Positions 1-64,000 of a stretch of DNA of 64,000 nucleotides are shown here, in pieces. Position 1 is the first letter of the stretch; each line of letters opens with the position of its first letter. Position numbers and translations under genes: made by a program. The notes beneath the pieces were generated by a model. The model was given only the letters and a program-made list of their open reading frames with translations, was not told the origin of the DNA and made no database searches. The DNA lies in assembly GCF_910592395.1 (NCBI RefSeq), contig NC_088313.1, forward strand, positions 5,954,501 to 6,018,500. The letters are read 5' to 3'. This DNA comes from Lineus longissimus. Taxonomy: Eukaryota > Nemertea > Pilidiophora > Heteronemertea > Lineidae.

Positions 1-478
1 TCAATTGTATTTTACTCGAATGGGGCATTTGAATGCGATCGATGGTTGTTCTTTGGTGCAATAATTATATTTCCAAGCTACTATGATGCATCTCACATCC
101 TATTCATTGGCGCAGTCTTATGAGTTGCGATTATGGTGATGACAATAGAATGGTACTAGTAATAGTATTGAAAGTCTCAAACACTCGGCACTCTCTCGTA
201 CAAACGGCAACGCCGTCTCCAAAGTTTGGCACAACCAGCACTTTTATACCAGGACACAGGACTGTTTTGTGACAAAATTGTCTACCAAATCATCGCTTCC
301 TTCATTTATTTCACACTGCACGAGATAGACACATAATTCTCGTAGTCGTATTGGCGCCATTACAGAATTGTTTTTCATTTGCATTAATCTATACTACCGG
401 ACATGCGCTCGCTTTTCGGAATATACAACTTACAAGCATTCAAAGTGTAAACGATTGATCTCTTTTTAAATATTTTGG
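1..478. other. H4-H2B intergenic spacer, unit A (3' part)
   Basis: This non-coding stretch matches the spacer before H2B in units E and F (56180-56648 and 62950-63416), with small indels. I see no gene. Just before the H2B stem-loop it carries the purine block TTTAAAAAGAGAT on the minus strand, a probable histone downstream element that pairs with U7 snRNA. Confidence 0.75.
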
Positions 479-494
479 CGTCCTGAGAAGGACG
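479..494 (-). terminator. Histone 3' stem-loop of H2B, unit A
   Basis: On the minus strand this is a six-base-pair stem, CGTCCT/AGGACG, closing a TCTC loop, 37 bp after the H2B stop codon. It is the form bound by SLBP for cleavage of non-polyadenylated histone mRNA. The purine-rich element follows about 10 nt downstream. Confidence 0.9.
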
Positions 495-530
495 GTTGGG
501 TTGGTTTGCAAAACACTGGGTTTCGGCAGC

Positions 531-902
531 TTACTTGGAGCTGGTGTACTTGGTGACGGCCTTGGTACCCTCGCTGACAGCGTGCTTAGCGAGCTCTCCT
601 GGCAACAGAAGACGGACAGCTGTCTGGATTTCCCGACTCGTGATGGTCGACTTCTTGTTGTAGTGAGTCAGGCGGGATGCCTCGGCTGCAATTCTCTCGA
701 AGATATCATTCACGAAACTGTTCATGATGGACATCGCCTTGCTCGAGATACCGGTGTCGGGGTGAACTTGCTTTAGCACTTTGTAGATGTAGATGCTGTA
801 GCTCTCTTTCCTCCTCCTCCTTCGCTTCTTGTCCCCAGATCGCTGGGCCTTGGCCTTAGAGGCCGTCTTCTTGCTTCCCTTGCTCGACACTTTTGGTGCC
901 AT
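531..902 (-). CDS. H2B: Histone H2B, unit A
   Basis: Complete 123-residue H2B, a nucleosome core subunit that pairs with H2A. The basic N-terminal tail (residues 1-34, with [10 protein letters not shown]) is followed by the histone fold containing [20 protein letters not shown] and the C-terminal helix ending [16 protein letters not shown], which holds the lysine normally ubiquitinated. The start is the only ATG fitting the family length. It is divergent from H2A, with TATA at 943-949 and octamers upstream. The protein is identical to the copies in units E and F, so it is probably functional. Confidence 0.97.
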
Positions 903-1221
903 GATGAATCATTGACGAATAATGCGGTTTGAAATTTTTCCAATTTATATGGCGGCGGCGGATCCTGATGTCGATTTTTACGCGTCCGTAAATTTGCATA
1001 TCAAATTTGCATACGAATCATTGTACTCCACTACTGACACTACGCTACGCTACCTCTCTGGTGTATAGCGCCGCGCCGGGCACCTTGAAACTCACCAATT
1101 CGGCAACACTTGAAACTACACTAAATCGACATCAGGAGCTTTTTCCGAATATAAATACTTTGAAAGCTAGTTTTGGCTTTATTGTATTTGTTTCTGCCGA
1201 GCAACGTACTAAACCATCATC
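903..1221. promoter_or_regulatory. Divergent H2B/H2A promoter, unit A
   Basis: Between the two start codons are a minus-strand TATA box for H2B (943-949), two ATTTGCAT octamers (992-999 and 1005-1012), the classic H2B element bound by Oct-1-type POU factors, and a plus-strand TATAAAT for H2A (1150-1156). The same layout recurs in units D, E and F. Confidence 0.85.
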
Positions 1222-2368
1222 ATGTCTGGACGAGGAAAGGGAGGAAAGACAAAAGGAAAGGCAAAGAGCAGGAGTTCAAGGGCTGGACTTCAGTTCCCAG
1301 TTGGTCGTATCGGCTTACTGGACTTTGCGCAACGAAACGAAACGAGCGAAATGGGGGAGCGACCATTATGTTTTACCCCGGTACTCTAGCCTGAATATTT
1401 GTTCGGACCTCGATCGAAGAAGGTACGACAAACAATTAATTAATCAATACCTTATGAGGTTTATTCATTTGAAGTAGAGAGGGTAATGTACATTGTATAC
1501 ACAAATCAAACACACACGCAGTGCTTGCATGCATTGCAGAGAACGACTTTTCAGTGATGACCCACACCCACCCAGGCAGCTGAAACACATGTCTTGTTGG
1601 ACATGCCTACCGATTTTTACTAAATAAAAGCATAACTTCATCACACTTTTCGGGGTTGAAAATGTACTCACGTAAATTACCAAAATTACATGCCAAATTC
1701 GCACATGACCTGTTATTTCTCAAAGCTTGGAAGCTCAAATGTCTGAATGTAATGTATGCGCGTAATGTATACTCTCAGCAAGCGAATAGTTGTGAACCTG
1801 TTTACCGTTCAATGCTGCTCCCTGTGACGCTGTACCCGCAAATGTTCAATGAAAAAAATGCTGGATAATGGCTTACACGGCTTGTTCGCATCGTAAACAT
1901 AGTGGTATTCGGGTAAACTGTCTTTGCGTTTGGCCTAATTTTACAACGATTACTCCCCATGTCACCACGATCTAGGATGGACAGGCTGTGTATTATGAAT
2001 AGGAAAAGTCACCTAGGGACCGTTGCGTAGAATACTTTTTTGGCGAAATATTGCGCAAAGTCCAGTAAGCCGGTCGTATCCACCGTCTGTTGAGGAAGGA
2101 AAACTATGCCGAGCGTATCGGAGCTGGAGCGCCAGTATATCTTGCAGCCGTCATGGAATATTTGGCGGCCGAGGTCCTCGAGTTGGCAGGCAATGCAGCC
2201 CGTGACAATAAGAAATCCAGGATCATCCCCAGACATCTCCAGCTCGCCATCCGTAATGACGAAGAGTTGAACAAGCTTCTCTCCGGTGTCACCATCGCCC
2301 AAGGTGGTGTGTTGCCAAACATCCAGGCTGTCCTTCTCCCCAAGAAGTCTGGAAGCGCCAAGAAGTAA
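1222..2368 (+). pseudogene. H2A: Histone H2A, unit A, split by a transposon
   Basis: The first 30 codons (1222-1310) encode the H2A start [20 protein letters not shown] through VGRI. The rest (2073-2368) encodes HRLLRK to the end SGSAKK. The two parts flank a 0.76-kb insertion and continue each other once one copy of the duplicated target GTCGTAT is discounted. Compared with H2A of units D and E, one further change converts the glycine after LLRK to glutamate, which fits a dead copy drifting. The 3' stem-loop is retained. Confidence 0.95.
1311..2072. mobile_element. Short non-autonomous DNA transposon inside H2A
   Basis: A 762-bp insertion with perfect 22-bp terminal inverted repeats, 1311-1332 and 2051-2072, beginning CGGCTTACTGGACTTTGCGC. 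It is flanked by GTCGTAT at 1304-1310 and 2073-2079; the duplication reads as 8 bp (GGTCGTAT) if the terminal G is shared. No transposase is encoded. The duplication length suits 8-bp superfamilies such as hAT or Merlin, but the family is not identifiable by eye. Confidence 0.92.
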
Positions 2369-2398
2369 ACACTTTTGTGCATTCGACAACTTAACAAC

Positions 2399-2414
2399 GG
2401 CCTTTCTAAAGGCC
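2399..2414 (+). terminator. Histone 3' stem-loop of H2A, unit A
   Basis: GGCCTT-TCTA-AAGGCC, a perfect 6-bp stem with 4-nt loop, 30 bp after the H2A stop, followed by TTTAAAAGAGA as the downstream element. Confidence 0.88.
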
Positions 2415-3212
2415 ACAATATATTTTAAAAGAGACAATCGTTACCACATATTTTCGCTTGTAAATAACCAATTTATTTATTTATTTATTTAATTAAACTT
2501 CCTAAGTAGACTTCCTAGAAGTATATAAAAATTAAATACATCAATGATCGTCATAATGCACATAATACAATGCCAATACCCTACTACCAATATATGAGAA
2601 AGGGCCAATACCCTCCCCGATTCCCACAGTGCGATATATAAATTAGGCCTATTGATATTAAGTGCGCCTGTGCAGTAATCCTGCATTTACAATGGCCTAT
2701 CTAAAGGCCACCATATACTCGGGTTTCGCACGCCCACCGTCCACTGCAATAAGCCAGTGTATGTGTTCATTTTTGAAGGGCAGTTTCTTGATAGATTGAC
2801 CGGCAGCATCAATGGCAATAGTGGCTTGAATAGAAGGCCTAAATTTAAAATTCCCCCCCATTACGGGCCTAGAAATGTGCACTAATAAATCTGGCTGGAC
2901 GTTAAAAGTGAGAAACTAGAATATTTAAAAAAAAGAGATAATCGTTACCACACAGTTTCGCTTGTAAATAACCAATACCTTGCCAATAATATATGAGAAA
3001 GGCCCAGTACCCTCCCCGATTCCCAGGGTTCGATATATAAAATAGGCCTAGGCCTAGGCCTATAGATATCAAATGCGCCTGTGCAGTAATCTTGCATTGT
3101 CGCATCTCGTATATCGGTTTACATTTAGCAGGAAGAAGTGCATTTCCGTATCAACTGCATATATAAGTCCATAATTATAGCCTAGTCCCCAATCTAAAAT
3201 TTTATCGCGTTA
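2415..3212. other. H2A-H3 spacer, unit A
   Basis: Non-coding spacer homologous to 42993-43730 and 57816-58553. It contains a repeated palindromic TAGGCCTA run near 3045-3060, an ATTT microsatellite near 2470, and a relic second stem-loop (2694-2709). I see no gene. Confidence 0.75.
2694..2709 (+). terminator. Relic second histone-type stem-loop, unit A
   Basis: GGCC-based hairpin resembling the H2A stem-loop with one stem mismatch (GGCCTA opposite AAGGCC). Units D and E keep the perfect version at 43229-43244 and 58052-58067. No reading frame precedes it. Confidence 0.6.
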
Positions 3213-3440
3213 TAAAGGCTTGTACCCACGGGCGCGATTTATCGCCTACAAAACGTCGCTGCGATATTCCGCCGCGACAAGTAGTTGCGCGCCGAATTTC
3301 GTTATAACCTGTTCCGACTGAAGCGTATAATGGAGCGTACTCATGTCAGGTTACGACATAATCTCTTGCTAATCGACTTCAAGGACTTGCGGAGTTCATT
3401 TTGGACACGTTGCACGTGCCGTCCGGGTTCATTTTGAAAC

Positions 3441-5568
3441 ATGTCTTTAACGGATTTGGATTCTGACTTCGACGATATCCTCGTCGTACGCATGTTATGC
3501 AAGAGAAAGAAGAAGAGAAGGCACAATTACTGGGTTCACGACCTGTGGCAGGAGAGGCCAATTTATGGCGAATATCATCATCTCATCAGACAGTTGTTTG
3601 GATACGAAGATAAATTCTTCATGTACTTCAGGATGTACCCGCACGAATTCAACAACCTGCTAGCGATGGTGAGAGAAGAATTGACGAAAGACGTCACAAC
3701 TATGCGCAGGCCTATTGGTCCTGAGGAGCGGTTAGCCATATGCCTGAGGTAAGAAGACAAAGCAAGTTTAATTTGGTTAAATTTCATGAATTTATTTACC
3801 ATCTGTTTAGAAGGATGACCACGAGTTGTTCATCATTTGTTGGCCAAAGGTTTGTTGACAAGCTGAACCTACTGCAGCTGCACTCTGTTGCTGCCCAACC
3901 AAAGATTGGTTTGGTGCATTACATGAAGATGCATCTCTATTGCCTGATGAACTGGCTTTATACATTTGTTGCATTTCTGCTTGATGAACAAGGCCATGTA
4001 TTTTGAACATTAGATCTGCCCTAACATATGGGGGGAACTTTCTTACTTTAGTTGTCATAGACTTCATGAAATCTGCTACATCATCATCAGTATCGGTTGG
4101 CGGTTTCCTGTCCATTTTTTCGCTTTTTTTCTTTATGTAATTTAGAAAGACTGCATCCGTAGTGGCAATGACATCAGTGCTCTCAGTTTTCTTCCTTTTC
4201 TTCGCTCTGACGGCACTTGTCTTTGACGAACTGCTTGGCTCCATGGTGTCATCGTGATCCTCATCCACAGTCTGATCGTCATCCTCAGCAAGGAAGTTAG
4301 ATACATCCTTGGTCGTCTACTTTTCATCATGGCCCTCTTCTTGAGTAGCCTGAAGATTACCCGATGACCTAGAAAGAACAACATATTCAATTTTAATATG
4401 CTTGTTCATATGGCAATTTATCTAGAGTCGAAATTTTGCAAATATCAAATCGTTTTTTACCTTCGATCCTCCAAAAACGGTTCCAGAAATCCCAGCATTT
4501 TTGCGTACTTGTATTCCTTTACTTTTTTTCTTCCTTGCCCACTCTTTGTACGAATATCGTTCTTGTATCTTCTCATGGCGTCCCTTATATTTTTCCACTT
4601 CGATTTTGCCAGAGGAACTGAAAAAAAAATGTTCACATTTCAGGTTCTTAGCAACTGGTGATTCCTACAATACAATATCGACAAGTTTTCGTGTTGGGAA
4701 GACAACGGTCTCTAGAATCGTGAAGGAAACATGCGAAGCAATTTCGATGAAACTACAGCCGTTGTACATGCCGAAACCGGACCGAAACCACTGGGAAAGA
4801 GGCATCGAAGGCTTCTATACAAAATGGCAATTTCCAAATTGTTTGGGTGCATTGGATGGAAAGCATGTCCTCATTTTTGCACCAAAGAAATCTGGAAGTA
4901 TGTATTTTAATTACAAGAAGACATTTTCCGTTGTCTTGCTTGCCCTGGTAGACCATGACTACTCCTTCTCGGTCATTGATGTCGGATCATACGGTTCCAA
5001 TAGTGACGGGGGTATTTTCCGTAGGAGCGTCTTAGGCCAGGGTGTAGCCTCTGGCACCCTCCATATTCCAGAAGAAAAGCATCTACCAGATGCAGATCAC
5101 AGAGATTTGGTTCCATGTGTCATTGTAGCTGATGAGGCCTTCCCGTCACTACAAAACCTTCTTCGCCCTTTTCCGGGAAGAAATCTTCCCGTTGATCAGC
5201 GCATATTCAACTATAGGTTATCTAGGGCCAGACGTATTTCAGAAAATGCATTTGGTATTCTTGTAAACCGATGACGACTCTTTCACCGCAAAATTCCTCT
5301 TCAACCAGAAAATGTTGATGCGGTGGTGATGGCAACGTGCGTTCTGCATAATATGCTGCAGAAAAGGGGCACAGCTGTCCCTCCACCACCACCACAACCA
5401 AAAGCCCAAACAGATCGTATTGATGATGGAATATTGCAGAACCTAGAGCAAGTCGGGCATAGGCAGAAGAAAGATGCCCTGGTTGTGAGAGAAACATTCA
5501 AGGACTATTTCATGTCAGATGCCGGTGCTGTTTCATGGCAACACCAAAGTTGCTTTGGTGAAGACTAA
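3441..5568 (+). pseudogene. HARBI1-like DDE transposase with one nonsense codon
   Basis: Exon 1 is 3441-3748 (start MSLTDLDSDFD) and ends CTGAG/GTAAG. Exon 2 begins after TTTCAG at 4644 and reads FLATGDSYNTI, keeping frame. The DDE_Tnp_4 catalytic residues are visible: D in GALDGKHV, D in SNSDGGIF, E in RRISENAFG. A helix-turn-helix (YNTISTSFRVGKTTVSRIV) precedes them. At 5272-5274 a TGA interrupts the frame just after ILVNR, where relatives usually have tryptophan (RWRLF); the frame then stays open to 5568 through the conserved ATCVLHNML end. I infer a recent TGG-to-TGA change. Confidence 0.9.
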
Positions 5569-5872
5569 ATAAAACTGTCTAGTATCTCAGATAGAAGTAA
5601 GCCCTGCTGACTAGGACATTTGGAACATCTGTATCAGCAGATCCATAACAAAAGTGTATAATATGTCCTTCTCAAATTGCTGATGATAACAGACTGTATC
5701 AGCCAAATGTACATCAAATGTATTTACCTCCAATAGACAACTTATCAGCAACCTTTTTCAATGCGTCATCTTTTTTGTCAGGATCCTTGTATTCCTCCAA
5801 TCCTTTGTTATATATCCTAGGGAACTTCTCAATCTCCAGGATCAACCGTTCCAAAAAATCGGGTTCAGACAT
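3807..5872 (-). pseudogene. MADF/BESS accessory protein of the Harbinger element
   Basis: Three exons can be assembled on the minus strand: 5872-5728 (MSEPDFLERLILEIEKFP, the MADF start), 4617-4461 (KWKNIRDAMRRYKNDIRTKSG through FLEPFLEDR, the MADF end), and 4368-3807 (acidic region, basic RAKKRKK, then a BESS-like DFMKSMTTKVRKFPPYVRAD). All junctions are GT-AG, and the 864-nt total is a multiple of three. An in-frame TAG at 4317-4319 breaks exon 3. Such proteins bind element termini and help import the transposase. Exons 2 and 3 lie within the transposase intron, while transposase exon 2 lies within intron 1 of this gene. Confidence 0.85.
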
Positions 5873-6384
5873 GTCGAGTTGGTGATGACGGACCCAAAAT
5901 GATGACCAAGTGAACAGTTGAGGACTATTTGTGGACACAAGCCCGCAAATCATTACGTAATTCTGTCTGTCAATAACCCAAAGGTAGTTACTTGAGTCAA
6001 AATGATCTAACCGGTCGCCGCGATTTGTCGCATAGATTGCCCTTTTTGCAATCTCAATTACGTAGCGCGCAAGGCCAAGCACGAGAAAGCACGAGAAATC
6101 GCTTGGATTTTGTAGCATCGCTCAAGTGGGAACACATGTACTGAATTGACTAGGAACCATTCTTTGCGATTATCGCTGCGACTTTCCGCGGCGGCAAAAG
6201 CAAGGAAAATCGCGTCCGTGGGTACAAGCCTTAAGTGTACAGCATGTAGCATACATACAATGGTTTCGGGCCAGGCATCGTGTACAGCAGGTATGCATTT
6301 AAATGGCAAGCATAAAATTGTCGAGAGATTTTAAAAAATAGGGTCTTCGTTATGCCTGGATTTTATGATTTTGTATCGGCGCTA

Positions 6385-6816
<432 letters not shown>

Positions 6817-7378
6817 CTAGCATAAAGCCATGTTCAGCCCTGCATGTGGAGAAGGTTTAACTTTGAAGATTGGAAGTAGTACAGTCTGGACAGTGGCAAG
6901 GAGGCAAAAGGCTTGGTGTGTCAATGTATGTATAAGCAATTTGTAAATGTGCGTATTTGCATTGAAGTCTTTCCCCATTGTGTAATATGTTGTATTTACT
7001 TTGTGGTTTGTTATGGTAGTGTTTGGCTGTTTTTTTTTGTTTTTTTTATATATTTTTTATTTTTTTTATTTTAATTTTAATTCTATAAGAACACTGAGAG
7101 ATGTAATAGGCTGTGTGAATGATGATTGCATTGGTGTGTTGTATTTACTTTGTGGTTTGTTATTGTAGTGTTTGGCTGTGTTTATGTAACGGATTGTGTA
7201 ATGTATACAGTGGAGGCCAGTAACCGGCAAAACAAACGAATGCACACCTCATCCCCACTGAGAGATGTAATAGGCTGTGTGTGAGTGATGATTGCATTGG
7301 TGTGATGAAGGTATTAACCTGGTGACTGGCAAAACAATCCAATCAACCAGTTTCCCTGAAATGAGTGCTATTTTTTTA

Positions 7379-10115
7379 TCCATGAGTAGTGCTTTTCCAA
7401 TTGGTGTATGGCGCAGTGGATCGCGGAGTTTGAATGGAAGTCTGTCTTTAGCTTGATTGATGAGGGCTTGAATTGACGGCGCGCGTTTGTTGTTATTCAC
7501 GTACTTTTTGGCGAGATGTTCGATTCGGGCCCTTGGCGTTTCGTTTGTTGGCATAGAATCTGCGACGTATCGACTGTGAAATGATTTTGGGATACCGTAT
7601 GCGATTTTATAACTCCTAGTACGTAGGTTTTCAAGCCTGCCGTACTCGTCGTTATCGAAGAAAGTAAGTGCAGTTGGACAATACTCCATGATTGGCCTGA
7701 TCATAGTTTTATAAACACGTAGAGTTATCTCAGGTGGCGCGCGTGGCTTGTAGTATGAACCGGCGATGGCTTTCAGGAGTGGAATGCGTTTGCAGACTCG
7801 GTCGTACATCAGCTTGAAGTGTGGTCTCATGGTGAGCCTCTTGTCTATGGTGATGCCGAGGGCGATGACAGTGTCTGTAGCATTAATGCGCACGTTGCGG
7901 ACGTAGATGTAGGCGGCGTTTGGATTTTGGAGTTCACGTTTTGATATAGCGATGAATTGCGTTTTAGCGGCGTTGTATGTAGTCCTCCACTGGTCACTCC
8001 AGACGGCGATTTGATCGTTTTGTTCTTGGAGCATGTCCCTAGCAATGAAGTATTCTTTATGAGCGGCCCATGCGGTTAAATCGTCGGCGTATTGTTCCTG
8101 ACCGTTGTTACCTGGCGGTGGTGATGGAATGTCATTGACCCAGAGAAGAAATAGCGTAGGTGAGAGAACACTTCCCTGAGGTGTCCCGGCTGGAATTGGG
8201 AGTCTACTCTGAATCTAGTTGACCGATTTGTGAGAAAGTTTCTGAGGAGACGTATTAGACCAGTGGAGAAATTTTCATTTGCGCGTAGTTTATAAATTAG
8301 GCCATCGTGCCAGACTTTGTCAAAAGCCTTTTCTACGTCATAAAACGCAGCCATGACGGTGTTTCCGCGGTGGATGTGATGACTGGCATGTTGTAGGAAT
8401 CTCGTGATTGGATCTGCTGTGCTGCGGCCGTTGCGGTATCCCGATTGATATTCATTTAGTTTATCATTGTCCTCCAGGTGTTGTCGGAGCCTGATGTTTA
8501 TTATGCGTTCTAGTGTTTTGCCTAATGCCGGGAGGAGTGTGATTGGACGATAGTTCTTAGGGTTTGAGTGGTCTTTGTTTGGTTTTGGTAGGAGGATGGT
8601 TGTGCCTTGTTTCCACAGTGTTGGGAAATATTGTGTTTGTATGCATGTTTGATATATTTGAGCGAGGAAGCGTAGTGCATCTAGCGGCAGATTTTTGATG
8701 TGCGAGTAGTAGAGACCATCTTCGCCCGGTGCTGTTTTTCGCGTGCTTTTGATGGCTGTCAGAACGTCTGCTGGAGTAACCGTGGTGCTGAATTCCGTTA
8801 TCTTGCAGTGTTCAACTCTTGTTGTGTTCAGCGAGTTGATGAACATCTGGACATCCTGGTTGAGTTGTTCTGAGCCCGGCCTTGGATCTGGGATGCTGTG
8901 TATATCTTTGTAGAGGTCATAGAAGCAGTTAGACTGTTCCTCTGGTGTGGTGGATGTATTGTTGTTGTGATGTAGAGTTTGAGTTGCTGGATGTTGTTCC
9001 TTTTTCATGAATTTACGGACTGTGTTCCAGAAAGTTTGAGGGTTTTTGTGTGTGAGATTTTTCCAGCGATTTTCTTCTGTGATTTCTCGATATTTGTTGA
9101 TTTCGTCGTGAATCAGGGATCTGAGTTGGTTGATACGTTTCTTTAGGGCTCTATCGTGATGTAGTTGGAACCTTCGTTTGAGATCTTTGCGTTCTTTGAT
9201 GAGCTTGACAATGTGGGCTGGGATAGGTTGTCGACGGCGTTGGGACGTCTTTCGGATGTGGTTTTTGTCCGCGGCTTTGATGATGTCTGTGAGTGAGCGA
9301 ATTGAAGCATCAACTAAGTCTCTGGTTTGGTTGACAGGTGGAAGTGATCGGATTTTTTCTGAGATCTCGCGTCTGTAGGCATCCCAGTCTGCTTTGTCGA
9401 ATCTTGGCTTTGGTTTGTAGGTGGCGCTCGGCTTGAAGGGGGCTGTGGTGATGTTTGCAAGTATTGGACGATGATCACTGGCAACTGGATCCAGAACCTT
9501 GAAATCCGTTATACGTGGGTAGGTATCGTTTGTCCCAATAATGAAATCAAGCACTGATGCGATTTGCTTGTCACATTGTGAGTACCTAGTGGCTTGACCT
9601 GGGTTGACGCTGTGGATGATGTTATCCGAGTGGAGGTAGTTGAGGTAGCGGCCATTTTGGTTGACTGTGCTATCACCGAATGTAGGATGGCGGGCATTAA
9701 GGTCGCCAGTGAGAACTGTATTTGGGTGGTTTGTGAGTTGTGTGCTGAGGAAGCTGTATGGGAGTTTAGCCTCTTGGGCATAGTGTGTTATGATGCGTAA
9801 TGGTGTTGGTTTGGATATGAGGAGATCTACAGTGATGCAGTTTGGAGGGTAGTTTGATGGTATGTCTGTACCGGTGAGACGTCTGGCTGGAATATTTGAT
9901 TTGACGAGGAGTGTTGTCCCAGCTTCGCCGTTGTAGTTTCTTGGTACGTGGTGGGCGGTGTATCCCTGGTACTGTGGTTGGGATGGACCTTGTCGCCGTG
10001 TTTCCTGGAGGCTGACGATATCTGGTTCGTGTTCCTGGATGAGTAGGTCCACATCGGGTTTCGCTGTTGAGAATCCCTGGCAGTTGAGGTGGAGAAGACT
10101 AATCGAGTCCTTCAT
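7379..10115 (-). pseudogene. LINE ORF2: endonuclease and reverse transcriptase, frameshifted
   Basis: From 10115 the protein starts MKDSISLLHLNCQGF with an APE-type endonuclease: QETRR, TGDLNARHP and ASDHRP carry the metal and catalytic residues. The reverse transcriptase follows (APGEDGLYYSHIKNL, NYRPITLLPALGK, FYDVEKAFDKVWH). At about 8210 a 19-bp segment present in the unit B and C copies is missing between CTA repeats, shifting frame. The YADD box and thumb continue in another frame to 7379. The family stop after LLMD is also lost. The clade looks like the jockey/I group; exact placement needs a tree. Confidence 0.88.
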
Positions 10116-10118
10116 GAT

Positions 10119-10741
10119 TGTAACGAATTGACCGATGACCGACCATGGTGAATAATTATGGTGTTGTAATAGTTGAATGGTGTATATAGGGTATTTTAAG
10201 AGTTGAATGGTGCTATTGTGTGACTGAGTTATTGGGTGAGTGCGTTGTTGTGTAAATATGTTTTAAGTAGGTTTTAAGGTTGGAGTTTTAGCTTTAGTCA
10301 GTAGTAGGGTGGAGTTTAGAATGGTAGGATGTATATTATGGTAGAACGAAGTTGTGGGGTAAGTTTGTTCAAAAGTTAACATTGTATTCGTGTTTGATAT
10401 ATTGTGATTCAGATGATAAGCCTGGTTTCTAGGCTGTTTGATATATTGTGATTCGGATGATAAGCCTGGTTTCTAGGCTGTTTGATATATTGTGATTTGG
10501 ATGATAAGCCTGGTTTCTAGGCTGTTTGATATAGTTTGATTATGATGATATAAGCCTGGTGCTTGGCTGTTTGATGTATTGTAATAAGGATGATATAGTG
10601 TGGAGTCATTGATCTGTGTTAGATATGTTGATTGAATTGTAATCCCACTTCTATTATATTTGCAGTTCCTCCATTGAGTTATTAAAGACACCTGTACCTG
10701 ACTGAACGTGTCGAGTCTGTTTTATCGTGCGAACCTTTACA
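10119..10741 (+). repeat. 5' LTR
   Basis: 623 bp, TG...CA ends. Its second half contains tandem GATAAGCCTGGTTTCTAGGC units (about 10400-10570). Confidence 0.95.
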
Positions 10742-10759
10742 TGGCGACCTTCCCAGGAC
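10742..10759 (+). other. tRNA primer binding site
   Basis: TGGCGACCTTCCCAGGAC directly follows the 5' LTR; TGG pairs with the CCA end of a tRNA. The tRNA species is not determined. Confidence 0.7.
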
Positions 10760-11681
10760 CTCTCTGCGATGTCAACACCATGCGGTCACGACAATAGGCT
10801 ACATCACGTCATTGGTATATGAGGAGTAGCTTACGTATCACTTTATACATGCAAATCAGGATTCCGAGTCGATCACAACTTACGGTGGCAAGGGTCCAAG
10901 TTCGGAGTGTTCGATCACAGTGTGTTATGATTGGAGTTCAGTAACCGGTGACCTCGAGGGTGCTGGCTTCCTAAGCGCGCGCAACGATATCGTTAACATC
11001 TGCTAATAGTACATCAGGTTTGAAACGGATGCAGCAGGACTCGGAGGTTGGCCAGACATTGGAGGATCAGACTGTGCCTAATTGTGTAGTCCTTGATTGA
11101 ACATGGTGTGTTATAACGTGTGATATCATTATTTCATCTTGTATGTGTTTGTATTGGGGCAGAGAGGTGTATAATATTTCATAATTGCTGCATATATTTA
11201 AAACTATTTTAACTGGAGATTGAAAGACGTGACCACCCTGCGTTTTGATTTGAATTTTGTACGCTATTTATGTAATGTTGGTGTGTTAAGAGGAACCCAC
11301 ATCTTTAGTTACAAATTTTGAAAGTAGGGTAGAGTTGAGGTGGTTTTGCTGAAGATATTATTGGTGTATGTATATATGTTCATTTTATACTATAGAGTTT
11401 GAAGATGTTATGAGTTTGTATTGGTCCTAGAGTTGAATGTTTACCAGGATTGTGGTGATATTATAGAACAGGTCTGATGATGAGTGGAAGCGAGTGCGGA
11501 TGTTGGTGAAAGTGCGAGGGTAACTTGAAGTAGGGAATAAATTCGGTTTGAGTGTTCTGGTTCAGGTCATTACACTGCACGTCATTATATTCCAGGTCAT
11601 TGTGTTTCAGGTCGTATTGTTTTTTCCACTTAAACTAGATATAATTTATTTTGTTCTAAAGTTTGGGTGTAACGAGTAAGG
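10760..11681 (+). other. LTR element leader
   Basis: About 0.9 kb of T/G-rich untranslated leader between the primer binding site and gag. No reading frame of note. Confidence 0.6.
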
Positions 11682-14600
11682 ATGGAAAGATTGAAGGAGC
11701 TTACCCAGTTGGGAAAAGAGATGGGGTTAACCGCCAAGGATTTGAAGGCATTTGTGACGGAACAGCAAAATGCTGAGCGAGAAGAACGGGTGTCCGAGAG
11801 GGAGAAAGAACGAGAGGAGAGAGAGGCTGAGAGGAGAGAGAAAGAGAGGGAGCAGAAGGATCGTGAGCGTGAGGAAGATAGGAAGGAACGAGAACTTGAG
11901 CATCAGCGGCGGTTGGAATTATTACAGGAGCAACAGAAACTGGCAGTGTCAACAGCTAAGACCACCACCAGCACCACCAAAGTTACGCCAAAGACTCCGA
12001 GACTTCCCACATTTGACGAGACAAAGGATGACATGGATGCCTATCTTCATCGTTTTGAGCGTTATGCAGAGGCCCAATCGTGGGACAAAGACCAATGGGG
12101 TGTAAATCTTGGGGCCCTGCTGAAGGGAAAAGCATTAGAGGTCTACTCCCGCCTCTCATCGACTGAGGCCATGGATTTCCAGAAGTTGAAGGAGGCGCTG
12201 TTGGTCCGTTTTGATTTGACCGTGGATGGTTTTCAGAAGAGGTTTCGGTCAGCCAAGCCAGACGCAGGGGAAACCTTTGGACAGTTTACCACTCGCCTAA
12301 GGAACTATTTAGACCGATGGCAGGAGTTGGCGAAAGCGAGTGCAACTTTTGAGGGAATCGTTGACCTGTTTATGCGAGAACAGTTTCTCCGTGTCTGTGC
12401 ACCAGAGTTAAAGCTATTCTTACGGGAGAGAGTCCCAAACTCTGTCAAGGGTATGGCAATATTAGCTGATCAGTACAGAGAGGCAAGGGGAGGTAACATC
12501 CTGAATATTCTTTACCGGCCTAGAGCAACGGTCGGGCCAGATCCCAGGCAGCCTGAACAAGTAAAGCAGGTCTCTTTGAGGAACACTCCAACTGCTAACA
12601 GGGCTGGAAACAGATCAGATTCATCATTTGGTCAGAAACAGGGTAGCTTTTATAAGGATACGAGGAAATGTAACTACTGTGGTAAAATTGGTCACATAGC
12701 CAGGTTTTGTCATACTCGACTTGCAGCAGCAAGTATGAGAGCTGAGGGACAGCCTACTAAGATGGATTCCAGCGGGGGTGAAGCCTCTGATCATGAGGTG
12801 TCATACTGTATGGGAGTGACTCCAACGACGGGTTCAGTTCTCAATTCCGTCACTGGTGGGAACCCAACCCTCATATCCACAAACTGCTCATCGTCAATTA
12901 CTCACACAGGTGGTGGCCTGAATAGTATGCCGGTCCACTCAGGGAAAATTGACGGACATCCCGCAGTGCTAAGGGTGTTGAGAGACACTGGGTGCAGTGG
13001 AGTTGTTATTAGGAAGGACTTGGTTGATCCGGCCCGTTACTTAGGAACGACTCAGCGATGTACCCTCATAGATGGATCGACCTTGACAGTTCCGATGGCT
13101 GCAGTGGCCGTTTACACACCCTTCTATAAGGGGAAGGTTGAGGCGATGTGCATGGAGAAGCCGTTGTATGACATCATAATTGGTAACATCGAAGGGGCAA
13201 GGGAACCCGGAGACCCGGATCTCGATTGGACAGTTGCAGCGGTATTGACTCGAGCACAGAAAAAGCGTGAGAAGATGGATTTGAAGCCACTTAGAGTACC
13301 GAAAATAGTTGGTGACCTGGAAGACAAGGAAATATTCCGGATCGAACAGGCAACTGATCCTTCACTTACCAAGTTCCACCAATATGCAAAGGATGGAACG
13401 CAAAAGCGGAACAAGTATGGGGCGGTGACATCTTACAGATATAAGAAATCGCTGTTGTATCGAAAGTTTGTTTCGCCAAGAGTGGACAATGGAAAGGAGT
13501 ATCTTCAGCTCCTGCTGCCAGTGAAGTTCCGTGTCAAGGTGATGTACTTGGCCCATGACTCTCTCATGGCAGGGCATTTAGGCCGCAGGAAGACCTATCA
13601 TCGAGTATTGGACGAGTTCTACTGGCCTGGGATACAGTCAGAAGTGACTCGTTACTGCCGTTCCTGTGACCTATGCCAGCGCTTTATCCCGAAGGGCAGG
13701 GTTCTAAAGGTACCACTAGGAAAGATGCCGTTGATGGGTTCACCTTTTGAGCGTGTGGCTCTGGATTTGATTGGACCCCTGTTTCCGCCAACTGACAGAG
13801 GCAACCGCTACATCCTTACATTCATGGACTACGCAACCAGGTACCCGGAAGCAATCGCACTACCTAAGATTGAGACAGAACGGGTGGCGGAGGCTTTAGT
13901 TGATATTTACAGTCGACTGGGTGTGGCTGAAGAAATACTGACCGACTTAGGTTCGCAGTTTATCGCTGATTTGATGAAGGAAGTGAGCAGACTACTATCT
14001 TTCCAGCGAACTACAACTACACCATACCATCCCCAGTGTAATGGCTTAGTGGAGAAGTTCAATGGAACGCTCAAGCAGATGCTCAAGAAAATGTGTGCTG
14101 AGCGTCCGAAGGATTGGGATAGATATATCAACCCTCTGCTATTTGCCTACCGAGAAGTTCCGCAAGATAGTACCGGATTTTCCCCATTTGAACTCCTGTA
14201 CGGACGGTCAGTGCGGGGACCACTGTCTATACTTAGACAGTTATGGTCACAAGAGGACTTGGACCAGGAGGTGAAAACTACATACCAGTACGTGTTCGAT
14301 CTGAGGAACCGTCTGGAGGAGACATTGAAGTTGGCACAAGACAATCTGAAGGGGGCAGCCAAGAAACAGAAGCAGTATTTTGACAAGCGCACTAGAGTAC
14401 GCCAGATGAGTGAGGGTGATGAGGCGTTGGTACTGTTACCCATTAACGCCAACAAGCTGCTGATGCAATGGCGAGGCCCTTACAAGGTTGTTAAGAAGAT
14501 TAATGCCATGGACTATAGACTGATGATGGATGGGAAAGAGAGGACCTTCCACATAAACATGTTGAAGCAATATATTCCACGTGCACGAGATCAAGTTGCA

Positions 14601-15197
14601 GTTGTAGTGGAGGATGGAGAAGAGCAGTGCGCTGTGGTTTAAGAGAGTGTTGAGGCAGAACCCCCAGAGGTAGAGACTCAGCTACCAAGGTTAGAGGACC
14701 AAGTGGTGGACTTGACAAAGAAGGGACAACCAAATAAAGTTGGATGGTCCGAAGTTCAGGAAACAGCCTTTCGCAAGTTGAAACGGGCGCTTTGTTCAAA
14801 GCCCATTCTGAGACTACCAGCATTGAATGAGATGTTTATTCTTCGGACAGACGCGTCTGACAAGGGACTTGGTGCTGTGCTGCTGCAAGTAGTGGATGGC
14901 GTGAAGTTATCCATTGCCTATGCCAGTAAAAAGTTACTGCCCAGAGAACAGAACTATGCAACTGTTGAGTTAGAGTGCTTAGCGGTGGTGTGGGGTGTTC
15001 ACAAGTTCCACAGGTATCTATATGGAGTTGAGTTCATTTTGGAGACAGATCACCAACCTCTGACGTTTCTGAAAAGAAACAAGGCTAATAACAGTAGACT
15101 CATGAGGTGGGCACTGTTGTTGCAGCCCTATCGGTTCAATGTGAGAGCCATTAGGGGGGTTGACAACGTAGGAGCTGATTACCTTAGTCGGACTTAG
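11682..15197 (+). pseudogene. Gag-protease-integrase, stop, then RNase H
   Basis: One frame runs 11682-14642: a charged coiled-coil (residues about 20-90), a retrotransposon Gag domain, a CCHC knuckle (CNYCGKIGHIARFCH), a protease with DTGCSG, an HHCC zinc domain (HDSLMAGHLGRRKTYH, CRSCDLC) and an integrase core with D, D and E in ALDLIGPL, TDLGSQF and GLVEKFNG. A TAA at 14640-14642 ends it. The same frame resumes into an RNase H domain (DLTKKGQPNKVGW, FILRTDASDKGLGAVL, ADYLSRT) to 15197. No reverse transcriptase core is present. Integrase upstream of RNase H matches Gmr1-like elements, and the missing RT is probably a deletion near 14640-14700. Confidence 0.9.
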
Positions 15198-15263
15198 AGA
15201 AACTGTCTCGAATCTGAATTCTGCGAAAACGTTGAATCTTTTTGAGATCCCCTTTTTTCCCCT

Positions 15264-15276
15264 GAGATGGGGGATA
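15264..15276 (+). other. Polypurine tract
   Basis: GAGATGGGGGATA immediately before the 3' LTR, the plus-strand priming site. Confidence 0.75.
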
Positions 15277-15899
15277 TGTAACGAATTGACCGATGACCGA
15301 CCATGGTGAATAATTATGGTGTTGTAATAGTTGAATGGTGTATATAGGGTATTTTAAGAGTTGAATGGTGCTATTGTGTGACTGAGTTATTGGGTGAGTG
15401 CGTTGTTGTGTAAATATGTTTTAAGTAGGTTTTAAGGTTGGAGTTTTAGCTTTAGTCAGTAGTAGGGTGGAGTTTAGAATGGTAGGATGTATATTATGGT
15501 AGAACGAAGTTGTGGGGTAAGTTTGTTCAAAAGTTAACATTGTATTCGTGTTTGATATATTGTGATTCAGATGATAAGCCTGGTTTCTAGGCTGTTTGAT
15601 ATATTGTGATTCGGATGATAAGCCTGGTTTCTAGGCTGTTTGATATATTGTGATTTGGATGATAAGCCTGGTTTCTAGGCTGTTTGATATAGTTTGATTA
15701 TGATGATATAAGCCTGGTGCTTGGCTGTTTGATGTATTGTAATAAGGATGATATAGTGTGGAGTCATTGATCTGTGTTAGATATGTTGATTGAATTGTAA
15801 TCCCACTTCTATTATATTTGCAGTTCCTCCATTGAGTTATTAAAGACACCTGTACCTGACTGAACGTGTCGAGTCTGTTTTATCGTGCGAACCTTTACA
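15277..15899 (+). repeat. 3' LTR
   Basis: 623 bp, matching the 5' LTR over its full length by eye, followed by the ATGAT duplication. Confidence 0.95.
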
Positions 15900-16039
15900 A
15901 TGATGTATTAGCTTCTGTTTGGTGTAGGTGTTGTGATATGAGTTGGTGTTGTGATATGAGTTGATGTAGTTTACTTGGATGGGGCTTTGGTGAAGTTAGC
16001 AGTGGCTTTGCTTGAGACGTTTAGTTTTGCTTGTTTGCT

Positions 16040-16247
16040 TCATGATGATGTTATATCTGGGGATTTCTGTGCGGGTCGCTTGGCCGGGTTGGGTGTGGGG
16101 TTTCTTGATGATATTGTTGCTTTGGGAGTTTCTGTGGATGTTTCTTTTCGTTTACCAATCGCCATATGCTCCATGATGGCTTCTAGGGCGGATGTTGTGT
16201 TGTTCTGGAATTCCTTTAGTTCTTTGATTTGATTAGTTCTTTGATTA
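16040..16247 (-). pseudogene. LINE ORF1 C-terminal fragment
   Basis: Minus-strand frame reading NQIKELKEFQNNTTSALE, then AIMEHMAIGKRKETS and a basic, Pro/Ser/Thr-rich tail ending DITSS and a stop at 16040-16042. It lies upstream of ORF2 once the LTR element is subtracted, so I read it as the end of ORF1 of the same LINE, truncated at its 5' end by the H4 junction. Confidence 0.65.
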
Positions 16248-17266
16248 ACTGCCAGAACTGCTTTATGTCAACACGTCGGAGCAATTGGACAGTCTAGACC
16301 AATTAGAAAGCTCGTTACAAATGGGTGCAAATCTGAATGTTCGGCTCGATAAATTGCGTGCCTAACCTTTCCCATTCAAATGAGGCATGGCAACGATTTA
16401 AATTGTCTTTATTGATAAACACTTTTTGCATAATCATAACCATAATCACTAAAAACCAAAAAACCAAAAAACAATAAGGCTACTATTAAAAAATCATAAG
16501 AAAGTTAACATTGTTAAAACAATAGGTACAACACTGTCATAACTTAGACGATAAAATAAAATAAAAACATCACATAGACAAAAACACACAATCTTCCCGG
16601 GTCTCTTTTCCACTTTTATCAGCGCCCATACAATATACAGTATTACTTGAAATCCTCCATAGAAAATCTACTCCAATAGCCAGGGCCGGCTGAAATATTC
16701 TAAGTTATTCAATGCACATATTGGTCAATATTCTATCAAGTTGGTGCAGGTGCCAGTCAATTCAGGTGTCCGATATGAAGTAGAGGTCGCGACTAGAGCC
16801 TTTGAAGCATTAAATGCTTGTTGACAGCTTTTACAGGCCATGAGGTATCTTGCATGCATGAATCTGCCTCATCAGCAGGAAGCCCACATTGGTGTGGAGA
16901 AAGTTTATTTACCGGTTACATAAGATGGTGGAAGAAGTTAAAACCTTATCACCTGACCAGGGGGCTAGTTTCCGATAACAAGCACAGTTTGATTTGATGG
17001 AAATGTTCAAGTTGACTTTGATATGGTGAGCAATGTGTTTTAAAAAAAATTATTTTGTTTACTGGGAGTGTACACTGTGTATTGAGACTGTGTGTTGGTA
17101 CATGGTTGGGGTGGGTATGTGTGCAGCGTAAATGGGCAAATTGCTTGATGATTAATCTATTGGATGTGTTGATAGTACATGCACGTAATATGTATAAAGT
17201 TGTTTGATATGTTTGAAGTTGTGATAAATCGAATAAGATCAAATGGACATGGCAAAAAGTCAGCTT
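16248..17266. other. Remnant H4 promoter and H4-H2B spacer, unit A
   Basis: Begins with H4 promoter sequence (CTGCCAGAAC, then CAACACGTCGGAGC) and continues as spacer homologous to 54115-55180. The H4 coding region that should lie to the left is absent. No gene seen. Confidence 0.8.
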
Positions 17267-17448
17267 ATACACCTTTCCAGAAATGGGGCGCTGAGTGTCC
17301 GAAATTGTGATGTCATAAGGGGAAACTAGGCCTAGGTGGAGGAACAAAGGAGATAGTCATGGTTGACTTGAATGCCTTTAATGATGGACAAGGGGAGGGG
17401 GGAAGTTAGTTCCAATGCAAGCCACCAATTTCGGGAAGCACGTTTAGG
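17267..17448. other. Unidentified 0.18-kb insertion in spacer
   Basis: Sequence absent from the corresponding spacer of units E and F, which run directly from CTGCTTATA to AGGTGGATG. No inverted repeats, tail or coding potential that I can recognise. Confidence 0.45.
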
Positions 17449-17754
17449 TGGATGTGAAAAAGATGCGCGTGTCTGTGGATGCATGTGTGTGATTATAAAT
17501 TAGTAATTGGGCGAGTAAAAAAAGGAGTGTGTGTGAGGTGAAGTGAATTTGGTCGATGAGCGAGCGCAGCGAGGTGAATTGTGTGTCTGACAGTGTGCCG
17601 ATTGACGGAGACCTGGGCCGATGGCCAATTCGGCAAATTTGTTGACTCGGTTTTTTCGTGTATTGAAGCTTTAGTGATCGGTCCATGGTTGGCTGGCTTG
17701 GTATTGGCCATGAATGAGGAACAAGATAATGATTCTGTTGGCGTTGTGATTTGT
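17449..17754. other. Spacer, unit A
   Basis: Homologous to 55182-55495 of unit E; non-coding, rich in GTGTGT on the plus strand. Confidence 0.65.
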
Positions 17755-17995
17755 TATATAAATAATACAAAATAAATCTCATTTGTATCGCACGCTCAAA
17801 GCGCCCCTCTCCACTTGTCGAAAAGTAGCGTTTTTAACTGACTCTTGAACTGTTCAATGCTTGACTCTGCCCTGAGGGCTGGTGGCAGTTTATTCAATAG
17901 GCACGGCCCGCAGCTGGAAAAACGGCGCTCACCGTACCTATAGTTTTTGTCCTTCTTGCTTCTAGCAGATAAAACCCAGAGGATATGTAAAGTGT
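17755..17995 (-). mobile_element. 3' end of a CR1/L2-like LINE
   Basis: A 0.24-kb insertion absent from units E and F. On the minus strand it encodes YRYGERRFSSCGPCLLNKLP and then EQFKSQLKTLLF, the signature C-terminus of CR1/L2/Daphne-type reverse transcriptases (the usual form is RxFSxxAPxLWNxLP followed by FKxxLKTxLF). An AAATAA-rich tail lies at its 3' end. It is heavily 5'-truncated and unrelated to the promoter-associated LINEs. Confidence 0.75.
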
Positions 17996-18914
17996 ATATG
18001 TAGGAAGTTGTTGGATAAATATGTTTGAGGTTGTGACAACTCACACAACGTAGTGAGTCTAATGGTTACGTATACACTGTATGTAAAGTGTAAACAAAAT
18101 GCATATATCCATCATGTCCATCGAATCTGAAAAAATTTGTGCAGACCCATGACAATACTTCTTCCGGTTCCGGTTTACTTTTGACAGTTTTGTCGCATTC
18201 CGTATGGGCCGCGCGTTAGTTAGCCGATCCTGCATTCATGACGCACCGCACCCACAGTTACGACGTCGGACGTGAATCCCATTGTTTCCTACCTCGTGAC
18301 GCAATTATTGGGGGGGGGGCTTCCCCCCAATGTACTGGCTAAAACCTGTCAGTTTTAGAGAACGTGGGAGGGGGTTTGGGGGACTCATCCCCCAATGTAC
18401 TGGCTAAATATGTAAGAAGGACGGAGGTTTGCAGGGCTCCCCCATGTCAAACAGTTGTGTATGTGAGTTCACTACAGCTTGCTCTTACATATTAGATTAA
18501 TTAAAGAATAAGTGTGCATGTTTGTGGATGAATGAATGATGCACGTGTATGGTAGTTTGAAACAAAATGTAAAGTTGGCTGTCTGAGTAAAATATCAATT
18601 TGGTAAAGTGTGTTTGAAAAGAGGTTAAAAGAGGAGTAGGATCTAAGGTGAATGGGTCGATGACCGAGCTGAACGGTGTATCGACAATGTATTGTAACGC
18701 TTGACCCACAGCCAATTTTTTACCCTATTTTGCCCGTTTTGGCAATAATTAACGCGATCGTTGCAGCTGGTCAGAACACGAACACAGTTCTCTCCATTTA
18801 CTTTGTCTCAATTGTATTTTACTCGAATGGGGCATTTGAATGCGATCGATGGTTGTTCTTTGGTGCAATAATTATATTTCCAAGCTACTATGATGCATCT
18901 CACATCCTATTCAT
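17996..18914. other. H4-H2B spacer, unit A/B
   Basis: Homologous to 55500-56275, including the poly-G/poly-C hairpin near 18309 (GGGGGGG...CTTCCCCCC). It runs straight into an H2B fragment because the H2B 3' half has been deleted. Confidence 0.7.
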
Positions 18915-19014
18915 TCTCTTTCCTCCTCCTCCTTCGCTTCTTGTCCCCAGATCGCTGGGCCTTGGCCTTAGAGGCCGTCTTCTTGCTTCCCTTGCTCGAT
19001 ACTTTTGGTGCCAT
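18915..19014 (-). pseudogene. H2B: Histone H2B, unit B, N-terminal stub
   Basis: Codes only for the tail ([12 protein letters not shown] to KKRRRRRKE, 33 codons). The H2B C-terminus, stem-loop and adjoining spacer are deleted, joining spacer TATTCAT to codon 33. Two LINE insertions lie upstream of its ATG. Confidence 0.93.
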
Positions 19015-19040
19015 GATGAATCATTGACGAATAATGCGGT

Positions 19041-20102
19041 TGGGGGGGGGAGAAGGATACTTACGCTTTTACCAGGAAAACCTGTTTTCAGCATTCATTG
19101 ATTGAAGAAGCTTTGAGATCTGAAAAGAAATAATAAAGTTGGTGATTGCATTTATAATTCACTGACTAATAAGATGGCTGTGACTGTGCTTGAAGAGGAT
19201 GAGGAAAGAGTACTACGGGTTGTATAAATGAGCGGAGTTTGAGATGTGTCTTTCTGTGTGTAGTGGTTGCAGTGTTTGAGATATGCATGATGTTTTTTAA
19301 TCGCCTGGAGCTGCGTTGTTTGCAATCAGAATTTTCCCAATTGGAGTGTGTCTCAATGGTTCCCTCATGTGGTATGGAAATCTAGCTTGAGCCTGGTGTA
19401 GAAGTCTCTTGATGCTTGGTGCTCTCTTGTCGCTGAAAATGTAATTGCTGGCTAGTGTTTGGATGCGTTGTTTGGGCGTGATCGGGGACATCAGGTCTAG
19501 TACATGCCTTGAGTGCATGGAGTTGGGGATGCCAAACGCTATCTTATGAGCTTTGATGCGAAGCTTCTCCAATTTAGCGAGTTGCTTGTCCGTGAAGAGT
19601 GTGAGAGCGGTCGGTGCATACTCCATGAGTGGCGCAATCATTGCTTTGTAAATGCTGATAGTAACAGTTGGTGGAGCTCTGGGCTTGTCGTAGGTACCTG
19701 CAATGGCTTTGAGAAGTGGGATGCGGGTACGTACTCGGTCGTAGATTTTCTTGAAGTGATGGGTCATTGTCAGTCTTTTATCTAGTGTGATACCAAGGGA
19801 AGTCGAAGTGGGGCTGGCATCAATGCGTTGACCTTTAACGTGAATGTAGGCAGGGACATGTCTTTTCTTCTTGGTAATTGCTAGAAGTTGGGTTTTGTCG
19901 GCGTTGTATGTCTGCCTCCATTTGTAGCTCCAAGATTCCACGCTGTTGTTTTGAGTCTGGAGGTTTTCTCTGGCTACGTAGTGGTGAAGGTGGGCAGACC
20001 ATGCAGTCAAGTCGTCGGCGTACTGTTCTTGTCCATTGAGGTCGATTGGGGCGAGGGGGCGAGGGATGTCATTAACCCACAGGAGGAAGAGGGTGGGTGA
20101 GA
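19041..20102 (-). mobile_element. 5'-truncated LINE at the H2B start site (family 2)
   Basis: Starts with a C-run (G at 19042-19050) and is flanked by the 12-bp duplication GAATAATGCGGT (19029-19040 and 20103-20114). Sequence differs from the unit A/B/C/D LINE at protein level but has the same architecture. It is co-oriented with H2B and placed between its TATA position and ATG. Confidence 0.88.
19297..20102 (-). pseudogene. Reverse transcriptase C-terminal part, LINE family 2
   Basis: The open frame starts within RT at LFLLWVNDIP and includes the catalytic NGQEQYADDLTAWSAH box, thumb residues (LLKAIAGTYDKPRAPP) and the C-terminal REPLRHTPIGKIL. Upstream RT, endonuclease and ORF1 are missing by 5' truncation. 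It belongs to the same jockey-like group as the other promoter LINEs. Confidence 0.85.
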
Positions 20103-20114
20103 GAATAATGCGGT

Positions 20115-21247
20115 GTTGTTGTTAAAGTATTTATTGCTAGACCCTTTTCAATTTACATTGTCTTCAGGCGTCGACACGATACAACTGTTACACGAGGTGT
20201 TTGATCAATATGCGTACATGACTATGTTGGCAGATTAACAGGACTACTGTCCTTGAATACTTGATCATTAGCACAAATATATCATCAAATACAGCATAAA
20301 AGAGAGTAATCAACTTATATACACTAATGTACAAATCAGACAGTTACAATATCATGAATAGTTGCATGATACTCGGCGGTGCTGAGGTTGTGACGGTACG
20401 ATGCTCGAAATATCAAAGTCTACTAGTGGGAGCCTGGGTCGTAGCCCTGGCTTAGAGTTCAGTGTTCATAGACGTAAGGTCCTACCGATGGGGGTGGAGT
20501 ACAGAGGATGTAACATCCTGAGCGGCATTTTGTTCTTCGTTGAGTCAATGAGAGTTCTAATACTCGGGGCGCGCTTATCGCTGTCAATGTACTTTTTGGC
20601 TAGAGTTTCTATGCGCGATTTTGGTGATTCACATTGCATGGAGTCCTTTATATGATTACCGTTCATCGATTTTGGAATGCCGTATGCAATCTTGTAGGCG
20701 CGAGTTCGTAGTGAGTCCAACTTCTCAAATTGTTTATCGTTTAGGAGCATCAGCGCCAAGGGAGCATACTCCATGATTGGACGAATCATTGTTTTGTAGA
20801 TGCTAATGGTGACACTAGGCGGAGCACGGGGGTGATCGAAAGTACCGGCGACTGCTTTTAGTAACGACACACGCTTGCTGACGCGATCAAAAACTTTTTT
20901 GAAATGTTTGGACATAGTTAGTTTATTGTCAATGATGACACCAAGGTTGTTTGCGGATGATGACGCGTTAATTCGTTGACCCTTAACATGTATGAATGCG
21001 GGGTAGTAGAGTTTTTTCTTCGACATTGCGACGAACTGGGTTTTGTCGGCATTGTACGTTGTTCGCCACTTGTCGCTCCATGTAGCAATGTCATCGTTCT
21101 GTTTTTGGATAAGCGTTTGGGCAGCGTGCTGACATCGGTGTGCCGACCAGGCCGAGAGGTCGTCAGCATATTGTTCTTGGCCGTTTTTGTCCGGTGGAGC
21201 AGGAGGCGATGGAATGTCGTTCACCCAGAGCAGGAAAAGCGTGGGTG
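20115..21247 (-). mobile_element. 5'-truncated LINE at the same H2B site (family 3)
   Basis: Third jockey-like family with a different 3' end, an AACAACAAC tail rather than poly-C, abutting the same GAATAATGCGGT target copy at 20103-20114. It therefore entered the same position as family 2, and earlier. At its 5' end it joins H3 downstream sequence, so the H2A gene and flanks have been deleted. Confidence 0.82.
20466..21247 (-). pseudogene. Reverse transcriptase C-terminal part, LINE family 3
   Basis: Encodes the C-terminal RT with the NGQEQYADDLSAWSAH catalytic box, thumb LLKAVAGTFDHPRAPP and end LYSTPIGRTL. It begins in nearly the same RT codon as family 2. Endonuclease and ORF1 are absent. 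Confidence 0.85.
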
Positions 21248-21326
21248 AAATTTATTTGCCAAATGCAAATGGACTGAGAAACATGGGATCTGTCATGGGG
21301 ACTCGGAACAATATATTCGTTTCGGG

Positions 21327-22295
21327 GGTTTATGCCTGTTTCGCCTATTCCTGTTTCGCCTATTCCTGTTTCGCCTACAAAATTCCTGTTTCGCCTATTC
21401 CTGATTTGCCTATTCCTGTTCCGCCTATTCCTGTTCCGCCTATTCCTTTTTCGCCTATTTCCTGTTTGGCCTATTTCCTGTTTGGCCTATTCCTGTTTCG
21501 CCTACTTTCCAGTACCCCTACAATAAATCGACTCTCCCACGGGGAACCTTAGGGATGCATGTCCATTTCATGGGGAAAATGTGAGGGGACAATTGGATGA
21601 TGCTAACGATGTGATGACAATTTGACTAATCAAATGCCATCAACTTTGTTAACAAACCATGCCATGACCGTTTTGAAAGAGTCACCTTGAAAGCGGGGAC
21701 AGTCCGGGACTTATTTGACCATAGGACCATAGGACCATACTGACACACAGTAAAAACTAACAGATTAAGTAGAGTAAAGCAGTCGTTTATTTTATGAAAA
21801 CTGAATTCATGAGTTTTTGATAAAAATACATAATATTGTACATTCTCATAATTATGATCAAAATCAGCTGTAAAACCCATGTCATAATATACATGTAGGT
21901 ACAGCACATATAAAGTCAAACAAGGTGGAAAATACATATCATGATATTATGTCAGACAAGGTAACTGATGGCATCAACGTAACTCATTATGTCCCTCTCT
22001 CCATTGACGTATTGTTCTTTGAGGCGTAACATGCGTTCGTCAATGCGTACATATGTGGCTCTCCTCGGGTTTGGTCGGTCAGTAAGGGACGGTTCATATT
22101 CCTACGTCTGTGGGGAGGTTAGCAATACATTTGAATAGGCGAAACAGGAATAGGCTAAACAGGAATTAGGCGAAACAGGAATAGGCGAAACAGGAATTAG
22201 GCGAAACAGGAATAGGCGAAACAGGAATTAGGCGGAACAGGAATTAGGCGAAACAGGAATAGGCGGAACAGGAATAGGCGAAACAGGAATACACC
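21327..22295. mobile_element. Foldback element with array-type inverted repeats (FB1)
   Basis: A 969-bp insertion whose two ends are inverted tandem arrays of TTCGCCTATTCCTG-like units (21335-21510 and, inverted, 22130-22290). The outer tips match as GGTTTATGCC and GGTGTATTCC. An 8-bp GTTTCGGG duplication flanks it (21319-21326 and 22296-22303); unit E has the single uninterrupted copy near 58794. The 0.6-kb centre has no recognisable gene, so it is non-autonomous. Confidence 0.88.
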
Positions 22296-22386
22296 GTTTC
22301 GGGAACGAAACTTAGTAATACACATTTTGAGCATTATTTTACAAGCTGTACAATCGTGACCAAGAGATCTCTTTTGAAATATAGTT

Positions 22387-22402
22387 GGCCCTGAGAAGGG
22401 CC
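22387..22402 (-). terminator. Histone 3' stem-loop of H3, unit B
   Basis: Minus strand GGCCCT-TCTC-AGGGCC, followed by TTTCAAAAGAGAT as downstream element. Confidence 0.9.
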
Positions 22403-22431
22403 CTTTCTTTACATTGAAAGTAGAACTTGAC

Positions 22432-24898
<2,467 letters not shown>

Positions 24899-24908
24899 GG
24901 CGATTTCC

Positions 24909-25245
24909 ACCCTGCATACTCTTTATACCAGGACGTTGTCGAATTCGACGCGCCTCATTGGCTGCTCTACTCGCGCTTTCGTGAATGTACGCGCGCTGAT
25001 TAGTCAATTTCGCAAAATTCATCTCATTTGCATACAGGTCATAACATCGTGTACAGAATTCATGGTGAGATATATGGCCGTATGCTGGCTGAACATTTTG
25101 CATGTATTTTGAAAATGTTGTCCTTTTGTGTGTATTTGTATGAGATGTGGCCGGGAAGATGAGGAGAAATGAACACACATTATTTGACGACATCTTGTTA
25201 ATATCATGGAACCGGTCGCGTTCAACAAATGAACAAGTGTGTTCA
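24909..25245 (-). promoter_or_regulatory. H3 promoter, unit B
   Basis: TATAAAG on the minus strand at 24921-24927, an inverted CCAAT (ATTGG) near 24958, and an ATTTGCAT octamer near 25027. Same elements and spacing as units D and E. Confidence 0.8.
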
Positions 25246-25249
25246 TTGC

Positions 25250-25695
25250 ATTTTTCTCTGTGTTATCCAGAAATGTGGCATTGTTCCTGTGTTATCCAGA
25301 AATTTGGCAATGCATTTGTTTCTGTGTTATCAACGAATGCGGCAATGCACTTGTTTCTGTGTTATCAAGAAATGTGGCAATGCATTTGTTTCGGTGTTAT
25401 CCAGAAAGTAGGCACTGCATTTGTTTCTGTGTTATCCACAAATGTGGCAATGCACTTGTTTCTGTGTTATCCAGAAACGTGTCAATGCATTTGTTTCTGT
25501 GTTATCCAGAAACGTGACAATGCATTTGTATCTGTGTTACCCAGCAATGTGGCAATGCCTTTGTTTATGTGGTGTCCCGAAATGTGGCAATGCATTTATT
25601 TCTGTGGTATCCAGAAATGTGTCAATGCATTTGTTTCTGTGTTATCCAGAAAGTAGGCAATGCATTTGTTTCTGTGGTATCCAGAAATGTGGCAG
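25250..25695. repeat. 35-bp tandem array, H3-H4 spacer, unit B
   Basis: About 12-13 diverged copies of a unit containing GTTATCCAGAAATGTGGCAA and TGCATTTGTTTCTGT. The period of about 35 bp and absence of stop codons create overlapping spurious reading frames. The unit resembles motifs in the recombinase region at 30.7-39.8 kb. Confidence 0.9.
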
Positions 25696-26124
25696 AATGC
25701 GGCTATCTACGTATGGGCCTTTTAGCTGACGGTTTTATGGCGAGAGAGTATTGACGGCGATGGGTAGGCCTAGGCCTGATGTTGAAATCTTTTTGATGCA
25801 TGTTCTCCTACTTCGTGCTTTTTTCTATACCGTCGGGAGTTTGTTGGGGAGGTCGGATATTCTAATATTTCAATTTCATCGACACGTGTGTGGATAGATA
25901 CATATATATATTAAGTCTATTCACAAGAGGTCTGCATGCAAATACGCATCTGTCTTACTTTACAATTTATTATCATTAATATCATTATTCAACCCAATGA
26001 CTATTGCGGCCCGCCTACGAACGTTACTAAAAACTGCGCTAGTGTTCGGTCATATTATGCTCGACACATCATAACACAACAAGCGATACATTATGTACGA
26101 GTGATCTCTTTTTAAATATTTTGT
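25696..26124. other. H3-H4 spacer, unit B
   Basis: AT-rich spacer homologous to 45226-45637 and 60049-60460. It holds the purine-rich downstream element of H4 just before the stem-loop. No gene seen. Confidence 0.7.
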
Positions 26125-26140
26125 GGCCCTAATAAGGGCC
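26125..26140 (-). terminator. Histone 3' stem-loop of H4, unit B
   Basis: Minus strand GGCCCT-TATT-AGGGCC, 38 bp after the H4 stop. Confidence 0.9.
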
Positions 26141-26178
26141 GTGGGTTTGGGACCAGAGGTCCACAAGAAGCAAGACGC

Positions 26179-26517
<339 letters not shown>

Positions 26518-26536
26518 CTAGCAGAATGAGCAACTG

Positions 26537-26638
26537 GGGGGGGAGGATATTTTGAAGGGCGGCTAGCATAAAGCCATGTTCAGCCCCACAGTGGCAAGGA
26601 AGCAAAGGGCTCGGTGTGTCAATGTATGTATAAGCAAT
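26537..26638 (-). mobile_element. LINE 3' end at the H4 start site, unit B
   Basis: About 100 bp of the same LINE 3' terminus (C-run, AGGATATTTTGAAGGGC on the plus strand), with an internal deletion, joined to H4 5' UTR at GAGCAACTG. It ends at an H3 5' UTR piece, which marks a recombination breakpoint into unit C. Confidence 0.85.
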
Positions 26639-27162
26639 TTATGATAATGGCGATTTGGGGGGGGGGGAGGATATTTTGAAGGGCGGCTAGCATAAAGCCA
26701 TGTTCAGCCCTGCATGTGGAGAAGGTTTAACTTTGAAGATTGGAAGTAGTACAGTCTGGACAGTGGCAAAGGAGGCAAAAGGCTTGGTGTGTCAATGTAT
26801 GTATAAGCAATTTGTAAATGTGCGTATTTGCATTGAAGTCTTTCCCCATTGTGTAATATGTTGTATTTACTTTGTGGTTTGTTATGGTAGTGTTTGGCTG
26901 TGTTTTTTTTTTTTTTTTTTTATTTTTATTTTATTTTATTTTTTTTTATTTTAATTTTAATTTTATAATACCACTGAGAGATGTAATAAGCTGTGTGAAT
27001 GATGATTGCATTGGTGTGTTGTATTTACTTTGTGGTTTGTTATTGTAGTGTTTGGCTGTGTTTATGTAACGGATTGTGTAATGTATGAAGTGATGAAGGT
27101 ATTAACCTGGTGACTGGCAAAACAATCCAATCAACCAGTTTCCCTGAAATGAGTGCTATTTT

Positions 27163-28299
27163 TTAATCCATGAGTAGTGCTTTTCCAATTGGTGTATGGC
27201 GCAGTGGATCGCGGAGTTTGAATGGAAGTCTGTCTTTAGCTTGATTGATGAGGGCTTGAATTGACGGCGCGCGTTTGTTGTTATTCACGTACTTTTTGGC
27301 GAGATGTTCGATTCGGGCCTTTGGCGTTTCGTTTGTTGGCATAGAATCTGCGACGTATCGACTGTGAAATGATTTTGGGATACCGTATGCGATTTTATAA
27401 CTCATAGTACGTAGGTTTTCAAGCCTGCCGTACTCGTCGTTATCGAAGAAAGTAAGTGCAGTTGGACAATACTCCATGATTGGCCTGATCATAGTTTTAT
27501 AAACACGTAGAGTTATCTCAGGTGGCGCGCGTGGCTTGTAGTATGAACCGGCGATGGCTTTCAGGAGTGGAATGCGTTTGCAGACTCGGTCGTACATCAG
27601 CTTGAAGTGTGGTCTCATGGTGAGCCTCTTGTCTATGGTGATGCCGAGGGCGATGACAGTGTCTGTAGCATTAATGCGCACGTTGCGGACGTAGATGTAG
27701 GCGGCGTTTGGATTTTGGAGTTCACGTTTTGATATAGCGATGAATTGCGTTTTAGCGGCGTTGTATGTAGTCCTCCACTGGTCACTCCAGACGGCGATTT
27801 GATCGTTTTGTTCTTGGAGCATGTCCCTAGCAATGAAGTATTCTTTATGAGCGGCCCATGCGGTTAAATCATCGGCGTATTGTTCCTGACCGTTGTTACC
27901 TGGCGGTGGTGATGGAATGTCATTGACCCAGAGAAGAAATAGCGTAGGTGAGAGAACACTTCCCTGAGGTGTCCCGGCTGGAATCGGGAGTCTAGCGCTA
28001 TGATGTTGTGCTACTCTAAATCTAGTTGACCGATTTGTGAGAAAGTTTCTGAGGAGACGTATTAGACCAGTGGAGAAATTTTCATTTGCGCGTAGTTTAT
28101 AAATTAGGCCATCGTGCCAAACTTTGTCAAAAGCCTTTTCTACGTCATAAAACGCAGCCATGACGGTGTTTCCGCGGTGGACATGATGACTGGCATGTTG
28201 TAGGAATCTCGTGATTGGATCTGCTGTGCTGCGGCCGTTGCGGTATCCCGATTGATATTCATTTAGTTTACCATTGTCCTCCAGGTGTTGTCGGAGCCT
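27163..28299 (-). pseudogene. Reverse transcriptase fragment of the unit C LINE
   Basis: Open frame from mid-RT (QHLEDNGKLNEYQSGYR) through the YADD box to GKALLMD, encoding the same protein as the unit B fragment where they overlap. Incomplete because of 5' truncation. Confidence 0.85.
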
Positions 28300-28338
28300 G
28301 ATGTTTATTGTTTATTTATTAAATAAACAATAAACATC
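28300..28338. repeat. 39-bp near-perfect palindrome at the LINE 5' end
   Basis: GATGTTTATTGTTTATTTA is followed at once by its inverted copy ending AATAAACATC. The left arm continues LINE sequence only for its first bases. It probably arose by snap-back synthesis when the truncated cDNA was finished. Confidence 0.85.
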
Positions 28339-28348
28339 ATGGCGATTT

Positions 28349-28699
28349 CCTCTATGCATACTCTTTATACTAGGACGTTGCCGAATTCGACGCGCCTCAT
28401 TGGCTGCTCTACTCGCGCTTTCGTGAATGTACGCGCGCTGATTAGTCAATTTCGCGAAATTCATCTCATTTGCATACAGGTCATAACATCGTGTACCGAA
28501 TTCATTGTGAGATATATGGTCGTATGCTGGCTCTAAATTTTGCATGTATTTTGAAAATGTTGTCCTTTTTTGTGTATAATTTGTATGAGATGTGGCCGGG
28601 AAGATGAGGAGAAATGAACACACATCATTTGACGACATCTTGTTAATATCATGGAACCGGTCGCGTTCAACAAATGAACAAGTGTGCTCATTGCATTTT
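28349..28699 (-). promoter_or_regulatory. Orphan H3 promoter, unit C
   Basis: TATAAAG at 28363-28369 (minus strand), inverted CCAAT near 28399, octamer ATTTGCAT near 28468. It now faces the LINE instead of an H3 gene. Confidence 0.8.
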
Positions 28700-28862
28700 T
28701 CTCTGTGTTATCCAGAAATGTGGCATTGTTTCTGTGTTATCCAGAAATTTGACAATGCATTTGTTTCTGTGTTATCCAGAAATTTGACAATGCATTTGTT
28801 TCTGTGTTATCCACAGATGTGGCAATGCACTTGTTTCTGTGTTATCCAGAAACGTGGCAATG
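28700..28862. repeat. 35-bp tandem array, unit C, interrupted
   Basis: Four to five units of the H3-H4 array, ending abruptly inside a unit at GGCAATG/TCTTATG, where the recombinase region begins. Confidence 0.85.
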
Positions 28863-29217
28863 TCTTATGAATGATCAAGCAATAATAAAGAAACAGGCCT
28901 AATTTTTGTTTTTGTTTTTTCTTCTCTTTTCCTCGATTATTGCATGGTTCTGCCCAATGCAAACCCAGTAATTGCCGTTTTCTGGGGAAAGACTCACAGT
29001 GAATTGCACAGTTTGCTTGGACAGGCATGGAAACAATATTGCCCTTGAATAAGGACATCTTTGCTGAGGACAATGACCTCTAATTGTACACGCTTCTGTA
29101 TTATCACTCCTCATCAGGTTCATTACTTTCAGTGCCATATCAGCTTATATCAATCAATTTTGAACCATGAAATAAAGACATGAAATTAAGACACCTCTTG
29201 ACCTTTTCTTCTTTCAG

Positions 29218-32200
29218 ATCGACCTATTGGCGGCCGATATACGAAAAATGTTGGAAGAAGGGAGGCAGCAGTCGAGAGAGAAATGGATGGATGATGAAGC
29301 AAAGCGAGCGGCGGATAGAACCGAGGAGGAGAAGCAAAGGCTTATCGAAGAACAAAAGCAAATGGCCGAGGAGGATGCGTTAGAGAAATCAGCTTGTGAA
29401 GAAGGACGCGAATCCCGTAAGAGGGAGGAAAAGAGATTGGAGGAGATGATGAGACGAGACGAAGAAGAGAAGCAGCGTCTGGAGGAGAAGATCGAAAGGG
29501 TGAAAGCGAAGAAACAAAGGAAAAGAGAAAGAAAAGAAGACAAGGCTTACGAGAAGAGGGTAGCAGAGCTTACGGCGGAGTTACAGGAGAAGGAAAAGGC
29601 GCTCGAAATGGAGGAAGAAAGAGAGAAGAAGCGGGACACTGGGGAACTGGCAAGTGAGATAGAGGCAAACAAGGTGAAGAAGAGAAGACAAATGGCATCC
29701 TTGGTAGAAACAACCTTGGCGAGAAGGAGAGATGGGAAGAGGCGGAAGAGGGTGATGAAAAGGGCGCTGAAAACTACTATGAAGAAGATAAGACGAGAAG
29801 CGCGAGGAAAAGCTGGCAGCAACAGGGACGAGGTAAGGAGGCTTTTCTAATTTACATAAAACGAACATCCTGACCAAAAAAATTGTGCATACCATTTCAG
29901 ATTCCAGATTTATTTAAAGGGATTATGATGCCATACGGTTGTATTGGTTTGTGTTGATACATGTTCATCTTGACCACCAAGATTTTAGCATTTCTGATTT
30001 CAGATTTATTTGAGGGGACTATAAGGCCATAAGGTTGTATTGGCATGTGTTGATACATCTTGACCACCAAGGTTTTTGCATTTCATACCAGATGTATTTA
30101 AAGGTACTATAGGGCCATACGGTTGCATTGGCTTGTCAAAAAACATCTTGACCTCCAGCGTATTTTGCATTTTATTTTACAGAATGTTTTAACAGGGACT
30201 TAAGGTCATGAACTTCAGGACGGTGTTGATACAGACCGTGGCTAAATGGTTAATGGTTCTTGTGTGTACAATGTCACACATTAGCGCGTTTCTTAGTCTC
30301 TATACTTTTTTTCTTTGTAGAATATTACTGATGACGATTCCGACAGGCTCGTTATTGCAGACGAAGACGGCGCTGACGTGGACAAGACGCCGTTTACGTC
30401 ATTCCAGCCACTGACCACTGGGGAACCAGAGAATGGCGAAGTGAACTCTGTAAGTACAAGAAGTCGCACAGGTACTACCAAAATAACGTGCAAGAAAAGT
30501 GAAATCACTTACCATATGACTAACCAATCTTTCAGTCGGGTCAAGTCACTAATTATTTTTTCAGTCACAATCTGTTTTGAATGGACAAATGAGTAATACA
30601 TGTATCATTAAATGCTGACTGCTTTAGAGTGGTGTCGTCTTGCAATCTGAGTATGAGGATGGAATTAGATTAGATATTGCTTGTATTATCTTACAATGTT
30701 GCCATCCTGTGTCGTCACTTTGGTGTTATCCAGCTCTAAACGACAACCCTGTGTTCACGCTTCGCCGTTATCCAACTCAAATTGGCAACATTGGGTGAAC
30801 GCTTCGCTATTATCCAACATAAATTGGCAACATCGGGTCAAGACTTCGATGTTATCTGACGAAGATTGCCACCGCCGAAGTTGTTGTCAAACAATGTAAG
30901 ATAATGACGAAGCGATAACCCAAGGTTGCCAATCTATGCTGGATAACGGCGAAGGTTGCCAAAGTACGTAAGATAACAGCGAAACGTACACACAAGGTTG
31001 CCAAAGTATGACAGATAACGGCGAAAGCAGCACCCAAATGTTGGCAGTGTCTATGCATGAATGCATTACCCAGCATAGTCTCCTATACTAGCTGTGCATT
31101 TTACACGGGGAAAGCATTGTAACTACTCTGACATCGGATTTATAGCCCCTTAGTCGCATTTATAGTCCACTTTCCCTTGTGGTTTGTTTTTCACTATTTC
31201 AGGATGATCGATGAGTCATGTTTAGCCGCTGTCCAGCCTCTTTTATAATGCATTTCCTAAATGTTTTTTTTTTATATTAAGGGGGGCAATCCAGTCCAGC
31301 AGAGTTCACGAACAGGCCAAGAATGTGACCAACCTTAATTGTAATTTCATAGTTTTAATGTACAAAATAAATTAGATTTATTTCATTTTTTCAGTCTGGA
31401 GAGGAGTACCAGCCTTCGAGTCATTCCAGTATTGACGCAAGTGATGAAAGACAGGCAATAGCAGAAAAATCGGCTAGCGAAGATCGTGAACAGGGAGATA
31501 TTGGCCCGGTGATAGACAAAGATGCGTGCAAACGACAAACTGAAAAACTCGGAATGTCTCAAGGAAGGAACAGACGAAAAAGAAACGGGTGAAAAAGGAG
31601 ACCGGTAAAATACGAACGAAAGAAAGGAACGCAATGAAGAAACGGCGGGAGGAGACAGTGATGGTGAGTAAAAAGTTAATCGTTTGAAACTCTAAGTTAA
31701 CGTTTCTATAAAATGTAACAGAATATAAAAAAATCAAACATCTTGATATGTAAAAAAATAAAAATAATGACAGCCGGGTTTCGAACCAAACACCCTGGAC
31801 ATATGAGAGGGCAGCGCTACCACTGAGCTAACCAAATAGCTATCTATAGAAGCTGTTTTATAAGTAGTAATTCTGAGTGGATTCGGGTCGTCATGATCGA
31901 GGTAATGTCAGGCGGCGATGCTTGGGCAGGCGGAGTTGCTGAGGCAGGTGTTCAGCGCTCTGTTGACATTTTGTAATGTATTTGATGCGTGCTTTTACAT
32001 GGCGATTGAAAGTTCGGGTTTAACCCTTGAACGATTGTTGGTGGTGTAGTGTCGAGGCCGATGTCCTGCATGTTGCTGGTTCGTGTGCATGTAGTTGACT
32101 GTGCTACAGGAGGGTAGTTTTCGGCTTGGAAGTTGTCTAACTGGTTGGAAGGTGGTTATTGTTAAGTTAGCAAGCGGGCAATTTGTTCATTATGTTCATT

Positions 32201-35200
32201 TATGAACAAAAACGCTGTTAAATTTTGATTGCACGAGCTAGGGACCGTTATCGGTCACATATTGGCAACCTTGTGTGCACGTTTCGCTGTTATCCAACAT
32301 AAATTGGCAACATTGGGTGAACACTTCGCTGTTATCGAACATTTATTGGCAATATTGGGTGAACACTTTGCTGTTATCTGACAACGATTGTCACCACCGA
32401 AGATGTTGTCAAACTATGTAAGATAACGACGAAGCGATAACCCAAGGTTGCCAAAGATGGTCGGATAACAGCGAAATGTTCACCGATATTGCCAATCTGT
32501 GCTGGATAACGGCGAACGTTGCCAAAGTGTGTAAGATAACAACGAAGCGTGCACACAATGTTGCCAATGTGTGGTGGATAACGGCGAAGCCTGCACCTAA
32601 TGTTGGCAGAGTCTATGCATGAATGTATTAGCCTGCATAGGCCCCTATACCCGCTGTACATTTTACATGGGGAAAGCATTGTAGCTACTCTAAAATGGCA
32701 TTTTTAACAGCCTGGTGGTAAATATTTCAAGGTGACCAGAAATCACATTGAGCCCCTACCCAGGCGCTTTTTTTAAGGATTTCCCTCATTATTTTCTATT
32801 CGGGACGACAATTCAGTCCAAGATCAGGCTACGAGTCCCTGTTGTTTTCAGTTTAAAGAGAAGAACAATTCCTTCATTATGAATTACTAACTTTATTGGA
32901 CAAACCTTTATTTCAATTTATTTCAGTCTGAGGAGGAGTACTTTTCTAGCATTATGAATTGATAACTTTATTGGAAAAATAAAATTAAACTCATTTTAAT
33001 TTCTTTCAGGAGGAGGAGTACCATTCTAGCTTTGATGACTATCAAGTGCAGAGTGAAGAAGACCCGGCTGGGCATACGCAGGACTCAGACGGTTGTCAAT
33101 CTGTAAGTGTTATGCCTGTACTACTGGAGCCACTCACTTTATATAAATACTAGTGCACCCACTGCGTTGTAATGTAAAGATCGATTGCAATTTCAACATC
33201 ACTACAGTAAAGAAATTTCATCAAGCAATGAGTGAAAAACTAGATGATTTTATACTTTCAATTTATCGATGACGACATATTTGGAGTTGAAAGAACTATT
33301 AAAATATTTTTCGCCGCTAAACGATGTTGTCATTTTGGTTTCATTTGATGATAATCGATATCTATTGTTACTTTATTTACTTATTAACGAAACTAATTCA
33401 ATCCTTTCATTCCTTTTCAGTCTGGAGAGGAGTACCAGCCTTCGCTACATTCCAGTAATGACGGAAGCCTCGTTTCTGAGAAGTCGCTGAATTCTATCTT
33501 CAGCGGGGTAGAACCTCCCAAAGGAGTCGCCGAGAGCGTCGAAAACTCCTCGAAGGAACAACGGGTCGAGGAGAAACGGACGACCAAGCCGAGGAAGCCG
33601 AGAGAGGAACGTACGCTTAAAGGAGCCCCTAATATGGGGGTGGCGCGAAAGCGGGAGGGAAGACGCCCCAAGCGGCCGTGCCCAGTTCAGGGTTGCCATG
33701 CCACCCCGGGAAACTTTAAGGAACATTTATTCTTTACCGCTTGTCACGAGGACCTAGACATTCACTTCAGAAACAACTTGCTCATGCGAGCTAATAGGGA
33801 CCGCGCGATCACCAAGGATTCAAAAAGGGGCAAAACGGCCGCCAGCAATACACGTGATCGTTACTGGTTGCAGTGCGACATTTGCGATCATTTCAAAGCA
33901 AACTTGGCGCCACACTTGCGTCGATATCACGGCATCAGTGACAATAGGGTGATCGCAAATTGTCTAGAAAGTGCAACAAGGGTGAAAAAATCAACACTAG
34001 TGCAGCTCAACCACCAACCTGAGCCTGTACTGAAGCGTATGGTCCCAAAGTTTGAGGAGTTTTTGCGCAGTCCGATAGGCAGTGGCTTTAGTCAAAACAC
34101 TGCCAGAGCGCACGGGCGTCGTTTTTCTACAATTTGTAAAGAATTGGCTGGGGAGGGGAGGGAGTTCAACTTGGGAGATCTGAGATTATTGTTAGGAATA
34201 GGAAACGATGGGGGTTTGGTAAGTCAGTGGGTAAACGAATCAAGATTCAAGGCCGGCTATATTACAAATTTACTGGTGAGCACAAAGCACTTTCTTCGCT
34301 TTGTGACTCTCAACAAAGAATTTGGACTTGGTTGGGTGACAAGGCAAACTGGCATCGACGAATATCTGGCCCACTTGAACGGCATCCAAGGGTTTTTGTC
34401 CAAAATAAGAAGGCGGGAGACTGTGGCCAACTACGACGCGATTGGCACGGACACCATTGACCAACTCGCCTGGAGTGGGTACAACACTAGTGACACCTGG
34501 CGTACAATACAAGGATATCTTGAGAAATTGCTGACGAATCCGAATGTGACGACTGCCTCAACAAACCTAACCATCCGAAATCACCTCATACTACGTCTTT
34601 TCTTGGACAACTTCCGACGAGCTGGCGATATTGCCCATTTTTCACTGGTGGAATTTAACAAGGCTGAGTTGGTTGAGGGGGACTATGTGACCACGATTAG
34701 GCGCCACAAAACCGACGGGAAGTATGCAGCGCCCCTCGTAATGAAGCCAGAGGTCAAGCGGGCAATTAAGATATACATTAGAAGTGCGAGGGAGACAACA
34801 TGTCCGGCAGAAGATCAACAATGTGTCTTTCTGACCACCACCGGAAGACCCCTCGACTCGAGTGATATCAACAAAAACCTAAAAGCAGCCTGGGGCGACT
34901 ACGGCAGGGACCTTGGAAGGGACATTGGGGAAATAACGGCTACCAAGGTCCGCCGTTCTGCCGTAACAATCACGCGTCAAGCGAAAACAACTCAAGAGGA
35001 CCGTCGACAAGTTTCTCAAGCAATGTGCCATGACATCGACATTGCAGACAAAATTTATGACCGCAGCGGGCAGAGAGAGCGAGGCCAGTCGTCTGCGACT
35101 ATTGTAAAACATTGTCTCCAAGAGGTGATGCACAAAAAGTACGGTCACATCCTAAGAGGCGAAGATGACGCTGAAGATGAAATGATACCGCCAACACCAC

Positions 35201-35796
35201 CCCGTCCTAACAAACGATTGAGTTTGCTGATGAGAAGACATGGGACAAGCGAAAGTGAAGATGTCAACATCTCAACGACAGCCCCTCCTCCTCAGAAGCG
35301 TTGCAGGCCTAATCCTCACCCTGGTCCTGAGGACGAAGAGTCGGAAGCGGAATTTTCGATGGCTCCAGTTTCATTGGGCAGTAAGGCAACTAAGGCCAAG
35401 AAGCAGAAGACGTGGAAGAGGGAACTCGTGGGGAAGGAACTCGAACTCCTGCTGAAAGTTTGCAATCCCCTCATTACCGAGTTGGTCATGAAAGTTACGG
35501 CTCCAGTATCAAGAATGGAGGTGGAGCGAATGGTCCGTATTGGTGCAGAACACTACCGCCTCACTGGAGACTTGGACAAGGCAGCGGCCATTGAAAACCT
35601 TGAACGGTTCGGAGGGATCAAGTTGACGCACATGGTTCGCTACAGTGTCCAAAAACTCAGGAAGGAAAAGGGATATGTTAAGCCTAAAAAGGACAGTCTG
35701 AAGCCACTATCACTCCAAAAGCCATCTGCCGCTGCAGGCTCAGTAGAACAAGTAGAAGCAACGGACGAAACCATCCCTCGTGCTGAACAAACATGA
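29218..35796 (+). CDS. Zinc-finger tyrosine recombinase, multi-exon (Crypton-like)
   Basis: Inferred phase-0 exons are 29218-29832 (charged coiled-coil, then basic), 30321-30449 (acidic), 33010-33102 and 33421-35796. The last holds 71 linker codons and the 720 codons from 33634. Counting from that methionine there are two C2H2-like fingers (C16/C21/H31/H38 and C81/C84/H94/H99), an alpha-helical core-binding region (about 135-300) and a tyrosine recombinase domain with R329 (FRRAGD), K363, R440 (TKVRRS), H466 (MCHD) and Y475 (IYDR). The box II histidine is threonine. The C-terminus has an acidic linker and an unrecognised helical domain (about 590-690). A candidate exon at 31395-31663 is frameshifted and may be skipped. 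No start exon was found, so the 5' end may be lost. Confidence 0.75.
30700..31060. repeat. Inverted array of GTTATC...GGCAAC motifs (1)
   Basis: Several copies of GTTATCC, about 10 bp, then GGCAAC in plus orientation (30720-30860) are followed by the same motif inverted (30890-31040), forming a large potential hairpin inside an intron. Linkers carry TTCGC-type sequence. A homologous array lies at 32250-32620. Confidence 0.8.
31770..31850 (-). repeat. tRNA-like sequence, probable SINE head
   Basis: On the minus strand TTAGCTCAGTGGTAGCGC fits a pol III A box and D arm, and GGTTCGAAACC fits a B box 35 bp on, with CAT in the anticodon position. The anticodon and T stems do not pair well, so it is a degenerate tRNA or tRNA-derived repeat rather than a working tRNA. 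Confidence 0.6.
32250..32620. repeat. Inverted array of GTTATC...GGCAAC motifs (2)
   Basis: Second copy of the hairpin array, followed like the first by a shared flank (TGCATGAATG, ...TACATGGGGAAAGCATTG). Together with the duplicated exon starts this points to tandem duplication of about 1.5 kb. Confidence 0.8.
32927..32962 (+). pseudogene. Decayed duplicate exon start
   Basis: After TATTTCAG the sequence reads SEEEYFSSIMN and then a stop. It is homologous to the starts of exons at 31395, 33010 and 33421 (SGEEYQPS or EEEYHSS). An exon relic within the recombinase gene. Confidence 0.6.
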
Positions 35797-37355
35797 CGTC
35801 CCACGTGAAACTTTTTACCCACCTACCGTTTACCAACTGACTTACCAACCCCACTCGTTTCCTATGTCTAAGAAACTAGAAGTCTCCGGTCCTCCGACGA
35901 TGACTTTATTCTAACTTTCTCTTTTTTTAATGCTGGCTGCGTTCTGTTAAAATAATTGCTCGATATACCGGTAGTTGATTTTTATTTCAGTTTTTTTCAA
36001 AGTGAGCGAATTCAGTATCACCAACGCGATGTACTCTCGTGTACACTCTGTATTATACTGTGGGATGTTTTACATATTCTTATGTCAATTTTCTATGAAT
36101 AATTTTTTGTCAAGGTTTTTTTGTCTTCACATTGGGAAACTTTAAGGGTCAACTCTAAATTGATTATCCTGGTCATGTAGATTTAAATTAATTACGTTTC
36201 TGGCAATCAGTAATTTCGCGTTATGCAAAAATGTCAATACCTGTAGAATAATTTCACGTTTTGTTTTATTAGTAAATAAATTGTACTTCCGTTTAAGTTC
36301 TTAACAGTTGTAATAAATGTATATATATCTACCTTTTACTTCTGTTCACTGATTACTGGGGTGAAAGTCTCCCCTGTATTAGAGAGTTTTCGGAAAGACC
36401 TTGCAACGTCAACGCGTACACCTGTCCCACGGTTCGACTTCATGATCACGATACGAACAATGGAATAGCGGTTCGAATCAGCGTTCCGAAAACTCCTTAT
36501 TGAATGCACGCCCTCTACTACAACTGAAATCATAAACAGTTGCCCCCCCCCCCCCGCCCCCAGACAATTGCTCCCCGAGGACAAACTGCCAACTGGGAAA
36601 GGAAGTTGAATCTATCGGGGCTCCCTAGACCCAGGCACGTTGCAACAACTCGATGTAGAAGTAGAAAATGTTCCCCTAGACAAGTGTCCCTTTCTATAGA
36701 TTTCTGACGGATTATGATATGGTCCTAGGCCATGACCGTTAATAGCTCAGAGATTAAAGCGCATGATAGATGCTTTTGTTCCCCGGATATTGTATACAAG
36801 GACATTTTAAACTTCTACACCGGAAATGCTCTGAACTACCACACCAAGCTTAATATTCCTTCAAAACTCACAACGCGTACGAGGCATGCGCCATCTAGCG
36901 GAATTATGATAAACTGCCCAATCAGTCTAGTTCACTGACCCGAGACGTTCCTCCGGGTCGTTCTTGCACAAGGGGACAGATTTGTTGGGCACCGATCCGA
37001 ATTTAGTTGTGAAACCTCCCTTATCGGACAACCCTCTATTAAGGACATCAAATTTCAGTCCTAAATAAGTCACTTCCATCACAGTTCATCTCCAAGCGAC
37101 ACCTCTATAACAAGGAGAGAACCTGCCAGTTCCAATGATGTCCTTGATAGAGAGGTTCTGCTGTGAAGACATATACCCAGCTTGTTCACGCCTTGTTTAT
37201 GACTTCTTACCCTTTATCCCCGGTCAGATTCAGCCGCAGGAGGTGTGCCGAGGTCTGCCGGTGTGTACTCACTCCAAAATTAGCGTGTCGCTTGATAATT
37301 TCAGGTCCCCCACCATAACAGCCACCATTTGGCAAGAAAAATCATCGAGCGAAGG
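35797..37355. other. 3' flank of the recombinase gene
   Basis: AT-rich, no reading frame of note. A poly-C run lies near 36543. Segments near 37020-37160 (CTCTATTAAGGACATC and GATGTCCTTGATAGAGAGG) look like facing inverted motifs of a small MITE. No gene recognised. Confidence 0.5.
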
Positions 37356-37660
37356 AAGCAAAACGTTATCTGACAATGTGCCCTGATCGCCGAAGTTCGC
37401 CGAAAGAACTTCGCCGTTATCTAGAAATGTTGCCATGAGGCGACCGTTATCTTACAGTATGGCAAGGAGACGTTATCTGACACAGTTGACCACTTGGGTC
37501 ACATTTGGGGACGGCCGAAAATGCAACGTTATCTTACACTCAGAGTGCATTATCTTACAAGTTGCCAACCGTTATCTGAAAAGTTGCCACATTATCTGAC
37601 AATATGCACACGTGAACCCATAATCTTACAGTTGTGCCATGTTATCTTACAGAGTCCTGG
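37356..37660. repeat. GTTATCT...ACA array, plus orientation
   Basis: Repeated GTTATCTGACA, GTTATCTTACA and GTTATCTAGAAATGTTGCC, with irregular spacing. The last form is close to the unit of the histone H3-H4 array (GTTATCCAGAAATGTGGCA). Confidence 0.75.
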
Positions 37661-38359
37661 CAAGCGCCAACATACCAATCAGGCGTAATGTCCACGGCGT
37701 TAAGAACAGCCATAGTCAATCGGCAGACTATACTCTCATGGATTCCGTAAGTTAATTATTTCCCTTTCATTTATAAAACACAGACTTTATACCAATCAAA
37801 TAAATATGAAAGATTCAACAACAAAAATCATTTCCTAAACTACATACATTTTGTAATCATGAAATCGATTTTGTCGGCACAAATACTTACACTTTTTAAT
37901 CTGCAGCTTTCGTCAATAATCATATACCAAAATATCAAATTTTAAACAACAAACGAAACATATATAATAATTGTTATCGAAAACCCAATGTTTATGTCGA
38001 GCCCTCGGGTGCAAGAGGCGACTCAATTGATCATGCGAATGTTGTTTTTATGAGAGTTGTCAACATAAGGGTCTGGTGTCATCACATCAACAGGATTGGG
38101 TCTATTCAGGGAGTTGTAATAAGACTGAAGGCCGCGCAGTGGATGTGCGAATGTTGCGAGAATGTAATTTTATCATCAAGAGCATTCAGTGGCTTAATAA
38201 AGTGGGGTAGGAAGGTCAGAATTAACCCTAGGTGATTTCGTTAAAACTTTAATGTCGAACTCAATGAAATTCGAGCCCGGATTCGGGAAAGGGTGGATAG
38301 AAAAAGAATGAGAACACTGTGGCAGTTAAATTGGTACCCTCAGTGCTAGCAATAGGCCC
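37661..38359. other. Unannotated AT-rich sequence
   Basis: Between the plus and minus arrays. No coding, RNA or repeat signature that I can support. Confidence 0.4.
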
Positions 38360-39120
38360 CCTGCGGGTTATCTGAAGCACTTGTGACAACATTGAGGTGA
38401 CAGAGACAAAACCCAGGCAACATTTCAGATAACGACGATGAGAAAACCCAGCCTTGTCACCTGCCTTCAGATAAAGCCGAAGCCGTGAACCTTAGTTGCC
38501 ATTTTATGTAAGATAACCGGATGAAATTCACCATCTTGCCACTAAACTTCAGATAACTCCAAAGTGTTGCACTCATATTGGCAACATTGTAAGATAACAC
38601 AACCAAAATGCCGTATAAAGTCAAACGTATTCGGCCCACCCCGCAAATGAAGGTAGGGCTGTGACAGCCGATCGGACGCACTACTATGCACAAAGCCGCG
38701 TCCCGATACCACTCAATTTGACGACGCTACCCCCGAATGTCTTAATTGTCTTTGTGTCTTTTTCTAAAAATATACCCAAGGAGTTCGTGGAATGATACCC
38801 CAAAGCACCATCAGAAAGCCTCAGACAAACTCTTTCACGTGGCTCGCACTTCACTAACGACTCGATTTCAAAACAGTGTTAAAAAGTAGGATGTGCATCG
38901 ACTGTCTCAATCTACAATTTGGCAACATTTCAGATAACGGCGAGACTGAATTGCTACACTTTGTGGCAGGAGAAAAGGCGTCTTCTTCGAGTTGCAGGCT
39001 AGTTTTGAGTCCAACTGATCGTTACAAGCAGTTGAAATCATTATAAGGGTCGAGAAAGTAGAAAGTGACAGTCCCGGTATTTGTTGCCACGTTGTCAGAT
39101 AACGGATTTAACTCTTCTTT
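38360..39120. repeat. Scattered motif array, mostly minus orientation
   Basis: TTTCAGATAACG, GTAAGATAACC and GGCAACATTGTAAGATAAC recur, being the inverted form of the GTTATC motif. With 37356-37660 they form a second, looser inverted arrangement downstream of the recombinase gene. Confidence 0.65.
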
Positions 39121-39780
39121 TCTCCCTTAAGAAAAAGTTTTCACGCTAAACTTTTCCGCGCAACAGGCGCACCTGAACACGGCCTCTCTTTAAAAAAAAT
39201 ACAGTTCAGAAATATCAAAGCACGTGGCAATGACTTGCGTTTAAGTGTGTTTTAAAAGGGCGAATAATATGTTTTGTCCAAAAATTAAAAGAAGGGAGTC
39301 AGCCAGGAAGGTCTAAATTTCACTGTAAACAGTCATTCATATACCCTTTCAGATGTGCCGTGTGCGAAAATCCTCCGATTAAAGGAAATGTTAGAAATCA
39401 CGAAGTCACAACCTGTAACACTTAGACTCAACTCGCCAAATGCAGACATTGTGCGGTGTGAAGTTATATACACCTATACCCCGTCCTGAAGAAATAGTTG
39501 ATATCTACTAAAATTAAAGGTCGCCGAATCTTAAAGATACTCAAAACGGTGTGGGATCCGCATAGAGCGACAAGAAAGCACCTAAAATTAACCCTCTGCG
39601 ACCTTCTAAAGTGTTATCAGACAAAATGTGCCATTGTTGGGTTTTGGGCATGAAGGGTCAATGCATGACTGTTGTTCGAAGGGTGGGGTCATTTTGGGGT
39701 ATAATCTTTATTTTTCAAGAATATGGGCCGAATTCGGTCATTCTCTAAACGGCGACATCACTTGGGCGTTATCTTACAAA
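39121..39780. other. Unannotated sequence with isolated motifs
   Basis: Isolated GTTATCAGACAAAATGTGCC (39612) and GTTATCTTACAAAG (39768) occurrences; otherwise nothing recognised. Confidence 0.4.
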
Positions 39781-40889
39781 GTTGTACTTCGTCTTCTGCC
39801 CATTCCGCCTCAACCTTATTCGCCTTATCCAATTTTGCCTTCTCCCATTTAGCCTTCTCCTAACTTGCCTTTTCTCAATTCGCCTTCTACGATTTCGCCA
39901 TCGTTTTATCTCGCCTTTGTTCCAATTGGCCTTCTTCCTAACTCGCCTTCCTCTCATCTTGCCTCATCCTAGTTTGCCTTTTCTTATTCCGCCTTTGTCC
40001 TATTCTGCCTTGGTTCCATCCTGCCTTATCTCATCTTGCCTTTTCTTGATTGACCTTTATGTCAATTCGCCTTCTTCCCATTTTGCCTTCTCCCGTTTCG
40101 CCATATCTCACCTCGCCTTTTATCAATCCAAGAGTTGGTTTTGGAGATACATGTAAGCTTACATGTAGATGGTTCAGAAGTTATGAAGATTTGAAAATAT
40201 TGGTAATTAAGCAACAGCCTTGGATAGGGTACCAAAACATAATTCATGGAAACACTCTTATATGAAAGATTGGCCCCACAAACATGGGTAAAACATGGGT
40301 AAAAGAGACAAAAGTCTTTTGTAATATGGTATGTAATGTAATATGACTATAATGGCTGAGAAGTTATCTACACTTGTAATTTTGGCAATGTCCACCGGGT
40401 TTTGGTTGCGGGTACCCCCGAATGGACCCTAGAAGCCCTTCAACACTGTTGAAGACACTTTCATATGAAAGATTGACTCAACAAACATGGGTAAAGACAC
40501 CAAGTTTGTTGCAAAGTAGGAAGAAGGCGAAATGGGAAGAAGGCGAAATAATACAAAGGCGGGGCGAGTAAAGGCGAGATAGGATGAAGGCGAATTAGGA
40601 CAAAGGTAAATTAGGACAAGGTGAAATAGGAGAAGGCAGATTAAGACAATGGCAAACTGAGACGAAGGCAAGAATGGATAAGGCAACTTGTGATAAGGCA
40701 AGATAAAACAGAGGCAAAATAGCATAAGGCGAAAAATGAAAAGGCGAAAAAAGACAAAGGCGAGATAGAATAAGGCGGATTGGGAAGAGGCAAAATTGGA
40801 AAAGGCGAAATAGGAGAAGGCGAAATGTATATTTTTTAAAGGCAAAATGGGAAAAGGCAAAAAAAGACAAGGCGAAATGGGCATGAACC
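39781..40889. mobile_element. Foldback element with array-type inverted repeats (FB2)
   Basis: Left array of TTCGCCTTCTCCCATT-like units (about 39795-40120) and inverted right array (about 40515-40885), around a 0.4-kb centre. The right tip, read inward, is GGTTCATGCCCATTTCGCC, matching the FB1 tip (GGTTTATGCC...TTTCGCC). It abuts H2B codon 58. The left tip is degraded and no target duplication is found, so a rearrangement probably followed insertion. Confidence 0.8.
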
Positions 40890-41065
40890 ATCGACATCGC
40901 CTTGCTCGAGATACCGGTGTCGGGGTGAACTTGCTTTAGCACTTTGTAGATGTAGATGCTGTAGCTCTCTTTCCTCCTCCTCCTTCGCTTCTTGTCCCCA
41001 GATCGCTGGGCTTTGGCCTTAGAGGCCGTCTTCTTGCTTCCCTTGCTCGATACTTTTGGTGCCAT
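40890..41065 (-). pseudogene. H2B: Histone H2B, unit D, truncated
   Basis: N-terminal 58 or so residues ([12 protein letters not shown] to DTGISSKAM) intact, then the frame runs into the foldback element. The C-terminal half and stem-loop are missing from the window. Confidence 0.95.
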
Positions 41066-41333
41066 GATGAATCAGTGACGAATAATGCGGTTTGAAATTT
41101 TTCAAATTTATATGGCGGCGGCGGATCCTGATGTCGATTTTTACGCGTCCGTAAATTTGCATATCAAATTTGCATACGAATCATTGTACTCCACTACTGA
41201 CACTCCACTACGCTACCTCTCTGGTGTATAGCGCCGCGCCGGGCACCTTGAAACTCACCAATTCGGCAACACTTGAAACTACACTAAATCGACATCAGGA
41301 GCCTTTTCCGAATATAAATACTTTGAAAGCCAG
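41066..41333. promoter_or_regulatory. Divergent H2B/H2A promoter, unit D
   Basis: H2B TATA at 41106-41112 (minus), octamers at 41155-41162 and 41168-41175, H2A TATAAAT at 41313-41319. A LINE begins just after the H2A start-site region, so H2A is displaced by 1.2 kb. Confidence 0.85.
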
Positions 41334-41345
41334 TTTTGGCTTTAT

Positions 41346-41922
41346 CGCTATATCAAAACGTGAACTCCAAAATCCAAACGCCGCCTACATCTACGTCCGC
41401 AACGTGCGCATTAATGCTACAGACACTGTCATCGCCCTCGGCATCACCATAGACAAGAGGCTCACCATGAGACCACACTTCAAGCTGATGTACGACCGAG
41501 TCTGCAAACGCATTCCACTCCTGAAAGCCATCGCCGGTTCATACTACAAGCCACGCGCGCCACCTGAGATAACTCTACGTGTTTATAAAACTATGATCAG
41601 GCCAATCATGGAGTATTGTCCAACTGCACTTACTTTCTTCGATAACGACGAGTACGGCAGGCTTGAAAACCTACGTACTATGAGTTATAAAATCGCATAC
41701 GGTATCCCAAAATCATTTCACAGTCGATACGTCGCAGATTCTATGCCAACAAACGAAACGCCAAAGGCCCGAATCGAACATCTCGCCAAAAAGTACGTGA
41801 ATAACAACAAACGCGCGCCGTCAATTCAAGCCCTCATCAATCAAGCTAAAGACAGACTTCCATTCAAACTCCGCGATCCACTGCGCCATACACCAATTGG
41901 AAAAGCACTACTCATGGATTAA
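41346..41922 (+). pseudogene. Reverse transcriptase C-terminal fragment, unit D LINE
   Basis: In-frame from IAISKRELQNPNAAYIYVRN through LLKAIAGSYYKPRAPP to GKALLMD and stop. It starts downstream of the YADD box, so it has no catalytic core. Confidence 0.85.
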
Positions 41923-42517
41923 AAAATAGCACTCATTTCAGGGAAACTGGTTGATTGGATTGTTTTGCCAGTCACCAGGTTAATACCTTCATCACACCAA
42001 TGCAATCATCACTCACACACAGCCTATTACATCTCTCAGTGGGGACGAGGAGTGCATTCGTTCGTTTTGCCGGTTACTGGTCTCCACTGTATACATTACA
42101 CAATCCGTTACATAAACACAGCCAAACACTACAATAACAAACCACAAAGTAAACACAACACACCAATGCAATCATCATTCACACAGCTTATTACATCTCT
42201 CAGTGGTATTATAAAATTAAAATTAAAATAAAAAAATAAAATAAAATAAAAAAAAATAAAATAAAATAAAAAACACAGCCAAACACTACCATAACAAACC
42301 ACAAAGTAAATACAACATATTACACAATGGGGAAAGACTTCAATGCAAATACGCACATTTACAAATTGCTTATACATACATTGACACACCAAGCCTTTTG
42401 CCTCCTTTGCCACTGTCCAGACTGTACTACTTCCAATCTTCAAAGTTAAACCTTCTCCACATGCAGGGCTGAACATGGCTTTATGCTAGCCGCCCTTCAA
42501 AATATCCTCCCCCCCCC
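41346..42517 (+). mobile_element. 5'-truncated jockey-like LINE at the H2A start site, unit D
   Basis: 1172 bp on the plus strand, flanked by the 12-bp duplication TTTTGGCTTTAT (41334-41345 and 42518-42529), ending in a nine-base C-run (42509-42517). The same family as in units A-C but in the opposite chromosomal orientation, because H2A itself is on the plus strand. Confidence 0.95.
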
Positions 42518-42568
42518 TTTTGGCTTTATTGTATTTGTTTCTGCCGAGCAACATACTAAACCATCATC

Positions 42569-42946
42569 ATGTCTGGACGAGGAAAGGGAGGAAAGACAAA
42601 AGGAAAGGCAAAGAGCAGGAATTCAAGGGCCGGACTTCAGTTCCCAGTTGGTCGTATCCACCGTCTGTTGAGGAAGGGAAACTATGCCGAGCGTATCGGA
42701 GCTGGAGCGCCAGTATATCTTGCAGCCGTCATGGAATATTTGGCAGCCGAGGTCCTCGAGTTGGCAGGCAATGCAGCCCGTGACAATAAGAAATCCAGGA
42801 TCATCCCTAGACATCTCCAACTCGCCATCCGTAATGACGAAGAGTTGAACAAGCTTCTCTCCGGTGTCACCATCGCCCAAGGTGGTGTGTTGCCAAACAT
42901 CCAGGCTGTCCTTCTCCCCAAGAAGTCTGGAAGCGCCAAGAAGTAA
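42569..42946 (+). CDS. H2A: Histone H2A, unit D
   Basis: Complete 125-codon H2A: basic tail, [20 protein letters not shown], the acidic-patch helix region and end [12 protein letters not shown]. One difference from unit E, asparagine for serine in the tail (SRNSRAG). The stem-loop is intact. The LINE between TATA and ATG replaces the native start site, so expression is uncertain. Confidence 0.96.
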
Positions 42947-42976
42947 ACACTTTTGTGCATTCGACAACTTAACAAC

Positions 42977-42992
42977 GGCCTTTCTAAAGGCC
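42977..42992 (+). terminator. Histone 3' stem-loop of H2A, unit D
   Basis: GGCCTT-TCTA-AAGGCC with TTTTAAAAGAGATAA after it. Confidence 0.9.
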
Positions 42993-44061
42993 ACAATATA
43001 TTTTAAAAGAGATAATCGTTACCACATATTTTCGCTTGTAAATAACCAATTTATTTAATAAAACCTCCTAAAATGAGAAGTATATTCAAATTAAATACAT
43101 CAATGACACAGATAATACACTAAACAAATAATACATAATGCACAAAAAATACAATGCCAATACCCTACTACCAATAATATATGAGAAAAGGGCCAATACC
43201 CTCCCCGATTCCCACAGTGCGATATAATGGCCTTTCTAAAGGCCACAGTATACTCGGGTTTCGCACGCCCACCGTCCACTGTACAATCCAATAAGCCAGT
43301 GTATGTGTTCATTTTTGACGGTTCACGACGGAAGTAAGTTTCTTGATTGATTGACCAGCATCATCAATGGCAATAGTGGGCCTAAAATTTCCCCCATTAC
43401 GGGCCTAGAAATTTGCACTAAGATTAAAGAAAAGGTCTGGCTGAACGTTCAAAGTGAGAAACTAGAGTATTTTAAAAGAGATAATCGTTACCACACTGTT
43501 TCGCTTGTAAATAAACAATACCCTGCCAATATACGAGAAAGGCCCAATACCCTCCCCGATTCCTAGGGTGCGATATATAAAATAGGCCTAGGCCTATAGA
43601 TATTCAATGCGCCTGTACAGTAATGCTGCATTGTATACATTTTGCATGAAAAAGTGCATTTCCATATCAGCCGCATATATAAGTCCATATAGCCTAGTCC
43701 CCAATCTAAAATGTTATCGCGTAAAGTGTACAGCATGTAGCATACATACAATGGTTTCGGGCCAGGCATCGTGTACATCGTGGTATGCATTTAAATGGCA
43801 AGCATAAAATTGTCGAGATTTTCAAAAAGCGGGTCTTCGTTATGCCTGGATTTTATGATTTTGTATCGGCGCTAGACTGAACAAAGAGATGGATCTTTGA
43901 TATTTATTTGCCAAATGCAAATGGACTGAGAAACATGGGATCTGTCATGGGGACTCGGAACAATATATTCGTTTCGGGTACGAAACTACGTAATACACAT
44001 TTTGAGCATTATTTTACAAGCTGTACAATCGTGACCAAGAGATCTCTTTTGAAATATAGTT
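42993..44061. other. H2A-H3 spacer, unit D
   Basis: Non-coding. Contains a second stem-loop (43229-43244) and a second copy of the downstream-element block (TTTTAAAAGAGATAATCGTT near 43470), suggesting an old duplication of the H2A 3' end. No gene seen. Confidence 0.75.
43229..43244 (+). terminator. Second perfect H2A-type stem-loop, unit D
   Basis: Identical GGCCTT-TCTA-AAGGCC hairpin about 250 bp beyond the first. No upstream reading frame belongs to it. Confidence 0.7.
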
Positions 44062-44077
44062 GGCCCTGAGAAGGGCC
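44062..44077 (-). terminator. Histone 3' stem-loop of H3, unit D
   Basis: Minus strand GGCCCT-TCTC-AGGGCC. Confidence 0.9.
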
Positions 44078-44106
44078 CTTTCTTTACATTGAAAGTAGAA
44101 CTTGAC

Positions 44107-44884
<778 letters not shown>

Positions 44885-45225
44885 TTTTCTCTGTGTTATC
44901 CAGAAATGTGGCATTGTTTCTGTGTTATCCAGAAATTTGACAATGCATTTGTTTCTGTGTTATCCACAAATGTGGCAATGCACTTGTTTCTGTGTTATCC
45001 AGAAACGTGGCAATGCATTTGTTTCTGTGTTATCCAGAAACGTGGCAATGCATTTGTTTCTGTGTTATTCAGAAATGTGGCAATGCATTTGTTTCTGTGG
45101 CATCAAGAAATGTGGCAATGCATTTGTCTCTGTGTTATCCAGAAATGTGGAAATGCATTTGATTCTGTTGTATCCAGAATGGTGGCAATGCATTTGTTTC
45201 TGTGGTGTCAAGAAATGTGGCTATC
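44885..45225. repeat. 35-bp tandem array, H3-H4 spacer, unit D
   Basis: About ten copies of the GTTATCCAGAAATGTGGCAA-type unit. It is collinear with the unit E array and about 100 bp shorter than in unit B. Confidence 0.9.
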
Positions 45226-45637
45226 TATAGCATAGGCCTTTTACTAGCTAGCTGACGGTTTTATGGAGAGAAGAGTATTGAGGGCGATGGGTAGGCCTGA
45301 TGTTGAAATCTTTTTGATGCATGTTCTCCTACTTCGTGCTTTTTTTCTATACCGTCGGGAGTTGGTTGGGGAGGTCGGATATTCTAATATTTCATCGACA
45401 CGTGTGTAGATAGATACATATATAGTCTATTCACAAGAGGTCTGCATGCAAATACGCATCTGTCTTACTTTCACACAACTTATTATCATTAATATCATTA
45501 TGCCGACCAATGACTATTGCGGCCCGCCTACGAACGTTACTAAAAACTGCACTAGTATTCGGTCATATTATGCTGGACACATCATAACACAACAAGCGAT
45601 ACATTATGTACGAGTGATCTCTTTTTAAATATTTTGT
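45226..45637. other. H3-H4 spacer, unit D
   Basis: AT-rich, non-coding, matching 60049-60460. Ends with the H4 downstream element (TTTTTAAATATTTTG on the plus strand). Confidence 0.7.
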
Positions 45638-45653
45638 GGCCCTAATAAGGGCC
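45638..45653 (-). terminator. Histone 3' stem-loop of H4, unit D
   Basis: Minus strand GGCCCT-TATT-AGGGCC. Confidence 0.9.
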
Positions 45654-45691
45654 GTGGGTTTGTGACCAGAGGTCCACAAGAAGCAAGACGC

Positions 45692-46081
<390 letters not shown>

Positions 46082-47089
46082 TTATTCATTTACAATTACT
46101 GTATACAGGGGTTTTACAAAAGATGTATCTATTTGTTTAAAATTTTTCATTATTTTACTGTGAGCCCGTCCGGTGCCGTCCCGACGCCCGTGCTGAAAGC
46201 CCTATTGGCGAGACAGCACTCGGCGTCGCGACGGCCCCGTCGATCCCACAGTACTCCATATGGAATTGGGGGACTACTGCGAAGCCGCCCCCGAACCGTC
46301 CCGATGCCCAGACCGACGTCATACTTTGTGTCGCCGACCCCGGCACCGAAACGGCCCGTTGCCGTCCTCACAGTACTCCCCTTACGCTCTCTGTGAACCC
46401 AGACTTAGTATTTACAAAACATACATACATATACGCCTTCCAAATAATGTCCATTGAAACTAATTTTCACTTTATAATCTTAACTGTTTACTTTTTTTGT
46501 TTTAGCACCAATGGAAGAATTAATTAACATGTGAGCACCAAGTATATACGTGTACGGAATATTCAAAACTATTGGCACCACTTATTGCATTTTGATATTT
46601 AACATTTTATTATTTTTGTTGTAGCACCAATAGAAACGGAACATTTAATTATCTGATTAAATCAATGTGGATAAAACGTGCCAGTGTAAATTGAAGGCAT
46701 ACTAACATAAAATAATAACATAATAACATAAAACATAAAGGTTTAAAACATAAATTAATAACATAATTCATAACTCATGTTTAAAACTATGTGCCTATAG
46801 TGCTCAATGGCAAGTATATACATATGTGCGCCCAGTGCAAGGGGTCGAGACCATCCATCTGGTCTCATTCTGACCCCTGCTTGGGAACTGGGCTAATCTA
46901 AGTCGCCAAAAAATTTTATACTATGTTTTAAAATTCACATTTCTGTGCGTGCGTTCAATTAATACCCTATATACATATATTTACAATATTTACAACTAAC
47001 TATGCAAGATGTAAAATGCAAAAAGAATGAAGGAAAAAGAAAACAAGAGGGAAAAAAATATATTTTTGAAGGAAATTGAACAGTGGAAT

Positions 47090-47170
47090 ATGGCAGGTTC
47101 GAACCCGGGACCTCCCGCGTCCGAATCATGCACGTTCCCGACAGGCTAGCAAGCCGATACGCTAACGACG
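47090..47170 (-). repeat. tRNA-like sequence in Tx1 3' region, copy 1
   Basis: Minus strand TAGCGTATCGGCTTGCTA can form a D-arm stem (TAGC/GCTA) and fits an A box; GGGTTCGAACC fits a B box. The remaining stems are poor. It is present in both LINE copies, so it belongs to the element or is an old SINE insertion in it. Confidence 0.55.
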
Positions 47171-47399
47171 TGAATTTTTAAAATCGTATACCATTCCCAC
47201 ATTGTGGGGAATCCCCTTACAGTCTGTTTTGAACTCTGTTGTCGAATTCGTTTTGCTCATTTCGATTTTTCCCCTGCCAAAGACTGGCTCTCCCTGTCCA
47301 AATCGTGTGAATATAAATCCCCAAAACCCCCACTATTTTATCTACCCCTTTGCTATTTGCAAAAACCGGACATGTGATATTTTCCCAGGTTGGCGCTGG

Positions 47400-50279
47400 T
47401 CATCCTTGTATTCTTGACAAATTTGACAACGAGTTCAAAACAGGCTGTATCGTAGCGCAATCATAAAAAGCATGTTTCATGGATTCCGTCTGCATTTTAC
47501 ACCTCGCACAGTTCTTCTGGATATTTGGCAAATATTTAAACAAGGATTTTACAGGTAATGCTCTGTGTACAAATTTATAAAATAGTTCTTTCTCATTATT
47601 ATATAAAATTTTGTTGTGCCATATGTTTTTCCATATCTTTTTCCAGTTGATATTATACATTTTGGTACACACGGTATGTGGGATTTGAACCCCATTTTTC
47701 ATAATTTTCTCATATAAAGCAGCAGCTGTGATTTTAACCCATTGTGACCTACCCATACCCAACTTTGCCGCTTTACACTGGTATAAAACCTCTTCCCACA
47801 CACCGTGTCTACCAATAACTCTGTGCATATAAGTATTTTTGGCAATTTCGGGGCAGTGATGCCGCAGTGTTATGCCCGCTTTGTAAATGCCGTACCCTAT
47901 CCATGGCTGTGTGACCCCCTCGTCTTGTACGTGGTAGAGTCTTTTTAACCTTTCCATGAACAGGGCCCGACATTTACTGGCTACATGCGGCATCCCTACC
48001 CCTCCATCTTCAATTGCCTGCACCATAGTGCTTCTTTTAATCAATTCCATTTTGTTTGACCATAAAAATTTAAACAATAATTTCACAAACCCGGTACAAT
48101 ATTTCATTGGCAATTTCATAATTCTCGCTCCGTACCATAATTTAGAAACGAGGACGGTTTTTATCACCAAAACTTTCCCTATAAAGGACAGGTGTCTATT
48201 TTCCCATAACTTTATTGTTTTCCCCACTTTTTCCATGATTTTCTTCCAATATGTCTTCCCACAAGGCCCTGCCTTGTTCCAGGGTATCCCCAAAATGTTT
48301 GAAATTTTCACTATATATTTCCTGTACTCTATAGGGATGTTTTGGTGCGAAAAACCGCCTAACAATAATATTTCTGTCTTTGATATATTTATATCAGACC
48401 CCGAGGCTTGGCCGAAATCATTGTATATGGAGAATAGAGCTCGTATACAGGGTGCTGCAATCGGGTGCGTGGCATCATCCGCAAAGGCAATGTTTTTAAC
48501 CTCTTGTTTTACGTTAGGCAGCTTAATGCCCCGCACCCGTTCGTCAGAGCGCACGGCGCAGGCGAGCGGCTCCTGGCAGAGTACAAACAGCAGCGGGGAC
48601 AGACTGCAGCCCTGTCTAACTGATCTGCCCACCCTGAATGTCCCTGACAGGAATCCATTCACCAGCACCCTACTCTCCGGCGCATCATACAGCACCCTCA
48701 TCCATCTCATAAAATTTCGGCCAAACCTCATGGTCTCTAAACATTGAAATAGCCATTCATGAGATACTAAATCGAAGGCTTTTCGGAGGTCAACGGCCAC
48801 CAGTGCACCCCCGGAGTCCGCCGCATGTTCGATGACGGTTTGAATATTGAACAGTTGATCATTGATTGATCTTTTGGGGACTCCGCATGCCTGATCAGGG
48901 TGCACTAGGTCGCCCATGACCCCCGACAGTCTCGACTTTAAAACTTTGGTGATAATCTTATAATCTACCGTTAGCAAACTTACAGGTCTATAATTTTTAA
49001 TATCCCTCGGATCCCCTTTTTGAACAAAATAGATATCACTGCCGTTTTCATCGTTCCCCCCAGTTTTTCCCGTAAAAATACATTATTTATAGTCTCTACC
49101 AAATCGTCCCCCAATAGCTCCCAGTAATACAAATAAAACTCTTTTCCTAACCCATCAATCCCCGGTGATTTTCCCGCCTTCATATTTTTTAATTCCCTCA
49201 AAACCTCCCCTGTAGATAACAAACCCTCCAATTTATTTTGTTGTTCCCCAGTTAGTTTCTTATGGATTTTTGATGCGAACCTGTCCCTAGCCACCTTTAC
49301 CGTATCACCTTTCCTATATAAATTCTCGTAAAACCTTTGTACCTCTTTTAAAATTTCATCTTGTTCTTCTAAAACCTTTCCATTTTCATCCTTTAACTGA
49401 TCAATAACTGTCTTTGTCCTCACTTCTACCTTGAAAAAATCAGTGGTCGGTGCTTCCCTCTCCTCTATGAATTTTGCCCCCGCCCTCACTTTTGCCCCCT
49501 CCAAATCTGCCATTTCCAATTTGCTCAATTCCCCTCTTACTTCCCCCCACCGCCTTGTAATGTCCACCCCTCTGTCCCTCTCCTTCCCCAAAAAGTCCAA
49601 CTCCCTCTCCAAAGCTAAAATACCTTCCCCTCTCTCCCTGTTCACCCTCTTACCATTCCTTTTGAAGATCCCCTGTAACTTTTGTTTCCCCTTCTCCCAC
49701 CACTCTATTGGACACCCAAAATTTCCCTTCCTTTTTTGCCAACCCTTCCAAAACTGTGTTACCTCCCTTACTGTCCCCTCTTCCCCTAATAGGCTATTAT
49801 TAATTTTCCAAAATCCCTTTCCCATTTTCTTCTTCCCTGTACTTTCTACCGCACCCAACACACCGTAATGGTCTGTAAAAACCAGTGGGACATGATCTAC
49901 CTTACCTACCTTTAAATTCGTATAAATACGGTCAATTCTGGACCTAGTTTGGCCTCTATAAAAAGTGAAACTATCTACCGTGGGATTTAAATCCCTAAAT
50001 GCATCTTTAATATTTAATAAATCTATAATCTCCTGCCAAAGCTTTTTATACAAGATGTCCCCTGGTAACAAAGTCCCCGTCCCTCTATCGTTCCTTCCCG
50101 AAGCAAAATTAAAGTCCCCCCCTAAAATCCACTGTTCCCCCCTAAATTTCCTCACATACTCTTTTAGCTTTTGACAGAAGATTATAGCTTTATCGTGGTT
50201 TTTAATTGGATTCTGTGTGGGCATGTATACAGAGAGAACATGCGTGCCGGACCCCAGGCGCACATGGCATATGACATGG
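47400..50279 (-). pseudogene. Tx1-like LINE ORF2, frameshifted, copy 1
   Basis: The upstream part (50279-49000) has the end of an APE endonuclease (GGDFNFASGRNDRG, SRIDRIY, FTDHYGVLG) and early RT. The downstream part (from about 49010) has RT (NYRPVSLLTVDYKIITK, RQGCSLSPLLF, FADDATHPI) and a CCHC-like end (CARCKMQTESMKHAFYDC). One T is missing from a T-run near 49020 compared with copy 2, splitting the frame. A TGA at 47400-47402 replaces a tryptophan codon of copy 2. The RT sequence style and C-terminal zinc motif point to the Tx1 clade of the L1 group. Confidence 0.88.
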
Positions 50280-51384
50280 CCACGTCCAGACATATTCTTT
50301 TTTTTTTTTTTTTGCAGCATAAACCCGCAGTGGGTATCTTTTATTTCACGTATCCAAACGGGCATATACAATTATTCATTTACAATTACTGTATACAGGG
50401 GTTTTACAAAGGATGTATCTATTTGTTTAAAATTTTTCATTATTTTACTGTGAGCCCGTCCGGTGCCGTCCCGACGCCCGTGCTGAAAGCCCTATTGGCG
50501 AGACAGCACTCGGCGTCGCGACGGCCCCGTCGATCCCACAGTACTCCATATGGAATTGGGGGACTACTGCGAAGCCGCCCCCGAACCGTCCCGATGCCCA
50601 GACCGACGTCATACTTTGTGTCGCCGACCCCGGCACCGAAACGGCCCGCCGCCGTCCCCACAGTACTCCCCTTACGCTCTCTGTGAACCCAGACTTAGTA
50701 TTTACAAAACATACATACATATACGCCTTCCAAATAATGTCCATTGAAACTAATTTTCACTTTATAATCTTAACTGTTTACTTTTTTTGTTTTAGCACCA
50801 ATGGAAGAATTAATTAACATGTGAGCACCAAGTATATACGTGTACGGAATATTCAAAACTATTGGCACCACTTATTGCATTTTGATATTTAACATTTTAT
50901 TATTTTTGTTGTAGCACCAATAGAAACGGAACATTTAATTATCTGATTAAATCAATGTGGATAAAACGTGCCAGTGTAAATTGAAGGCATACTAACATAA
51001 AATAATAACATAATAACATAAAACATAAAGGTTTAAAACATAAATTAATAACATAATTCATAACTCATGTTTAAAACAATGTGCCTATAGTGCTCAATGG
51101 CAAGTATATACATATGTGCGCCCAGTGCAAGGGGTCGAGACCATCCATCTGGTCTCATTCTGACCCCTGCTTGGGAACTGGGCTAATCTAAGTCGCCAAA
51201 AAATTTTATACTATGTTTTAAAATTCACATTTCTGTGCGTGCGTTCAATTAATACCCTATATACATATATTTACAATATTTACAACTAACTATGCAAGAT
51301 GTAAAATGCAAAAAGAATGAAGGAAAAAGAAAACAAGAGGGAAAAAAAATATATTTTTGAAGGAAATTGAACAGTGGAATATGG

Positions 51385-51460
51385 CAGGTTCGAACCCGGG
51401 ACCTCCCGCGTCCGAATCATGCACGTTCCCGACAGGCTAGCAAGCCGATACGCTAACGAC
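51385..51460 (-). repeat. tRNA-like sequence in Tx1 3' region, copy 2
   Basis: Same A-box and B-box arrangement as at 47090-47170. Confidence 0.55.
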
Positions 51461-51507
51461 GTGAATTTTTAAAATCGTATACCATTCCCACATTGTGGGG
51501 AATCCCC

Positions 51508-54070
<2,563 letters not shown>

Positions 54071-54071
54071 C

Positions 54072-54260
54072 TATTCTCGTCGGTTCGATGAAAACTAGCA
54101 GAATGAGCAACTGCCAGAACAATTGTGCTTTTTGTCAACACGTCGGAGCAATTGGACAGTCTAGACCAATTAGAAAGCTCGTTACAAATGGGTGCAAATC
54201 TGAATGTTCGGCTCGATAAATTACGTGCCTAACCTTTCCCATTCAAATGAGGAGGCATGG
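54072..54260 (-). promoter_or_regulatory. H4 promoter, unit D
   Basis: Identical to the unit E promoter: CAAAAAG in the TATA position, then CAATT-containing and TCCGACGTG elements further upstream on the minus strand. There is no canonical TATA. Confidence 0.65.
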
Positions 54261-56648
54261 CAACGATTTAAATTGTCTTTTTTTGCATAATCATTACCAT
54301 AATCACTAAAAACAAAAAAAAACAAATAAGGCTACTATTAAAAAATCATAAGAAAGTTAACATTGTTAAACAATAGGTACAACACTGTCAAAACTTAAAT
54401 AAAATAAAAACACCACATAGACAAAAACACACAATCTTCCCGTGTCTCTTTTCCACTTTTACCAGCGTCCATACAATATACAGTATAACTTGAAATCCTC
54501 CATAGTAAAATCTACTCCAATAGCCAGGGCTGAAATATTCTAAGTTATTTAATACACATAGTAGTCAATATTCTATCAAGTTGGTGCAGATGCCAGTCAA
54601 TTCAGGTTTCCAATACGAAGTAGAGGTCGAGACTAGAACCTTCGAAGCAAAATGGCTTTACAGGCCATGAGGTATCTTGCATGCATGAATTTGTCTCATC
54701 AGCAGGAAGCCCACATTGGTGCGGAGAAAGCTTATTTACCGGTTACATAAGATGATGGAAGAAGTTTAAATAAATTCCTGGCTGTGAAAAGACTTGTCCC
54801 TATGACTGTGATATAATGTATGACGGAAACTTATCACCTGACCACGGGCCTAGTGTTCCGATAACAAGCACAGTTTGATTTGATAGAAATGTTCAAGTTG
54901 ACTTTGATATGGTGAGCAATGTGTTTAAAAAAAAAAGATTTTGTGTATTGGGAGTGTGTACACTGTGTATTGCGACTGTGTGTTGGTGCATGGTTTGGGT
55001 GGGTATGTGTGCAGCGTACGTAAATGGGCAAATTGCTTGATGATTTTGCAAAGAATGAGGAAGATGATTAATCTATTGGAGGTGTTGATAGTACATGCAC
55101 GTAATATGCATAAAGTTGTTTGATATGTTTGAAGTTGTGATAAATTGAATAAGATAAAATGTACATGGCAAAAAGTCTGCTTATAGGTGGATGTGAAAAA
55201 GATGCACGTGTCTGTGGATGAATGTGTGTGATTATAAATTAGTAGTTGGGCGAGTAAAAAAAGGAGTGTGTGTGAGGTGAAGTAAATTTGGTTGATGAGC
55301 GAGCGCAGCGAGGTGAATTGTGTGTTTGACAGTGTGCCGATTGACGGAGACCTGGGCCGAAGGCCAATTCGGCAAATTTGTTGACTCGGTTTTTTGTGTA
55401 TTGAAGTTAAAATAGTGATCGGTCCATGGTTGGCTGACTTGGTATTGGCCATGAATGAGGAACAAGATAATGATTCTGTTGGCGTTGTGATTTGTGATAT
55501 GTGGGAAGTTGTTGGATAAAAATGTTTGAGGTTGTGATAACTCACACAACGTAGTGAGTCTAATGGTTACTTATACACTGTATGTAAAGTGTAAACAAAA
55601 TGCATATATCCATCATGTCCGTCGAGTCTGAAAAAATTTGTGCAGACCCATGACAATACTTCTTCGGGTTCCGGTTTTCTTTTGACAGTTTTGTCGCATT
55701 CCATATGGGCCGCGCGTTGGTCGATCCTGCATTCATGACGCACCGCACCCACAGTTACGACGTCGGACGTGAATCCCATTGTTTCCTACCTCGTGACGCA
55801 ATTATTGGGGGGGGGGGGCTTCCCCCCAATGTACTGGCTAAAAGCTGTCAGTTTCAGAGAACGGGGAGGGGGTTTGGGGGACTGATGTACTGGCTAAATA
55901 TGTCAGAAGGACGGAGGTTTGAGGGACTCCCCCATGTCAAACAGTTGTGCGAGTTCACTAGAGCTTGCTCTTTACATATTACTATTAGATTAAAGAATAA
56001 GTGTGCATGTTTGTGGATGAATGAATGAATGAATGAATGAATGATGCACGTGTATGGTAGTTTGAAACCAAATGTAAAGTTGGCTGTCTGAGTAAAATAT
56101 AGGATCTAAGGTGATTGGGTCGATGACCGAGCTGAACGCTGCATCAACAATGTATTGAAACGCATGACCCACAGCGAATTTTTTTCTCGAATGGGGCATT
56201 TGAATGCGATCGATGGTTGTTCTTTGGTGCAATAATTATATTTCCAAGCTACTATGATGCATCTCACATCCTATTCATTGGCGCAGTCTTATGAGTTGCG
56301 ACTATGGTGATGACAATAGAATGGTACTAGTATTGAAAGTCTCAAACACTCGGCACTCTCTCGTACAAACGGCAACGCCGTCTCCAAAGTTTGGCACAAC
56401 CAGCACTTTTATACCAGGACACAGGACTGTTTTGTGACAAAATTGTCTACCAAATCATCGCTTCCTTCATTTATTTCACACTGCGCTAGACACATAATTC
56501 TCGTATTGGCGCCATTTCAGAATTGTTTTTCATTTGCGTTAATCTATGCTACCGGGCATGCGCTCGCTTTTCGGAATACACCAAGACTGCATATACAACT
56601 TACAAGCATTCAAAGTGTAAACGATTGATCTCTTTTTAAATATTTTGG
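54261..56648. other. H4-H2B spacer, unit D/E
   Basis: 2.4 kb non-coding. Features: A-rich tracts near 54300, GT-rich region 54930-55300, poly-G of 12 with facing C-run at 55807-55827, an ATGA microsatellite near 56018-56043. Long minus-strand frames here are low complexity and not conserved in unit A. Confidence 0.75.
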
Positions 56649-56664
56649 CGTCCTGAGAAGGACG
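56649..56664 (-). terminator. Histone 3' stem-loop of H2B, unit E
   Basis: Minus strand CGTCCT-TCTC-AGGACG. Confidence 0.9.
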
Positions 56665-56700
56665 GTTGGGTTGGTTTGCAAAACACTGGGTTTCGGCAGC

Positions 56701-57072
56701 TTACTTGGAGCTGGTGTACTTGGTGACGGCCTTGGTACCCTCGCTGACAGCGTGCTTAGCGAGCTCTCCTGGCAACAGAAGACGGACAGCTGTCTGGATT
56801 TCCCGACTCGTGATGGTCGACTTCTTGTTGTAGTGAGTCAGGCGGGATGCCTCGGCTGCAATTCTCTCGAAGATATCATTCACGAAACTGTTCATGATCG
56901 ACATCGCCTTGCTCGAGATACCGGTGTCGGGGTGAACTTGCTTTAGCACTTTGTAGATGTAGATGCTGTAGCTCTCTTTCCTCCTCCTCCTTCGCTTCTT
57001 GTCCCCAGATCGCTGGGCTTTGGCCTTAGAGGCCGTCTTCTTGCTTCCCTTGCTCGATACTTTTGGTGCCAT
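56701..57072 (-). CDS. H2B: Histone H2B, unit E
   Basis: Complete, 123 residues, identical protein to units A and F. Intact divergent promoter with octamers and intact stem-loop. The TATA at 57113-57119 is used as reference for LINE target spacing. Confidence 0.97.
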
Positions 57073-57391
57073 GATGAATCAGTGACGAATAATGCGGTTT
57101 GAAATTTTTCAAATTTATATGGCGGCGGCGGATCCTGATGTCGATTTTTACGCGTCCGTAAATTTGCATATCAAATTTGCATACGAATCATTGTACTCCA
57201 CTACTGACACTCCACTACGCTACCTCTCTGGTGTATAGCGCCGCGCCGGGCACCTTGAAACTCACCAATTCGGCAACACTTGAAACTACACTAAATCGAC
57301 ATCAGGAGCCTTTTCCGAATATAAATACTTTGAAAGCCAGTTTTGGCTTTATTGTATTTGTTTCTGCCGAGCAACATACTAAACCATCATC
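57073..57391. promoter_or_regulatory. Divergent H2B/H2A promoter, unit E
   Basis: H2B TATA 57113-57119 (minus), octamers 57162-57169 and 57175-57182, H2A TATA 57320-57326 (plus). The TTTTGGCTTTAT target of the unit D LINE is uninterrupted here (57341-57352). Confidence 0.88.
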
Positions 57392-57769
57392 ATGTCTGGA
57401 CGAGGAAAGGGAGGAAAGACAAAAGGAAAGGCAAAGAGCAGGAGTTCAAGGGCCGGACTTCAGTTCCCAGTTGGTCGTATCCACCGTCTGTTGAGGAAGG
57501 GAAACTATGCCGAGCGTATCGGAGCTGGAGCGCCAGTATATCTTGCAGCCGTCATGGAATATTTGGCAGCCGAGGTCCTCGAGTTGGCAGGCAATGCAGC
57601 CCGTGACAATAAGAAATCCAGGATCATCCCTAGACATCTCCAACTCGCCATCCGTAATGACGAAGAGTTGAACAAGCTTCTCTCCGGTGTCACCATCGCC
57701 CAAGGTGGTGTGTTGCCAAACATCCAGGCTGTCCTTCTCCCCAAGAAGTCTGGAAGCGCCAAGAAGTAA
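57392..57769 (+). CDS. H2A: Histone H2A, unit E
   Basis: Complete 125-codon canonical H2A with serine in the tail (SRSSRAG). The C-terminus lacks an SQ motif of the H2A.X type. Promoter and stem-loop are intact. Confidence 0.97.
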
Positions 57770-57799
57770 ACACTTTTGTGCATTCGACAACTTAACAAC

Positions 57800-57815
57800 G
57801 GCCTTTCTAAAGGCC
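57800..57815 (+). terminator. Histone 3' stem-loop of H2A, unit E
   Basis: GGCCTT-TCTA-AAGGCC. Confidence 0.9.
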
Positions 57816-58884
57816 ACAATATATTTTAAAAGAGATAATCGTTACCACATATTTTCGCTTGTAAATAACCAATTTATTTAATAAAACCTCCTAAAATGAG
57901 AAGTATATTCAAATTAAATACATCAATGACACAGATAATACACTAAACAAATAATACATAATGCACAAAAAATACAATGCCAATACCCTACTACCAATAA
58001 TATATGAGAAAAGGGCCAATACCCTCCCCGATTCCCACAGTGCGATATAATGGCCTTTCTAAAGGCCACAGTATACTCGGGTTTCGCACGCCCACCGTCC
58101 ACTGTACAATCCAATAAGCCAGTGTATGTGTTCATTTTTGACGGTTCACGACGGAAGTAAGTTTCTTGATTGATTGACCAGCATCATCAATGGCAATAGT
58201 GGGCCTAAAATTTCCCCCATTACGGGCCTAGAAATTTGCACTAAGATTAAAGAAAAGGTCTGGCTGAACGTTCAAAGTGAGAAACTAGAGTATTTTAAAA
58301 GAGATAATCGTTACCACACTGTTTCGCTTGTAAATAAACAATACCCTGCCAATATACGAGAAAGGCCCAATACCCTCCCCGATTCCTAGGGTGCGATATA
58401 TAAAATAGGCCTAGGCCTATAGATATTCAATGCGCCTGTACAGTAATGCTGCATTGTATACATTTTGCATGAAAAAGTGCATTTCCATATCAGCCGCATA
58501 TATAAGTCCATATAGCCTAGTCCCCAATCTAAAATGTTATCGCGTAAAGTGTACAGCATGTAGCATACATACAATGGTTTCGGGCCAGGCATCGTGTACA
58601 TCGTGGTATGCATTTAAATGGCAAGCATAAAATTGTCGAGATTTTCAAAAAGCGGGTCTTCGTTATGCCTGGATTTTATGATTTTGTATCGGCGCTAGAC
58701 TGAACAAAGAGATGGATCTTTGATATTTATTTGCCAAATGCAAATGGACTGAGAAACATGGGATCTGTCATGGGGACTCGGAACAATATATTCGTTTCGG
58801 GAACGAAACTTAGTAATACACATTTTGAGCATTATTTTACAAGCTGTACAATCGTGACCAAGAGATCTCTTTTGAAATATAGTT
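57816..58884. other. H2A-H3 spacer, unit E
   Basis: Non-coding, same layout as unit D, including the second stem-loop at 58052-58067 and the uninterrupted sites of the Harbinger (near 58551) and FB1 (near 58794) insertions. Confidence 0.75.
58052..58067 (+). terminator. Second perfect H2A-type stem-loop, unit E
   Basis: Same hairpin as at 43229-43244, preserved in sequence although no gene precedes it. Confidence 0.7.
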
Positions 58885-58900
58885 GGCCCTGAGAAGGGCC
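58885..58900 (-). terminator. Histone 3' stem-loop of H3, unit E
   Basis: Minus strand GGCCCT-TCTC-AGGGCC. Confidence 0.9.
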
Positions 58901-58929
58901 CTTTCTTTACATTGAAAGTAGAACTTGAC

Positions 58930-59707
<778 letters not shown>

Positions 59708-60048
59708 TTTTCTCTGTGTTATCCAGAAATGTGGCATTGTTTCTGTGTTATCCAGAAATTTGACAATGCATTTGTTTCTGTGTTATCCACAAATGTGGCA
59801 ATGCACTTGTTTCTGTGTTATCCAGAAACGTGGCAATGCATTTGTTTCTGTGTTATCCAGAAACGTGGCAATGCATTTGTTTCTGTGTTATTCAGAAATG
59901 TGGCAATGCATTTGTTTCTGTGGCATCAAGAAATGTGGCAATGCATTTGTCTCTGTGTTATCCAGAAATGTGGAAATGCATTTGATTCTGTTGTATCCAG
60001 AATGGTGGCAATGCATTTGTTTCTGTGGTGTCAAGAAATGTGGCTATC
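59708..60048. repeat. 35-bp tandem array, H3-H4 spacer, unit E
   Basis: About ten units, collinear with unit D. Adjacent units share point differences, indicating local amplification. Confidence 0.9.
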
Positions 60049-60460
60049 TATAGCATAGGCCTTTTACTAGCTAGCTGACGGTTTTATGGAGAGAAGAGTA
60101 TTGAGGGCGATGGGTAGGCCTGATGTTGAAATCTTTTTGATGCATGTTCTCCTACTTCGTGCTTTTTTTCTATACCGTCGGGAGTTGGTTGGGGAGGTCG
60201 GATATTCTAATATTTCATCGACACGTGTGTAGATAGATACATATATAGTCTATTCACAAGAGGTCTGCATGCAAATACGCATCTGTCTTACTTTCACACA
60301 ACTTATTATCATTAATATCATTATGCCGACCAATGACTATTGCGGCCCGCCTACGAACGTTACTAAAAACTGCACTAGTATTCGGTCATATTATGCTGGA
60401 CACATCATAACACAACAAGCGATACATTATGTACGAGTGATCTCTTTTTAAATATTTTGT
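60049..60460. other. H3-H4 spacer, unit E
   Basis: AT-rich, non-coding, ends at the H4 downstream element and stem-loop. Confidence 0.7.
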
Positions 60461-60476
60461 GGCCCTAATAAGGGCC
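60461..60476 (-). terminator. Histone 3' stem-loop of H4, unit E
   Basis: Minus strand GGCCCT-TATT-AGGGCC. Confidence 0.9.
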
Positions 60477-60514
60477 GTGGGTTTGTGACCAGAGGTCCAC
60501 AAGAAGCAAGACGC

Positions 60515-61015
<501 letters not shown>

Positions 61016-63416
61016 ATGGCAACGATTTAAATTGTCTTTTTTTGCATAATCATTACCATAATCACTAAAAACAAAAAAAAACAAATAAGGCTACTATTAA
61101 AAAATCATAAGAAAGTTAACATTGTTAAACAATAGGTACAACACTGTCAAAACTTAAATAAAATAAAAACACCACATAGACAAAAACACACAATCATCCC
61201 GTGTCTCTTTTCCACTTTTACCAGCGTCCATACAATATACAGTATAACTTGAAATCCTCCATAGTAAAATCTACTCCAATAGCCAGGGCTGAAATATTCT
61301 AAGTTATTTAATACACATAGTAGTCAATATTCTATCAAGTTGGTGCAGATGCCAGTCAATTCAGGTTTCCAATACGAAGTAGAGGTCGAGACTAGAACCT
61401 TCGAAGCAAAATGGCTTTACAGGCCATGAGGTATCTTGCATGCATGAATTTGTCTCATCAGCAGGAAGCCCACATTGGTGCGGAGAAAGCTTATTTACCG
61501 GTTACATAAGATGATGGAAGAAGTTTAAATAAATTCCTGGCTGTGAAAAGACTTGTCCCTATGACTGTGATATAATGTATGACGGAAACTTATCACCTGA
61601 CCACGGGCCTAGTGTTCCGATAACAAGCACAGTTTGATTTGATAGAAATGTTCAAGTTGACTTTGATATGGTGAGCAATGTGTTTAAAAAAAAAAGATTT
61701 TGTGTATTGGGAGTGTGTACACTGTGTATTGCGACTGTGTGTTGGTGCATGGTTTGGGTGGGTATGTGTGCAGCGTACGTAAATGGGCAAATTGCTTGAT
61801 GATTTTGCAAAGAATGAGGAAGATGATTAATCTATTGGAGGTGTTGATAGTACATGCACGTAATATGCATAAAGTTGTTTGATATGTTTGAAGTTGTGAT
61901 AAATTGAATAAGATAAAATGTACATGGCAAAAAGTCTGCTTATAGGTGGATGTGAAAAAGATGCACGTGTCTGTGGATGAATGTGTGTGATTATAAATTA
62001 GTAGTTGGGCGAGTAAAAAAAGGAGTGTGTGTGAGGTGAAGTAAATTTGGTTGATGAGCGAGCGCAGCGAGGTGAATTGTGTGTTTGACAGTGTGCCGAT
62101 TGACGGAGACCTGGGCCGAAGGCCAATTCGGCAAATTTGTTGACTCGGTTTTTTGTGTATTGAAGTTAAAATAGTGATCGGTCCATGGTTGGCTGACTTG
62201 GTATTGGCCATGAATGAGGAACAAGATAATGATTCTGTTGGCGTTGTGATTTGTGATATGTGGGAAGTTGTTGGATAAAAATGTTTGAGGTTGTGATAAC
62301 TCACACAACGTAGTGAGTCTAATGGTTACTTATACACTGTATGTAAAGTGTAAACAAAATGCATATATCCATCATGTCCGTCGAGTCTGAAAAAATTTGT
62401 GCAGACCCATGACAATACTTCTTCGGGTTCCGGTTTTCTTTTGACAGTTTTGTCGCATTCCATATGGGCCGCGCGTTGGTCGATCCTGCATTCATGACGC
62501 ACCGCACCCACAGTTACGACGTCGGACGTGAATCCCATTGTTTCCTACCTCGTGACGCAATTATTGGGGGGGGGGGGGGGGGCTTCCCCCCAATGTACTG
62601 GCTAAAAGCTGTCAGTTTCAGAGAACGGGGAGGGGGTTTGGGGGACTGATGTACTGGCTAAATATGTCAGAAGGACGGAGGTTTGAGGGACTCCCCCATG
62701 TCAAACAGTTGTGCGAGTTCACTAGAGCTTGCTCTTTACATATTACTATTAGATTAAAGAATAAGTGTGCATGTTTGTGGATGAATGAATGAATGAATGA
62801 ATGAATGAATGATGCACGTGTATGGTAGTTTGAAACCAAATGTAAAGTTGGCTGTCTGAGTAAAATATAGGATCTAAGGTGATTGGGTCGATGACCGAGC
62901 TGAACGGTGCATCAACAATGTATTGAAACGCATGACCCACAGCGAATTTTTTTCTCGAATGGGGCATTTGAATGCGATCGATGGTTGTTCTTTGGTGCAA
63001 TAATTATATTTCCAAGCTACTATGATGCATCTCACATCCTATTCATTGGCGCAGTCTTATGAGTTGCGACTATGGTGATGACAATAGAATGGTACTAGTA
63101 TTGAAAGTCTCAAACACTCGGCACTCTCTCGTACAAACGGCAACGCCGTCTCCAAAGTTTGGCACAACCAGCACTTTTATACCAGGACACAGGACTGTTT
63201 TGTGACAAAATTGTCTACCAAATCATCGCTTCCTTCATTTATTTCACACTGCGCTAGACACATAATTCTCGTATTGGCGCCATTTCAGAATTGTTTTTCA
63301 TTTGCGTTAATCTATGCTACCGGGCATGCGCTCGCTTTTCGGAATACACCAAGACTGCATATACAACTTACAAGCATTCAAAGTGTAAACGATTGATCTC
63401 TTTTTAAATATTTTGG
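61016..63416. other. H4-H2B spacer, unit E/F
   Basis: Near-identical to 54261-56648. Poly-G of 17 at 62566-62582 and a longer ATGA microsatellite (about 62780-62812) account for the length difference. No gene seen, and no H1, 5S or snRNA gene recognised. Confidence 0.75.
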
Positions 63417-63432
63417 CGTCCTGAGAAGGACG
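63417..63432 (-). terminator. Histone 3' stem-loop of H2B, unit F
   Basis: Minus strand CGTCCT-TCTC-AGGACG. Confidence 0.9.
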
Positions 63433-63468
63433 GTTGGGTTGGTTTGCAAAACACTGGGTTTCGGCAGC

Positions 63469-63840
63469 TTACTTGGAGCTGGTGTACTTGGTGACGGCCT
63501 TGGTACCCTCGCTGACAGCGTGCTTAGCGAGCTCTCCTGGCAACAGAAGACGGACAGCTGTCTGGATTTCCCGACTCGTGATGGTCGACTTCTTGTTGTA
63601 GTGAGTCAGGCGGGATGCCTCGGCTGCAATTCTCTCGAAGATATCATTCACGAAACTGTTCATGATCGACATCGCCTTGCTCGAGATACCGGTGTCGGGG
63701 TGAACTTGCTTTAGCACTTTGTAGATGTAGATGCTGTAGCTCTCTTTCCTCCTCCTCCTTCGCTTCTTGTCCCCAGATCGCTGGGCCTTGGCCTTAGAGG
63801 CCGTCTTCTTGCTTCCCTTGCTCGATACTTTTGGTGCCAT
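63469..63840 (-). CDS. H2B: Histone H2B, unit F
   Basis: Complete 123-residue H2B, identical protein to unit E, with an intact stem-loop and promoter. The next repeat unit continues beyond the window. Confidence 0.97.
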
Positions 63841-64000
63841 GATGAATCAGTGACGAATAATGCGGTTTGAAATTTTTCAAATTTATATGGCGGCGGCGGA
63901 TCCTGATGTCGATTTTTACGCGTCCGTAAATTTGCATATCAAATTTGCATACGAATCATTGTACTCCACTACTGACACTCCACTACGCTACCTCTCTGGT
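63841..64000. promoter_or_regulatory. Divergent H2B/H2A promoter, unit F (cut by window end)
   Basis: H2B TATA at 63881-63887 and octamers at 63930-63937 and 63943-63950. The H2A side is outside the window. Confidence 0.85.

Follow-up and report, generated by a model that had tools for sequence, protein, structure and literature searches.

What places LINE insertions at nearly the same distance from the TATA box in histone genes of different kinds? The window (the whole analysed stretch of 64,000 nucleotides, C6:5954501–6018500, within a 391-Mb genome) carries histone units A to E with several such insertions, and the original prediction had held that their offset to TATA is shared. We counted this offset from the first T of the TATA box (T1) to the start of the target duplication.

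Spacing of LINE insertions in histone genes

In the H2A gene of unit D, the TATA box (TATAAAT, 41313–41319, + strand; PWM score 11.3) was the best within 60 nt 5′ of the target, and the upstream copy of the target duplication, TTTTGGCTTTAT, started at 41334, giving an offset of 21. This 12-nt copy (41334–41345) spans the predicted start site and is repeated at 42518–42529, followed by the H2A leader and ORF (42569–42946). Between the two copies lies a 5′-truncated LINE of family A with a C-tract end (41346–42517, + strand), the 5′ edge of which is uncertain by a few bases; its aligned parts showed 95.8–99.8% identity to other copies. In the H3 gene of unit C, the TATA box (TATAAAG, 28363–28369, − strand; PWM 10.5) was likewise at offset 21 (28369 to 28348). 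Here the target (28348–28337) and the family-A LINE, which has an inverted repeat at its 5′ end, occupy 26657–28348 (− strand), and the second target copy starts at 26656. This LINE is trailed by a second, H4-directed family-A 3′ end (26536–26640, − strand; terminus 26536), a short piece ahead of the H4 leader AGTTGCTCAT (26535–26526).

The H3 target and family-A LINE of unit B (22887–24908, − strand; T1 24927) gave an offset of 21 (24927 to 24906), or of 19 if the target includes two ambiguous G's (24908), as predicted. The identity of this insertion to the L031 insertion (100%), together with their identical junctions, indicates one event. In the H3 gene of unit A, the 3′ part of a family-A LINE (6789–10118, − strand) is interrupted from 10119 by an LTR element; the LINE picks up again at 15900–16232, with an H4 promoter ahead of that part. 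This element is thus a mosaic with its 3′ end in H3 and an H4 promoter as its 5′ flank, and because of the mosaic structure and the LTR split the spacing was not measurable there. The interrupting LTR retrotransposon (10119–15899) has repeat ends of at least 10119–10700 and 15277–15858 and an ORF (11682–14642) with integrase, H2C2 and SCAN-like domains.

The H2B insertions of the window were of other families. A family-B LINE (19042–20102, − strand) is flanked by ACCGCATTATTC (20114–20103) and AACCGCATTATTC (19041–19029), and a family-C LINE with a recombined 5′ side (20115–21248, − strand) lies at the same H2B target. The treatment of all inserts as one LINE family was therefore wrong, the H2B inserts being different from the H2A/H3 element; the claimed H2B offset of 21 was recovered on the intact promoter of unit E (57093–57119, − strand), with T1 at 57119 and the target start at 57098. 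Single H2B junctions gave 19 (L050, family B), 20 (window, family B) and 21 (L011, family A). The pattern TATAAAT-N14-GAATAATGCGGT gave no match, its orientation and spacing being wrong.

Similar distances were found with degenerate elements. H4 promoters have CAAAAAG or CATAAAG in the TATA position, with no consensus TATA, and the insertion is at offset 22 from that element, while the H3 promoter at L029 has TACAAAG instead of TATA and is still targeted at 21–22. An exception was the H3 array L030/L019, with an offset of 8. At L030 (C6:5832000–5841999), tandem truncated family-A LINEs lie behind an H3 promoter, and the outer 3′ junction is 8 bp after the TATA.

One family-A copy (L029) has an open endonuclease/reverse-transcriptase frame of 919 aa. 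This frame identified family A as an APE-type LINE by its Pfam matches to PF03372 (E 4.4e-12) and PF14529 (E 6.5e-11), and contains a reverse transcriptase (PF00078, E 9.5e-31); no RNase H domain was among the three Pfam families matched at E up to 1. Against PDB, the reverse-transcriptase frame matched LINE-1 ORF2p (E 2.9e-24) and R2 (E 1.4e-14). ORF1 (353 aa in L034) has CCHC-like motifs by eye, with a zf-CCHC match at E 0.24, and gave no relative at E 0.001. By these domains and by a remote relative named jockey, family A may belong with the Jockey-type LINEs, having an APE endonuclease and reverse transcriptase, no RNase H found and, as a putative further trait, CCHC-like motifs in ORF1; LINEs of that type are not known to keep a fixed promoter distance. 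Among the best 120 of 949 matches, the closest relative of the frame had 56% identity (P0001), and the named relatives were remote (Holothuria leucospilota, 37%; Cryptotermes jockey, P0112, 27%). The longest copies have approximately 5.1–5.2 kb of LINE sequence. The 3′ end is constant in sequence and carries a C tract after it; 5′ truncation and target duplications of differing length are further LINE traits of the family. Compared with family A over the last 265 residues, the C-terminal reverse-transcriptase part, the proteins of families B and C were 58% and 57% identical. The non-histone copies L034 and L036 were 99.7–100% identical to the nearest histone copies in the aligned parts, and the identity between histone and non-histone copies reached 99.9–100%, indicating that one young family inserts at both kinds of site.

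Genome survey and spacing outside histone genes

The whole genome was surveyed with the family-A 3′-end pattern at up to two mismatches. This pattern was found at 28 places and the reversed control pattern at none genome-wide. Six of the places (L018, L024–L028) hold only the last 45 to 100 nt of the 3′ end. Among the other 22 3′ ends, 11 adjoin histone leaders, three (L002, L003 and L021) belong to an array of tandem LINEs that follows an H3 promoter, and eight lie elsewhere, at seven distinct sites. Those at histone leaders are in H3 (n=6: L001, L004, L006, L007, L009 and L019), H4 or H4-like genes (n=3: L005, L008 and L020), H2A (n=1: L010) and H2B (n=1: L011, at C6:9.204 Mb); the non-histone ends are L012–L017, L022 and L023, with L015 and L016 in one duplicated flank. 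These are counts of 3′ ends and not of independent events, since L007 (unit B) and L004 represent a single insertion, and the 3′ part of L005 is shared with L008. Family B was found at five places and family C at ten, the latter including the H2B site. In family C, L057 could not be scored, nor could the three copies that share its 3′ flank, and L062, L064 and L065 run past the 1.3 kb fetched, leaving their 5′ flanks outside the data.

We scored a site as fitting when the best TATA (PWM score of at least 4) lay 20–22 bp from the target start or the 5′ junction. The best TATA within 60 nt was at 20–22 in 11/13 family-A entries, a scoring that takes in three H3 entries at the usual place; the misfits were L030, with its offset of 8, and L017, which has a weak AT-rich element, AATAATTA, at 21 (score 1.4). 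Outside histone genes, the offset was exactly 21 at L014 (TATAAAAAGGGTACAATTTCA, then ATCACTGT), L015/L016 (TATAAATCGTGGAAGGAACGC, then GCCCGATTTCAC), L023 (TATTTAATGGGATAGCGTGGG, then TTTCCGA) and L013 (TATATGAGTTAGGCCATATGA, then ATGCCTAATTTCC). At L012, TATATAAACTGGGGTTTTTGGC precedes TAGATT, which lies 22 from the first T and 20 from TATAAA. L014 adjoins a downstream open frame starting MPAAKRHAY, which resembles a transposase gene. Of the family-B copies, L053 has TATATATA at 20 and a duplication with one mismatch, L052 has a clear duplication and no TATA at 20–22 on the sense side, and L054 has no clear duplication. In family C, TATAAATTCTGCCCAAATGAA at L061/L067 is followed directly by the LINE, giving an offset of 21 by the 5′ junction (no duplication was found), and L060/L068 has a clear duplication (L068) and no TATA at 20–22 on the sense side.

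Taking the distinct sites of families A, B and C together, 11/14 fitted (P = 4e-18), and so did 7/10 of the non-histone sites (P = 2.4e-11), against a null of 0.0154 per site (a random position in the fetched DNA with the best TATA, scoring at least 4, at 20–22); the P values are approximate, because we fixed the one-base tolerance and the score cut-off with the junctions already in view. Non-histone sites of family A alone fitted in 5/6 cases (P 5e-9), and the scorable ones of families B and C in 2/4. An offset of exactly 21, the value taken from the histone sites, was found at 5/10 non-histone sites (null 0.0054, P 1e-9). In contrast, on the opposite strand, at the 3′ side of the same 10 sites, the fit was 1/10 (L068, with a weak TATA scoring 4.2 at 22). 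These results bear out the predicted recurrence of the spacing at other promoters. The 14-site count leaves out L016 (a duplicate), L022, L054, L066, the offset-8 H3 array, repeated H3 events, the unreached family-C copies and the six short copies. L054, L066 and L022 were left unscored for want of a clear duplication or for a lost 5′ flank, the latter at L022, which stands head to head with L011. With these three and the six short copies taken as misses, the non-histone fit was 7/19 (P 9e-9). All sites are standing insertions, in which preference and survival are not separable, and histone insertions can also spread via recombination between units.

The short copies L018 and L024–L028, otherwise unrelated, have in common a LINE 3′ end of approximately 45 nt (about GCTGAACATGGCTTATGCTAGCTGCCCTTCAAAATA plus the C tract). 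Two are without a candidate duplication and four have candidates, none of them fitting. These copies may be older elements or SINEs; perhaps the common 3′ end marks a SINE that uses the same reverse transcriptase.

Target region and selection of the insertion site

The nick-site columns (−8 to +13) of the 11 fitting sites contained at most 0.56 bit, compared with a null 95% value of 0.68, which agrees with the claim that the targets have no sequence in common; the TATA columns were informative in these sites because the sites were selected for TATA. The LINE lay in the orientation of the TATA box at the fitting sites, as the claim of gene-sense insertion requires, and its 3′ end met the target about 21 bp (19–22) from T1. 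Target duplications were approximately 8–13 nt. Seven of 12 sites had an initiator-like motif scoring at least 3 within positions +8 to +11 of the target (null 0.127, P 2e-4), namely H2B, H3, H4, L012, L014, L023 and L053. The H4 promoter, the weightiest case, combines a good initiator with an element other than TATA and an insertion at offset 22 from that element. H2A (2.98) and L015 (2.5) scored just below 3, and L013, L017 and L052 had no initiator in this range. From the initiator position, the start is predicted 29–32 bp downstream of T1, and the duplications then extend from about −10 to about +3, which by these predicted starts would be the region that melts in the Pol II initiation complex. 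PMC8636136 cites, for the Pol II bubble, a size of about 6 bp in the open complex and an expansion to about 13 bp, and models TFIIE contacts at −13 to −10. The upstream edge of the target is where the LINE 3′ end is attached, so target-primed reverse transcription would put the first nick in the template strand near −10.

We consider it probable, at roughly three in four, that the Pol II core-promoter complex positions family-A integration. TBP, or a preinitiation complex containing it, would serve as the ruler; the endonuclease would nick the template strand near −10, where the melting region begins on its upstream side, the freed 3′ end would prime reverse transcription, and a second nick would follow near +2/+3. 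The new copy would then begin where host transcription starts, with a functional TATA box upstream, and could be transcribed as the host gene was. Their high activity and their TATA dependence, probably in S phase, would make histone promoters favoured targets. The original proposal holds for the fixed distance, the orientation and the lack of a shared target; its further point, that the preinitiation complex or the melted promoter is recognized, we infer.

A LINE whose own proteins read TATA-like DNA by its sequence or by its shape and cut with constant spacing, with no host factor, would also place a TATA-like element at a fixed distance, as in 11/14 sites, because a DNA-binding ruler predicts identical spacing and orientation. 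We regard this explanation as unlikely, since the degenerate H4 elements and the TACAAAG of L029 are used at the same spacing and initiator-like motifs are rightly spaced in 7/12 targets. The numbers of available sites also weigh against it. The genome search gave 10 H2A matches at 9 places, and from the count of this one core histone we guess that core histone promoters probably number some 40. The frequency of TATAWA, 1.9 per kb in the 12 loci that were fetched and 2.7 per kb across the window, extrapolates to a genome total of 0.73–1.05 million, the fetched loci not being a random sample. That a few dozen histone promoters draw 11/22 family-A 3′ ends, against some 0.7–1 million TATAWA, indicates that the TATA sequence alone is insufficient without promoter activity, an argument that stands even when duplicated events are taken into account.

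Open or single-stranded DNA where strongly transcribed genes start, as a bubble or R-loop, could instead be the substrate, with TATA a mere mark and no specific protein contact involved. The duplications of 8–13 nt are near the size of the expanded Pol II bubble as given in PMC8636136 and span about −10 to +3 relative to the predicted starts, and H4, with no consensus TATA, is a target. However, this explanation predicts frequent TATA-less targets, whereas TATA was out of place in 3/14 sites only and its spacing was tight (19–22) at the other 11/14; we judge it quite improbable. The remaining explanation, that there is no targeting and that a few insertions spread by unequal crossing-over or conversion, the non-histone spacing being chance, draws on the single event behind unit B and L031 and on the mosaics of units A and C. 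It is contradicted by the non-histone count (7/10, P near 2e-11) set against the opposite strand (1/10), and the differing 5′ ends, different genes and unrelated targets also oppose it, leaving it hardly credible.

R1 (28S rDNA) and Tx1-clade LINEs inhabit multicopy host genes, and R1/R2, Utopia and Tx1-clade LINEs use a common target sequence. R2 (28S rDNA) and Utopia (U2 snRNA) are, like family A, LINEs in multicopy host genes; unlike the R1/R2/Tx1 type, family A showed no common target sequence around the nick at the 11 fitting sites. The statement of the original prediction that known targeted LINEs recognize sequence holds for this type and was incomplete, as position-guided targeting is known for Pol III genes from TRE5-A of Dictyostelium. 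According to the TRE5-A reports, 59–85% of its insertions, by data set, lie within 47 ± 3 bp upstream of tRNA genes, and its ORF1 interacts with TBP, Brf1 and Bdp1. Family A resembles this L1-clade element as an APE-type LINE placed by promoter distance with the target sequence free; TRE5-A inserts upstream of Pol III genes in the opposite orientation, whereas family A inserts at the predicted start of Pol II TATA promoters in promoter sense. Yeast Ty3, according to PMC5911963, integrates at the Pol III start site and requires TBP and Brf1 in vitro; unlike family A, it is an LTR element with an integrase and uses Pol III genes. A fixed core-promoter distance without a target sequence, the feature of the TRE5-A/Ty3 type, is found in family A, the targets of which do not appear to be Pol III genes: they are core histone genes and sites with TATA, often with initiator-like motifs.

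Among the open-licence papers listed by the literature searches, titles and abstract openings mentioned no LINE fixed to a Pol II TATA box and no histone-targeted LINE. TRE5-A and Ty3 come nearest, and the precedents found for a LINE guided through a transcription complex are from Dictyostelium and its Pol III genes. Position-guided targeting as such is known for Pol III; its form at Pol II TATA boxes appears to be new. If the Pol II ruler is true, family A would offer a naturally occurring means of insertion at +1 of active TATA promoters and would illustrate reverse transcription primed inside the initiation complex, and the sustained expression of a LINE that lacks a promoter could be explained. 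Notable, too, is the burden for the host, with 11 family-A 3′ ends at histone leaders and H2A found at 9 places.

Possible promoter capture and other elements

Two 5′-end traces suggest that the LINE may be transcribed from captured histone promoters. In the L036/L037 copy, CCCCAGTTGCTCAT lies between the target and the LINE body and corresponds to a LINE C tail plus the H4 target; it would most simply derive from an RNA read across a tandem pair of LINEs at an H4 site. The L048 copy (L017) begins with CATCATTC, which corresponds to the H3 leader near the predicted start site, a weak trace because the LINE 5′ end is itself CATTC-rich. A LINE that captures Pol II promoters, with its endonuclease acting on the open preinitiation complex, where it would nick the exposed template strand at the bubble's upstream edge, and with full-length copies starting at the host +1 behind the TATA, is therefore a tentative reading, to which we give somewhat less than even odds. 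Such a LINE would need no promoter of its own and would replicate from whichever genes it captured, and its copies would mark active TATA promoters base by base.

The spacing rule is a property of some LINE families and is clearest in family A. A family-D LINE, with 54% identity in its best stretch, has the TATA inside its own duplication, TGTATAAAGAC. This LINE (L032 and L049, about C6:9194700–9199500, − strand) has an open ORF1 of 434 aa, and the family-A 3′ end L022 adjoins its 5′ edge.

The window contains another LINE (46005–53925, − strand) with an APE endonuclease, reverse transcriptase, zf-RVT and a poly-A tail, which we take to be Tx1/L1-like. It is present as two tandem copies, both 3′ flanks of which start with GAATATGTCTGGACG at the H4 start codon. 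The copies are 99.7% identical and differ in their 5′ ends, suggesting that this LINE may be specific for the H4 site. The family-C copies L057, L058, L059 and L063 (on C2, C3 twice and C16) have nearly the same 3′ flank, running into MPKRNSYPCGDCKRQC, which is either a dispersed repeat carrying the LINE or a repeated gene targeted at one site. A 720-aa frame at 33634–35796 (+ strand) showed a weak tyrosine-recombinase likeness (Phage_integrase, E 4.4e-4, below the Pfam cut-off) and is perhaps, by this likeness, part of a Crypton- or DIRS-like element.
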